Assembly (NCBI GenBank): GCA_015680905.1
Contig: CM027384.1
Coordinates: forward strand, 75,177,501-75,241,500
From: Coptis chinensis
Taxonomy: Eukaryota; Streptophyta; Magnoliopsida; Ranunculales; Ranunculaceae
DNA: 64,000 nucleotides
Direction: 5' to 3'
Part shown: piece by piece, positions 1-64,000 of the stretch
How positions within the stretch are numbered: position 1 is the stretch's first letter
How the letters are laid out: each line of letters begins with the position of its first letter
Notes under the pieces: generated by a model
Database searches by the model: none
What the model saw: the letters and a program-made list of their open reading frames with translations, nothing else
Told to the model about the DNA's origin: nothing
Translations under genes and position numbers: made by a program

Positions 1-1881
1 TTGGGAGAGCCGCGATAACAGTTCACTCTAGCTCCCAATCTGATTGCTTGAGTCGCTCAATGAATCATGACAGTTAAGCGTGCACTCTATCTCCGAATCC
101 GATCGTTCGATTAAGCTCTGCGAAATAACGGACGGATTTAATCCAATACTCTTTTCTCGGTGATCCATCAAAGCCGATCGGTTTCGGATAATGGGGCAAA
201 GCAAGTCTTCATAAGAATCCTCCATGGCCGAGGTATCCATTAGCAAAGGAGGCGAGAAGACTTGGTCGAGCTTCATTCATACCATAAAGCGATCCCTCGG
301 CATCGAAGTCGCATATTTTGAACCCCTTATCGAGCGAAATCCATTATCACGGGCTTGTGTACTTGGGGAGTGAATCCATGTCGACCAACATACTCCCTAT
401 TTCATCATAGTTTCCCAGCGGAGGACCATCGAAACACCGCTATTAGTAAGCGAGGTATCATCGGGGAGATTGAAAAGTCGGCTTGCTCTTAATTCCAAGC
501 ACCTTGGTGGAATTTGGCACCGGATAATCCGGTCCACCAAAAGGTACAAAGAAATGTTCGGAGCCATCATAGGAATGATTGTCTCTTGATGAATCCATGT
601 CTAAGAGGCAGCTTGAGAGAGCGGCTTCGGTTGATCTCCTCGAGTTATGGACATAAGAGCTATCACTCCCTTGTAGATTATCAACATTATTATTTGATAT
701 AGGAAGGTCAGCGGACTTTCCTTGACCACACTCTCAACCGGATTGACTTGTAAAATTGCGGTTAGTAAGGCGCACTTTTGAGTGTTTGAACCTTTTCGGA
801 AAGAGTTAGGAGTTAAACCGAATAATTGCGGGGCTTCAACGCAGAGAATTTGAAACCTTCTCAAAATTTGGGCCGGTTGACAATTTTGAAGTCACCTCGG
901 AGACCTCGTCAATGCCGGTTTCGCCATCAGCCCACTACTTTGAGCTGTATAGGCGAAGTAGATCTTCCCCGGTATTTGGCCATGGGAGGAAGAGTGGAGG
1001 ATATAGTGTTTTACCGCGATGAAAGCTCGATATTGATTTCTCGAATCTTTGGAGAGAATCCTTGAGTTGATTAATTAGCTTTTGTATGCTAGCTAAATGT
1101 TGTCGATGTTACGCAAAAGGAAGCTAGAGACTTGGCATGGCGCTAGTACCGGCGTCATGTGCACGTCGTAGAAGCTCGCCCCCTCTCCATTATTAGCCGC
1201 CGCCCGGTTCGCGTTGATTTGTTTATGAATACGTTGTAAAGCATGTGTCCAGTAGCCGAGAACCGGCTATGTCAACTGTGGGATGGACTCTTCCGCTTCG
1301 ATCATCCACTCGAGAAAGAATATCATCACTTACTTGCAAATGAGTTGTATCTGAACTATGATGTTTTTCTCTATTTGCATTGATAAATGAACTATCTGTT
1401 GACTCTCTATCATCGGCTTGTGTTGAAGCCATATTACGGTCAGTATAGATAATACATCTCGTATAAGGAATCTAAGAGCTTTGATCCATATCCGAAAGCG
1501 GCACCGACCGAGAGATCCGATATCTATGTTCACGATGAGCTATCAAATCTTCAATAGGACCTGAAGCTAAAACTTCATGTTGACTTTTCGAGCTAACAAG
1601 GACTCCCACGCTTTAAGCCTTGGAAACCAAATGTGAATTCGACCGAGGAGTGGATACACGATCATCCCATAGCTCACCATCCATCTTTGCTTTGTTTCTC
1701 GTAAATTAAAGCTTTTTCTAGCTATTTTGTTTGATGCCTCCTACCGACCATTCCCCTCCAGTTGTAGGCGTCGAGAATCCTTGTTTCACTTTTAGGCTTG
1801 AAGGAATTGACACACCTTTCCCCGGTAAAATTGTGTTCCATTATCTGCGATGATTGTATAGAGCCCAATCAGAATGCGATA

Positions 1882-2440
1882 TTAATGTTCTCCCAAAGGA
1901 ACTGCTTCACATTCTCTTCTTTGACTTGCTGTAGTGCCCGCCCTCCACCCACTTGGCGAAATAATCGGTGGCGACCAACATAAATCTTTTGCACCATGGC
2001 AAGGGCCCCCACTATATCCGGTGCACATGGCTAATGGCTTACGGACTAAACCGTTAAACAATTGGCTCTGGCAGGGAGTGGATGAGTTGTCTAAACCTCG
2101 ACATTTCTCACAAGTTGTTGCATACTGCGTTGCATCCTCTTCATATGGGGCGAAAATACCACGAGATATCAATCATGGGTTGTTGTTCGGCCGGTTGAGA
2201 TCGACTTCCCACAATCACCTTCATGTACCCTGGCGGTATCGCTTTTTTGCACCTGTGGCCTATCGCATCTCAATAGTGGCCCGGAACTCTTCCTGTAAAA
2301 AAATCCCCATCTAGCGAACATATCTCGACTTAGTTGCTCCATTTTTCGCTCTCCTTTGTATTCTCTATCTCTACCCCATAAGAAAAGTTTTAATAGAGCG
2401 CCATCCAACCTGCCTCCCTCAATGGTGAGGACATACACCT
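1882..2440 (-). pseudogene. Gypsy integrase remnant (zinc-binding and core start)
   Basis: Two overlapping open stretches on the minus strand resemble the amino part of a Ty3/gypsy integrase. The first reads FFYRKSSGPLLRC and then RVHEGDCG, the usual lead-in to the H2C2 zinc-binding motif. The second contains TTCEKCRG, the second half of that motif. A frameshift near 2170 separates them. The catalytic core beyond about 1.9 kb is not recognisable. It belongs to the decayed element covering the first 6 kb. Confidence 0.7.
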
Positions 2441-2527
2441 CTTCTTCCTCGATGTACTTGGCAAGCAGAAAACCCTTTACTTCAATAGAATGACCCGTTC
2501 ACCGGAAGCCTGGCGACCCACATATCT

Positions 2528-2775
2528 TTAAAAGCGTCCGGTAATGCATTTCCGCTTGCCCGACCAAAATGGGCAAAGTGAATCCTTTTGAACTGGCGGC
2601 TTTTCATTTGTAGAACCTCCGGATATCGCGGCCATCAGCGGACAACGCGCCACAAACCCCCATTCATCGACAAATAACGAGTTAAGTCGAGAACCGATAA
2701 CTTTTACTCCCGGATCTTGTGCCAAATCAACCCCGCTATCAACGCTTCATATTCGACTCATTATTTGGTCAGCGA
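2528..2775 (-). pseudogene. Gypsy RNase H remnant
   Basis: The minus strand reads AQDPGVKVIGSRLNSLFV, which fits the helix-strand region after the conserved NNEAEYEALIAGL segment of plant gypsy RNase H domains. The upstream DNA matches that segment only if small deletions are allowed. Stops and shifts show it is dead. Its position between RT and integrase supports the assignment. Confidence 0.6.
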
Positions 2776-3639
2776 ATCTGATTTCATTGACAACTCCAAC
2801 CTTGTGTTCTCAAAGAGTCACCAAAACCACGCCCGATCCCATTCCGTTATTTGTAGCTGATCTATCCGTGAATACTCTCCATCCGTTCGCGCGCCAATCG
2901 AGGTTAGGGATCGCGTTTAGATTCTCCCTCCCCATCCATGACCGTTTCTTCTCCCCAGTGGGATCCCCATTTAAAATTCGCTTAGAACTCCACCATGGCT
3001 TGCGCTTTTACGCGTTCTAATCGATGTGGATTTCCTCGCGGACTAAAGCATCGGTACGCCCATTTTAGCGATTACGCGGGGACTTTTTCTGCGCCAACGC
3101 TTTAGCCCGGGGCAGATTTGTTATCACCACCAAGCGGTGGTGAGGGTCGAAATGGGTTTCAACTTCAATGCGAGGAGAAAATCGGCCAAGCGCAAGCTTA
3201 CCATTTCATCGCGTCGCCGTCAAGGCGATCTAGCATGGTTTTACTCGAAGTAAACCGCCTTTCTACTTTTTTTCACAACTCGCCGCGGGGACTCCAGCTT
3301 ATCGGCTGCCTCTCAAACCACCAAATAAAGATACAACCTCTCTCCTTGCTCGGGCCGCGATAGCAAAGGTGCTTTCATCCCAAATAAGCCTTCAACTCCA
3401 CGAAGGCTCTCTCCACTCGGGCCGTGGGTCCATTGAAATCTGGCGCTTTCCTTAACAACCGTCTACAACCGATGCGCATTTGTCCGATGATTTTAGATAT
3501 AAAATCTGTTCAATGTCTCGACCCTTCCCGGCCAACCGCCTCCACTTCCTTCATTCACTCTGGGGACGACATCTCAATAGGGATCTAATCTGCTCGGGGA
3601 TTGGCCTCTATTCCGCGCATGCGTGACTATGTAACCCAA

Positions 3640-4320
3640 GAACTTTCAGAAGATACCTCTAATGTGCATTTCAAGGTTGGGTTTATTTTAATGCCTCCGA
3701 GGGTATGTGAAAAGTTTATTAGAGACCCTCAAATGTTCCTCTTTCGACATGTTTTTTCCACCATATCATCAATATATATTTCCATGCCCTTCCTAATATT
3801 GTCTTCAAACATTCCATGCCCTTCCTAATATTGTCTTCAAACATTTTTCCCCAACCGTGAAATGTAGCCGCGATTCTTCAAACCAAAAGACATTCTTGTA
3901 TAGCGGTAAATGCTCCAGCTCTTCCACGAAGGTTGTCTTCTCTTGACCGGGCGAACATCACGACCTGGTTATATCCCATGGACTTATCCATGAAAGAGAA
4001 CACCTTGAAACCCGCAGAGATTCTATCCTACTAACTCATCCACTTTGCGGCATAGGATAATAGTCTTTAGGGCACTTTTTATTCATGTGCGTAAAAGTCA
4101 ACACACATTGACGACCTTGTTCTTTTTGGAGCAAGAACAATGTTGAAAACCATTCCGTACATTCCACATCCCTAATTATCCAAAAGCTCTTAAGTCATTA
4201 ACCTCTCCTCGCGAATCCCTTCGGCAGATTTGGATCTTCGCCTTCATCTTCTGTCTTTACAGGGCAGATCTTCCTTCATATGCAAGTGATGACAAACAGG
4301 CCCTGCGGATCTATCGATTG
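3640..4320 (-). pseudogene. Gypsy reverse transcriptase remnant
   Basis: Pieces of a Ty3/gypsy RT are visible on the minus strand. SMCVDF lies around 4.1 kb, FSFMDKSMGYNQV around 4.0 kb, and the catalytic box YIDDMV around 3.77-3.79 kb. They occur in the right order but in different frames. A 32-bp segment just beside the catalytic box is duplicated in tandem (about 3783-3842). No open frame longer than about 60 codons survives. Confidence 0.7.
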
Positions 4321-4803
4321 ATATCTTCAATCACCCCTAAGCCAACATTGTCAACATTCTCAATAATTGTACCGTTTTGATTTTCCATTCCTGGAAAGTC
4401 CGATCCGACCGACGTAAACCTCCTCCTCTCCCCTTGGTTCACGATCTCCATCTCATCCGAGTTTTGGTCGAGGGAGAGGAGATCCTCGATCAAGTCCTCT
4501 CAATGAATTGCTATGCACTTCTCCTTTCTCGCGTGTGGTTTTCCCTCTGTTCCACGCACCATATTTTTAATCGTCACGGTGTATATTCTCGCTGGGCGAC
4601 TTGATCCCCCTTATTTCAGACATCCCCTGGAAGCAGATTATCATCGATAATAGGGTCGAAATGAAAATGACCTTCATTTTCATGAATCCATCTTCTCCCT
4701 AGAATGACATTATATTGGGACCAAGATCTACCACCATAAACCCGAGGTGAATACCATCATCGGACCTATCATCTCGTCAACGCAACGTTAACTCCCCATG
4801 GCG

Positions 4804-5250
4804 TCATATGCTACCATTGAAGCCATGCAAATTGGTCTGAGGAATCTTCAACTGATCTCTATCTATGTTCATCTCTTCCATGGCCCCTTTAAACAATAGA
4901 TCTACCGAACTTCCGCAGTCTATCAACACCCGCTTCACTAAATAATTACCCATTGCTATGGTGATCACCAACACATCCTCATGCGGCGAAATCACTGATT
5001 CCAAGTCTTTCGGTGTGAACATTATGTTTCCCTCTCCTATCGCGGTTCCCAATACTAACCGCGGCATGCTTGCCACCTCATTTACTTGCTGTAAGCTCGC
5101 TGTCTTTCTTATCTTGTCTCGGTAGGCATTTCTTCCGAGTGTCTCTCCACTGTAAATGACATTTATTGTTCCCAAGATCCTATCAGGAGCCTGCACTCTC
5201 TCCGCATGACGAACCTCCGCGACATATTCTCTCGAGCATCCCCTTCTCAA
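4804..5250 (-). pseudogene. Gypsy aspartic protease region
   Basis: A 148-codon open frame contains KRVLIDCGSSVDLLF, the active-site region of plant Ty3/gypsy proteases, where D-[TC]-G-[SA]-S is typical. It is preceded by the usual VIT..MGNYLV strand. This is the longest surviving open stretch of the element. The protease would cut the gag-pol polyprotein. Gag lies upstream on the same strand and RT downstream. The frame has no gag or RT joined to it, so it is a relic. Confidence 0.8.
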
Positions 5251-5403
5251 TCATTTTTTCCACCAGCCACTTCAAAGCATAACATTCGTTAGTGGCATGG
5301 TTCATAATCGATGATAGGCACAAAAGGGTTTCCCTCTATCTCTCGGGTGTATTCCGCGGTCCCTCATTATGCCGCAACCCCTTGATAAGTGGCAAGATTT
5401 CCT

Positions 5404-6130
5404 CTAATGGCTGTTAAGAGGTGTTTGTTCTATCTCCGCAGATGCGGCTTTCTTTTCAATAATATCTCTCCTATTCCGATCTCCAATTCTTTCGGGTCCA
5501 CGACTTTCCCCTCTGTAGGATCCCCCTTCTCTCTCTTCTCTCTTGTCCACCGGCTGCACTGCCTTCCCAGATCTCTTTTGTTCCCTCGCATTTCTTTGCA
5601 TTATGTCCTCATACCGAATATATTTTTCTACCTTTGAATTACAGAAATGCGGAGTGGTGATTTCGATTTTGGACACCGACTCGTGGACCCTAGTCCCCTA
5701 CCTCAAGCCATGCTGAAATGCAATGACCGCTGTATGCTCATCCAGATTCTCCACCCTCAGGGTTTCTTCTTTGAATCTACACAGAAATTCTCTTAACGAT
5801 TCCAGTGACCCGCTTTTGATGTTGAACAAGGCCGCGATATCCACTACCCTCCTTTTCTCGTGGATGAAATGGTCCCAAGGCACGCCTAGCTCTTCAAATC
5901 ATCGATGCTCACAAGATAATCGGTAATACCAATCGGAGGCTCCCTGCGTTTGCTGGGGAACATCATGCGCCAGATCTATCATATTTTACTTTCCGCCACA
6001 ATGACATCATTTATCTACGATTGATGCAAATGATCGGGTTAGGGTCGCCCTTCCCATCATACCTTTCAAATCTTGGTTGATTGGAATCTCTTAGGTACCT
6101 GGATTCGGATCGAATCGCCAGTGGATTCTT
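5404..6130 (-). pseudogene. Gypsy gag remnant
   Basis: The open stretch at 5698-5883 reads FNIKSGSLESLREFLCRFKEE, matching the conserved retrotransposon gag motif in which L..[YF]..RF.EE follows the SL segment. The stretch at 5404-5676 is rich in K, E and R, as in the gag-protease linker. Frames are interrupted. It would have encoded the nucleocapsid/capsid precursor. Confidence 0.65.
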
Positions 6131-7425
6131 ATCGAGGTTAGCAATCTCCTTTGAGCGGCACTTTGGTTCACTTTTTCAACCGCATCGGTTCACTTCTCTA
6201 TCTTTCTCAATCATTACGTACTACCTCCGGTGATGCCCTCTACGGATCTACTCCTCGGCCGGTATTCCTCATTTTTCCTTTCATCTCATCGCCTGGATGA
6301 TCCCCACGTTACATGTCTTCTGTCGCGATTCTCTCTTTCCTTTTCAATTCGCCGCTCGTTCCTCAACCCGACTATTTCTTCTTGTATAAGTCCGGGTGGC
6401 GTCGCCACATCGATATCTCTTCCTCTCCACCCACCTCTCTTTCGCTCACCACTTCCCTCTACTACCCTCAGCGGTTTCTTTTCTAGGTCTTCCTACTCCC
6501 TTTTTGTTATGGTGGCCATTTTATCTCGCTCTCCCACGCACGGCCAAAAATGTATATTCAAAAAAATTACAACCTAATGGACTCCCTTTTCTCTCTCTCT
6601 CCCCTTTTTTATACCCTCTTTTTTCCTAACTTCCCTCTCATTAGCTCTCGTTCATCTCCTCTCCATCACTAGCGCCCTCTAGCTCTCCACCGTCCCCACT
6701 CCCTATATGGCGGTTCTCGGCAGTTAGGTTATCGCGGTTTGATGATCCGCATCGAGTCTTCTCTTCACAATTGCGGTAATGCGACCCTTTTGTACTCGAC
6801 TCCACATGTCATCAATAGGTCCTATACACTTTTCTTTCAATGAACATAGGTCTTTAGTTGAGACAAGGAGCTATTACCATAAAACTTGTTTCTGATTACC
6901 TTTGATTTTTATCTCCTGGAATCCCTCGTATGAGCCCCTTGCCTTCACAATTCTCACATTGTTCTACAGTAGTGCGCAAAGCTCTAAACCGTGGAGGTAC
7001 AACTATAGCGTACAGTTATATAACCACCTAAATTCTTGTTTACAGTATTGTCAACACATCATATTTAGAAACATTACAGTGGAGGTATGATAAAAAACTG
7101 TTAAACATTGTCCCAAGGATCATAGGAGCAGAGTAATAAAATAGACTAGTATAACTGCAGCCTAATGTGGTGAGGGAGCGGATGTGTTACTTTGGATATG
7201 GAAGAAGGGAAGAAGCTGCAAGCTGGAGAAAATAATTTCGGTAATAAAGAGGAATGGGAGCTGCAGGGGAGAAGAGGATGGGAGGGAAAAGGAAAGTGGA
7301 GGAAGCAGGGGAGAAGAAATGGAGACAACAGACAACAAGACAGAAATTTTGGATTAACATTACTCAAAGATTCACCCCAAATGAACGTACAGATTCCACA
7401 TACTTCACGAACACACAAGTCCTAC
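6131..7425. other. No gene recognised
   Basis: A pyrimidine-rich stretch (6.2-6.7 kb) is followed by AT-rich DNA. Open frames here are low complexity (Ser/Pro/Leu-rich in one strand, Lys/Gly/Glu-rich in the other) and match no family I know. A gypsy 5' LTR could lie here but cannot be shown without a partner copy. Confidence 0.5.
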
Positions 7426-7980
7426 TTAGCCGGAGGGATTCGAACAAAATAACTTATCTATCCATGTCGGGTCAATGAGGTCCCGTGGTATGATGCCGCC
7501 TTCCGAACTACTCAGCTTAATCTCTTTTGCAGAACCTGTTTCTCTGATCATGTCCCAATACATTCTAGCGGCAGTCCTGCGCTGATAAGGTTCATAAACA
7601 TGTACGCTTCTCCTGGGACCTGGGATGCATATCCCCGGCAACTCCTCTGAGTCCAATGTAGGGAACCTGCTCAGTTGATCCTTTTCAATAATGGTTTTCC
7701 TGAACTCTTCTTCAGTGGCGGAGATCCTTACCTCATCAGAGGAGCAGGTGGAGGTGGAGGTCTTCAGACGGAGTACAAGGTGGAGAGTGGAATCTTTGAA
7801 GATGATGTATCCAGCTAGGGTTCGACCATCCTCGAGCTGCTTCCCAGCGAAGATGAGACGTTGTTGGTCTCGGGAACGCCCTCCTTGTCCCCTCGAAGAC
7901 AAATATTGATGAAGGCATGAAGCAGATTCTGTCTGATTTTTGGAATCTACTTCGATTCCTCATTTATTATATATGTAAAT
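7426..7980 (-). pseudogene. Ubiquitin-derived fragment with unknown C-terminal extension
   Basis: The minus strand encodes [20 protein letters not shown] followed by [10 protein letters not shown], which is the second half of ubiquitin (residues about 39-74) with a few changes. Just upstream the reading DKEGVP, also ubiquitin, appears in another frame, so a frameshift separates the halves. The amino half is not recognisable and there is no ATG for the open frame. The processing diglycine after LRLR is absent (LRLKTS). About 100 residues follow without a stop, including [16 protein letters not shown] and [15 protein letters not shown] do not recognise this extension. It may be a captured or decayed ubiquitin-fusion gene. 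The ubiquitin match is certain; coding status is doubtful. Confidence 0.7.
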
Positions 7981-9059
7981 GGAGCTGGCTGTTTTAGATT
8001 TCTACCATTATCTACTTCGTAAGGAACATCGCTAGTTCAATTTGTAGTTCTCATCTAGTGCCCAAAAACTGTTTTCCTATTGTTGTTGTTCTTTTTTTTT
8101 AATGTTTTAGTTTCGAGGAATCGTCTCAATTGTTTTTATCTTGAATTTGGGGCGTGTGATCTTGGTAACATGGTAAAATAAAGCTTGTGTTGTGTAAAGG
8201 TTCGATCTCTTTAATTTTCCTCTGCTGAGTTGGAATTACATTGACCTGATCGTGTGGGAGGCTCTCCTGGATTGCAACTGGTTTGGAGCAGATGATTGAA
8301 CGAGTAATAAGCAATGTGATATATCTAATCTAAGCATAGGGAAGAATTTTACCAATCTACAACACAGTAGCATATATTTTTTTCATTCTTAATTTTGTCA
8401 GTCTCCTATGTTACATCTATCTTGCAGGTCGCAGTGAGTGGGAGACCCAAGCTCATCTTGGTTCATCGATGGATTAAGACGAAATGTTGTGCTCAGTGTA
8501 TAATGTATCCACTCTTATGTATCCACAGGTAAACAGTCTCTTATATCAATGTGTTTGTGTCGATCGTTCAGTTTTACGGAATTTTATATTTTAATGTTGA
8601 AAAGAACTATTTATATATTAAGCTCATACAGTTTCCCTTGTTATCATATATGCAGTCTCTAGAAGTCCTAGAGAAGAAATCAGAGAACGAAACAATCAGC
8701 TTCACAGATCTAATATTTTTTCTAACTAACTAATACAACAGAATAGACAGAATAGATCAATAGAGAACGAAACATCATTCCAATGGACTTGAGAGTGGGG
8801 AGCCAGAGATTCTTCATATACCAAAAAAAAGGAAAGACTGACTATGAAATTCCAGATACAAGTTCAACTACCAAAATAAACTGTTAAATATATGTCTTCC
8901 GTTAGGTATAAGCCACTCCTAAACATAAATTCTGGCCGGCTTTTTGGCCATTTCACCTCAATAACTAAGTGTTAGGCTGTGAAGAAAAACATTGTAGTAC
9001 GTGAGCTTGGACTTCATCCAAGATTGATCTATAACGTTTTACATAACTGTTAAACCTAC
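7981..9059. other. No gene recognised
   Basis: AT-rich intergenic DNA. I see no open frame with family resemblance, no inverted-repeat pair and no long tandem repeat. A splice-like context around 8.43-8.53 kb was inspected but gives no coding support. Confidence 0.4.
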
Positions 9060-9560
9060 ACCTGTTTGAAACTTCCAAATGTGCCAGCAACTTAGAGCAA
9101 AGTAGCAATCAGGCCAACAACTCTGGGTTCCACGAGGAAAACTAGGCTACAAAGGAATCTTAGAACTCATGCAGATGCAAGTGGCCGAACCAATATGATG
9201 CCAAGTCCCACAGATTTACTGAATTCCTGATTCCTGCTAGCTGTTTACACTCCCATAACACGTGCTTAGCTTGCTGATTAATCAAATGAATACACCACAA
9301 ATTCTAAAAGCGATTTAACGTAAAATTTTGTGATATAGTCGGATTTGAAGCAGCAGGTAACCTGTTGTTAAGTGTATTCATAGAGCATATAGCAGTAGGA
9401 AATGATTGACTTTATCCAAATATCTGGTAACTTGGTTTTATAGGATGTCGAGTAAATAGTTTAGGGGAAGGAATTAGTGATTGATAAGAAGATTTAGTTG
9501 TGATTTCATCCCTAGAGTTCTAAGGCCAACCTAATTCATCTCGGATTGCATCTGTGAGCA
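9060..9560 (-). pseudogene. Possible decayed LINE zinc-knuckle (zf-RVT) remnant
   Basis: On the minus strand the translation includes KHVLWECKQLAGIRNSVNLW, resembling the H..W.C..A...W part of the zf-RVT domain at the end of plant LINE polyproteins. Weaker resemblance continues upstream. Several stops interrupt it. The similarity is limited, so this call is tentative. Confidence 0.3.
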
Positions 9561-10657
9561 CAGTAGGAGACTTAATCAAATCAATCACAGTTGAACTCAA
9601 AAAATGGCTCAATCAAGTCCCACTTCCATTTCATTATCCTAGAATAAAATCGTCTTCCCCAAGACCTAATTGTGCAATTCTGATGATTCAGTGAGAGGAA
9701 AGTAGTGCACATATTTATTAAAGGCCCATCTCCTACCCAGTATGGCAGTATACATACTATACAACGATAAACCGTGTTCGATACCTTATATTACCCCCAC
9801 ATTATACTTTGTGTTTGTGTCAAGACTAGGTTTACGTGTTTCCATTTGGACGCACAGGTTTGGGCTACTCACTTGAGTATTCCAAATCTTGTAATCCAAA
9901 TTCAACTATTCTTCTAAGCGGTATGGATGAAGTGAGCTTGAACCTAAAATTCTTATATGGTTAAAAGAATCGTTACACTGCAAGCAATAATTCTGTTAGA
10001 ATCATAACACTGGAAGCAACAAAACCAATTTAGGACAAGGATGTACTTTATGCCGTAAAAAGGTATATATGCCATGGATAATAACGAAGGGTGGAAGTAA
10101 TATAGAATGTTGCGAGGTAGTAGGGCATGACAAAGGAAATGAAATTTCTCCTCAGCATCACCTTGGCAATCGTCTAGATAATATATTGAGGATACTCCAT
10201 TATATTATAAATTCCGCAAATGATGGGTAACAAATAATTTTTATTAAATCCAATTATAAGCCCACCTGATTTATGTTACAAGGAGAATGCAGAGACAGAG
10301 TAGGCTAACATCACAAAATTTTAAACCGGTGTCTGAGATAAAACAACCTCCGTCCAGGGTTTTCTTTTCAATTGATCTCTATATGAGGATGTGTGAACTG
10401 TCATTCTTCATTTTCATTTTGGAACAATTAACAATATAAGCAGTGTCATTTGTAGTAATATTAATAACAAAATCATCGAAGTTATTCCCAGCGAAAGTAC
10501 AACAGAACAAAAATTAGTAAAACTGTAAAACAGAATTAGTTTAGCAGCACTTGGGAGACAAGTGAAAGATTAAGTACTTATCTGGCGGTCCACCGCAAAG
10601 TGCGCTGCATATACTAAATTGAGTTTGATTTCTTTTGAGGTGAAAATATGAGTAGTA
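9561..10657. other. No gene recognised; possible decayed 3' part of an F-box gene
   Basis: Mostly AT-rich sequence. The segment next to 10.6 kb on the minus strand could be the eroded continuation of the F-box gene fragment at 10,658-11,134, but no DUF295 motif can be read with confidence. Confidence 0.3.
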
Positions 10658-11134
10658 CTAGCAGCAGCATCCATGCCTACATACATATAATTTTGTAATC
10701 GGTGGAAGATGGACTACAGCATGGGTAAAGGGATGATTTATCTGAATTTCGCCATTGTCATGCAAGGAGATAAGCCAAGAGCCACATATTCGACGACTAC
10801 GTAGCTCTGGTGTTTCTATTTTGTAAACCTTGGGATCCTGAAAACTGAAGAAACCTAAGGTTTCGTTAAAAAAATTATGCGGCGTACACTTGTTGTAAGG
10901 AACTATCAGCCATGGAAGATTAAGCTTTGGAGGAAGTAAAGACGCGGCAAATGATCTCCTTGTTGGACTCACACAACTAAAACGGATCAGATCATTAAGG
11001 TCTAGTCTTTCGATTATTGAATCTGTGAGATGTCTTGGAAGTTGTGACAAGAGTCCTCCATGAAAACCTAGGGGTTTGTTTGCACTCTGCAGAGTAAACC
11101 TTATTTTCTGGCCATTACATATAGTTCGTGACAT
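10658..11134 (-). pseudogene. Truncated F-box protein (DUF295/KIB-like)
   Basis: A 158-codon frame starts at a real ATG. An F-box is visible at about residues 29-65 (LSQLPRHLTDSIIERLDLND followed by IRFSCVSPTRRSFA). After it comes PWLIVPY and a segment with FFSFQDPKVYKIETPELRSR and GSWLISLHDNGEIQINHP. This fits the start of the beta-propeller-like DUF295 domain of plant F-box proteins (typically 350-400 aa), which act as substrate adaptors of SCF ubiquitin ligases. The frame ends in CRHGCCC and a stop, less than half the family length, and no continuation is clear downstream. It is therefore probably a pseudogene, although a 3' exon past an unrecognised intron cannot be ruled out. Confidence 0.7.
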
Positions 11135-11298
11135 TACAAAGACTTGTAGAGTTAGAATTCTACTAGATTACGTTTCTCTAGTTATTGACATTAAAGACTT
11201 TCTTATTTAGTGTACTTTCCAAATATTGATACTACTCATTATTAGCATTCTGGTATGTCGTGGTACTTCCCAACAATTTTGAATGTACTATTACTGCC

Positions 11299-12045
11299 GG
11301 ACCCAATTTGTGTTGGGCCACTCCAAAAAAAAATACAATTATTACAAATATGTTATTGGTCCCCAAAAAATTGAATTCGAAATCCCAAACTTAAATTATC
11401 CGGTTAGGTTAGGTCGTTTGAACTAAACCCCCAAATCATACCCGCCTGGCCGTCAAGAGCCCAAAAATAACTTTATATTTTTTCAAAGTTCAAATCCTTA
11501 AACGACATACACATCGTTTTGGACTAAGTCCAAACGGTGTGACCATATCATCGTGGAGACTTAGTCCAAACGGTGTGACTATATCGTTGGGGATTTTTCT
11601 AAGTCCAAACGGTGTGGCTATTTTTTTCTAAGTCCAAATCCTAAACGACATTGCCATATCGTTTTTGGACTCACCCGCACGGTGTGGCCATGTCGTTTTG
11701 GGATTTGAACTTTGAAAAAATTTAAAGTTCCCGTTTTTGGGCTCTTGACGACCGGTATAGGTCGTTTGGATAAGTCCCAATCGGTATGGCCAAGTCGTTT
11801 AGGACTTAGTCCAAACAACCTAGCTATGGTCGTTTGGACTAAGTCCCAAACCACTTGGCCATACCGTTTGGGACTTAGTCCAAACAACCTAGCTGGGTCG
11901 TTTAAGTTTGGGGTTTTCGAATTCAACCTTTTTAGGACCAATGGCATACTTGTAATAATTGTTTTTTTAAGATTTTTTTAGACCAATGGCACACTTGTAA
12001 TAATAGTTTTTTTTTGTGGGAGTCTGCCCAACACAAATTGGGTCC
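11299..12045. mobile_element. Non-autonomous inverted-repeat element (foldback/MULE-like)
   Basis: The left end starts GGACCCAATTTGTGTTGGGC and the right end finishes with the reverse complement of the same string. Similarity continues inward through an A-run, ATTATTACAA and TTGGTC, giving terminal inverted repeats of at least 60 bp. Further in, the segments near 11,455-11,510 and 11,695-11,750 are also inverted copies of each other. Between them is a run of short palindromic units built on CGTTTGGACTTAGTCCAAACG. No coding potential. The inverted similarity may extend to TTACT at 11,291 and its partner at 12,053. No clear target duplication was found, so exact ends are uncertain. Confidence 0.8.
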
Positions 12046-12053
12046 GTAAGTAA

Positions 12054-12490
12054 CAAATACCTAAAAATATTGAACTCACGGGAAGAAGTCCTCAGTCTTG
12101 ACAGGCCACCGTTTTTTTGTTGCATGTTTTACATCAGTGTATATGGATGGGGTTGAATAAAGGGCATTGACATCATCCCTACAAGCATTGCAACCAAAAT
12201 TATGTAGTAAGAATCTTGAGAACTACCCGAAGTTCGAACAAATAATTTGACTTTAAGGAACAAAGGTTCCACAAGACAATCAATGGTACTTCCATGCATT
12301 TTGAGGTATAGCCAACATAACGATTATATCATATTGCAATACATCAGCCCAATGATCTTATCTAGGTATATCATCATTCAACTCCCATCTCTACACTATA
12401 TGATAGCCGGATCCTTAGGAGGAAAATTTCTCAACCGAACTGTATATTTGTAATCTCTTTATTTTATGATTTTAGAACCACCTCCCTTAA
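12054..12490. other. No gene recognised
   Basis: AT-rich spacer between two inverted-repeat elements. A 68-codon open frame here has no family resemblance. Confidence 0.4.
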
Positions 12491-12499
12491 TTATTCTAA

Positions 12500-13314
12500 G
12501 GTGATCTTGGACATACCCATAAAAACACTCCCGTACCACAACTTTGAAATAAATAAATAAAATTGTTTAAGACACATTTAGGTTTCTAAAAACACTCCCG
12601 TACCACAACTTTGAAATAAATAAATAAAATTGTTTAAGACACATTTAGGTTTCTAAATTACCCTTTCTTTTATTAAGTATATCAAAGACAAAACAAAACA
12701 AGTGTTTATCCTTCCAGAAAACACAAACCCTTCTCGTGACTTATTTTTTTTTTTTTGTCATTTTTTTTTTCTCATTTACTTAAAAGGAATTAAAAAAAGA
12801 GATAAAATTGTAGAATTTAGTCTTCCTCCTCCTCCTCTCACTCATCACCATTAATGTATTTTTTCCTCAGCGGCTCCTTGTCGTCTTTCTCATTTTCCGC
12901 TTGAGAAATTTTCAATTTGATATATTTCTACTAAACTCCTTTAACCCTTCTACAATGATGAAGAAGAAGTAATTGCAATAAAAAAAAAATCAAATTTGAA
13001 ACAACTTCTAAAAAAGAGGAAAAAACAATTTGTTTTTGGGCATTCTTTTTACCTTTATTAGAAGTTCTCTTATTGTGTAGTGTGTGACAAAAGATTCTTC
13101 AAGGTTCGTAGTATTATTTTCAATTTTTTTATTTGTTGTTTCCTTTTGGAATGAGTCTCTCGGTTTTTTGTTTTTCTCTTTCTTTACCCTATTGGAAATA
13201 TCTCAAATTAATTTGGAAGATATTATTGGATTAAAGCGGTTATTGGGGTATGGCAAAACTGAAGTTAGTTATAGGGCGGGGAGTATTTTTATGGTATGTC
13301 CAAGATCATCACCC
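12500..13314. mobile_element. 815-bp MITE of Mutator type with perfect 9-bp TSD
   Basis: The sequence TTATTCTAA occurs directly before (12,491-12,499) and directly after (13,315-13,323) this segment. The left end reads GGTGATCTTGGACATACCC and the right end, reversed, reads GGGTGATGATCTTGGACATACC. Similarity continues into the ATAAAAACACTCCC region. A 9-bp duplication with inverted ends is typical of Mutator-like MITEs. Near the left end a 67-bp unit is duplicated in tandem (12,521-12,587 and 12,588-12,654). The open frame at the right end is hydrophobic low-complexity sequence and not a credible gene. Confidence 0.85.
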
Positions 13315-13323
13315 TTATTCTAA

Positions 13324-13732
13324 TCAGCTCCCTCCTTTTTAAACAATTTACCAAAACTCTCTCACTTTATTGAAATTAGAATTAGCTTCATATTATTTAA
13401 AATAATTTAAAAACCTCATTCACGCCACTCAAATTATATTCAACCCTCCTAATGTTTTTATATTATTTTTTAGATTATAAGTAGAATTCAAAAATCATAC
13501 TATCGGAGAGATGTTAGCTTAATGCATTTTAAATATTTGAAAAAACACCGATCGTAGCACGGTTCACATACTCGTTTAGTTAATAAAAGAAGAGTCATCT
13601 CGATTCCCTTGCCGCGATATGCATTAGTAGCAGAGAAACCTGTTATGCTCTTTTGTTTAATACATGAACTGGGTAAAATTATAAACAACATGAATTTTCA
13701 AAGTAGAGATTAATATAATCACCCCAAATTAA
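13324..13732. other. Spacer left of the MULE; expected mannosidase exons not seen
   Basis: If the mannosidase gene interrupted by the MULE were otherwise complete, its next exon (DGRVNALYST-type sequence) should be here on the minus strand. It is not. Only AT-rich DNA is seen, and the last nine bases are the left copy of the MULE target duplication (13,724-13,732). Confidence 0.5.
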
Positions 13733-13785
13733 GGGAATTGCTATATCTGAGACCCCCATATCTCTCAAAAGGGACCCCATTAAAA
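13733..13785 (+). repeat. Left TIR of MULE 1
   Basis: It begins GGGAATTGCTATATCTGAG and continues with CCCCCATATCTCTCAAAAGG and GACCCCAT, matching the reverse complement of the right end with a few differences and a 1-bp gap. Confidence 0.8.
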
Positions 13786-14061
13786 AAAAAAAAAATTAAT
13801 ACCAGATATGTCCCCAAATAATCTCTTAGGACAGACTCCACTTAAAAAGTGAAAACATATAAATTTCAACTTTTGTCTTTTTACTCTCTCTCAAGAAACC
13901 TTCCTTAAACCCACACTTTTTTTTTCCACTCCTCTCATTTTCCAATCCAAATAAACTTAACCCACACATCTCTTCTTTCTCTACACATATTCATCTTCTT
14001 TTTCAAATTCTTTTGTTCTATTTCTATTTACAACCCATCTTTTTGTTTTTCATTTTTTTTT

Positions 14062-15154
14062 ATGACATTGAGTGAAATGGAATGGGCATATGATGTTTTT
14101 GATGTGAAAAATGAACTATTTAATGAAGAGAAATTTCAATCAAGTGACCAAGACGGTGACCAAGACGAGGTAACTCCATATACAACTATTGTTCATAATG
14201 ATTCCAATATCAATTTATTATGAAATCATTATGAGGACGAATTTTGTACAAAATGTGATTACAAAGTATTTATGCAAACTCAATCTATAAAGACAATCTC
14301 TTCCGTTTAATGGTTGATTTGAATAGTGAGTGTTGGGAAATGGGAATAGTCTTACGTTCGAGATGTCCTGTGCCAACTAACTTTCTAAGACTCGCGGCCC
14401 CAACCGGAGCGACTTATGAAGCATTAGGCAGTCCTAATTTGGCCGCCTCTCTTAGTTACTTTGATAGATATCCTATATTTTTCTTGTGACAAATTTTTAG
14501 CTAACATTATAATTCACTGTAAATGTTATAGGATCCTCTATACAGTCACAATGAGGTACCAATTGATGCACTTCGGACTTCACAAAATTCAAATGCATCT
14601 TCGGAGGAGCACTACATAGATCAAACCGAACATTTTAACACCAACATGGTATGCATGGATGAATATATGTTTTGAAACTTACTTTTTTGATTTAATACCT
14701 TCTGAACCATGGATTAATGAATACTTAAATTGATTTATAGGTATTTGATAGTCGTCAAGATTTGATTGATTGGACACAACATAAAGGAAGTGAAGTGGGA
14801 GCTATTATCGCCACTGGGAAATCTCAAAATGCAATTGGTGGGAAGGGTCCTATACTTATTTTGATATGTGAGCGTGGTGGTAAATTTCGACCTCATAAAA
14901 AGGTAGAAGCAAACGAGAAGACAGTGAGAAAGACTGGAACAAAAAAGATGAATTGTCCTTTTAAGTTAAAAGTGTGTTTTGAATGTGGTAGTTTAAATAG
15001 ATGGACACTAAGGGTTGATTGTGGTCGTCATAATCATGGGATGGCAAAAACTATGGAAGGTCACTCTTATATGGGAAGGTTTAATAATATGGAAATGATT
15101 CTTGTATCTGAGATGAGTATTAAGAATGGTTCATTGGAACCAACTTTAAAATAA
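14062..15154 (+). CDS. FAR1-type MULE transposase, DNA-binding part only (212 aa)
   Basis: Three exons can be assembled with GT-AG borders and phase-0 joins: 14,062-14,169 (36 codons), 14,532-14,648 (39 codons) and 14,741-15,154 (137 codons plus stop). Exon 3 shows the FAR1/WRKY-GCM1-like zinc-binding domain of MULE transposases: VFDSRQDLIDWTQHKG, then RKTGTKKMNCPFKLKVCFE, then WTLRVDCGRHNHGMA, with the C..C..H-N-H arrangement. The family's DDE core, SWIM finger and C-terminus are absent: the reading ends in the first unit of a tandem array (GSLEPTLK and stop). A full transposase would be 600-800 aa. The frame itself is intact, so a small nuclear DNA-binding protein could be made. Upstream DNA is T-rich with a plausible leader. 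The splice model is my inference from sequence. Confidence 0.65.
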
Positions 15155-15820
15155 AAGACGTTCATATTAGGCTAACTCCGTTTGCATTGGATGGTTGGCC
15201 TGGATCGTCTTAGAAAGATAGGAGATTGTGTTGGACCTATCTTAAGAACGGTTTATTGGAACCAACTTTAAAATAAAAGACGTTTCGATTAGGCTAACTC
15301 CGTTTGCATTGGATGGTTGGACTGGACCGTCTTAGAAAGATAGGAGATTGTGTTGGACCTGTCTTAAGAACGGTTCATTGGAACCATCTTTAAAATAAAA
15401 GACGTTCAGATTAGGCTAACTCTCACGGCATTGGATGGTTGGACTGGACCATCTTAGAAAGATAGGAGATTGTGTTGGACATATCTTAAGAACGGTTTAT
15501 TGGAACCAACTTTAAAATAAAAGACATTCTGATTAGGCTAACTCTGTTTGGATTGGATGGTTAGACTGGACCATCTTAGAAAGATAGGAGATTGTGTTAG
15601 ACCTGTCTTAAGAACGGTTCATTGGAACCATCTTTAAAATAAAAGACGTTCAAATTAGGCTAACTCCGTCTGCATTGGATGGTTGGACTGTACCGTCTTA
15701 GAAAGATAGGAGATTGTGTTGGACCTGTCTTAAGAACGGTTCATTGGAACCATCTTTAAAATAAAAGACGTTCAGATTAGGCTAACTCCGTCTGCATTGG
15801 ATGGTTGGACTGGACTAACC
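15118..15820. repeat. Tandem array, about 121-bp unit, about six copies
   Basis: Units begin with TTAAGAACGGTTCATTGGAA and contain AAAATAAAAGACGTTC, TTAGGCTAACTC, GCATTGGATGGTTGGACTGG and AAAGATAGGAGATTGTGTTGG. Starts lie near 15,118, 15,240, 15,362, 15,484, 15,606 and 15,726. Copies differ by a few bases each. The first unit supplies the end of the truncated transposase frame. Confidence 0.9.
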
Positions 15821-15853
15821 TTTCTCGTTTTGGATAGCTGATCTAAATTGTTT

Positions 15854-16536
15854 AATTGGTCAATTTTTAGTAATTCACTCAAATTTGGTTCCACGATTGA
15901 AAAAATCTTTATTTTAAGACAATAATTAAAAAACACATTACTAACCATTGTTTATACACCTAAATGTTACATATTCATTTTATGGTCTTCCCCACTACAC
16001 TATATGAGCTAAGTTCAGGGTTTAAGGTTTATGGGCAAGGTTTTGTACTTTACAGAGATGTGAATGAAATTAAATTTGAACAATATATTTTTTTCTTTAA
16101 TTCAAAATTTATTATTGAATTTTGGCTCACAAAATTATTTTTGAAATTTAAATACATTTCGGTTTAGGGTTTTGGGTTTATAAATCGTTTAGTTGGTCAA
16201 AATTGGTCAATTTTTAGTAATTCACTCAAATTTGGTTCCACGATTGGTGACAAATTTTTTATTTTAAGACAATAATTAAAAACATTACTAAACATTGTTT
16301 ATACACCTAAATGTTACATATTCATTTTATGGTCTTCCCACTACACTATATGAGCTGAGTTCAGGGTTTAAGGTTTATGGGTAAGGTTTTGTACTTTCTG
16401 AGAGATGTGAATGAAATTAAATTTGAACAATATTTTTTTTCTTTAATTCAAAATTTATTATTGAATTTTGGCTCACAAAATTATTTTGGAATTTAAATAC
16501 ACGACTCAATTTAGGATTTAGGGTTTTGGGTTTAGA
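15854..16536 (+). repeat. Direct duplication of about 335 bp
   Basis: The segment from about 15,854 to 16,184 (starting AATTGGTCAATTTTTAGTAA) is repeated at about 16,201-16,536 with small differences. It contains no credible gene. A long T-run and AT-rich palindromic DNA follow (16.59-16.98 kb). Confidence 0.85.
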
Positions 16537-16989
16537 GCATATATATAGTGAAGGAAAACTTTGATTCAAAATTTTTGGTCAATTGATTTGTAGTTTTTTT
16601 TTTTTTTTTTTTTTTTTTTTTCATATGAAGTCTTGAAGATGAAATTTAAATTGAAATTTCCTGCCCAAATTTTAAAATTTGAATTTGAATTTTAAATTTT
16701 AGTAAAATTTCGAACACAATATTTTTGGTGATTTGGTTTGTATTCTTCCTTTCATGTTCAATACAATATGAAAACATGAATTGAATTGAAATTGGAGTTA
16801 GTGATAACACAAAACCAACTTGAAATTCAAAACACAAAATTTAAATTTAAATTTTTTGCCCAAAATTTCAAATTGGATTTTAAATTTCGTGAAATCTCAA
16901 AACCCAGCCCAAAATTTGAATTTGAATTTTGAAATCCGACCTTATGATAAGTTAATAGAAATATTTTGTCAAAATTTCAAATTTCAAAT

Positions 16990-17420
16990 GAAGAGAGATG
17001 TGTTGGTCATAATGGTTCAATTTAACTAACTTAAAAAGAGTAGATGTTCACATTGGGCTACTCTATGCCCCCTTTTGTTAGTTGGAATGGACCGTCTTAT
17101 ACATAGACAAAATGTGTAGGTACTGCATTAGGAATGGTTTAATTAAACTAACTTATATAAACAAAGATGTTCCAGTTAGACTATCCCTTTATGCCTCTGT
17201 TGGTTAGACTGGACTGTCTTACACTTAGATTAGATTTTGCTGGCTAGCTTTGTTTGATTTAGTTGGTTGGACTGGACTGTCTTATACTTAGATTAGATTT
17301 TGCTATTCCTACATTAAGATCGGTTTAAATAAACTACCTTAAAGCGAAAAGACGTTCGCACCAGGCTAGCTTTTCTACTTTAGTTGGTTGGAATGGGCTG
17401 CCTTACACTTAGATTAGATT
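16990..17420. repeat. Diverged relatives of the 121-bp array
   Basis: About four degenerate units share the theme GGTT.AATTAAACTAACTTA, AGATGTTC, GGCTA and GTTGGTTGGACTGGACTGTC with the array at 15.1-15.8 kb. This implies that the array once extended further or was duplicated and then decayed. Confidence 0.65.
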
Positions 17421-17429
17421 TTGTTCCCA

Positions 17430-18129
17430 CAATAATTTGACTTTACACATACATATGCCAAGAATTCTTCGTGACAAGGTCGTGGCTCATATGTTCCATA
17501 CTGCAAACTTCGCAAGACTACAAAACTAGTGAAGTTACAGATTCCCAAGGACAGGTTAAAATGCCGAGACAACAGTCTTACCATCAACTTAATTTTATTG
17601 AGTGAGCAAAAATCTAAATGTCTGCCTTAATATACAATTTGCACTTAATTAGTTACTGCTAAGATCAGTATTATTTATTATTTTCCCACATGCACTATAT
17701 GTCTATATAACAGTATCGGAAATGATATTCTGTTCATTCTATTCTACAACCAACATGGCCTTAATGGAATCACTTAGTAACAGCTTCACCACTTTTGCCC
17801 ATTGCTATATTTTGCATTGATTGTTCTCGATAACATTCACATTTGTAGTAAGAAAACTATCCGATAAGAAGAGGTAATTGCCCGATTCTTTGGTACCGTC
17901 TTCCACCTAATTTTCAACTTCCATAGAGCATGATTACATGACTGATCTCGTTCATCAAAAACAAGACTTTCAAGATTCTCAAACCCTTTCAGCGATGAAG
18001 TATTCACTTCGGATCCTCGCGAACCGTGTTGAATACATCCCCGAAAACAAATTTCTCAAACTTAATCACAACTGTCTTTGTCTCTAAAAACTACAAAATG
18101 TGGATTTAAACTAGCCTCTAACCCGCGAT
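17430..18129. other. No gene recognised (inside MULE 1)
   Basis: AT-rich DNA between the decayed array and the 3' end of the PMD pseudogene. It may hold the eroded C-terminal part of that gene, but I cannot read it. Confidence 0.4.
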
Positions 18130-19251
18130 TTTGAAATGTAACAGGACTATGCCCAATATTTCACATATGATATAACCATTCCAAATCTTCTCTACAAACC
18201 TTTGCTTTATTCCACCAACACAAGTAGTAGGCAACGTGTACACCAACTCCGACTTGTCATTGAAGATTGTACACCCCAAAAGAAACAACAAATAAGCTCG
18301 AACATGACAATCAACAATTTCAGCAGTAGCATCTTTAAGTGTTAGAGAATGTCTTCCTTAACCACTCTAGAGTCACATGCCCTTTTTTCACTTTGGGTAC
18401 ATTTTCGGCCGTCAAACCAAGCTCTTGTATAAGCAATTTTTCTACTTTTCCTTTATCTAACAAATAGATTCCCTCCACTGGAAGACCTTTTATTGGAATC
18501 CCCAAAATTTGGATGACATCATCGAGAGTAATGGTCATCTCGCCAAATGGGAGATGGAAAGTAATTGTTTCTTGATGCCATCTCTCACAAAATGCTGAAA
18601 TCACTACTACATTGAAGTTCTTCCACGAATACAAGGCTAAGTTTAACAACCCGCCGGTAACTTCTAGCTTCTTTTGGAAAAGAGGTGGTTCTTCACTTAT
18701 GTCCCATTGCTCTAGTTTGACGGTATGGTGGTGCATTTTTAGAATACCCCTTTCCTACAAAATTAAACAAGATTTTAATTTAATAAATAAATAAATAAAA
18801 ACACGACTATAAAATGAATTAAGCATAGATGTAAAAAAAAAAAAACCTTTCCAGCCCAAATCTTGCGAGCAATATGGTCCTCATAATCGACCAAAACTTT
18901 GTTATCTATAGGACCTCTGGAATATATTCCCAATTTAGACTCTCCATCGCTCTCGTTCTCATCAACTTGATGCAAATTTTCTTCTTGCCCATTAGAAACC
19001 GCTATCTCCTCATCATGTTCTCCTTCCAACTCAACATTATCTACTTGCTACAAATTTTCTTCTTGCCCATTAGAAACCTCTATCTCCTCATCATGTTCTT
19101 CTTCCAACTCAACATTCTCGTCTTCTTCAATATGGTCTTCTACAACTATTGCTTTTTTGGTTTTTCGTATTAGATGAGATGCCGTTTGGGGCACCCTAAC
19201 TGAAGGCTGGCGACTAGAGACAACTTTCCCTTTCTTTTTTCAGGGCGGCAT
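18130..19251 (-). pseudogene. Plant mobile domain (PMD) pseudogene carried by MULE 1
   Basis: Exon 1 (19,251-18,847) encodes an acidic N-terminus ending NKVLVDYEDHIARKIWAGK. Exon 2 (from 18,754) joins in phase 0 and contains the PMD core: WDISEEPPLFQKKL, then ERWHQETITFHLPFGEMTIT, then LDDVIQILGIPIKGLPVEG. PMD proteins (MAIN/MAIL family and transposon-borne relatives) act in the nucleus in silencing and meristem maintenance; transposon copies have no proven role. Defects: a TGA three codons after the ATG (19,240-19,242), a TAG at 19,048-19,050, and a frameshift near 18,335, after which HVRAYLLFLLGCTIFNDKS continues in another frame. A segment of about 75 bp in exon 1 is duplicated in tandem. 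It converges on the transposase gene of the same element. Confidence 0.8.
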
Positions 19252-19518
19252 GACTATCCCTGTAATACGTCAATAGCTAACAATAGTCAAATTTCAATTA
19301 CAACCCAAACTTTATGATGCAAGACAGAAAATGCAAGCTTTTAACTATGCCATGAAAAACCGATGATTTTTTTGTAAACTATATATTAATTATAAGCACT
19401 CGAAGTCTCTCAATCAAAGACTGTTATTAAATGACAAGTGATACAACAATCCCAACATCTTCATAATCTTATCCAAAATAATATTCTATTTGTCAAACGG
19501 ATGTCAGAAAACATCTCA

Positions 19519-19796
19519 CACAAAATTTTCATGAACTAGCTGTGCTATAAATCTCTCTGGCTCAGATGATATTATCACCAATCGGGTTTTCTCTCAGGTT
19601 TTACCAAGATAAGTGATCAAACAAAGCTGTTTGGAATTTATGAATATGTAGTGACCAAACACAAAACGCAGCAATCCAATACCATTTTCAAACGAATCAA
19701 GCTCATAAAGAGACTAAAAAGATACCCACACAACGATCATGTCCATAAGACTATGACCCTTTGAAGATATTAAATATAAAATCTTAGAGTATGTGA
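19519..19796 (+). repeat. 278-bp direct repeat, copy 1
   Basis: It starts in ACAAAATTTTCATGAACTAG and ends in AATCTTAGAGTATGTGA. A nearly identical copy lies about 1 kb downstream at 20,514-20,791, upstream of the PMD gene inside MULE 1. Confidence 0.85.
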
Positions 19797-20513
19797 AAAT
19801 CCCTGCGCTATATACTTGCAACTTCCACAAGACGTGCGATAAAAATCAACTACAACTAAAGAATCAGTTTCGTTGGCCTTCTCAAGGATTTTGGAAAATT
19901 CTGCATCTGTATTAAATTTCTATGACACATTCAACCGGACAAAGATCATCATATTCGTCCAATAATTCTCCTGAAATATCTTGAGACATACTCTTGAACT
20001 TCGAGCGATGGAAGTTTCTGTTTATTTTGTGAACTTTCATGCTTAGGTTCAACTGATCGAAGGAACTCTGGACCTTAATAGCCAAAATGTCAAAGTATTC
20101 GTGCTTGGCAGAAAGTTGGGAAGTAGACAAGCAAATCCCAGATGAATTTGTCCATCTGAAATTTTATTGACTGGACCCCTAGAGCTCAGAAAAGTCTGCC
20201 TTTGCATTACGTAAAAGGGATAAAAACTTTGGAAGTAGCCAAAAAATAATATCTCCAATCTCTGAATATTGCTCGGAGATGAAGCTGTTACAAGACGAGG
20301 TTTCAAGTGATGCTAACATCTATAAGGACGAGTACCTCTTCGAGTCATTTACTCACTCCATTAGTTGAATGCCTAATGAAGCATATAATGATCAGTCCTA
20401 TGGCAGATTCGGATTAATAGAAGAACGAAACATATATATCCCCTCTTTCACATTCAAACAAATTGCCATATATCATCATCAACTAGTATAATATAACCTC
20501 AAAATTGCATTCA

Positions 20514-20791
20514 AACAAAATTTTCATGAACTAGCTGTGCTATAAATCTCTCTGCCTCAGATGATATTATCACCAATCGGGTTTTCTCTCAGGTTTTTCC
20601 AAGGAAAGTGATCAAACACAGCCGTTTGGAATTTATGAATATGTAGTGACCAAACACAGAATGCAGCAATGCAATACCATTTTCAAACGAATCAAGCTCA
20701 TAAAGAAACTAAAAAGATACCCACACAACGATATGGTCCATAAGAGTATGACCCTATGAAGATATTAAATATAAAATCTTAGAGTATGTGA
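20514..20791 (+). repeat. 278-bp direct repeat, copy 2
   Basis: Second copy of the 19,519-19,796 segment, differing at about a dozen positions by eye. The DNA between and around the copies (19.8-21.6 kb) has no convincing gene. Confidence 0.85.
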
Positions 20792-21627
20792 TTAATGGGA
20801 AAACACTTCTAAGAAATATTCTCACTACAAAAATGTTATTTGATGCAAATAGTAATAAAGAAACATCTTCTCGCCATTCAAACACTCAAATATAATAAGC
20901 TTTGATCAATCTCAATCCATATCCAAATCCATATCCAAATCGAAACTTCAAAAGAAAAACATAGCATGGTCTCTAAAGTATCCACCTTATTACACCTGGA
21001 ATCTTAAACAATTGAATTAAGAAAGAGAAAAACAAGAAGTATTTTGTTGAGTACAAACCTTTACTCAAAGAAACAGAGTCAGAGAAGCTTTTGAGGCGAT
21101 ACGTTGATTTTGCACATTTGAGACCTTCTAAACCTCATAAGATAATGTAGCGAAAACACTCAAAATATTAAAACTTGCAACAACAGATTTACATTCAATG
21201 CCTTAAATAAAAGAAATGCAGCACCATGTCATAATAACTATACCATCAATCATCAAAAAAGAAGTTCATAAAAATGCAAACTTGGAACACTAAACTCACT
21301 TCAAATCACCGAATGCATTAAAACCCAACAATGGGTAAACTCAAATTCAATATAAACGATAGAAAACATAATAAAACACATGAAAATAATAATGGGAAAA
21401 AAGTAGTTCATAAAAAAGTCATTTTTTTACCGACAAAGTGAGCGTTGAAACGATGATATTAACCAGAGAAGAAGAATTAAAGGATAAACAAGTTCTTATT
21501 ACCTTAAACACTTGGTTTTTTTTATTTTAGAGAAGGAGGAAGAAAGTGAAAGTGAAAAAAGAAAACAATGTTATTGTTTTTGGGGTGTGCCCAACGACAA
21601 TTTTAAGTTTGGGGTCTGCCTTGAGAA

Positions 21628-21692
21628 AAAATGGGGTCTGCCTTGAGATGGGGTCTGCCTTGAGAGATATGGGGTATGTACATAGTCCTTTC
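21628..21692 (-). repeat. Right TIR of MULE 1
   Basis: Read on the minus strand it gives GAAAGGACTATGTACATACC, then CCCATATCTCTCAAGGCAGA and CCCCAT, followed by further copies of the CTCAAGGCAGACCCCA unit. It is the partner of the left TIR. Confidence 0.8.
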
Positions 21693-21757
21693 CCAAATTA
21701 ACAACTCAGTAACATTACTAAGCATTACACATAGGATGAAAATAATAAAAGAATTAC

Positions 21758-23351
21758 CTTATTGACATAATGGATAAGCTTGTCCATCTGACGGAACCAC
21801 GTATGAGCATACTGATACTTAAAATCTGTCCCCATGGTCCACATCATATGAAAATGTGCGAGGCATTAGCCTGAAGATAATAGGAAGGTATTCAACTACT
21901 AAATTTCGATCAGAAACCGGCAACAGAAAATAACATCGTAGGGCATTGGCAGTGGAAAACTCCTCTTCTCTGTAAATTTATGCTATATATCGCGATATTT
22001 AAGATAGATTATCGAAATTTTGAAATATCATGGGTCATCTTCTTGTCAGAATAAGGTGTAAGGAACTGGAAACACAGGCAAACTGCTTATGATTAAGAGA
22101 TGGGTAATTTTCATTGTTTACTCAATACAGGATATGGAGTTCGACCTTGTTGTGGGATAATATCAACTTGTAATTGAAGAATCACACAATTGTTCTCTTT
22201 ATCGTTCAAAGTCATTGACGCGCTCTTTCCCATTTCCGAACAAATTTTTACTATTCATCTCTCATTCTCTTTTGCATAAGCAAAGGAAATTTTCTCTCTC
22301 CTTCCATTCAAGTTTTTGAGAAATATTGGATATTTAGATTTGAGAAGTTGGGTGTAAAGAAGTTAGAAATTGCAAGGTATGGTCCCCAGCAAAATCTTAA
22401 AAGAAAAAGTAAAACATCTTTAATATTTTTTTTTTTAATGAGATCACATTAAAGCAAAGACAAGGAATATAGCCTTGTGAAGATGAATGAGGTTTTAATA
22501 ATTCTCATCTTTCCACCTCATCGGTCATTTACAAATAACAAGTACAAAGGTTTGTTTTGATATCTCCTTTAATTTTCCAAATTGTTTATCCCTCTATCAA
22601 AACCTCATCTCATCACTAAAAGTCCCTTATATGTCAATTTCAACATATATTGAACAACTCATTAAACTAGGCTTGCCAAACCTCCTCTTATCGCATCGAT
22701 ATTTTCTATATATATTTCAAAATATCGGTTTTGGAGACTTTCGGTATTTTGAACCGGCACGATATTTTGTACTATGGTTCCTACATTAGCTCTAGTTGAC
22801 CCGAGCTGACGAGCTTCTTGACCGTATCTTGGACCAACTCGCTCTGGTCTCTCCACCAGCGTTGGAAAAACGCCTGCGTCATTTCATATCCAAATACACA
22901 CTCATTCTCTCTTCTAAGTTATAGGACTCAAATATAAATTTGCAAAGAGCATGTTTATATTGGAAAATAAAGAGTTTCTTGCCTGCTCCACATAAATGAA
23001 CTTCCGATTCTTATCAGCTAACAATGCCGGAACTATAGAATCCAATACATTTTGAACACAAGCTCCCTACAAGTACAAAATCAAAAGACATGAAAAAAAT
23101 AACCTATATATAAAATGAAGCAAGGTACATAAAATGCGCGACAGCGTACTAACCTGAATTGAATTATTAGCACCAACATAGTACTGATCAACAGTTTTGA
23201 GCCAACCAACATCATCATGAGTGTGAGGAACTAAGTGAACATTAAGTTTTCCAGGCACTATACTTTGTGAAGTGTTATAAGCTATGTACTTAGATTTTGT
23301 ACATGAAGATAATGCACAGAAGACTAGAATGAACACTACAAAGTTGGCCAT
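21758..23351 (-). pseudogene. Broken alpha-mannosidase (GH38) gene
   Basis: Four exons of a vacuolar/lysosomal-type alpha-mannosidase are readable. Exon 1 (23,351-23,154, 66 codons) has a signal peptide ([16 protein letters not shown]) and the zinc site in [19 protein letters not shown]. Exon 2 (23,066-22,983, 28 codons) reads GACVQNVLDS to KFIYVEQ. Exon 3 (from 22,873) reads AFFQRWWRDQS to SSGQLEL and then stops at 22,781. A later exon (21,870-21,758) reads MWTMGTDFKYQYAHTWFRQM to HYVNK; it is 113 bp where 114 is expected, so it is frameshifted. About 170 residues between exon 3 and this exon, with catalytic-domain sequence, are missing. The intron after the last exon holds MULE 1, and no later exon is found. 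Intron 2 uses a GC donor. The enzyme would trim mannose from glycoproteins; this copy cannot. Confidence 0.9.
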
Positions 23352-24420
23352 GGATTGATAGTGTTGCAGCACTGGAATATTGAGTATGTGTTATAAGTAG
23401 TTAGTGTGGATGAGATCAATGCGGGAAATTCGATGAGTTTAGTTTTGTTTTATAGTGAGTAGGAGAATTTGAGAGTAATGATTAAAGAGTTATCTATACA
23501 GTTATTCTGAAGGTGTGTGTCTTGTTCTCTTGTTGTTATTTGGTTTCTGCTCACGTTTGATTAAAACTATAATTTTAGGATGGACCTTATCACCTCAGTG
23601 ATTATATCACACAAGAATTGACAAGATTACACATCACAGCACTATCGTTGACTGCGAATTTCAATTAATGTAGTGACCAAAAACTGGAATATTATGAATT
23701 TTAGTAGATATTCCTGTATCAAATTATCAATATCCTCATAATTACAATCAGATTTTGAACATTATGTTCTGGGGAATGTAGACGGGGTCTAAAGAGTAAT
23801 AAGGACCACAAAATGAATCAGCTATGGCATTTCAAAATGTATAACACGCCGAACTCTGGCATCTACGCCACTGGAAGAGCATCTTGTAGTGTGATTAATA
23901 GAATGCTCCAATAGAAAGAGACATCTAGGCTAAGCCCCATTGGCCCGATCTAAATAGAGTGGTCCACTGAAAATATCAAACCATGGAGTTAACGTTAGCA
24001 TTTTCACTTACAAAATGAAGGAGAATGAACATTTCACTGTAAACACAAGTTTAGACGGGTGTATTTGGTGGTTTTCCGGGGGTCAGAAACAAGCTTAACT
24101 AATAGAAAAAACAAGAAATTGGGTGATACACCCCTCATATTAAAAAATATTAGGAGATATGCCCTAAGGACTGCTCAGCATATCGACAGATCTTGTTTTG
24201 GTAACTACCATATATTGGAAATCTGAAATGTGTGTAGCTCGGGTCCTAGCTAATACTGTTGTCGGGGTGATATATTGTTGGCATGTGTGCTGATGTGCAC
24301 TTCATTAGCCAACTGTAATTTCGTATATAAACTGAGATATCTCTTTCAATTGAATGTTGGCAGAAAAAAAAAGGGGAGGGAAGAAGAGAAAAATAAGAAA
24401 AATAGATAGAGATCAAAAAG
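23352..24420. other. No gene recognised; former promoter side of the mannosidase gene
   Basis: AT-rich DNA upstream of the mannosidase start codon. I see no further exon, no clear TATA box that I would defend, and no repeat pair. Confidence 0.4.
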
Positions 24421-24499
24421 CTTTTTTTTTTTTTTTTTTTGATAAACGATACTTTCTTTATTTACTTATCGATTAATCGTTCAATTACAAAGTCCTTGA

Positions 24500-25130
24500 A
24501 CATCCGCTCTTATAGAGCTTAATACAAAAAGCAGTGGATGAGACCACCGAGCGAAGAGAACTCATTTAACAAGGGTTGAATCACTTCCGGTATATTATCT
24601 TGATGAGGGATTGGATTGGTCATCCAATCAAGATCGCGACTTTTGTGTCGACGCATGTCGAAACAAAAGTATCGGCTGACCACGATTAAGCTTCTCTATA
24701 GTTCCAAACCATCCTTGTATGCCCGAATCCCTTCAATAGTTGTTTGATGTCTTCTATTAGAGCTATGACGGATGAAGGTGATTCTTCTTTCTCACCAATT
24801 ATTGCTTTATGAAGGAAGGATGAGTCCACTTCAATGATGATGTGATCGAAGTTCTAACTTCTTTGCTACCAACAATCCCATTCTAAGTGCATAGCATTCC
24901 ATCAATATGGCATTAGCTCGCTTGAAAGGTGTTGCAAATCCATAAATAAAACCACCATATTCATTTCATAATACTCCACCCGCTCGGTACCGCCCCCGGA
25001 CAACCTAAAGGCGGACTCCCATCAGATTCAATTTCAACCCACCGCTAGGAGGAAATTGCCAAGTTATTGAAATCGCTACTTTGGCTATCTCACTCTCCGG
25101 CAGTAGTACTATCTTCATCTTCAAATAATT
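24500..25130 (-). pseudogene. LINE RNase H remnant
   Basis: With frameshifts allowed, the minus strand gives WQFPPSGGLKLN and DGSP near 25.0 kb, then an AN-E-AL segment and EVDS near 24.8 kb, matching the RVT_3 RNase H domain found at the end of plant LINE polyproteins. Stops and shifts are frequent. Confidence 0.55.
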
Positions 25131-25225
25131 TGAGCATAGATTTAACTTTGTACGAGAAAATGCATTATGTTCGCATCCTTTGATCGAATCGAGCTGAATT
25201 TCTTGCTAACCAAATACACCAAAAA

Positions 25226-25720
25226 CTATTGCAAATTTTTAACCAAATCTTGGTCTACCTGATATTCCTTGCACTTGTAGATGACCTCCTCAATCCATTG
25301 TTTGAAAGTTATGAAATTTGTTCCATATATTATGGAGTGTAAGTCAGAACCAAACCATAGAGCTCTTGCAAAAGGGCATCCGATGAACAAATGATGTAAT
25401 GATTCTTCTTCATGTCGGCATAAAAAGCATTCTTGATCCACATGGAAATGATGCCTTAATAGGAAATCTGAAGTAGGAATTACCTCTTGCGCTCCTTGCC
25501 ACATACAGTACCTGATTTTGTATGCAACCTTACATTTCCAGATAGAAGCAAAAATCTTTTTATTGTGGTACTTTGAGGGGTCAATCCAACCTTGAAGCAT
25601 CCGATAAGCAGATTTAACTGTATAGCATCCTTTATGGTGTGGAGCCCAATATCGGGAGTCTTGAGTTGCATGAATCTTCAGCGGGATAGTCAAAATCCGA
25701 CCGCATATTCCATCGGCCAA
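25226..25720 (-). pseudogene. LINE zf-RVT domain
   Basis: A 164-codon frame includes GCYTVKSAYRMLQG, then IWKCKVAYKIRYCMWQ, then ECFLCRHEEESLHHLFIGCP and FARALWFGSDL. This is the zinc-binding zf-RVT domain with C..C and H....C spacing, placed after RT in plant non-LTR elements. It joins upstream to RT linker fragments (25.93-26.4 kb: WDLACTPLNARGGLG, LFYLSKGGRLTLI) in shifted frames. Confidence 0.85.
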
Positions 25721-25929
25721 GATCTTGTCTAACTAATTGAGTATTCCATCATCGATTTGACGGGATCAATGAAATCAGCAACTCTATCTAAAATGCAATT
25801 GTAAGGTTTTTGAATCAAAGGAAGTTCCAACGGTGTTCCCGTGACCCATGCATCCAACCATGCTCGACAGATAATCCATCTCCAATGCGCCAAGCAACAC
25901 CAAAAGATAATAGATTCCTCGATTATGCA

Positions 25930-28005
25930 TCACTTTCCAAAGTCAAGCGAACTCCGACATCTAGCTCGCCAAAAATCAACATTAGGAAAATATTTGTCTT
26001 TCATGTATTTTGCCCAAAGCGAAGTTTTGATGCAAAAGATCCCATGCCTTCTTACCAAGGAGTGCAAGGTTCTGAATATCAAGATTTTTACCCCAAGCCC
26101 TCCCCGTGCATTAAGCGGGGTACAAGCTAAATCCCATGAAAAATAATGCATTTTTCGCTCCGTTATATCATGTCCCCATAAAAAGATCTTCTATACTTAT
26201 CTAACCGATCAATCGGTTCATATGGTAGTTTGATACATGACATAATGTGAGAAGGAAGAGCAGAAAGAACCGAAGTTAATTAGAGTTAACCTTCCTCCTT
26301 TACTCAAGTAAAATAGTTTTCCACTTGGCGGTCTATATCTCGAACCTTTGCACCAAAGGTTGAAACTTATCTTGATGAGCCCGTCCGAGGACGGATGGAA
26401 CACCAAGATAGCTTGGAAAATGATGAGTTGTTAGAACTTTGAAGATCTTGAACATGAGTTTTGCAAACTTTGGATGTAACTTCTTGTGATGAATGAATTG
26501 TGACTTTGACCGATTAATTGGTGACAATGCAACAAACAATACTCTTCAAGCACCTTGTTTATATCAACAGCTTGCTTCAAATCTGTTTTGCCATATATAA
26601 TGATATCATCAGCATACATCAAATGTGTGAGAGGTTGACAATTCCTTGCAAGTTTGATACCATCATAATCAGAATTTGATTGAAGCTCCAAAAGTTTTAA
26701 AGACAAAACTTCAGCACAGATTATGAACAAATAAGGTGACATTGGGTCACCTTGTCTGATTCCACGAGTAGGGCAGAAATAACCGAACGGTGATCCATTT
26801 AATAGAACTGAATAGGAAACAGATTTGACACAAAACATGATTTTTCTGACAAAAGTTTCATCAAAACCAAAAGCTCTCAAGACTTTTTGGAGAAAACCCC
26901 ATTCAAGTTTGTCATAAGCTTTTTGTAGGTCTAATTTGAGAGCAAAGTAATTCTGTTTCAGATTGTATTTTGATCTAATTGTATGAAAGGCTTCATGAGT
27001 GAGGAGGGCATTATCATGGAGTGAACGATTGGGTAGAAATGCAGATTGGTGAGGGCTTATAATTTTCAAGAGAATGGGTCTCATTCGATTAACAAGGATT
27101 TTGGAAATGAGTTTGTACACTACATTAGTTAAACTTATCGGTCGGAAATGATCAGGTGAGATGGGATTATTTGTTTTGGGAATAAGGACTATATGAGTGT
27201 GGTTGATTTCTTTAGAGAAAGCTCCATTGTTAAAAAAGTTTTGAACCAAGTCAAGTACTTTTGGTCCTACCTCATTCCAATAATTTTTGAAAAACAGTGC
27301 CTGAAAACCATCTGGGCCGGGAGCTTTTAATGATCCCATATGGTTTAAAGCCTCGAAGACTTCGGAATCTTGAACTGGTCTCAGTAGACATTCATTATCT
27401 TCATCAGAAACAAGCTGAGGGATAACATCAAAGTAACTTCCAGGGAGATCATCCACAGTGGAGGAGAAAAGATCAGAAAAGTAGTTCACAAAGCAGTTAC
27501 CAATGTCCTCCCTTTGCTGGTGTGTCGTGCCGTTCGAGTCTTTAATTTGGGAAATGTTTGCCCGATGTCTTCTCTTAATCACCAAAGTATGAAAATATTT
27601 GGTGTTCATTTCTCCCAACTTCCACCAATCCTGTCTTGACTTTTGATGCCAGTGCATTTCTTGGAGTTGCAGCAGATGATCATATTGAATTAAAAGCTCC
27701 TGTTCTTTCTGGATACTTGACTCTGTAGGCATAATACACATCGCATTATGTTCTTGCAGTTGCTTGAGTTGATTATCAATCTCCTTCATTTGGGTTTGTA
27801 GGTAGCCAAACTCTTTTTGATTCCATTTGAGTAGTTCCCTTCTACAAAGCGTCAGATTTCGACAAAAGGCATAAGAGCTCGAACCATCAAACTCTATTTG
27901 CATAGCAGCCTTAATCACCTCCTTACATGTAGGATCCGTTGTCCACATTGATTCAAATCTAAATGGCCTTTTTAACTTTGACTTCTTAGGGTGAAGTTGG
28001 ACCAA
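25930..28005 (-). pseudogene. LINE reverse transcriptase
   Basis: A 524-codon open frame (26,431-28,005) runs through most of the RT domain. Visible blocks, in order, are SLKAPGPDGFQALFFK, ISLTNVVYKLISKIL, LKLDLQKAYDKLEW, RGIRQGDPMSPYLF and the catalytic YADDIIIY (about 26.60-26.62 kb). The frame shifts near 26,530; the continuation with FPSYLGVPSVLGRAHQDK is in another frame, followed by thumb and linker pieces down to 25,930. The enzyme would copy its own RNA at a nicked target. It has no ATG of its own and was part of a longer ORF2 with the endonuclease upstream. Confidence 0.9.
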
Positions 28006-28015
28006 AGAAAAAATC

Positions 28016-28800
28016 TTATGATCGGAATGGATTGTCGAAATATGTATAACTTGTGCCTCTGCAAAACTTGTCCTCCAAAATGGGTTGCAAAAGACTTCGA
28101 TCCAGTCTACGGTACATTACCTTTCGGACCTTCCATCCATTACACCAAGTAAATATATTCCCAACATAGCCCACATCAATGAGGGCGCAGTTATAAACCA
28201 TCTCTTGGGCATCATCTATATGTGATTTTTTGTCGGTCTACCTCCCCATCTTTCCTCATGGCATATAATTGAATTAAAATCTCCCAAACGGACCCAAGGC
28301 TTTTGAGCATTTGGTTGGAGTTGATTGAGCATACTCCATTGAGTGCACCTTATTCTTATCTTAGTACTAGCATACACACCGAGAAAAGTACCACTCCAAA
28401 CCACTTACTCCATTCGGTTCAAGCATGGATGATCCATGAATCAAAGTGAGAATATTAACTTTTAGATTAGAATCCCATAATAGCCAAAGCCCACCGAATG
28501 CCCAACCTGGCTGGAATTACAAAATACCTATAGTCACCGCCTAGACTCCTTATAACACCTACTGGACTTATTGTAAGAAGCCGGAGTTTCGGACAAAGAA
28601 AATCAATATAGGTCTCTCCTTTCTAATATGATCCTTTGGCGCTAACCATCGAAGAGCGACCAACACCTCAGCAGTTCGGTGATGATACTCATGCCTCCCC
28701 GGAGGCCTCTGCGGGTCGATAAAACTAGCCTCTGTTCTTCTTTTCTTACCAAAAGTTGATGCTTGAGTAGAGTTTCCTTCTAAAGAGATGTGAAGCACAC
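28016..28800 (-). pseudogene. LINE endonuclease remnant
   Basis: Three fragments of an APE-like endonuclease are visible. KDHIRKERPILIFF lies near 28.6 kb, WVRLGDFNSIICHEERWGGR near 28.25 kb (GDFN is the conserved catalytic block), and FTWCNGWKVRKVMYRRLDRS near 28.1 kb. They are in different frames with stops between. The enzyme would nick target DNA for priming. Confidence 0.8.
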
Positions 28801-28870
28801 GCCCTACTAATTCTCTAAATGAGTCTCCAATCTTTAAAAAATGATTCCTTTACTAAACACTCTATTACTC

Positions 28871-29986
28871 AATTCAGTCCATCCTGTCATTGCAACACAC
28901 TCAAAACCAACACCGTAAACCAATAATCAAGAATTTAAACCAATCATGCAATATTTAAGCAACTGCTAATAAATTGTCCAATCGGATGAACGCAACAACC
29001 AGAAAAAAACAGGATCTTCGACCGATTTAAGCTACCAATATCATATCAATCAAATCCCAACCTATAACATAGAGTCCTCAAAATAACGACCTCTTTGCCT
29101 CGCTGAAATTTCAAGTAAATGACATCGATAGCTAGTTAAAACTCGCGGAAATCCATGAAATCTCTGTCACCACCGTTCACCAGCAATCGCCACATAGAAC
29201 TAAAACCACAGTTTGCCCAAACATCCCGTCAGATTGATTCTCACTCTGTAAAACTGGAGAAGGTGAATTGGAGAAGGTAAAACTGGAGAAGAAGAATAAA
29301 GCCAAATTAATAGTTTTATTGGTAATAACAATAAAGCCAAGAAATTTGGTGGGAAGAAGAAGTTGATAATGTGACGTCTAACATGCCTTTTGGTCAAAAA
29401 AAAAAAAAAAAGCTATTGGATAAAACCAAATGGAACAACTATAAAAAAAACAAAATTGGATGCAAAAGAAAAAAGTGGGGATTTATTTCATTTTCACATT
29501 TTCATTTATATTTTTCCATATTTGAGAGGAAAGAAAGAGGTATTTATTTTTTTGTAACTTAAGATAGAGAGGTATTGATAAATTGTAAAACTCAAGAAAT
29601 AAACTTCATTAAACTTGAATGATTCTCTTGATCATTACAAACATCTTGTACCAAAACTCAAAAGGCCATAGTATCCTCACCGTTTTCAGCTCAATCATAC
29701 TTCAGTTCACGTGATATTCACGGAAAACATCCAAATAAAATAACAGTTGTAAATTATATGAAACGCAATTTTCCACAATTGGACCTTGCTGGAGCAAGTG
29801 ATCAACACGATACAGAGCATCCATACTCAAATAACTCCAAGGGTATTTCGGAATCCAATGATTAGAAAATAGTATTGGAATGGAGCAAAATTTAATATTC
29901 CCACTCCCAAAGATGAGCACTTGAACTGGAATGCTTCAAACTTTGAAAGTACTTCATGTGTGGGGCGAGGTGAAGTGCAAATCAAC
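28871..29986. other. No gene recognised; possible LINE 5' UTR
   Basis: The part up to about 29.37 kb may be the untranslated leader of the LINE, ending near an A-run at 29,398-29,412. From 29.4 to 29.99 kb is AT-rich DNA with one 72-codon open frame that I do not recognise. Confidence 0.35.
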
Positions 29987-30356
29987 TTAGAGCATCATCA
30001 ATGCATTTCGATTTTTTGTTGTGGATGAAAATGGTTAAAAACGAGTCAAGTACCAACGCGAAATCCAAAAATTTCTTGTTTCGATTTCGCATGGCACAAG
30101 TTGTCCCGTCCAGACATTTTTTCTTTATAAATGGCAAAAGTTGTCCCGTCTATCATTTTCCTCTATTTCTATGGTGCCAAACCATTTTCGCACCCATTGT
30201 TTCTCTCCATTTCTATGGCGCCAAACCATTTTCGCGCCCATTGTTTCCCTCCATTGTCTATGCTATATATCAAATGAATCACAGGTGAAGCATCAACGCA
30301 TTTTTTTCATTTCTTAATCTCCTCTCATCAGTCATCAACTTTTTATATTTTGTCTC

Positions 30357-31709
30357 ATGGGTTCTAGTAGTCATAATAGCAATTGGTGCGAAAGAATTAC
30401 TGAACTAATTTTCAACGTCGATGATGAAAATGCCGCAATCGTTCAACAAATGCAAAGTGATGCAGTTGTAGTGGCGTCAATGATTTCGGCTTTCAACACT
30501 TTATCTGTACCAAAATATGGTGGATTTGTTGATGGTAGAGAATACACTAACCGCGATCGTGTTGGTGCGTATGAACAGTTGGTGGCTGATTATTTTGCTG
30601 CTATACCAACTTATAAAGCAAGTAAGTTTCGTTGTAGGTTTCATATGAGATCGAATACCACCTTTTAACAGTATATTGGAAGTTATCACTAATTTTAATC
30701 CATATTTTAAGCCTTCTTGTGATGCTCTTGGTTTGTCTGGGGTTTCGAGTTTGGTAAAAATGGCAGCTGCAATACAGATGCTTGCTTATGGTTGTCCAAC
30801 TTATTCAATGAATCACTAGATAAAACTTGTTGAGAGTACGGCCCGAGAATCACTTCATCATTTCTACAATGCAGTTGTCAACTGTTTTGAAGAACAGTAC
30901 CTGAGAAGCCCAACGGAAGAAGATGTAACACGTTTGCTTGTAGTATGTGAAGAACGCAGTTGGTCAAGTATGTTGGCCTGGGTAGTTTAGATTGTATGCA
31001 TTGGGTATGAAAAAATTGTCTAACTGCGTGGCATGGAACTCATTTGGGCCATGGTAGAAAAGCGACTGTGATTTTGGAAGCAGTTGTAGACCAGGAGCTA
31101 TGGTTTTGGCATGCATACTTTGGAATGGCTGGATCGTATAATGATCTTAATATGTTAGATAACTCCCATTTATTTGATAATTTAGTCAGAGGAACAGCTC
31201 CAGCTTGTGTTTATCAAGTTAATAACAATCCTTACAACATGGGATACTACCTTGCTGATGGAATATATCAACCATGGGCTACACTGATTCAAACAATCTC
31301 ATCTCCTGCTACTCCTATGGATACTAACTTTGCAAAATCCCAAGAAGCAGCTCGTAAAGATGTGGAACGTGGTTTTGGTGTTTTACATGCTAGATTTGCA
31401 ATTGTTAGCAGGCCTGCTCGTTAGTGGGACAGAGGAGCTCTATCCCGTATAATGAAGACATGTATTATACTTCACAATATGATTGTTGATAATGAACATA
31501 ATGTATAACTTCCAAAGTTGGAACCACATTCAGATGAACGGTTGCGGCATGAAGTTGAGATGCAGAGTAATGACCATCTGTTTGTGCAAAATATGGTAGC
31601 CAGGACATTAAGTATTCATTGTGAAACTACTAATCAACAATTGAAGAATAATCTGGTTGAACATAATTGGGCATGCTATGGTGCACGCCACAACCAAATG
31701 AACAACTAA
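30357..31709 (+). pseudogene. Harbinger DDE transposase
   Basis: It starts at a real ATG with an intact 103-codon stretch. After a frameshift near 30.65 kb the frame continues (LVKMAAAIQMLAYGCPTY, then ARESLHHFYNAVVNCFEEQY) and then reaches the DDE domain: DCMHW, AWHG, ELWFWHAYFGMAGSYNDLN, MGYYLADGIYQPWATL, and QEAARKDVERGFGVLHARFA. D, D and E are at the expected places (DCMHW, NDLN, KDVERGFG). Stops occur at TAG and TGA positions near 30.82, 30.99, 31.01, 31.42 and 31.51 kb. The protein would cut and paste the element with the help of ORF1. It is HARBI1-like and cannot be made in full. Confidence 0.9.
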
Positions 31710-31956
31710 TAAATTTGATTTGTCCTAGTTGAATTTTCTATTAAATGTGTTTTTTAATAAGTGTACTTTATGTATTTTCTGTTAAGTGTACTTTTATCAA
31801 GTTTGTTTTGTTTAAATAAGATTGTGATTTGTTGAATAAGATTTGCACATACTTGAAATTAAAAACGTTACAACATACTTGGAATCGTTATAACTAAAAA
31901 TCATTATCTTCATATTCTTTATTTTCATCTCTCAAAAATGGATTGGGAGAGCGTGC

Positions 31957-34343
31957 TCACCTACCACAAGACTGACTAGCACTGTTTGTTGATCCAGAAG
32001 AAGAAAAAGACCCAAACTGTTGAGAAGGATGGGTTGGAATGTATGGACTAGGTGTAGGAACCGTTATTTCATAATGCAAATTTCTACAAACCGTGAAACC
32101 CATGCGCAGCGAAATTAATGGTTCTCACGATTTTGGATTGGAAAACATACCTTTAAATCCGGTTACTTGATATCTCTAAGAATCCAATAGCTATGAAATC
32201 AGCAACCACCTATTGATCTTCTGCTGTATTCCTTTCAATAGATTGGACGTTGTGTGGGCAACGATCTACCACCCCCCTTCTTTCTCACAAAGCTAGAACC
32301 AATTTTGGATCTATCTTTCCTTGCCTCTCTTTTCAATCCAGATGAATAGTGAATTTCGGCTAGGAGAGAAGGGTTTCTATTTATAGGCTACAACAGGGAC
32401 TATGAGGAGAAATTAGGGTTGGGCCTCCTAACGGGCTTGGGCTTCCCATGTTCACCTAGAACACACGGCCCAAGTCCGTCAACAAATGGCTTATTCCACT
32501 AAAAGTCATTGTTGTACTACCGCCATAATCCCAAATTACGTGTTACGTTTATGGACTCCATATTATATGCTCGTTGATCTTCCTGTGTTTAAGATATTGA
32601 ATGTCCGTTGATTAAGTCAAGTTACTGACAATTACATTAATCAACTTTTTATGTCCTTGAGTAGTACCACTCAACCTCATTGTCATGTCGGAATAAATCC
32701 ACCTACAGGGTTTACATGAAAATCTTTTTGAGCTCCTCAAGGGGACATCATCAGCCCAACTTCTTGCGGGACACGGATTCCTTCTATAATCAACAACATA
32801 CCTTACATACAATGTATTACCCAATCTATCGAGTTTGTTGATTCACAAATAAATCTCACTCATTGATGATTTAAAGTAATGTACAATGCGCGTAAGTGCC
32901 CGTTATTATATCCGGATTAAGAGGACAATCATCCATAATAACAGAGGCGTTTGTTCTCTTATATAGTCAGTATAAAGAGAAACAACCTCATTTAGTCATG
33001 TTCAATACACACAAAGTATACTAGTGTAATCCTATAGTCAAGATAAACTAATACCAAATTATACTACAACCGTACCAATAGTTTGTCCAAATCCATCTAG
33101 GTTATGAACGATTACTTATACTTTATAAGGTACTGATAATATAATCTTCTATGTGTCCACACCATATCATCTACAACATAAAGTATTAGACACATACATA
33201 TAACTAATAACATATATAATATACATAATATTTGCCCATATGATTCTCATTCAAAATATAAATAATTATAGTTAATACAAAAGTAATGCTTTTAGTATAT
33301 AACCCTATCACTATGAGGGGTTGGAATGTATGGACTAGAAAATGTTGGATAATTAGGAATAGAAGGAGCAGCAGGAATACCTTGTTCTTGTTCAACCCAC
33401 TTACGATAAATAGCTGCTTGCTTAGCATTCCAAAATGTCAGTTGAATACCGCTAAACTTGCTTAGATCAAGCATCATGATATCTTGTTCTTTCTGTGCTT
33501 CAAGCCTTAATATTTTGTATTCTTTTTCCTTTTTCATTGAGAGGAACATTTGTCGTTTTAGCTCTGTTTGTTCTTGCAGATATTTTGTAGTTGTAAGTTG
33601 ATTGTCTTTGACCTCCTCCAGAGTTTGTGCCATTTGGTGTGCAACTTCATAAGCATATCTTTTCTTAAACTTTCTTTCCTTTTGCCATTTTTCTAATCCG
33701 GGCACTTCCTTCGATGGTTGACTTTCTTCATCTAACGAAATATTGGCTATTCCAATATTGTTGTTAGTGGTTGATCCACCATTGATGCCACTACTAACAT
33801 CACTACTATAAGTGGTTCTCTATTTTTTTTTTAACTACTATCACTTCTAGCTTGATAGAAATGATTCCATTTTGGACTTAAAATTAAAATCCAATAACAA
33901 TGCTCAAATTTAAATTGTTCCTTTTGAATAGTTAAAAAAATAGTACGAGCTCGTGACATTGTATCATCCGCATTAGTACCACTAGCATTCACTCTCAATT
34001 GTTGATCATAATAACCTTGAAATAAACTTATCGTATGTTGGATGATGTGAAAATGCGCTTGAACCGATCCACCAATTCATGGTTGCCCTACATGACCAAG
34101 CTGGCTCATACGCTTGTTCATTTCATCAACAATTTTCTAAAAAAAAACATGCCTATTTTGGCCCGTTCAAACAACTGCATCTTCTGAAATAAAAATCCAA
34201 CTATGACATAAAATTTTATCTTCTACAACTGTAAAAAATTTTAAACGACCTTGAACATAGGTTTGTTGGCCTGTTTTTTTAGCTTTGGTTTTTACTATTT
34301 CTACCACCTATATTCTTCTACCTCTAGACCTTTGTGAAGACAT
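31957..34343 (-). pseudogene. Harbinger ORF1 (Myb/SANT-like) interrupted by a solo LTR
   Basis: Translation from the ATG at 34,343 gives MSSQRSRGRR then a stop. It continues with EDKILCHSWIFISEDAVV, the Myb/SANT-like motif of Harbinger ORF1 proteins. Later parts include RARTIFLTIQKEQFKFEHCY and, from 33,705, EKWQKERKFKKRYAYEVA with a coiled coil, then a tail of SPYIPT repeats. The solo LTR at 32,053-33,310 lies in this tail; the sequence resumes as SPYIPTHPSQQFGSFSSSGS and ends in CGR-stop at 31,957. ORF1 proteins bind DNA and escort the transposase. Confidence 0.85.
32053..33310. mobile_element. Solo LTR inserted in Harbinger ORF1
   Basis: The insertion begins TGTAGGAACC and ends CCCTATCA, so it has TG...CA ends with short inverted termini. 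It is flanked by CTAGG on the left (32,048-32,052) and CTATG on the right (33,311-33,315), a 5-bp duplication with one mismatch. Removing it and one copy restores the SPYIPTPH/SPYIPTHP reading of ORF1. There is no coding sequence and no second LTR, so it looks like a solo LTR left by recombination. The parent family is unknown. Confidence 0.75.
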
Positions 34344-34745
34344 TTTGTAATTTTGGTGAAGAATAAAAAAAGAAGAAGAAGATGAAGTGAATTGGTGAAA
34401 AATGAGTTAAGCAAATATGCAATATATATAGGCCCATTCCAACGGAACTAAATATAACCATTAACATAGCCGTTAATTCCAACGATACAAAATCGAGCCG
34501 TTTGAATTTTTTATTACAAAAAATAAAAAAATGCTGGACGGCAAAACTTGTCTCGTCCCACTCTTGGACGGGACAACTTGTCCCATGCGAGTCATTTATA
34601 TATTTTTGACGAATTTGGTTTCAGATTTGACAATTGTTAAAATGAAAACGATGTTTTGACAGCGCGTTGGTGACGAAAATTGCCAAATAAATTGTCAACT
34701 GTCACATTGGAAATGGATTATAACAATACGTTGATGATGCTCTTA

Positions 34746-35211
34746 CTTCAGGTTTTGGTACTCTCAAATGTCTCATATTAATTATCACACCATGAATCAT
34801 TTATGGACCAATGCAATTTTGTAGAGAGAATTCCGGAGATATTCTTGAAGAACTAGACATAATAGGAAATCCTTAGTTGGCTAGTTTTAAGTTCATTTAG
34901 GAGTTATTGGAATGACATAAAAATTTACTAATAAAAGAGGTGAGTTTAAGGGCATCATTTTATATAGTGATGAGTAAATAAAAGTGGAACTAAAGATTCA
35001 TAATCCCTACCAGAGTTAATTACATGCATACAACTTTAATTATGATTAGCCGATTTTTTAAAGCTTTTAACTCTCTATATAATGCAATAAGTCATGCACA
35101 TATATATGTTATACATGCTTGGTTCAACGATCAGAAAGTTGGATCAATATATCACGTTAATGTTACTTTGTAATTTCTTTCATTAATGTTACTTTGTCAT
35201 TTCTTTCATTA
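34746..35211. other. No gene recognised
   Basis: AT-rich spacer between two Harbinger-derived segments. Near 35.16-35.21 kb a 26-bp unit (AATGTTACTTTGT plus ATTTCTTTCATT) is duplicated in tandem. Confidence 0.4.
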
Positions 35212-36300
35212 GAGCATCTTTAGGTGAGATACTATTCTAGCATAAAACACCAAATTTTATAAAAACCAAATTTCATTCTCATAAATTTTGAAAAAATGAA
35301 ATTTAAAACACATGTTTTTTAGATATCATTCTATTCTACTAGATACTATTCTAGCCAAGCCAGTTCTACTAGATACTATTCTAGTGAAAATGAAATTTGG
35401 TGTTTTTTCATCTTCAGGAGAGACACATGTTGATGAAAACGCCAAACCAAACACCAAATCGGGCAAAATTTGGTGTTTGGTTTGGTGCTGTATTAAATCT
35501 CTGTGGTTTTTCAAACACCGCATGGGTTTGGGCTAGATAGTGGGCTTCTATGGCGCAAGTTTTGCAAAAACCGCATGGGCTTGTGCTAGACTGTGGACTT
35601 CAATGACGCGGTTTTGTGAAAACCGTATGGACATGTGCTAGACTGTGGACTTCAATGATGCGGTTTTGCGAAAACCGTGCGTTGTTTATAACACCGCGTG
35701 CTCTAAATGAAAAAATGGACAAAAAAACGGCTATATTTTTCTTTCACTATAAATTGAAGCACACACACAATAGGTTTTACACTCACTTTTATTTTCCACT
35801 CTCTACTCTCTACTCTAAACCATGGCCCAAAATATCGCGAGATATTTCGCCGATATATCTCGATAAATTGGTACACCGAGATCGATATTTGTATATATAA
35901 CACGAATATTGAACCCCATTTTTTTCCGAGATAATGAATTTCGATATGGACAAGATAATCGATATTTCGAGATAATCGATATATATTTTGACTTTTTGAC
36001 CAATTTTTAATAATTTAATATTGAAATTTCGAAATATCCGAAATATCCAGATAGGATATATATCGGTGAGATATCCGATATTTTAGAAACTTTAGATTCC
36101 AAAAAACCGAGATATATCCGATATATCCGATATATCCGATAAACACCGATATATGAACCGATATCGAAATTTTGGGCCTTGCTCTAAACCACAATGACTA
36201 GTGAAGAGCCAAAAACAAAATCTAAAGAGGCTTCATGGATACAAGAAGAAGATATTGCTCTTACCAAGAGTTGGTTCAAAAGTGAAAATGAACCCATTTA
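35212..36300 (+). mobile_element. Truncated second Harbinger-like element with ORF1 start
   Basis: The left end reads TTA then GAGCATCTTTAGGTGAG, like the start of the complete Harbinger element. Then come tandem units (AAACCGCATGGGCTTGTGCT with TGGACTTCAATGACGCGG), a TATA-like CACTATAAATTG near 35.75 kb, and the start of an ORF1 at 36,194: MTSEEPKTKSKEASW then EEDIALTKSWF, the Myb-like helix. Similarity ends near 36,295, where the DCP1 promoter side begins. No right TIR was seen. The leader is interrupted by the MITE at 35,822-36,181. Confidence 0.65.
35822..36181. mobile_element. 360-bp MITE with perfect 9-bp TSD
   Basis: CTCTAAACC occurs directly before (35,813-35,821) and directly after (36,182-36,190). 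The ends are ATGGCCCAAAATATCG and, reversed, CAAGGCCCAAAATTTCG. The interior is made of GATATATC-like palindromic motifs and contains no gene. A 9-bp duplication suggests a Mutator-type MITE. It splits the leader of the Harbinger ORF1 fragment, so it is younger than that fragment. Confidence 0.85.
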
Positions 36301-36531
36301 ACACCCCAAAAGCCCAAACTCATTGCGATTTGTTTTTGTTACAATCAACGGCTCAAAAGTCTAATATACTCATCGAACATCATGACATCATAACACAACA
36401 TAACCTTCTCTCTCGCTGTCCCTCTGTTCTTCTTCTCACAAAATTGTAAAAAATTTCATAGAAAAAAAATTGTTCCATGAAAAAGAAACCCTAAACAAAA
36501 TCAGTATTAGGGTTTCTTAAATTTCGTAAAA
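36301..36531 (+). promoter_or_regulatory. Proximal promoter and 5' UTR of DCP1
   Basis: About 230 bp separate recognisable transposon DNA from the DCP1 start codon. A CT-rich tract (CTTCTCTCTCGCTGTCCCTC, 36.40-36.42 kb) resembles plant initiator or Y-patch elements. I saw no TATA box that I would defend, as expected for a constitutive gene. The limits are inferred. Confidence 0.4.
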
Positions 36532-39500
36532 ATGACTCAAATTACCGGAAAATTGATGCCAAATCTCGATCAACAAAGCACAAAGATTCTAAATTTAACA
36601 GTTTTACAAAGAATTGATCCATTTGTTGAAGAAATTCTGATTACAGCTGCACATGTTACTTTTTATGAGTTCAATATTGACCTTAATCAATGGGTATGTA
36701 CTTCACAACTTGCCCACATCTCAATTTTACTTTTTTTTTTTATGTTTATTTATTTATTTATCGACTTTGCAGAGTCGTAAAGATGTTGAAGGATCTCTTT
36801 TTGTGGTTAAAAGGTAAGATTTTTTGCCTTTGAAGTTCATTTTGATTCAAAAGAACAAAACTTTGAGTTGTAGAGATTGGGTTTTGGTGTTTTTGTGTTG
36901 GGCAACTGAACATTTGGTGCTTTTTGATGTTTGTGTTTGTAGAAATACTCAACCTAGATTCCAGTTCATTGTAATGAATCGGCGTAATACAGGTATTGGA
37001 TTCATGCTTTGTCTCTTGCAGCATTTTTATGCTAGTTGCATGTTTTCATATATGAACTGTTTTTGTTCTTTTCTGTAAAATGGGATTCAAAGCATTATCC
37101 GTCTTGCAGTGTTGTAAAGCTTAGTAGAACTTACTAAAGTTTGTTAAGAAAATTACATTGTATTAGAGTTGGATGACACCAATCTAGCTGTGTTAGGCAT
37201 GCCTTTTGGAAAAATGAGTTTTGTTGAGAAGTCTAATATGTGTAATCCCTTTAACTATAAAGGGAATATAAGCTTTGTTTTATTTTTTGAATGGCAGAAG
37301 ATGAATTTTGTTTCATCCCAGAGATAAGTATACTAGAATTAGTCTCCACTCTCCACCTAGCAAGATACTAAGATATGAATGTGACATTTAGGGCAGTGTG
37401 TAATTGTGTACTCTGAATCCAGTTGTTCTACTTGCTCTAGTAGAACTGGCTTGGCTTGCATATCTCTGTGACTTACATTTTCACTAGAAAGTAGTTATTG
37501 TTGTTTATACGACGAGGAAAAGAAAGAAAATACAAGTAATAAACTGCATTGAAGAGCTCAATATCATGAGCATTTTAAGAAGAAAACAAAGTGTTTTCCA
37601 GATAAAAATGTTGTGACTAACTGTTCCCAATTATAAGTTAACCTACCTATTGAAAAAGACATTGAAAAGGTTACCTGCAATCACTGTAAATTTTGTGCTG
37701 TGATGGCAGATAAGAGGATGTACTACAAAACTCAAGAAAGATAAATGAAAAGAATGATAGCCCCCTTACCTGCTTGAGATTGCTTTTGTAATAGGAAACA
37801 TAACCAGATTAGACATTTTGTTGTGTCCTCACAGTGAAAAAGCCTCTAGACCTTTGAATTATAGGTTTATCCCATATAGGGAAGTCCAAGGTACCTTAAC
37901 CGGATTATACATTTTATTTGTCTAGTGTTTGCTTTTTGTTTCTTGTATTTGGACTTTGCTTCTTTATTGAAGCTCATGCCAAGCAAAATAGAAAACTGAG
38001 TAGGGAAAAGAAGGAAAAGTGCGAACTTATCTTGTTCTGATTGAAGCAAGTTAAGGTACCTATAGAAGAGGATTCCAATTATATGCTTGATATCATTTTT
38101 CCTGTAGTTAACCTTTGCCATACGTACTAAGGTTTATATCGTTTAAAGGCGATTAATGTCCTGGTAATAAAAGTACTGACAACTTACCAAAAAATTAGAA
38201 GTACTGACAATGATTTTTTCCTCTTCATTTAGATTTATAAAACAGATGTTATTTTTATTTTGAACTAGTTGATAGTTTCAACAGACGTACACTACGTGGC
38301 AATTTTGCCGAGTTTTTCATGCATCTTTAATGGCGTGGAATAGAGTTTTTCACCTTACAATTCCCAAGTACAACAAATCTCTAAGACGTGATAACATTAT
38401 CAATCCCAAATATAATGTTCTCAAACCCCCCAACGCTAGGATTACCTGCCTGTCGCTTCCCACGTCCATTTGGAATCTTTAATTTTTCACATAACTTCTT
38501 TACTGATCAGAAATGATCAGAAAACGAGAAATGTTTCACATATCTTGTTCAGTAAACTTTCATGTATCACTTGTATTTCTTTCAATGCAAATGCTGCTGT
38601 GAATCGAGTTCGAAAGTGGAAAACATTTTTTCTTTTGCTCATTTTCTTTAGGGAAGCTTTGAAACATGTGGTTATACAAATGCTGAATAGTCACAACAGA
38701 TGGGGGTATGCTGAGCAGTACAAATCACTGTAGCTATAAAAGTTCACTTAGGTTGAATAATGAATTTGTTACCTTTTACGTTCTTTATTTCTTTTAATCT
38801 TTAACCAAAATAAGACTATCTTGTGACATTATGTAACTAAGGGTCAAAATGATGGACTTCTGACAAGCTTTCAATGCGATCGTAATTAAATGCTTGCATT
38901 AGTCATTTTCTTTGTGCCTCTATTTGCAACTATCTCACCGAACTTGCACAACAGATAATCTGGTTGAGAATCTCTTGGGAGACTTTGAGTATGAGGTCCA
39001 GGTTCCATATTTGTTGTATCGGAATGCAGCCCAAGAAGTTAATGGTATATGGTTCTACAATCCACGTGAATGTGAAGATGTTGCGAATCTTTTTAGCAGG
39101 TACACCTTTTTTTGTTCATCGGCTGTCCCAAATGCACCATTGTAACCTAAACATACTTAAGTCGTTCTTGATAGCAAACAGAAACTGTTTGGATTGAGTA
39201 AAGATATTAATGTTAATGTATATATTGCTTTGGATAGGCAGCTTTAGCAAAAAAATCCAAGAAAGTCTAGTTAAAAAATAAAGTAGCTTTACATCCTGGG
39301 TCCAAATGGTTGGCCAAGTGACTGGGGAAACATGCGAAGTACTCATTTGAGAAGACGTGTTTACATATTAGAATATGTTACACCTGTTTAAGTATGTTGA
39401 TACTGAGATACATCTTAAATGGTAACTAGTGCACTACATACTTTGTACCATGTGCCCTCGTCATCATTAATGCATATTCGTATTTCATTCTGAGAATATG

Positions 39501-42059
39501 TGTTTTAACCTCGATCAGCTTATTCTCCAATTTAATCAGTACTCTGTTTTTCCATCTATTTAGATTATTTCAGTGCGCCATTAAAAAATCACTATAAAAT
39601 GAATATAGGATTACAGTCATCATTATCTGCAATTGGCAGGACATTACAAAACATTTTTATTATAGATTTCAAAATGAAAAAATAAAATAAAATAATGTGA
39701 TGTTTCTTTAAAGAACTTCCTACTTTAGAAATGGAAGCAGATTCATTTGAGTAATCTTGTCTTTTAGAATAGATAAACCTTCATGTCCCATGGTGCTTAC
39801 ACTTAGAGTCTATATAATGCATACCATGTCGTGAATAATTGTTTGATCTTAGAGTGCAGCTGCATTCTATTTATCAAAATGAAGAAAAATGTAAAAGTTG
39901 TGTATTACCAAATCGGTATCAGTAGCTCATTTGCAATCTAGAATCTAACTTCAAGTCCATAAATCCATAGGAAGAACCTACAACCTTCAGACTTTTGTAA
40001 GGCTCGGATAGGTCCGTATAAAATATCTTTGTCTTTTAACTCCATTCTGTCTGTTTTTCTTATATTCAGGATTCTCAATGCATACTCCAAAGTTCCTCCA
40101 AAGCCAAAAGTACCTTCAATCAAAAGGTGAGAAGGGAAAAACTGAAAAAAGAGCATAGTTTCTGTTTATCTCTTTACAGCTTTCTTTTTTGTTTACACTT
40201 GTATATTACAACATTTATGCTATTATTTGACTTTCTGCTAAAAATGTTCTAGATTGAAAGCTATATCTTGACTTGCATGAGAAACCCGAAATTCTGTATT
40301 AAGCTTACTGGGCCCAGCTGATTGGCCCCATTTCAAACTAAATACATCGAAGCACGTTTCAATCTCATTGTGAAATAGTTTAGAGCAATTGTTTGTATGC
40401 CAAAAAGATTTGATGTATTGGGTTGTTGGTATCTGTTGTGGGAATCCCACCAAGCTATTATCTGCTGTGCTTTCTGTTTTATGTTTTTTTACTTATCTGC
40501 AATCTTACTGTGTCTGATTGATCCTTACCGATGAAGTAGTATTGTACCAATAAGGGTGTGTGATCAAGTCATATGGCAGAGGCTAATAGAAATATAGTGA
40601 TTACCTATAATAAAGGAAGTTGCGAATCCATTGCCCAGATTATCAGTGTATGTCAAAAACGTTTTTAGTCCTGACAACAGAAGTTATGCCTCAGTCATCA
40701 GTAGTTCCAACTGATATTTTTGTTCACATTAACGATTAGTTCTCCTTCAGTTGATTTTTTTCCTAATATCATTTACCATTTATTCTTCTTTGATACTTAG
40801 TGAGTTTGAGGAATTAGAGGCTGTCCCAACTATGGCTGTGATGGAGGGCCCGCTGGAACCAACATCGTCAACGTCCTCTGCCGTTGCAAATGTTCCCGAT
40901 GATTCTCCCTTTGTGAATTTCTTCAGTGTATGTGCTTTATGCCTCTAACTTGCAACCTTCACACTTTGCGTACATGATATTCTTGGTTATTATGATGAGT
41001 GTATTTCTAAATGGCCTGTTATGGCACCACAACTCTTCCTGGCAATTGATAATTTGCTTTGAAATGTTGGTAACTTGGTATTCCACTATTTTCCCTCCAT
41101 GTGTTTCGCGAGTCACGACCATTGATCCAAAACTCACTCTGTGCGCTTAGCTCTCGAGAAGCACTCGCCATAAGACTCATATATAGAGAAAATCTAGGCT
41201 TAATGATCCAAGACTCTTATCTCGCATCTACCTAATAAGAATCATGTTAGGGTCATAAATATACCCTCCTTTATTGTTTGATTTATTTCTGGTGAGAAGT
41301 AGTCTTAGGGGAATTTTTGGGAGTACGCAATAATTAGCAATACACAATCAACCCAATATAACACTTAAGTATGGGGTGTAGAAGGCTGGAATCTGTTTGT
41401 AATGTCATGGTTTTTTTCTACAGGCGGCTATGAATATCGGGAATACTTCAAATGCAGTGATTCCAGGACAACACCAGCATCCTCCTGCAGCGGTTCCTCT
41501 GCCTTCCCATGCCCCTAGTGTTCTACCATCCCCAGTGTCATCCCACCAAAGTCCATCTCCTCTTCCAGTTTCTGCTACTCCTAGAATGCCCCTTCTTGAT
41601 ATTCCTGATCTCAGCGGCAACCATGCTGCAAATCTTGTAAAGCCGTCTTCTTTTTTTGCACCTCCTCCATCCTCACCGGCATTGATGGTAGCACAAACAT
41701 CATCCTCCATGACACCTTCTATTCCAAGTGCACCTCCTATGCATCCACCTGTGAATCTTCAACGGCCATATGGTACTCCAATGCTGCAACCTTTTCCACC
41801 ACCCACTCCATCTCCATCACTCACACCTGCCCCTACCCCGAATTATGGGCCTGTTATAAGCAAAGATAAAGTTCGAGAGGCACTTATGAGGGTTCTTCAG
41901 GTTTGTCTTCAGTCAGTGCTCTTGTACATTCGCTGGTTTAAGTGATGTGGCACTAATTGATTTCATTTACCGAGTAGATTTATGTATTTGTGTTTCTTAC
42001 AGAAAGACGAATTCATTGACATGTTCTACCAGGAGTTGCTGAATGCTCATTATTCATGA
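36532..42059 (+). CDS. DCP1: mRNA-decapping enzyme subunit DCP1
   Basis: Eight exons give an uninterrupted 371-aa protein: 36,532-36,693; 36,773-36,813; 36,943-36,992; 38,955-39,099; 40,070-40,126; 40,801-40,927; 41,424-41,900; 42,003-42,059. All introns are GT-AG and lengths sum to 1,116 bp. The EVH1-like domain is residues about 10-145 (TVLQRIDPFVEEILITAAHV, QFIVMNRRNT, GIWFYNPRECEDVANLF). A Pro/Ser-rich linker fills exon 7. The C-terminal trimerisation helix is split over the last two exons (KVREALMRVLQ and KDEFIDMFYQELLNAH). DCP1 activates DCP2, which removes the 5' cap of mRNA in cytoplasmic P-bodies before 5'-3' decay. The length equals that of plant relatives (about 370 aa). Intron 3 is long (1,962 bp). 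Transposon fragments lie under 300 bp upstream. Confidence 0.97.
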
Positions 42060-42767
42060 CTACAGTAAAGTTTCAATCTCAGTTTTCTGTTTTTGTAGTT
42101 CTGGTGGAAAAGCAGCATCTGTTGGATGGGTTTTGTCTCTAGTTGTTAATTATGATTACTCTTTTGTTAATGTAATTAACGTGAATTTTTTCAGCTTGTG
42201 AAGTTGTCTATAATGTTGGTGTTGGGTTTTTACTTTTTTTTTTCCCTCTATTCCTTCTCATGTTTGCTTCTTGCACAGTAACAGTCCCTTCTCTTTTAAT
42301 ATTGTCATACAACTATAAAAGTTGCATAAACTAACCTGAAGAGTGGCATTTGCTTCCATTAACAACTGTACACTACCTCTGATGGGTTTTTATCACTGGA
42401 AACATTTTCTGTTAAAAAGGTGTAGAACTCATCGACTTAATGAAGTTTGAACAGATAACATGTCATGTAGTTTGGGTGTCTAGACTGAGGCCATTAAAAT
42501 GGTATCTGGGTGATGATGCCCCCGGGCCGGGTCGGGCGAAGAGTGGAGTAGAAGCTAGAAACTATGAAGTAATGGTTATGACGGTTGAAAGAGTAAAAAC
42601 AGGATATATCCAAAACTAGAATCCCCAAAAAAGGCAATCTTGTAAAGAGACCTATTAACTCGCTGTGCATTCAAGACGTGCGTTGGTACGTTTCAGATAT
42701 AAACCGTAAAAACTTCACTCTCAGGAACAAAGTGAAAAACAATCCAAGAAACCTATTTTTTTCCACA

Positions 42768-43568
42768 ATGAGGAACTGGCTAACATTACCACGTGATGTC
42801 ATGTTCAATATATTCGTCAAACTTGGAACTTTTTACGTTCTTGATTCTGCACAATGTGTATGTACTGCATGGCGAAAAATCGCGGAAGACCCGAAACTCT
42901 ATAGTCACATAAATATGTGTTACCCGAGGAATATGTACGTTGATCCATTGATGTTTTGTGAGTTTAATGAAGTTGTTATACAAGCCTTGGGTAGAAGTGG
43001 TGATGGTGACGCGTTGGAAGAATTGACTATTGAGTTTTTTGGCACTGATAAACTGTTTTATTACTTTGCTGCTTTTAACATGTTATTGAGGAATTTGAGG
43101 CGTGTGAGACTTATAGGTTGTTGGGAACTTAACAATGAGATGATAGTTAAATTCGTTGAAGCACACCCTATGTTGGAGGAGTTTGAGTTGATTTTAATGT
43201 CGCCTGAGATTGAAACTATTGAAGGGATTGGTCGTTCTTGTAAGAATTTGAAGTCGTTTAGATTGAATTACCGGGCAAGAACGGTTCAAAATTATACAGA
43301 TTTTGATGAAGAGAGTTATGTGTATGAAGCTAATGGAGAGGCTACGGCTATTGCTAAAACCATGCCTAATTTGCGTCGTCTTGATCTTTATGGGAATTTG
43401 TTGGGTAGTCGTGGTTTGCAAGCTATTCTTGATGGATGTCCACACCTTGAGTTTCTTGATCTTCGACAATGTACTTTTATTAGTCTGAAAGGGGATGCGC
43501 TGAAGAATTGTGTGGAGAAAGTTAAGGAAGTGAAGCTTCCTAACAATCCCACTTGTCTCTCCTATTGA
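42768..43568 (+). CDS. F-box/LRR protein (SKIP19/FBL-like)
   Basis: A single-exon frame of 266 codons is counted from the ATG at 42,768, which places MRNWLTLPRDVMFNIFVKLG at the N-terminus as in the family; the frame is open 30 codons further upstream. The F-box covers residues about 3-45 (LPRDVMFNIFVKLG, then AQCVCTAWRKIAEDPKLYSH). Leucine-rich repeats follow: LRNLRRVRLIGCWELNNEMI, CKNLKSFRLNY, MPNLRRLDLYGNLLGSRGL, and CPHLEFLDLRQC. Such proteins bring targets to SCF ubiquitin ligases. The family is usually near 300 aa, so this is close to complete. It lies about 0.7 kb downstream of DCP1 in the same direction. Its substrate is unknown. Confidence 0.9.
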   Translation: MRNWLTLPRDVMFNIFVKLGTFYVLDSAQCVCTAWRKIAEDPKLYSHINMCYPRNMYVDPLMFCEFNEVVIQALGRSGDGDALEELTIEFFGTDKLFYYFAAFNMLLRNLRRVRLIGCWELNNEMIVKFVEAHPMLEEFELILMSPEIETIEGIGRSCKNLKSFRLNYRARTVQNYTDFDEESYVYEANGEATAIAKTMPNLRRLDLYGNLLGSRGLQAILDGCPHLEFLDLRQCTFISLKGDALKNCVEKVKEVKLPNNPTCLSY

Positions 43569-44620
43569 TTATGTGGCTGGTGGAGACTGCTTTACTCATG
43601 GTGAATCTTATGAACAAGGATTGAGGCTTAGGTGTTTTTTTGCTAGAAAAGAAGTCTTGGGTATTTTCGCATATTACTTATCTTTTGTTTCTTAGGAGTA
43701 GTTATAGGTTAGTGCACACTGCACACTGCACATTATCCAATCAACTAAGGTTTTTTTAATTTCGCAAAATTTCAGGATTTCCACTGCTTGAATCCTTATG
43801 TCCAACATTATGACATGCTTGCTTAGAATTTTAGGTATGTTTGCCGTGTTTTTTTTTGAAATTTAAGTATGCTTTGTTGTGTGTGAAAGTTTCTTGGCGA
43901 CGTTAAAGCAAATACGGGTGTAGATTACATCTGAAAGTCTTAAACATATGAGTGTGTCGGATTGCAAAACTTAGTTCTGTTAGCAGTAATTAATATCTTG
44001 CAAAATCTATATTTGTGCGGACAAGCTAATTAGATATGTCAACGTATTCCTCTGATAGCGTCTGCCGTCTAGTACTCATTTACTTATCTAAGATTATTAG
44101 ATGTATAAGTTGTTAAATAAAGAAATAAAGAAAGATGAGTCCACATGGGATATTTTACTTTACGTGGTTCAGTTGGTAAATAATCATGTTTGATCATATT
44201 CGTCATACTGTATTGACGATATTGATTGTTTGCTATGGATTTTAGGATCTTTATATCGTACCTTGTCTGCCCTCTGAACAATTTCTCACACATGAATTAC
44301 GTGTTTGGAATTGAATTTTTAGCTGAAACGGCAATGCAATAGTGTGATCCTGATACCAACACTAAACAGAACTAAGAGACTGCATTGTCAGATTGGTTTC
44401 TGGTTTCTATTGAAAACATGTTACTCATTCTCTAATTCCTGCACTGACAGGTCTGCACTCTGCAGTTCATCACTTCTTATATTGGCCTTTGGGGCAGTAG
44501 ATGATACTTTCTTGTGCTGGTCTAGACTCTGGATCATTTTATTTTGTTTCAGATAGTCTGATTTGCTCTATGTTACAAGTATAGAAAGTACGTTCAGACA
44601 CATGAATATCTCACATCTGT
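43569..44620. other. F-box gene 3' side; no further gene recognised
   Basis: AT-rich DNA that should include the 3' UTR of the F-box gene. Short open frames here have no family resemblance. Confidence 0.4.
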
Positions 44621-44624
44621 AGTG

Positions 44625-45047
44625 AAGCCTAGATTATTGAGTTCAGTGTGTTATTAGGGTTGCTACTCACTGCTTGCTGAAGAAATGTGATGATAGGATA
44701 GGATATTTAAGGCTTTCTAGTGCTTCCACTGATACTACGAGTTTTCTGACATGGGTGATACAGTTGGCGGCAATGGGGGTGTGGGGGTGGGGGAGGATAT
44801 TGCACACATTAGTGGTCTTTGACTCTTAGAATTCGCATGACTCGTGAGAGGGTGAACATAATGATATCAATAATACCTCTATTGTAGTGAGTTTGTGTAT
44901 CTTTATACTTGCCTGCATTTTTTGAAACCTAGATTATGGAGTCTAGTATGTTGTTAGGGTCACTACTCACTGCTTGCTGAAGAATTGTGGAGAATTGGAG
45001 ATTTAAGGCTTTCTAGTGCTTCCACCTATATTACGAGTTTTCGGACA
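44625..45047 (+). repeat. Direct repeat of about 125 bp, two copies
   Basis: Copy 1 (44,625-44,750) and copy 2 (about 44,926-45,047) share ACTCACTGCTTGCTGAAGAA and TTTAAGGCTTTCTAGTGCTT, then ACGAGTTTTC. Copies differ by scattered bases and a short gap. Between them is a G-rich stretch near 44.78 kb. Function unknown. Confidence 0.8.
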
Positions 45048-46195
45048 CAATTTGTATCCTGGCTGACGTGGTGATACTGATACAGTTGCCGGCTATAGGA
45101 GACATAGCCGATACCTGATGGTCGAGTAGGATTGTTGTTGCTTTTTAAAGGTTTTTTTTTTTTGGGGGGGGGATCTATTCTACGAGTCGTTATTGTGCAA
45201 ATTTAAGTAGGAGGACTAATCCTACAAGCAACTTTTTGACATAATGCAATTGGGAGTTTAGGAGTCGTTATTTTGCTAAGTAACCCCTGATGTCTGATGA
45301 AATTGCAAATAGTGTACTGAGTGATTTTCATTCTGACATGGTTGTCAGATATGTTGATGGTTTTTGAATGTTATATGGTATGTTTTAATGATAATTGACA
45401 CAATAGTAGATGAATAATCTCAGGTTTAAGCAGTGATAAGATTGTTGTTGGCTTGTTGCATTTAAGGCAGCCAGCATGTAGGCCTCTGTTCCCTGGTTGT
45501 AGTCCATCACTCCATCCCCCGTTACAACCATTTATTTTTCAATTATTTACGATAAAGCAGGGGATTCCTGTTTTATAAGGTACCCTTTGGGAGATTGCAA
45601 ACGTTGAGATTAATCAGATTACTATTCTCCTTTTTGGTCCTGCTTTGATGGTCAGACAATTAAGTTTTGTAAAATACGTCTATAACGTCAGTCTCCCCCC
45701 TGCAATTATGGATAGGAATGTAGGTAAAGGACTTTGGTTAGTTATAATCAGTTACGGCTATTATTTTGTTCTTTAGCTCCCTGACTATATCATCATTTCT
45801 CTCCATAAGCACCACACAGTGGCTTATGCCTTACGGTGCCAATTCCCAAAAGGTTTGTACTTTGTAGGGATGAGTAGAAAAGGTGCATGGAAGGAAGCCA
45901 TTCCTGCTCACAACATACTCTCTGCTTGCTTGACCACTTGCAAGGGAAGGAATAGGTGCACAACGGTGTCCCCAACACCACACAGAAAGCACACTCTTTG
46001 GTATAGAGATTCCATGATTCTGCAGGCAAAGATTTGTACAACAGAAGAACTGCACTTTTGATACAGCCTTTTTCCAAGGGAAGCAAGTTGGCATTGCTGC
46101 TGTTGTCCATGCATTTTCCTCTCTAATCTTTAACAGTGAGACCTATACTGAACGATCCCTTCTTTTCCCACAACCAGTTCCATTAAGGTAGTTTA
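45048..46195. other. No gene recognised
   Basis: Intergenic DNA with homopolymer runs (T then G near 45.16 kb). Overlapping minus-strand frames at 45.8-46.1 kb were examined; the Cys-rich translation has no family resemblance that I trust. Confidence 0.4.
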
Positions 46196-46289
46196 ATTGG
46201 GCATTCCTCCCCCCCCCCCCTCAAAAAAAAAGAAATATTACAACTTTGCCATCAAAGTCCAGGCCCAACAACCAATTCAACCGGTCTCA

Positions 46290-46790
46290 CCATAAAAAAC
46301 CCCCAGGCCGTTTGAGTGTATACTCAAACGGTCTCGTCATGTCGTTTGAGTATGCACTCAAATGATACCGCCATGTCGTTTGCGTATACACTCAAACGAT
46401 ACCGCCATGTCGTTTGAGTGTACACGCACTAGGTTTGAGCCTGTCGTTTGAGAATTGGCCCTTTGGAATCTCCATGGAACGGTTTGAGCATGGCGTTTGA
46501 GTGTACACTCAAACGGTACAACCATATCTTGAGTGTATCCCATGGAACGGTCTGAGCATGGCATTTGAGTGTACACTCAAACGGTACAACCATATTGGCG
46601 TTTGAGTGTACACTCAAATGTCATGCTCAGACCGTTCCATGGAGAGTACACTCAAGCGGCTTGACCATATCGTTTGAGTGTGCATTTAAACGGTTAGGCA
46701 ATGTCGTTTGGTATCACATGCAAGCGGTATGGCTAGGTCGTTTGGGGCTTCTATGGGGCGATATGGTGAAGTCGTTTAGACTAAATAATT
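46290..46790. repeat. Array of palindromic CGTTTGAG units
   Basis: A run of units mixes CCGTTTGAGTGTACACTCAA palindromes with CCATGTCGTTTGAG and GGTACAACCATAT. Related units (ATGGCTGGGTCGTTTGGA) recur at 48,655-48,790, and the theme matches the palindromes in the 11.3-12.0 kb element. Non-coding. Confidence 0.85.
46540..46642. repeat. Near-perfect hairpin, 44-bp arms
   Basis: The arms at 46,540-46,583 and 46,599-46,642 are reverse complements at 43 of 44 positions (CCATGGAACGGTCTGAGCAT start, one G/A mismatch), with a 15-base loop. Each arm holds its own perfect palindrome (TTGAGTGTACACTCAA). Confidence 0.9.
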
Positions 46791-47194
46791 GAGAAGTTAT
46801 AAACCAAGGAAATTCCTGATTAACCAATGATTGGCCCGATTAATCAATAAAAATTGATTACATAAACACCAATTACACTTTTCTTATACATAAACACCAA
46901 ACACTTTTCTTATAATACAAATCATTAATCGATCATAATTGTATAATAATTTATTTAAACAATTATCCGCAATATTGAATTAGTAATGATCAATTATTAA
47001 CACATCTCAATTGAATTAGGAAAATTGAAATCCGATTTAAAAAATTGGGTTAGGAACAACACAATTAGTTACACTAACACAATTACATGCACTCTGCACC
47101 CTTTATATGTTATGAGATAGTATCTATATAACAAAGTTAAAACATGTAATCAAACATGCCAAAATCTAAAATAATGTAATCAAACATGCCAAAA

Positions 47195-48180
47195 TCTAAA
47201 ATAATAATTTGTTTTATATCTAAACTTGTTATTTTTCATTTTTTTTTCAATTGTGAATCATAAACTAGTTTGGGGTTTTGGGTTTGGGGTTTGGGGTTTA
47301 GGGTTTACAAATTTCGTACTAACATATTTCACTTAATTATTCGAAATAATAATTTGTTTTATATCTAAACTTGTTATTTTTTAGGGTTTTATAGACTTTA
47401 GTCCTATGCATAGTTGGTTTATTAAACTTTGGTTTAGAAAAACTTGAATATTATACTTTAGTCTTAGTTATGTTTGTTTATCGTTAGACTAACGGTGAAC
47501 AAACAGAACTAGGACTAAAGTCTAATATTCAAGCTTTTATGGACCAAAGTCTAATAAACCAACTATGCATAGGACCAAAGTCTAATAAACCAACTATGCA
47601 TAGGACCAAAGTCTAAAAAGCCCTATTTTTTATTTTATTTTTCAAATTGTGAATCATAAATTAGTTTGGAGGTTTAGGGTTTAGGTTTCAGGGTTTTCGA
47701 ATTTCGTACCAACATATTTCACTTAATTATTCGAAATAATAATATGTTTTATATCTAAACTTGTTATTTTTTATTTTATTTTTCAAATTGTGAATCATAA
47801 ACTAGTTTGGGGTTTTGGGTTTAAGGTTTAGGGTTCAGGGTTTATCAAATTTCGTACCAACATATTTCACTTAATTATTCGAAATAATAATTTGTTTTAT
47901 ATCTAAACTTATTATTTTTTATTTTCTTTTTCAAATTGTGAATTATAAACTAGTTTGGTGGGTTTGGGGTTTAGGGTTCAGGGTTTACGAATTTCGTACT
48001 GACATAAAAAAAATTTAATTTCAAACATATTTCACTAAATTATCCAAATCTAAAATAATAATTTATTTTATATCTAAACTTGTTATTTTTCATTTTTTTT
48101 TTTAATTGTGAATAATAAACTAGTTTGGGGTTTAGGGTTTAGGATTTACAAACATATTTCACTCAATTATTCGAAATATA
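47195..48180. repeat. Tandem array with telomere-like GGGTTTAGGGTTT motifs
   Basis: Five to six units of about 130-140 bp share TAATTTGTTTTATATCTAAA, CTTGTTATTTTT, TTGTGAATCATAAACTAGTT, a GGGTTTAGGGTTT stretch and TTTCGTACTAACATATTTCA. The GGGTTTAGGG parts resemble the plant telomere repeat but are short and imperfect, so this is an interstitial satellite rather than a telomere. One unit is interrupted by a foldback element (47,384-47,627). Confidence 0.85.
47384..47627. mobile_element. Foldback MITE inside the tandem array
   Basis: The left end reads TAGGGTTTTATAGACTTTAG then TCCTATGCATAGTTGGTTTA. The right end read backwards is TAGGGCTTTTTAGACTTTGG with the same continuation. Near the right end a unit of about 30 bp is duplicated. 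The two arms meet near a GTTAGACTAACGG core. It breaks the TTGTTATTTTT part of an array unit; flanking T-runs hide any target duplication. Confidence 0.8.
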
Positions 48181-49020
48181 TCAAAATTTCAAATATCTCT
48201 ACAAGAATATTCAAGTTCCACATTTACTCCTCCTTACTCCTTACATAGAATACTCAAGTCTCTCTACATAGAATACCCAATGAAAATCCTAAATGGAACA
48301 TGAAGATGAAGAAAAAACATTTTAGGTAATGCTTAAGGTGCAACAACAAATTAGAGAATGAGAAAATAGAAGAAATGTTGAAAGTGAAGAAGTGACACAA
48401 AATGTTGAAGGTGAAGGTGAAGGTGAAGAAATAGAAGAAATAGAAATGCGACTAGTCGAGCAAATGAGATGCCGAGAAATCGTTGACGACAAAGACAAGC
48501 AAACCTAAATAATGAGGTAACATTTGATTAGAATGAATACAAAACACTTGATTGATTGAATTAATGAATGAATCTACAAAAGAGCATTGATTAGAATGAA
48601 TGCAAATCACTTGATTGATTGATTGAATGAATGAATGCAAAACCCGAGCCCAAATGACATGGCTAAGTCGTTTGGGGACACTATGGAACTACATGGCTGG
48701 GTCGTTTGGATCCTTTATGGAACTACATAGCTGGGTCGTTTGGACCCTCTATGGAACTGCATGACTGGGTCGTTTGGACTAAATTTAGTGAGAAGTTAAT
48801 TTTTTTGGTGACTTTGAAATCCCTCATTACCTAAATGCAAATTGTTTGAGACTCTTGTTTTATTCTATATGTAGGATTCTTTGCCGCTATCCGATAACTG
48901 ATCCTCTGCAAACTCGAATGACGTGGATTGTCAACCGATTTTAAGTAATATAACATAAATTTTTACTACGAAAGAGGTATGATGGAGTAGGCATTGATTT
49001 TTTTTTTTTAAATTTTCTAA
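48181..49020. other. MULE 2 leader region; possible transposase 5' exon, uncertain
   Basis: This holds a purine-rich stretch (48.3-48.5 kb) whose plus-strand reading is rich in Glu and Gly (NVEGEGEGEEIEEIEMR) and could be an acidic N-terminal exon, as in MULE 1. Stops prevent a firm model. The palindrome-related units follow at 48.65-48.79 kb. Confidence 0.35.
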
Positions 49021-49063
49021 ATATAATTTTATTAGTGTATTAATAATAGTTGTTGTTTTTTAT

Positions 49064-50930
49064 GTGTTTAAGTCTTTCATACACGTAGCGAGGCACTCGG
49101 TTGGGCAACCGCTAGAGGAAAACAAGTTAATGTTCAAGATCATTGAAAAGTCGGAGTGTGCCAAGGGAAACCGAGTAGCAAGATTGAATTTGGCTTGCGA
49201 ATGCTCATGTGTGTATCGGTCACACAAGAAGGAAGGCGAAGGGAGGGCTAATAAGAGAAGGTCGGGAACCAAGAAATCGGGATGTCCATTTAAGTTAAAA
49301 TGTGTTTTCCAACACGGCACTGTCGATAGTTGGAAAATAAAAGTTAGAAATGGAATTCACAACCATGTATTGGCGAAGACCCTTGAACGACATGCATTTG
49401 CTACTCGTCTGACCGTTCTAAAGTTCGAGTACTTGTCAAAGATGAGTAAGTGTGGAATAAAGCTTAAACAAATTTTGGATTCCATCAAGAATAGGTATCA
49501 TGAAAACATATCTAGTATATCCCAAGTCTACACTGCAAGGCAGAAGGTGAGGAAATTGGATATGAATGGTCTCACACAATTGCAGAGATTGCGTGAGTTG
49601 TTAGCAAAAGAACATTATTTTGAAGAGTTAAGACAAGATGAGAATACCGAGGAGATAACGGGGTTGTTATGGGCCCATCCAGAAGGCCTTAAGTTGGCTC
49701 GAACTTTTCCAACAGTTTTCATGTTAGCTACCTACAAAACTAACAGGTATCGGTGGCCTTTCGTACAGTTTGTTGGGGTGAGTTCAATGTGGAAGTCTTT
49801 CATCGTGTGTCAGGTGCTGTTTCAGTCTGAAATAACAGTCGACTATGAGTGGGCCCTGCATCAGTTTATTGGTTTACTTGGTGATATAAGCCCATTCGTG
49901 ATCGTGTCTGACAGGGACTTGACCTTGATGAGTGCCGCTGACAAAGTTTTTCCTAACGCACACAAGCATCTATGTAGATGGCATATCGCTACGTGCGTAC
50001 TTTCAAAATATTACGATATTTTTTCAATTACAGAACTTGTAGAGAAGAGCCAGTTTTCGTGAAACACTGTAGTCAAATAGAAGATAGAGCCTATTTTCCA
50101 GCGTAGATGAGATGCTTTGGAAAAATATTACAGGGTTGAGTACTCTAATTTTGTTAGTTATTTGCGAGAGACTTGGTTTTCTCACAGGGATCGATTCGTA
50201 TGTTGTTGGACTGACCAACACATTCACTTGGGGAGTACAACGACCAATAGAGTTGAAGGGTTTCATGCTCAGGTGAAGTGTGTACTAGGAAATGCAAATT
50301 GTCATGATTTTTTGAGTATGTTTAGCTTAATCCACCCGATTCTAGAGATCCAGATGTCCGAGATTAGAGCTACTTTCGAGAGGAGTATGATTATAACTCA
50401 ACACCACCACCAGATTCCTTTGTTTCGTGAACTCAGAGGCCTTGTCTCACGCAAGTGTTTATACTTACTATTTGAAGAAATAGATGCCCGCGTGAAGCAT
50501 GTTAAAGATGGAGAGATCAGGTGTTGGTGCTATTTGCGCACGAGCCATGGACTGCCATGTGCTCATGAATTAATTGAGTTCGTTTGAAGAGCAAGAGCGA
50601 TCCATCCCTTTGACTGCTATCGACCCCTTTTGGAAAACATTGTCTGCTTCTCCCAATGTGTCAGTGGGTGTTGGTCCCGATGTTACACCTTCGATCGACT
50701 TATTCATGAAAAGGTTTGCAATGGTTTCTGAAGAAGAGTAGAGGGTTATGATTAGGAAGCTTATGGAGATTGCCGTACCAAAAAGTACATGGCTAGTACC
50801 GCCTCGTGAGGAAGCAAAAACCAAAGGTCGGCCGAAACGTAGCTGTAGGAGAAAGCTTCCAACTGGAGATGAGAACTCTTCAAAGTGAGACCCATCTCAT
50901 TTTGAACATTCTCAACATGACCATGAGGAG
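49064..50930 (+). pseudogene. MULE 2 transposase (FAR1 DNA-binding, DDE core, SWIM)
   Basis: From about 49,064 the frame reads VFKSFIHVARHSVG, then the zinc-binding region KKSGCPFKLKCVFQHGTV with WKIKVRNGIHNHVLAKTLER. The DDE core follows: TYKTNRYRWPFVQFVGV, then PFVIVSDRDLTLMSAADKVF and HKHLCRWHIA. In-frame stops lie at 50,060-50,110, then reading resumes with DRFVCCWTDQHIHLGSTTTN and the SWIM finger IRCWCYLRTSHGLPCAHEL. After a further stop comes the DNA-binding-like TKGRPKRS. The first catalytic Asp, normally in DCTYKTN, is replaced (MLATYKTN). The protein would cut and re-insert the element, but the stops and the lost Asp make it inactive. It continues into an OTU domain. Confidence 0.9.
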
Positions 50931-50944
50931 TGGGTCTCGTCACA

Positions 50945-51160
50945 ACCAAACACTATGCCCACCCAAAACACCCACACCACACCAAGAAATAAGCCTTCTC
51001 TAAAAATACCAACCCAAAACACCCACACCACACCAAGAAATAAGGCTTCTTCAAAAACACCAAAAATAACCACACCAAGAAATAAGCCTTCTCCAAAAAC
51101 ACAAAAAAACAACCACACCAAGAAATAAGGCTTCTCCAAAAATAGCCACACCACGAAATG
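50945..51160 (+). repeat. Tandem repeat linking transposase and OTU domain
   Basis: Four to five units of about 40-50 bp contain ACACCAAGAAATAAGCCTTC and CCAAAAACAC. On the plus strand they code for a basic Thr/Pro/Lys repeat (TTPRNKASSK type). It works as a flexible basic linker if translated. Confidence 0.8.
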
Positions 51161-51540
51161 TGAAAGATGGGTTAAACTTTGGAAAGACAAGGGGTCCTAA
51201 GGATTACGGGTTGGATATTCTTGAAAAAATGCACAAATATATTGTTAGAGTCGATGAGCCTGTTGGCGATGGCAACTGCGGTTATAGAGCTTTCTGCATT
51301 GTATTAGGAAAAAGTCAAGAAGATTGGCCGCAGATGAGAAAGGACTTGTACTAAGAGCTTATTGGCAGCCTCCCTCTTTATTGTACTTTGTACTATCAAA
51401 ATGAGGTTGTTTATGCGATGAAGGAAACCCTACATGAAGAAGATTACGCACCCTTAAATAAGTGGATGAGCATCCCCTTTGCTGGATACCTATTTGCTTC
51501 AAGATTTAATGTTATCCTCCTGTATTTAGGAGCTCGTCAG
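51160..51540 (+). pseudogene. OTU-type cysteine protease domain fused after MULE 2 transposase
   Basis: The plus strand encodes YGLDILEKMHKYIVRVDEPV, then GDGNCGYRAFCIVLG with the D-G-N-C catalytic block of OTU deubiquitinases, then EDWPQMRKDLY. A stop at 51,352-51,354 interrupts; the frame then continues with YYQNEVVYAMKE, PLNKWMSIPFAGYLFASRFN and VILLYLG. The helix with the nucleophile Cys is complete. The C-terminal catalytic His region is missing, because sequence similarity ends near 51,540 just before the PMD gene. OTU enzymes remove ubiquitin chains. In MULEs, captured proteases (ULP1-like in the Kaonashi family) are known; the role here is unknown. Confidence 0.85.
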
Positions 51541-52954
51541 TTAACATATTAATAGAATAATATAATTAACATTAAAAGAATCTGCAAAATATTTAAGTTT
51601 TACCTGTAGAAGAGTCAAGAAGCCCGAAACACCTTTCACCATGGCAGTCCCAAGTCCTCTATACATAAAGGCCAAAATTGCTGCACCCTACGCATACTTG
51701 CCAATCTCACTGAATTTCAGCAACAACCTCAAATAATAAACAAGCACTCCAGTCCCAGACTTGTCGGTGAAAATGATACATCTAAAGAAAAACCGTAGAT
51801 AAGCTCTTACTTCCCGCTGTACCTCCACCAAAGTCGACACCTTCCCCTTTACATTCCTATCTTTATCCTTATTGCAGACCTTCCCAGCAAACTAGCTCCG
51901 CAGGAATTCCAGCCTTACCTTTGAAATGAATCGGCTAGCGTCCATCTCCGCTTTAATCACAGGCAGCGAGACACCCAGAGCACAGTATATGTAGGAGACT
52001 TTCCAATTGTTCACGGGTCAACTCCGTGTTCCCTCTCACTGCTCTGCCTCTAATTGCAATGCATAGGATTTGGGAGACATCATCCAAAGTCACAGTCATC
52101 TCCCCAAATGGCATATGGAAGATGTTGGTCTCTGGATGTCACCTCTCCACAAACGCAGAGACCAACGCCGGATCTTGATGTTTGTAGCACCAAAATACCA
52201 GATCATAAAACCCAGTCCTCTTAAGCTTATTTTCAAATCTGGGAGATCTTTTGAACTCATTCTTGAGATCCCATTTGCTTAACTTGGATAGATGCGGAAC
52301 GCACTTCAACACTCCGCGCTCTGCCTGAAACAACAAAGACTCAATGAGGAGAAGCAAAAGGTTTTTTAAAGACAAAGAAAAATCAAGATACTAAGTCTAT
52401 GATAATACCTTATTTTCCCAAACATCATGAGCCACATGCACCGAATAGTCATACAGAAGCTCTGACTCAGTAGGGCCACCACCATATACACCTCGTGTGT
52501 ACTCCAAATCACCCTTGGATTTTCTCATATAGTCTACCATTGGTGGTGCTTTGACTTCGACTGGTGCTTCAACTTCCATCAATTCTTCCAAATCATCATT
52601 CTCCTCTTCATCACCCTCTTCATCACCAGACTCTTCCCCATCATCTCCATCCTCACCTGAGTCATCTCCATCATCAACTATACTCTTCTCACGATCCATT
52701 GCTACATTTACATCTACATCTAAATCTTTATCTACATCATCTAAATCTTTATCTACATTAATATCACCCTCACTCTCAGTTTCACTCTCACTCTCACTCT
52801 CAGTATCTACATTACTCGGAACAACCTCATTGTGGTCCCCTCTACGCACTGAGGCTGAGGTGCCCGCACTCCTTTTTCTCTTATTCTCTCCTTCTACATC
52901 ACCTACATTCGTAGGATCATCATCTGCTTTTCTATCACCTCTACGGATTGAAGC

Positions 52955-53429
52955 TGTTTCGGCACTAAACTGCTTCAACACAACGAGAGCAATGGTAAAG
53001 AACGCACTAAGAAACAGAGGAATTTGATGTTGGGGGAGATGAAACTGAACCAAATAATGGCTGCCTACGTACCCAAGATCTATTCTCTAGGGATCAAGTT
53101 TCCACGTAGTTTCTTATGAAAAATAATGTGGTATTTATATAGGTAGAGTAGAGAGTCCTTGTAGCTCAAGTAATCTTGTAGCTTGAGTAATTGTGATAGA
53201 ATATAACTGTCAACTGATAATTATCTCTTTGATAATAAATGAATCTGGACATAAATTAATGTACATTAGTGACAAGCCATGTGGCTAAGGTTCAGCCTTA
53301 GACACATGAGTTAATGGGCCTGTACATCGATTCATGGTATTGCGAATTGGGCTTTAGCCCTGTCGATTAAATGAATAAAGTGGAGACCCCTACTAATGGA
53401 CATTTGACACGTAGGTGGGGGTCGAAACA
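52955..53429 (-). repeat. 3' LTR (475 bp)
   Basis: TG...CA ends; matches the other LTR apart from about ten substitutions and two gaps (about 7 and 10 bp). It contains TATTTATATAGG near 53.13-53.14 kb. Confidence 0.92.
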
Positions 53430-53445
53430 CCACCCCCTCTTTGGC
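53430..53445 (-). promoter_or_regulatory. Polypurine tract
   Basis: Directly before the 3' LTR the minus strand reads AAAGAGGGGGTGG, the expected plus-strand primer. Confidence 0.85.
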
Positions 53446-53930
53446 ATGCGAACAAATGTCATATGGCAAAGAAGAAAGAAAAATGAGCGGAATGTATAAC
53501 GAAGTGTCGTGCGAAAAGAAATAATTGGAAAATTGACTGTCGAAAAAAAATCGTGAATTAGCGGAAACGAAATAATGTCAAACTAATTATAACGGGGACG
53601 CAATGTAGTTAAATAAAATATGGCCGAAAATGCACAGAAAAAAATAAAATATGCACAGAAATAAAATTGCAAAAAAAGTCGATTATTAAAACTGCATCAA
53701 CGAGCAGCACGAATAATATCTGAAATTTGAATTCGACGATGCGTGCCAACGGAAGAGCGATACTTGGATTATACCGTTGAAAATTAAACGTAGGGGCAGT
53801 TTAGTAATAATAGTAATAAAAGGAAGTTAAATACTAATTGGACTCAAAGTGTTCGGATGAGATAAGAATGTGGAGGAGATAAGAATTGAGATTAAAGATG
53901 AAGTTGGATTTAGAAAAGAATCCCATCGAA
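53446..53930. other. Non-coding part of the retrotransposon near the 3' LTR
   Basis: AT-rich DNA without open frames between the polypurine tract and the antisense TATA box. Confidence 0.5.
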
Positions 53931-53946
53931 CCGAAAATTTCGACCC

Positions 53947-54446
53947 CTATATAAGTCTTGGCGCGTAGATCAAAACAAATCGTGGTTAAGAAAAGTTTTG
54001 AAGTCGCAGAAAACTTATCCTCTTCCGTATTATTGCCGCTCTAGAACGCTGTGTTCCGTCTCAATCAGGTACGTTCTCTCACCATCAGCTCTTCTCATAT
54101 ATCTCGTTTTGACATCTAACTCATCAAGCCTGTGGGAGTAGGAGATATCACCAAACACCCCTTGGCCCCTGAAGATTCAACATGTCTAGGTGGGGAGCGC
54201 GGGTGGTGGTATGAGCTAGATTTATCTTGTCGAATTCGGAGAAACCAGATGGTAAGAAATAAGGATAACTCGGAGGAGAGGCCGGATGATAAGAAGGTGA
54301 CTTCCCTGCCTGCTTGTGAAGTGGTCGGGCTAGCAGGGGAATACCCAAACTCTTTCTTCTCAACTGTGTTCCGCGTCCATCAAACAGGCACTGTTCAACC
54401 CATCTTGGATATTGATGTTTACGGTACGTTTCTACCTTCCTCGTAA
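53947..54446 (+). promoter_or_regulatory. Antisense TATA box and possible antisense transcription unit
   Basis: CCCTATATAAGTC at 53,944-53,956 is a strong plant TATA box on the plus strand, opposite to the element's own transcription. Downstream is a splice-like CAG/GTACGT (54,066/54,067), a possible acceptor before 54,129, and about 105 codons of complex open reading (VGVGDITKHPLAPEDSTCLG, RGWWYELDLSC, VFRVHQTGTVQPILDIDVYG) ending near a GT at 54,421-54,426. There is no ATG before the open part, so it may be one exon or a decayed frame. Tat-lineage elements are known to carry antisense ORFs here. Identity unknown. Confidence 0.45.
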
Positions 54447-54636
54447 TAAGCCTTGTTGTTGTTGTTTTTTTTTCGTCTGCTTTCGCCTTTGAACGTTGGA
54501 ACTCTGTCCTTAGGATGTCTTCTATATGGAACATGTGGTGGCAACACAAAAAGGAAGACGTTTTTGGTGTTGTGCGCGACTTCTGCATGAGCTGCTGAAG
54601 AGTGAAGACGATGATGGCGCTGTATCCAAACCAATA

Positions 54637-54770
54637 TCAATCAAACATGATATGGTGCAACGCCTTCTAAGGAAGGGCATCGTAACCGCTCTTATATAAA
54701 CTGGTCCGGTGCATTCGGAAGACTTAGTAATAAACAAGATACGGTGAAACGCCCTCTAAGGAAAGGCACC
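54637..54770 (+). repeat. Direct repeat of about 45 bp, two copies
   Basis: Copies near 54,647-54,690 and 54,738-54,778 share ACGCC.TCTAAGGAA.GGCA and CGTA. A second TATA-like CTTATATAAACTGG lies between them (54,691). Confidence 0.6.
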
Positions 54771-55249
54771 GTACCTGTGTCCCATTGAGTTGGCCTGGTT
54801 CGTCCTTGACATAGTGAACCCGGTTTTCGAGCAATCTGACCTGATTTTGCTTTTTTTTGTGTGCAGGTAGAACTACCGTACTATACGGGGGAAAAATACT
54901 CGAGAAGAAAACTCGATGACGATCGCAGACTTAGTGAGGTGGAAAGAAGGTGACAGATATAACGACTACACGAGGCCACGGCATAATCTAGCTCAGGATC
55001 GAGCAGCTTCAAATTAGATCGGCTAGAATATTAAGCTTAAATTATTGAGTTTCGATAAAACTTAAATTTGGCCTGTTGAAGAAGACGAAGAAAACGGAGA
55101 AAAGTGTGGAGAATATGAGAAAGCGGTGTCGGAAACAGATATGTTATCAATTATCGTAAAATTTTGGTTAAGTCTGAAAGATTGACGAAAATATTTGTAT
55201 TTTTGTCGTAGGTTGAAACGGCGGAATTACGAGCAAAAGATATTGACGA

Positions 55250-55470
55250 AAAGTTTCGAGCGGAAAAATCTCAATGCCTTAGAAAAAATAAAGAAGCTGA
55301 AGAAAGGTTTTGCTCAGGGTGATCGCACGGCAATGCCGTAGAAGAAATAAAGAAGTCAGAGAAAATTTTCGTTCGGAAAGATTGGCTCAATAAAGCTGTC
55401 GGAATGATTCACTCAGAAAAATCGTCTCGTTGCCTTAGAAAAAATAATGAAGCTGGCGGAAAATATTTAA
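55250..55470 (+). repeat. Degenerate repeats around CCTTAGAAAAAATAA
   Basis: Three diverged copies of a unit with TGCCTTAGAAAAAATAA and GAAGCTGAAGAAA lie within the retrotransposon. They are non-coding. The surrounding 54.8-55.78 kb shows nothing else. Confidence 0.6.
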
Positions 55471-55782
55471 CCGAAAGCGCTAAGCAAAGCGAATGTAGAT
55501 TTCGAATAAGAAAACGAAGATTTAATCGAGCGACCATAAGACAATTGGCAGAAACAATTAATTAGGTAAATGTATGAATGTAATACCATAGAGCGAAAAA
55601 TTCTTTTGATGAAAAATAAAAATAAAGTATAGGTTTGCTATTGAATATTGTTGTTGTATCAGATAACATACCTGCAGAAAATTGACAATGTTGTAGATTT
55701 ATACAGTTGGAATGAAATAGAACGAGACGCCCCTACGTAGAGAAAAACGCCCCCAATGCGTACTTAATTTTGTAAAATTAGG

Positions 55783-56775
55783 CTAAGCGAGCATAAAAAT
55801 GTTCAAACTTAGGCTGACGAAGCTAAACGTGGTAACCTCGGTAGATTTTGTCGGAACAATAGTAACGAACTAAGCGAGTGTAAAAGCGTTCAAACTTAGA
55901 CTGGCGAAGTTAAAAGTAGTAACTTTGTCAGATTTTGTCGTAGCGATAGTAATGACTAAGCGAGCGTAAAAAACGTTCAAACTTAGACTGACAAAGCTAA
56001 ATGTGGTAACTTCGTCAGATTTTTTTTCGTAATGATAGTAATGAACTAAGCGAGCATAAAAGCGTTCAAACTTAAACTGACGAAGCTAAATGTGGTAACT
56101 TCGTCAGATTTTTTCGTAATGATAGTAATGAACTAAGCGAGCGTAAAAACGTTCAAACTTAGACTGACGAACCTAAATGTGCTAACTTCGTCAGATTTTT
56201 TCATAATGAGAATAATGAACTAAGCGAGCGTAAAAACGTTCAAACTTAAACTGACGAAGCTAAATGTGGTAACTTCGTCATATTTTTTCGTAATGAGAAT
56301 AATGAACTAAGCGAGCGTAAAAACGTTCAAACTTAGACTGACGAAGCTAAATGTGGTAACTTCGTCAGATTTTTTCGTAATGAGAATAATAAACTAAGCG
56401 AGCGTAAAAACGTTCAAACTTAAACTGACGAAGCTAAATGTGGTAACTTCGTCAGATTTTTTCGTAATGAGAATAATGAACTAAGCGAGCGTAAAAACGT
56501 TCAAACTTATATTAACGAAGCTGAATGTGGTAACTTCGTCAGATTTTTTCGTAATGAGAATAATTAACTAAGCGAGCGTAAAAACGTTCAAACTTAAACT
56601 GACGAAGCTAAATGTGGTAACTTCGTCAGATTTTTTCGTAATGATAGTAATGAACTAAGCGAGCGTAAAAACGTTCAAACTTAAACTGAAGAAACTAAAT
56701 GTGGTAACTTCGTCAGATTTTTTCGTAATGATAGTAACGAACTAAGCGAGCGTAAAAACGTTCAAACTTAGATTG
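55783..56775 (+). repeat. Tandem array, about 87-bp unit, 12 copies
   Basis: Units contain CTAAGCGAGCGTAAAAACG, TTCAAACTTAGACTGACGAA, GCTAAATGTGGTAACTTCGT and CAGATTTTTTCGTAATGA. Starts fall near 55,783, 55,872, 55,953, 56,045 and then every 86-88 bp to 56,741. Central copies are the most alike, as expected from unequal exchange. The inner CTGACGAAG/CTTCGTCAG pair gives each unit a small inverted repeat. It lies where integrase would be expected. Confidence 0.95.
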
Positions 56776-56849
56776 ATGAAAAGATGACTGCAAAAGTGAT
56801 GTGTCTTGATCCTTTTCTTCTAACGGCGGCAGAGGAGATAAGCCAATGA

Positions 56850-57235
56850 ATATGCATGACGTAAGTCATTTCGGGGTCTTTGAGTGATAGAGATGCTATC
56901 AAATTGTCGAGCAAGACTATGTATCAAACTAAGATAAGCCGCCATATGCTCATCTCTTGCTTCAAAAGACCCACCAAACTGATTGGCAACAAGGCAAGAA
57001 TCTGTGTTAACAGGAGCTTTCGCGCCCCCAGTGTCAAAGCTGTTCTCAAGGCACAAATGGCAGCCTCATACTCGGCTTCGTTATTTGAAGCGGCGAAGCT
57101 AAGTTTGCGTGATTTCCCAATCTTTTCTCCGCCGGGTTTAACAAAAAATGCATCCAATTCCAGACCCAGATTTACTATGGGAGCCATCTGAGTAAACAAT
57201 CCATAGGTCAATGGGATTAGGAATTGTGTTTTCAT
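56850..57235 (-). pseudogene. Gypsy RNase H domain
   Basis: The minus strand reads NLGLELDAFFVKPGGEKIGK then AASNNEAEYEAAICALRTAL and TLGARKLLL, the RVT_3-type RNase H with the NNEAEYEA block. An 80-codon frame continues to about 56,820 (PVNTDSCLVANQFGGSFEAR) in another frame. This is the last coding segment before the array. Confidence 0.85.
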
Positions 57236-57420
57236 GTTGGTCTTCGCCGCCCCCGGTTATATTGGCATCGTCTTCCATAGATTCTTCCCGCACAAGAAAT
57301 CGTCAATAGGAGAATCATCAATCGGAAAATCAGCTATCAAAGAAACCAGAGCATGTCCTTTTTCAGTAGTACGACTTTCAAAGACAATGCTATGTGCACT
57401 AAGATAACTTTCCCATTCGG

Positions 57421-58190
57421 CTAATCTACTTGATTCTTGTGCATTACGAAAGATCTTGCGTAAGGGATTTTCAGTATAATTCTGACCAACCTCCCCTGGA
57501 AGTATGGTTTCAATCGGCGAGCGACATGAACCAATGCAAGTGCAATTTTTTCCATCTTTGAATAACGAGACTCAGCTCCGGTTAAAGTCTTACTGATAAA
57601 AAAGATGGGTCTACCATCATCAATGAAAAGAACAACACTAACAGCTTGAGGTGTAGCTGCCAGGTATATGCCACTAGGTTGACCCGGTGAAGGACTTGTC
57701 AATATAGGAGGACTGACCAAGTATTTCTCCAGTTGTTGCAATGCCATCTCACAATCAACGTTCCAAGTTTCCGCCCCCTTTAAAGTCTGGAAGAAGGGAT
57801 GACAACGATCGGAATATTTAGAAATAAATCTATGAAGAGCGTCAAGCCGACCAGTAAGTCGTTGAATTTTCTTCTTATTTTTTGGTGATGGCATATCAAT
57901 AACAACGCGTATCTGATCAGGATTAGCCTCAATACCTCTACGAGTCATGAGGTATCCCAAAATTTTTCCAGAAGAGAGGCCCAAAAGAACATTTGGCGGG
58001 ATTGAGTCTCATGTTATACTTGTTAAGCCTATCAAAAACAAGTTAAAGATCGGAAAGATGATCACCCGTATCCTTCGATTTAACGACTATATCATCGATA
58101 TAAGCCTCCATTATTTTTTCAAGCAGATCAGAAAAAATTGTATTGAAGAGTGAAATCCATTTCACCCAGAAGATTTAAACAGATAGACGC
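57421..58190 (-). pseudogene. Gypsy RT, C-terminal part with connection/RNase H-like domain
   Basis: At 58.08-58.13 kb the minus strand gives MEAYIDDIVV, the catalytic RT box. A 187-codon frame follows: SSGKILGYLMTRRGIEANPD, then LTGRLDALHRFISKYSDRCH, then PIFFISKTLTGAESRYSKME, ending in ARRLKPYFQ. The N-terminal half of RT is missing: at about 58,190 the sequence jumps to a duplicated piece of gag (compare 58,189-58,330 with 59,305-59,455). So the element lost protease and half of RT by deletion. Confidence 0.88.
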
Positions 58191-58319
58191 CCCCGGTCGA
58201 GCCTATGTGGAAAATGACACCTGCCATTACCTCTTACAAGAGTTAGAGATTTTAGGCGGTACACACTTTCGGGTCCGACTGGAGATTGTCTTTTTCTTTG
58301 TGTGTAACCAACCTATCTA

Positions 58320-58810
58320 GGTCGGTAGTTTGTCTGGGATTGTGGTTTTCCCTCTAGTTGCTTCTGTGACACCTTCCATCCCTGCCTGGTCGGACCTGTC
58401 TGGGATGGCAGTTTTTCTCAAATCTGCGAGGTCGGCCTTCCCTGTCAGGTCGGTCCAGTCTAGGATGAAGGTTTTCCTTATACTTTTTTTCGTGACGCCT
58501 TTTTTCCCCAATGCGGGACGGACTGTCTAGGATGGCGATTTTCCATAAATCTGCGAGGTCGGCCTTCCCTGTCAGGTCGGTCCAGTCTGGGATGAAGTTT
58601 TTTCTTATACTTTCTTCCGCGACACCTTGTTTCCCTGTCTGGACGGACCTGTCTAGGATGGCGATTTTCCGCAAATCTGCGAGGTCGGCCTTCCCTGTCA
58701 GGTCGGACCAATCTGGGATGAAGTTTTTCTTTATACTTTCTTCCGCGACGCCTTCTTTCAGAGGTGTTTGTACCGCCGTTTGCGGTAGCGGCGGCAGCGG
58801 TGTTGCTGCT
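58320..58810 (-). repeat. Tandem repeat in gag tail, about 127-bp unit
   Basis: Three to four units contain TCTGCGAGGTCGGCCTTCCC and GTCCAGTCTGGGATGAAG. Read on the minus strand they code for a basic repeat (DREGRPRRF and NRHPRQVRPDRE), probably an RNA-binding gag tail. Confidence 0.85.
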
Positions 58811-58953
58811 TTCCGGCACCTAGTAACAAAAGTATATAACTTTTAGTCACGTTGTTGCTTGATGTTCAAAAGTGAGTCGACATCCTTTGGCGTCTTGCAA
58901 TTGTGGCGGGAACGATTAACAAACTGATTTTCTAGTTCATTGTATTGGTGAAT

Positions 58954-60078
58954 TTATCTTGAAGGCAACTCACTAAACCAGCGTAATGCTTCTCCCTTTA
59001 GAGTTGATGGAAAGAGCTTACACATGAGCGGATCATCTCCACCCCATAACACCAACTTATTTTTGAACAATAGAACATGCAAGCCAGGATCTCCTTCCGA
59101 CTCATTATAAAGTTCAAAATCGGGTTTTTTGAAATCGGGATGGTGGTAAGTTTCCTGAATGTCGAGCGAAAACTTATCAAGTACACCATCATCGACTGTC
59201 AAGTTTTCATTCTTACATCTCTTGACTCTCTATCGTTAAGTTCTTTTGTAATCAACTCTTTCAATTGTTGTTATGTTAGAGTTAAAGTATTGGCTCGAAC
59301 AACTGGACGCCCCCGGTCGTGCCCATGTGGAGAAGGATACCTTCCATTATCTCTTATTGGAGTTAGAGATCTTTGGCGCACGCATACGATCGACTCAATC
59401 GGGTGATTGTCTTTGTCTATCCCTGTAACGAGCCTGTCTAGGCCGGTAGTCACCCTTGGCCGGGTGGTCGGTATAATTATACCACTTCTCCATGTTTTGT
59501 TGCTCTTGTCTGGGATGCCCGCCTTTCCAGTCATGTCGGACATATCTCGGATGGCGGTCTTCCTTGAAATTGCTTCTCAGAGGTAAATCTTCCATTTGAG
59601 ATCGGACATGTTTAGGGTAGTAGTTATCCCTGCCAATCCGATTCTCCCCATAAGTACAGGTAATAGGGTCATCATTACTTTTAGAGTGTGCACTGGTTGA
59701 TTGTGTTTGAGAAATAACACGTTGTTGAGGACGATGAAGTGGATCTTCAAGACGGTCCCATACCTTTGGAATGGCTGCGTCCCCTTCGTGGTCGCCTGAT
59801 GTTGTTGAATTTGCAGCCTCGTCCACCGGCCTTTGCCTCTTTGCCAGATTCCTTCTGAAGTTCCTATTTCAAATTTTTGACTCATCGTAACTCACGCTCA
59901 ATCGTATTAGGAGTGGCGGTGGCGCTGCTACGGTTGGATGTTGAGAATTGATCTTACCACTAGGAGCAACTTGATTGTTCAACGGTTCTTGCATTGGCCG
60001 ATTTGAATTTCGAAGGTTGCAATTCCTATTAGCAGGAGGAATATGTTGACTATTTGGTATGCTTTTTGTGCTTACCAT
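58954..60078 (-). pseudogene. Gag of the 7.6-kb gypsy element
   Basis: It starts at an ATG 35 bases inside the primer-binding site (60,078; MVSTKSIPNSQH). It runs through frameshifted pieces (DRLEDPLHRPQQRVISQTQ; YTDHPAKGDYRPRQARYRDR) to the conserved capsid part at 58,954-59,202: KKPDFELYNESEGDPGLHV, LMCKLFPSTLKGEALRWF and SELPSRS. The last block (LF...L.G.A..WF..LP) is the retrotransposon gag signature. It is broken by several shifts and would package the RNA. Confidence 0.82.
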
Positions 60079-60112
60079 CTTGATTGTTTCACGTGATAAT
60101 GAATTCTAAAGT

Positions 60113-60129
60113 CCCCACAGACGGCGCCA
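60113..60129 (-). promoter_or_regulatory. Primer-binding site
   Basis: Four bases inside the 5' LTR the minus strand reads TGGCGCCGTCTGTGGGG. TGGCGCCG-type sequences at this place are typical plant gypsy tRNA primer sites. I do not assign the tRNA. Confidence 0.8.
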
Positions 60130-60133
60130 ATTA

Positions 60134-60591
60134 TGTTTCGGCAGTAAACTGCTTCAACACAACGAGAGCAATGGTAAAGAACGCACTAAGAAACAGAGGA
60201 ATTTGATGTTGGGGGAGATGAAACTGAACCAAATAATGGCTGCCTACGTACCCAAGATCTATTCTATAGGGATCAAGTTTCCACGTAGTTCCTTATGAAA
60301 AATAATGTGGTATTTATATAGGTAGAGTAGAGAGTCCTTGTAGCTCAAGTAATCTTGTAGCTTGAGTAATTGTGATAGAATATAACTGTCAACTGATAAT
60401 TATCTCTTTGATAATAAATGAATCTGGACATAAATTAATGTATATTAGTGGCAAGCCATGTGGCTAAGGTTCAGCCTTAGACACATGAGTTAATGGTATT
60501 GATTCATGGTATTACGAATTGGGCTTTAGCCCTGTCGATTAAATGAATAAAGTACTAATGAACGTTTGCCACGTAGGTGGGGGTCGAAACA
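60134..60591 (-). repeat. 5' LTR (458 bp)
   Basis: This is the LTR next to the primer-binding site, so it is the 5' LTR. It is 17 bp shorter than its partner because of two gaps near the outer end. Confidence 0.92.
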
Positions 60592-60743
60592 GAAGTCGTT
60601 GTTTTCGACCCCCTATCTCTCTTCTTGTCAAGCTTAGGCGCGTCACCGCGACCCGAAGAGAAACCGCCGCCACCAAACAACTTCTTTACACCCTTGAATA
60701 TATTTTTCACTACATTCTTGATATTCTTTGATCGAGGACCCAT

Positions 60744-63060
60744 TGCTACAAAGAAAAATAAAACAAGTATTAGTAACTATAATAAGTTTAATCAAATATA
60801 TACCTATGTTACAAACTTGGTCACTCACACAAGTGACCAAGTTACCCAAATGCTAAACATAACATAACATAACTTCAACCACCCCAATTCAGTCCCCTCT
60901 ACCATTAACATCCAACAAATACCCAAACAAAAACAATGAAATACAACTACTAATTGAAACCAAGTACTTAAGAACCAACAAGTGCTCGACGAGTCTTTTA
61001 GAGACAATTTGCAACAATTAATAAGTTACATAAAAAGCAGGAAGAGTTGGATACAACACTGGGAAAAACCATAACCAAATAAACCCAATTAAACAGTAAA
61101 TCAAATCACAGAACGTCGAAAACTATCACCAATCAAATGGATAGCATTTAAGGGGTGCTTTCAAAGTGCCAACAAATGCAAACAGAGTTCATACCGAACA
61201 AAATGCATTCGAGACACAAACTACTTGTACTTATCTAGAGTGCTTTCAGTGTCCACAATTGTCATGTATTCAAGAAAAAAAATACAATTGTCAGGGCAAC
61301 AAATAGAATGTGACGCGCCCAATGTTTTTGATGCATACTTCCTACATAACGTTTATATTCCTAAATATTTGCATTTAACACTCTCTTCCTTATCCTATAC
61401 CAATTTAACATTGCTCCATCTTGAAAACATAGCATCATAGATCCCATTGAAACCATCTAATATAATCTTTGAAATTAAAGATCCGTTAGACATTTCGAAC
61501 TATGCCAGCATTATTCATAGAAAACTGTATATTGCGAACCTAGGCTCATAAGGAAGAAAAGGTCACTATCAAGATTACAATAAGAAGATGCAATAATTTA
61601 CTATTTCTAACAACTAGACCATTTCCATTAAGCTACTAATTAATGTCAAATCCATATTTAAACCAAAAAAAAAATACTTACAAAAAACATCATAGACACA
61701 AACTACTTGTTCTTATCTAGAGTGCTTTAAGTGTCCACAACTAGGTGCGCTTTCAGTGTATCAACGATTACCGTCAACGATTCAAAATGATAGCATTCCA
61801 CTATACGCTAGGTGCTTATAAATCAATACACTGAAAGTACTAGTGGAATGTAAGCGTATAGTGGAATGTAGCACTTATAAACTCAAGATAAGTAGCGTAT
61901 AGTGCTTTCAATGTATCACCTAGTACCTAAGTGCTAAATGATTACCATCAACGATTCAAAATGATTACTATTAAGAAAGATTCTTAGCCGTATAGTCCAC
62001 ACCTCAATGATTTGAAGAGCTTGGTTCGACGATGTGATAAAAGACAAGATTGATCAAATTAAAAAAAAAACACAAAATCACTGACTTACAAGCAAAATGC
62101 GAATGCCACAGTATTGCACTAGTTTACCTTGAAAATGCAGATCCAAATGCTGATTACAATCGGTGCCACAATCCAAATGTAGATCCAATATCCAAATGTT
62201 GTCCTTGAAAATGTTGATTACAATCGGTGCCACATATCCAAATGAAACTTGAATTAAAATGACCCAACCAAAATAAAGGTTGAATGTTTTGAGTTTGCTT
62301 ACCAGGAGACGACAGCTTGTGGGTCTTGAATTAAAACTACAAGAAAACAAGAAAACAAAGGTTTGGTTTTGAGTTTTTTTCGTTACAAAGCTCGAAGGGT
62401 TTTTTAGGCTTACGCGAGAGAGATGATACCGGTTGAGGTGGTTTTTCCGGTTTCGCGATTTAGGTGGGGGTGTACTGGGCTTTGCTGTTTGGGCTTGGGA
62501 TGGAGGCTGCCCAATCCAATTTGTGTGGCGCCCAATACAAGACTCTTCCATTAATCTTCTCATTGGATTTTCTAATAGTTTTGCAAGAGTTCTCACCTGT
62601 GTCACAATGTCAGCTTCCCAGTCATTAATAAGCTCTTTAGTATGATGACTCAGAGACTAAACCCGTTTTGAGCCGTGTTATTTTATAAACAATAGCGAAT
62701 CAACTTGCTACCTTCCATTCTCTATAATCTTCTCAATCTTAGGACTTAAGCATTTCCCTGTATCCATGTACGAGTAATACTATACACACCAACAGTTTTA
62801 CTAACAAACAACACTAACTGACGTGGTTACCCCAATTTCTGCTAACTAGGATTTCCACTAACAAAACAAAGCCTAAATAATTTTCGCCTCCGCTCTGTTT
62901 TATGAGTACTCCTGTTTCATTTCCAATTTTATTTTCCCTCCACCCATCGTGATTTCCACTAACAGGCAAAAAAAAACATGAAACTGTTAAATAAGAAGAT
63001 TAGAGAGAGAGATACAAATTCATCAAAATAACACCAAAATTAACTCGACTTTTGCACCAG
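60744..63060. other. Upstream region of the MULE 2 PMD gene; no gene recognised
   Basis: AT-rich DNA. A segment with ACAAACTACTTGTACTTATC and TAGAGTGCTTTCAGTGTCCA occurs at 61,216-61,256 and again at 61,697-61,737, followed by several short repeats of GTGCTTTCAGTGTATCA and GATTACCATCAACGATTCAA (61.74-61.96 kb). A 175-codon minus frame at 62,078-62,605 is low complexity and not convincing. A weak match to the MULE end repeat lies at 62,502-62,515. Confidence 0.45.
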
Positions 63061-63358
63061 TAGCTAACAGCCTAACACAAAATAGACACCAATAGCTAAC
63101 ACAAAACAAACACCAATAGCTAACACAAAACAAACACCAATTTGCCATCAACCTACAAGTAATCCATTTACAATCCACTGGTTCAAAACTTCAGAGACAC
63201 CAAGAGTGGTTCAAACTATTGCAGCCTAACACAAAATAGACACCAGTAGCTAACACAAAACAAACACCAATTTGTCATCAACCTACAAGTAATCCATTTA
63301 CAATCCACTGGTTCAAAACTTCAGAGACACCAAGAGTGGTTCAAACTATTGCACCAGT
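63060..63358 (+). repeat. Direct duplication of about 150 bp
   Basis: The segment AACACAAAACAAACACCAAT, then CATCAACCTACAAGTAATCC and ACTTCAGAGACACCAAGAGT, is present twice (about 63,066-63,221 and 63,222-63,358). It lies just 3' of the minus-strand gene that ends at 63,361, so it falls in that gene's 3' UTR or beyond. Confidence 0.85.
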
Positions 63359-63360
63359 AG

Positions 63361-64000
63361 CTAACGCAACTGTCTTGGTTCCCTTGATGAGTCTTTATTG
63401 AGAAAAACGTTTAGCTTTTTAGATTGGATTTCATTACTAGTATGAAACATAGATGGTGGTGTACAAGCACCGAACTGACGAACTAGGTGGTGAGATCCAA
63501 GATGTCCATGATCACTTAACTGTTGAGGTGTGAAGTGCCCCTGCTTCCGATACGTTAAAAAATTGAAATAAGTGAACCAGTTAAGAAATTAGAACAAATA
63601 AAAAAATTACAAATAAATAAGTACACAAAAAATGTTTGTGTGTTTATCAAACCATGAGTAGTGAATGAAATTCTCCAAATCTTGGTTGGTTGAGCATCAA
63701 TGAGCCTAAAGGATTGCATTGCTCCTATTCCAAACATTAGGTCAATAAAAAATATAAAATAATAATACCTACAGAAACACTAGATAAGAAGATAACAACA
63801 TTGCATACCATATTTTGAAATTTTTGTTGTATGTTATATATGTTGGAGTCATATATCGAGCCATTTAAATCTGGCAGTACACTCTGGAACACAAACGAAA
63901 AATTATGTATAAGAAATCACAAAGCATCAATCAATTATTAGCTTAGGAAAACATAAAACAACATCTACTCACATGATGCTTTAAGAAAGAAGTTACTACA
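63361..64000 (-). CDS. 3' end of an unrecognised multi-exon gene (continues past the window)
   Basis: Four exons join in phase 0 with GT-AG borders: up to 63,973 (ends SFLKHH), 63,883-63,809 (SVLPDLNGSIYDSN to QQKFQNM), 63,724-63,653 (EQCNPLGSLMLNQPRFGEFH to LLM) and 63,540-63,361 (GHFTPQQLSDHGHLGSHHLV to SSREPRQLR and a TAG stop). That gives 117 residues from the window edge. Exact phase agreement over three introns argues for a real gene. It is rich in Gln, His, Asn and Ser, as in disordered tails of plant regulatory proteins. I do not recognise the family; the N-terminal part lies right of the window. Confidence is good for the gene, none for function. Confidence 0.7.

Follow-up and report, generated by a model that had tools for sequence, protein, structure and literature searches.

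MuDR is a MULE with two convergent genes and a 9-bp target-site duplication (TSD), like the elements described here, and its second gene, mudrB, is not known to be related to the plant mobile domain (PMD). Plant databases probably hold MULE-SWIM-OTU proteins. Kaonashi (KI-MULE) and VANC-KIU elements of Arabidopsis are also MULEs with a ubiquitin-like protease, Ulp1, which occurs in melon, rice, and grape MULEs as well. The Ulp1 gene of KI-MULE is described as antisense to mudrA (PMC2528002), and VANDALs with KIU are reported to lower DNA methylation at related elements (PMC13317346). MULEs of grasses and Amborella likewise carry a PMD, designated PMD-C, which is reported to be fused to the transposase (Ikeda et al. 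2017, PMC5418596). The same report describes the host PMD proteins MAIN and MAIL1 as acting in silencing and suggests anti-silencing by the PMD of MULEs (PMC5418596). Finally, Ginger1 elements bear an OTU or Ulp1 domain at the transposase C-terminus, as here, but their transposase is Gypsy-integrase-like, they are listed from animals, and the excerpted text does not mention a PMD (PMC2836005).

Here, we describe MULEs from Coptis chinensis that differ from each of these systems. Unlike Kaonashi / KI-MULE, they possess TIRs, their protease-like domain is OTU-like rather than Ulp1 and is fused in sense to the transposase, and the antisense gene encodes a PMD protein; no Ulp1 family was listed for the proteins scanned from them. 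In contrast to the reported PMD-C fusion (PMC5418596), the PMD is a separate convergent gene beside the OTU-like domain. No OTU domain in a MULE was found in the literature on OTU and PMD in MULEs covered here, which consists of excerpts, has subscription journals mostly outside it, and includes PMC5418596, PMC8599713, PMC6446971, PMC13317346, PMC2528002, and PMC2836005. A PMD and a protease domain are each known from MULEs on their own; here the two form one architecture common to diverged families.

Results and Discussion

Structure of the elements

The window analysed is a stretch of 64,000 nt, and all coordinates are positions within it (Table 1). Its second MULE, the OTU/PMD MULE, is a single element extending from 46187 to 62545 and flanked by a perfect 9-bp target duplication. 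The first-pass annotation had drawn it as one element from 46196 to 62515; its unity holds, but those limits fall 9 and 30 bases short of the true ends. TIRs and a target duplication of about 9 bp, the hallmarks of a MULE, are present in this element and also in MULE 1 (10 bp). Nine copies were examined, and in all five with both ends located (the window copy, L035, L036, L038, and L041) the 8-9 bp abutting the ends agree, although for L038 and L041 this agreement covers 8 bp made up solely of A and T, within 9-10 bp matches having one mismatch. Transposase, OTU-like domain, and PMD lie, as had been proposed, in one TIR/TSD-bounded element (46187-62545), and this single TSD-bounded unit rules out that transposase and PMD belong to separate elements.

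Table 1. Positions of features of the two MULEs within the window
Feature	Position	Strand	Remarks
MULE 1	13733..21691 (approximate)	.	perfect 10-bp TSD CCCAAATTAA at 13723-13732 and 21692-21701
MULE 1 inverted repeats	13754-13780 / 21648-21674
MULE 1 FAR1-type N-terminus	14741..15119	+	remaining transposase and OTU-like domain deleted
122-bp tandem array at MULE 1 deletion point	15120..15815	+
MULE 1 PMD gene fragment	18338..18829	-	PF10536 67.7 bits over 18338-18754
Left target-site duplication TTCCATTAA	46178..46186	.	identical to 62546-62554
Outer left TIR GGTAGTTTAATTGGGCA	46187..46203	+	inner part shortened; L035 and L037 have GGTGATTCAATCGGGCA
Subterminal repeats with CGTTTGAGTGTACACTCAAACG palindromes	46309..46785	+	common to other copies
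FAR1-type N-terminal part of transposase	49072..49582	+	86-87% aa to L042
MULE transposase core and SWIM region	49586..50590	+	stops and frame changes; PF10551 65.5 bits
Transposase C-terminal part and repetitive TTPRNKPSPK-like linker	50574..51195	+	leads to OTU-like domain
OTU-like fragment	51196..51541	+	DGNC at 51268-51279; truncated before putative catalytic His
Internal deletion junction	51541..51542	.	fuller copies have OTU-like domain end and PMD 3' part here
PMD domain exon, decayed	51595..52330	-	tblastn match; L036 homologue PF10536 124.1 bits
PMD gene, acidic upstream coding part	52400..52954	-	cut by retrotransposon
Nested LTR retrotransposon	52955..60591	-	LTRs ~52955-53429 and ~60134-60591; RNase H domain 57424-58008
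PMD gene 5' end beyond retrotransposon	60592..60743	-	ATG at 60743; start read from sequence
Right TIR	62505..62545	-
Right target-site duplication TTCCATTAA	62546..62554	.	copy of left one

The FAR1-type transposase on the plus strand (49.07-50.6 kb) converges on the minus-strand PMD (coding parts at 51595-52330 and 52400-52954), in agreement with the annotation, and scores above the PF10551 cut-off of 27.6 bits both in the window (65.5) and in L042 (72.2). The transposase reading had been described as running on into an OTU domain with an intact DGNC block. An OTU-like DGNC does follow the transposase, and the block DGNCGYRA is present in the window fragment (51196-51541, plus); however, the reading is interrupted by stops at 50060, 50585, and 51352 and by frame changes, and the domain is incomplete, being cut at 51541 with loss of the putative catalytic His. 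An OTU-like domain in frame with the transposase or linker is found in L042 and L037. The match to the window ends at 51539-51541 in 37 of 39 other scored copies, and earlier in the remaining two, because the window has lost the DNA that those copies carry next.

The PMD gene lies on the strand opposite to the MULE transposase, is not fused to it, and in the second MULE is split by a nested LTR retrotransposon, the LTRs of which are 94.1% alike over 475 columns and which is flanked by the target duplication GAAGC/GAAGT, with one mismatch. Its coding start at 60743 is the same as in L040-L042. The PMD exon of this window copy was identified by tblastn only, not by Pfam, and PF10536 exceeded its cut-off of 34.9 bits in MULE 1 (67.7), L036 (124.1), L041 (119.7), and L042 (81.3). 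The L036 PMD gave no useful match in the PDB.

MULE 1 has the layout originally ascribed to it, a FAR1-type N-terminus on the plus strand (14741..15119) and a PMD on the minus strand (18338..18829). The accompanying claim that the OTU fusion is confined to one of the pair did not survive, since in fuller MULE 1 relatives the place of the MULE 1 gap is taken by an OTU-like domain of their own, 38-41% identical. The notion of MULE 1 as a sister design lacking OTU is rejected on the same grounds, and MULE 1 is an internal-deletion derivative of an OTU-bearing family. The window copies of both families are dead remnants.

Genome-wide pairing of the OTU-like domain and the PMD

The family of the second MULE is large. 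Among the matches listed, a convergent PMD is present within 6 kb downstream at 82 of 150 MULE2-group OTU-like places, within 6 kb at 15 of 47 MULE1-group places (23 of 47 within 12 kb), and within 6 kb at 18 of 67 other OTU-like places; by chance, 0.34 such pairings would be expected over the full set of 264. None of the 264 listed places has a PMD solely in another orientation. No listed PMD was found within 6 kb at 149 of these 264 places, a figure that may overstate the lack of PMD, as L039 and L040 carry one by DNA yet came out unpaired in a pairing count. In one of eight long copies, L037, a PMD was not found in the stretch read; 8.9 kb past the OTU of this copy there is a PMD place. The assembly therefore contains many copies with both OTU-like domain and PMD (82 of the 150 MULE2-group places listed), and the proposed combination is neither distributed over separate TIR-bounded elements nor confined to one copy.

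The layout of transposase-OTU versus convergent PMD is common to at least three diverged groups, and many copies of these elements are broken. Two PMD types were found beside one transposase-OTU half; the modules therefore recombine, and the two halves have separate histories.

Selection on the two proteins

The annotation had regarded dN/dS below 1 as a sign that PMD and OTU are selected as cargo. NG86 estimates of dN/dS for the OTU-like domain were 0.34-0.50 for L051 against seven copies and 0.31-0.43 for L052 against the same seven; for the PMD the ratio was 0.52 between lineages and 1.14 within (Fisher p 0.016). Within the MULE2 family the OTU N/S was near neutral, at 1.03 for singletons and 0.83 for shared changes. 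Between lineages both ratios are below 1 (~0.3-0.5 for the OTU-like domain, 0.52 for the PMD), and both have therefore been kept as proteins. Whether "cargo" is the right word for the OTU-like domain is doubtful, because this domain is the transposase's own C-terminus.

Possible functions of the two-gene design

We consider the chances even that transposase-OTU-like and convergent PMD constitute a conserved two-gene MULE design that aids expression or mobility of the element against silencing. The first gene encodes a transposase with FAR1-type DNA-binding, MULE-nuclease, and SWIM parts, a basic repetitive linker, and then an OTU-like cysteine protease domain; the second, convergent gene encodes a plant mobile domain protein. 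The OTU-like domain may strip ubiquitin from the transposase or from element chromatin, protecting the complex or the locus, the PMD protein may mimic or compete with the host PMD silencing proteins MAIN and MAIL1, and the two together could keep the element expressed or mobile. We infer, then, an anti-silencing role for the pair. A bolder form of this proposal, which we consider doubtful, is that a plant MULE lineage kept a paired counter-silencing kit through family divergence, comprising a transposase-tethered deubiquitinase and an exchangeable PMD directed against MAIN/MAIL1, the PMD swaps being the trace of an arms race. Tethering by the transposase would bring the deubiquitinase to the element's own ends.

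A competing account, possible if on the unlikely side, dispenses with counter-silencing: the OTU-like domain would serve transposition itself, by stabilizing the transposase, by helping to take the complex apart, or by signalling for repair, and the PMD protein would be a DNA-handling or assembly partner comparable to the second gene of MuDR. This account agrees with the fact that the domain forms the transposase C-terminus and with the convergent second genes known from MuDR. Moreover, Ulp1 and OTU domains on transposases have been suggested to act in transposition or repair (PMC2836005). However, the silencing role of the host proteins MAIN and MAIL1 (PMC5418596) points the PMD to expression control.

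Identity of the C-terminal domain

A further alternative, which we regard as quite improbable, is that the C-terminal domain is peculiar to MULEs, owes its DGNC block to chance, and is not an OTU protease. Against it stands the conservation of the Cys and His regions across groups: L050, L051, L052, and the MULE2 group, at 38-70% identity to one another, all keep DGNCG[YF]RA and H[FY], and the Cys or His is changed in single decayed copies. We take the Cys in D-G-N-C and the downstream His before an aromatic residue to be the catalytic positions. In addition, 8 of the 13 PDB matches of the pooled profile at E<=10 are named OTU-domain, OTUB2, or VCPIP1 proteins, four OTU sequences align at the DGNC block in hhalign (P 0.0042, at a reported probability of 8%), and L052 matched C65 with E 0.0012.

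In favour of the chance-motif alternative, the best pooled PDB match had E 0.29, and single-group PDB searches did not retrieve OTU: the MULE2 profile alone gave one match, not an OTU, the MULE2 consensus gave none, and none of the ten chains matched by the L050 piece was an OTU. The OTU-like pieces scanned did not reach the C65 cut-off (24.3 bits; best 18.8), PF02338 was never listed for the OTU-like proteins scanned with Pfam, no OTU family was matched by the pieces of L036, L040, L023, L018, and L050, and an unrelated DUF scored above C65 in the L039 piece. Pfam, NCBIfam, and PDB sequence searches did not name the domain outright, AlphaFold2 models built with 8 and 15 alignment rows (pLDDT 34 and 39) were too poor for use, and the profile found no relative in viral_contigs. 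In the genome PF02338 marks four places, all of them outside the MULE2 set; one, L001, looks like an OTU gene of the host. The domain is accordingly termed OTU-like, a name based on the motif and on pooled weak matches below Pfam cut-offs.

Passive capture of the OTU-like and PMD segments as functionless, Pack-MULE-like passengers is very improbable and already disfavoured, for although many copies are broken, within-family ratios are near neutral, and MULEs often capture gene fragments (PMC13317346, PMC2528002), layout and orientation are the same in diverged groups, dN/dS is below 1 between lineages for both segments, and the OTU-like domain is in frame with the transposase or linker (L042, L037).

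Significance

Both the OTU-like and the PMD parts are conserved as proteins between lineages, and their arrangement, kept in several diverged families, perhaps helps these elements cope with host silencing. If so, the elements would name host pathways, those of MAIN/MAIL1 and of ubiquitin, that transposons must handle, and they would make natural PMD variants available for asking what PMD proteins do.

Structure and decay of the OTU/PMD element

MULE 2, the OTU/PMD element of the window, is flanked by a perfect 9-bp duplication (TTCCATTAA) at ends that were set by comparing other copies. Both ends were found in five of the nine copies available (the window's own, L035, L036, L038 and L041), and in each of the five, 8 or more bases directly adjoining the two ends are identical; the duplications of L038 and L041 are weaker, because the agreeing bases are only A and T and lie inside longer one-mismatch matches. 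The transposase reading is interrupted by stops at 50060, 50585 and 51352 and by frame changes. With positions 48500-53100 as the query, 40 places were scored, the window's own included, and the match breaks off at 51539-51541 in 37 of the 39 other places and earlier in two (C8:21675303 and C2:69887118). Longer copies continue through the rest of the OTU-like domain, the protease-like C-terminal domain of the transposase (with NHFVNVEL in L036, L039 and L040), and then into the plant mobile domain (PMD) gene. The window's MULE 2 has therefore undergone an internal deletion at 51541/51542. The first-pass annotation had described an OTU domain fused to the transposase with its DGNC block intact; the block is indeed intact, but the domain itself lacks its second half.

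Features of the window, with open reading frames (ORFs) outside the two MULEs identified by eye
Feature	Position	Strand	Remark
ORF with ubiquitin-like stretch	7429-7959	-	by eye
MULE 1	~13733-21691		perfect 10-bp duplication and inverted repeats
LINE reverse transcriptase-like ORF	26434-28116	-	561 aa, by eye
ORF resembling Harbinger-type nuclease	31011-31421	+	by eye
F-box/LRR protein-like ORF	42597-43565	+	323 aa, by eye
MULE 2	46187-62545		
FAR1-type part of transposase, MULE 2	49072-49582	+	
MULE transposase and SWIM region, MULE 2		+	PF10551, 65.5 bits
Repetitive basic linker, MULE 2		+	between SWIM region and OTU-like fragment
OTU-like fragment, MULE 2	end at 51541	+	
PMD gene, MULE 2	ATG 60743 to 51542	-	split by retrotransposon
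Nested LTR retrotransposon	52955-60591		inside MULE 2 PMD gene
87-bp tandem repeat	55783-56780		11.4 copies, within nested retrotransposon

Pairing of OTU-like domain and PMD gene

The genome searched, a plant's to judge by its content, comprises 935.6 Mb. The window PMD half matched seven of the eight long copies fetched (L035, L036, L038-L042); it had no match in the eighth, L037, where the OTU-like domain is followed 8.9 kb farther on by a PMD place. The MULE2 group consists of the 150 places scored, the best of 1634 candidates, when the OTU-like domain was searched for at protein level (all ≥74% identity), and two PMD queries, with at least 139 matches (137 places kept, two second fragments dropped) and at least 143, combined to at least 221 places. 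A downstream PMD on the opposite strand lies within 6 kb at at least 80 of the 150 OTU places, where random placement of the 221 predicts 0.15. Among the matches listed, no PMD in another orientation occurs within 6 kb, and two same-strand neighbors lie at 10-11 kb. These counts are lower bounds, because L039 and L040 have PMD by DNA yet are unpaired among the matches listed.

MULE 1 is 33-47% identical to MULE 2 by piece in the FAR1-type part and 38-51% in the PMD part, and no MULE core or OTU-like match was found inside it. Its blocks 13755-15119 and 15138-17423 recur elsewhere, separated by 2.7-2.8 kb in four pairs (C2:51974033, C3:103218636, C5:92974064 and C7:24765201), by 9.6 kb at C8:79634106 and by 0.7 kb at C6:18247384, where the match is shorter; an OTU-like place lies within the gap in all six. 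The 1.4 kb read from the C5 gap encodes the C-terminal end of the transposase and, after a linker, an OTU-like domain that carries DGNCGFRA and NHY; its identity is 38-41% in the alignment and 34% in the tblastn search (E 9e-34). Gapless end-to-end matches to MULE 1 occur at three places (the window, C8:75169585 and C7:17874070) and at a fourth, C8:90541592, as two overlapping pieces; this deletion derivative has therefore multiplied. The copy at C8:75169585-75174251, 97% identical and located outside the window some 21.7 kb upstream from MULE 1, spans window positions 13755-18400 end to end with an identical internal deletion, and represents either a neighboring insertion or a segmental duplication.

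With the OTU-like domain of the MULE 1 type as query, at least 151 matches were obtained, and 148 places were used, two second fragments being dropped. Forty-seven of the matches listed have ≥60% identity (MULE1 group), the others 37-46%; the 67 of these others that are absent from the best 150 of the MULE2 search form a third class, which may include some MULE2-like copies. The two members of this class that were read are L051, open over 200 residues in a reported frame of 688, and L052, open over 193 in a reported frame of 683. A convergent PMD lies 2679 bases downstream of L051 and 3677 downstream of L052. L051 shares 64-70% identity with MULE2 domains and 52% with L052. A further PMD search gave at least 150 matches (145 places, five second fragments dropped). 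In the combined count of at least 264 OTU-like and at least 336 PMD places, a convergent PMD lies within 6 kb at at least 82 of 150 MULE2 group places, at least 15 of 47 MULE1 group places and at least 18 of 67 others, against 0.34 in all expected from random placement; among the matches listed, no OTU place has, within 12 kb, a PMD solely in another orientation.

Identity of the C-terminal domain

Pfam never listed PF02338 for the OTU-like sequences scanned. C65 (otubain) appeared below cut-off for the window fragment, L042, L039, the consensus and L051 (E 0.05-0.27) and, still below cut-off, for L052 (E 0.0012); DUF3305 (0.026) outscored it for L039. Pfam gave no OTU family for L036, L040, L023, L018 or L050, and NCBIfam had no match for the domain. 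PDB searches gave one match for the MULE2 profile, not an OTU, none for the MULE2 consensus, and ten for L050 with no OTU among them. This picture changes only with a profile pooling all groups, which had 13 matches at E ≤10 (best 0.29, none significant alone), eight of them to proteins named OTU-domain, OTUB2 or VCPIP1; a ninth, 5jze, is a viral OTU domain. In profile comparison, the DGNC block was aligned with four OTU proteins (P 0.0042 at a reported probability of 8%), and thinner profiles gave P 0.077 at that block and 0.015 elsewhere. AlphaFold2 yielded no usable model of the domain. The domain is likely to be an OTU.

Separate histories of the two halves

Among seven copies, identity between those with PMD types A and B is mostly 0.91-0.95 over the transposase-OTU half, the same as within groups; in the two leftmost alignment windows it is 0.83-0.89, where group A is low too. 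Directly beyond the OTU stop it drops to 0.58-0.78, against 0.76-0.93 within groups through the PMD gene; farther right, all copies vary. Of the 29 copies whose right flank was covered for 1.5 kb, 20 matched a PMD half (five type A, 15 type B, seven of the 20 being the reference copies themselves), and neither type was found within that flank in the other nine. The identity break and the A/B split thus indicate that the transposase-OTU and PMD halves have separate histories.

Selection

Within the family (30 MULE2 copies), non-synonymous to synonymous changes relative to expectation, for singletons and shared changes respectively, were 0.80 and 0.76 in the FAR1 part, 1.04 and 0.91 in the transposase, 1.10 and 1.23 in the SWIM-linker stretch, and 1.03 and 0.83 in the OTU-like domain; decay of the copies is mostly neutral. 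Between groups, NG86 dN/dS of the OTU-like domain was 0.34-0.50 for L051 and 0.31-0.43 for L052 against the same seven copies, and 0.21 between L051 and L052 (dS 1.9), values that may run low, because five within-family pairs give 0.47-0.75; pairs involving L050 were saturated or nearly so. For the PMD gene, five copies of type A, the window's among them, differ from three of type B by 70 fixed non-synonymous and 48 fixed synonymous changes, 0.52 of neutral; within lineages the numbers are 177 and 68, or 1.14 of neutral (Fisher p 0.016, a single test on eight copies).

Discussion

In MuDR a second gene faces the transposase, a design that the elements described here resemble and that KI-MULE also shares. 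PMD and Ulp1 in MULEs, and OTU domains on Ginger1 transposases and in animal Helitrons, are already described in the literature (PMC5418596, PMC13317346, PMC2528002, PMC2836005), and no MULE combining OTU and PMD was found in the literature searched, whose coverage is incomplete. A putative deubiquitinase fused to the transposase would be carried to the element's ends. MAIN and MAIL1, PMD proteins of the host, function in silencing, against which MULEs may employ captured PMD, as Ikeda et al. suggested (PMC5418596); in VANDAL MULEs, KIU/VANC genes reportedly cause hypomethylation of related elements (PMC13317346). The predicted deubiquitinase and the PMD protein may have a counter-silencing role in these MULEs.
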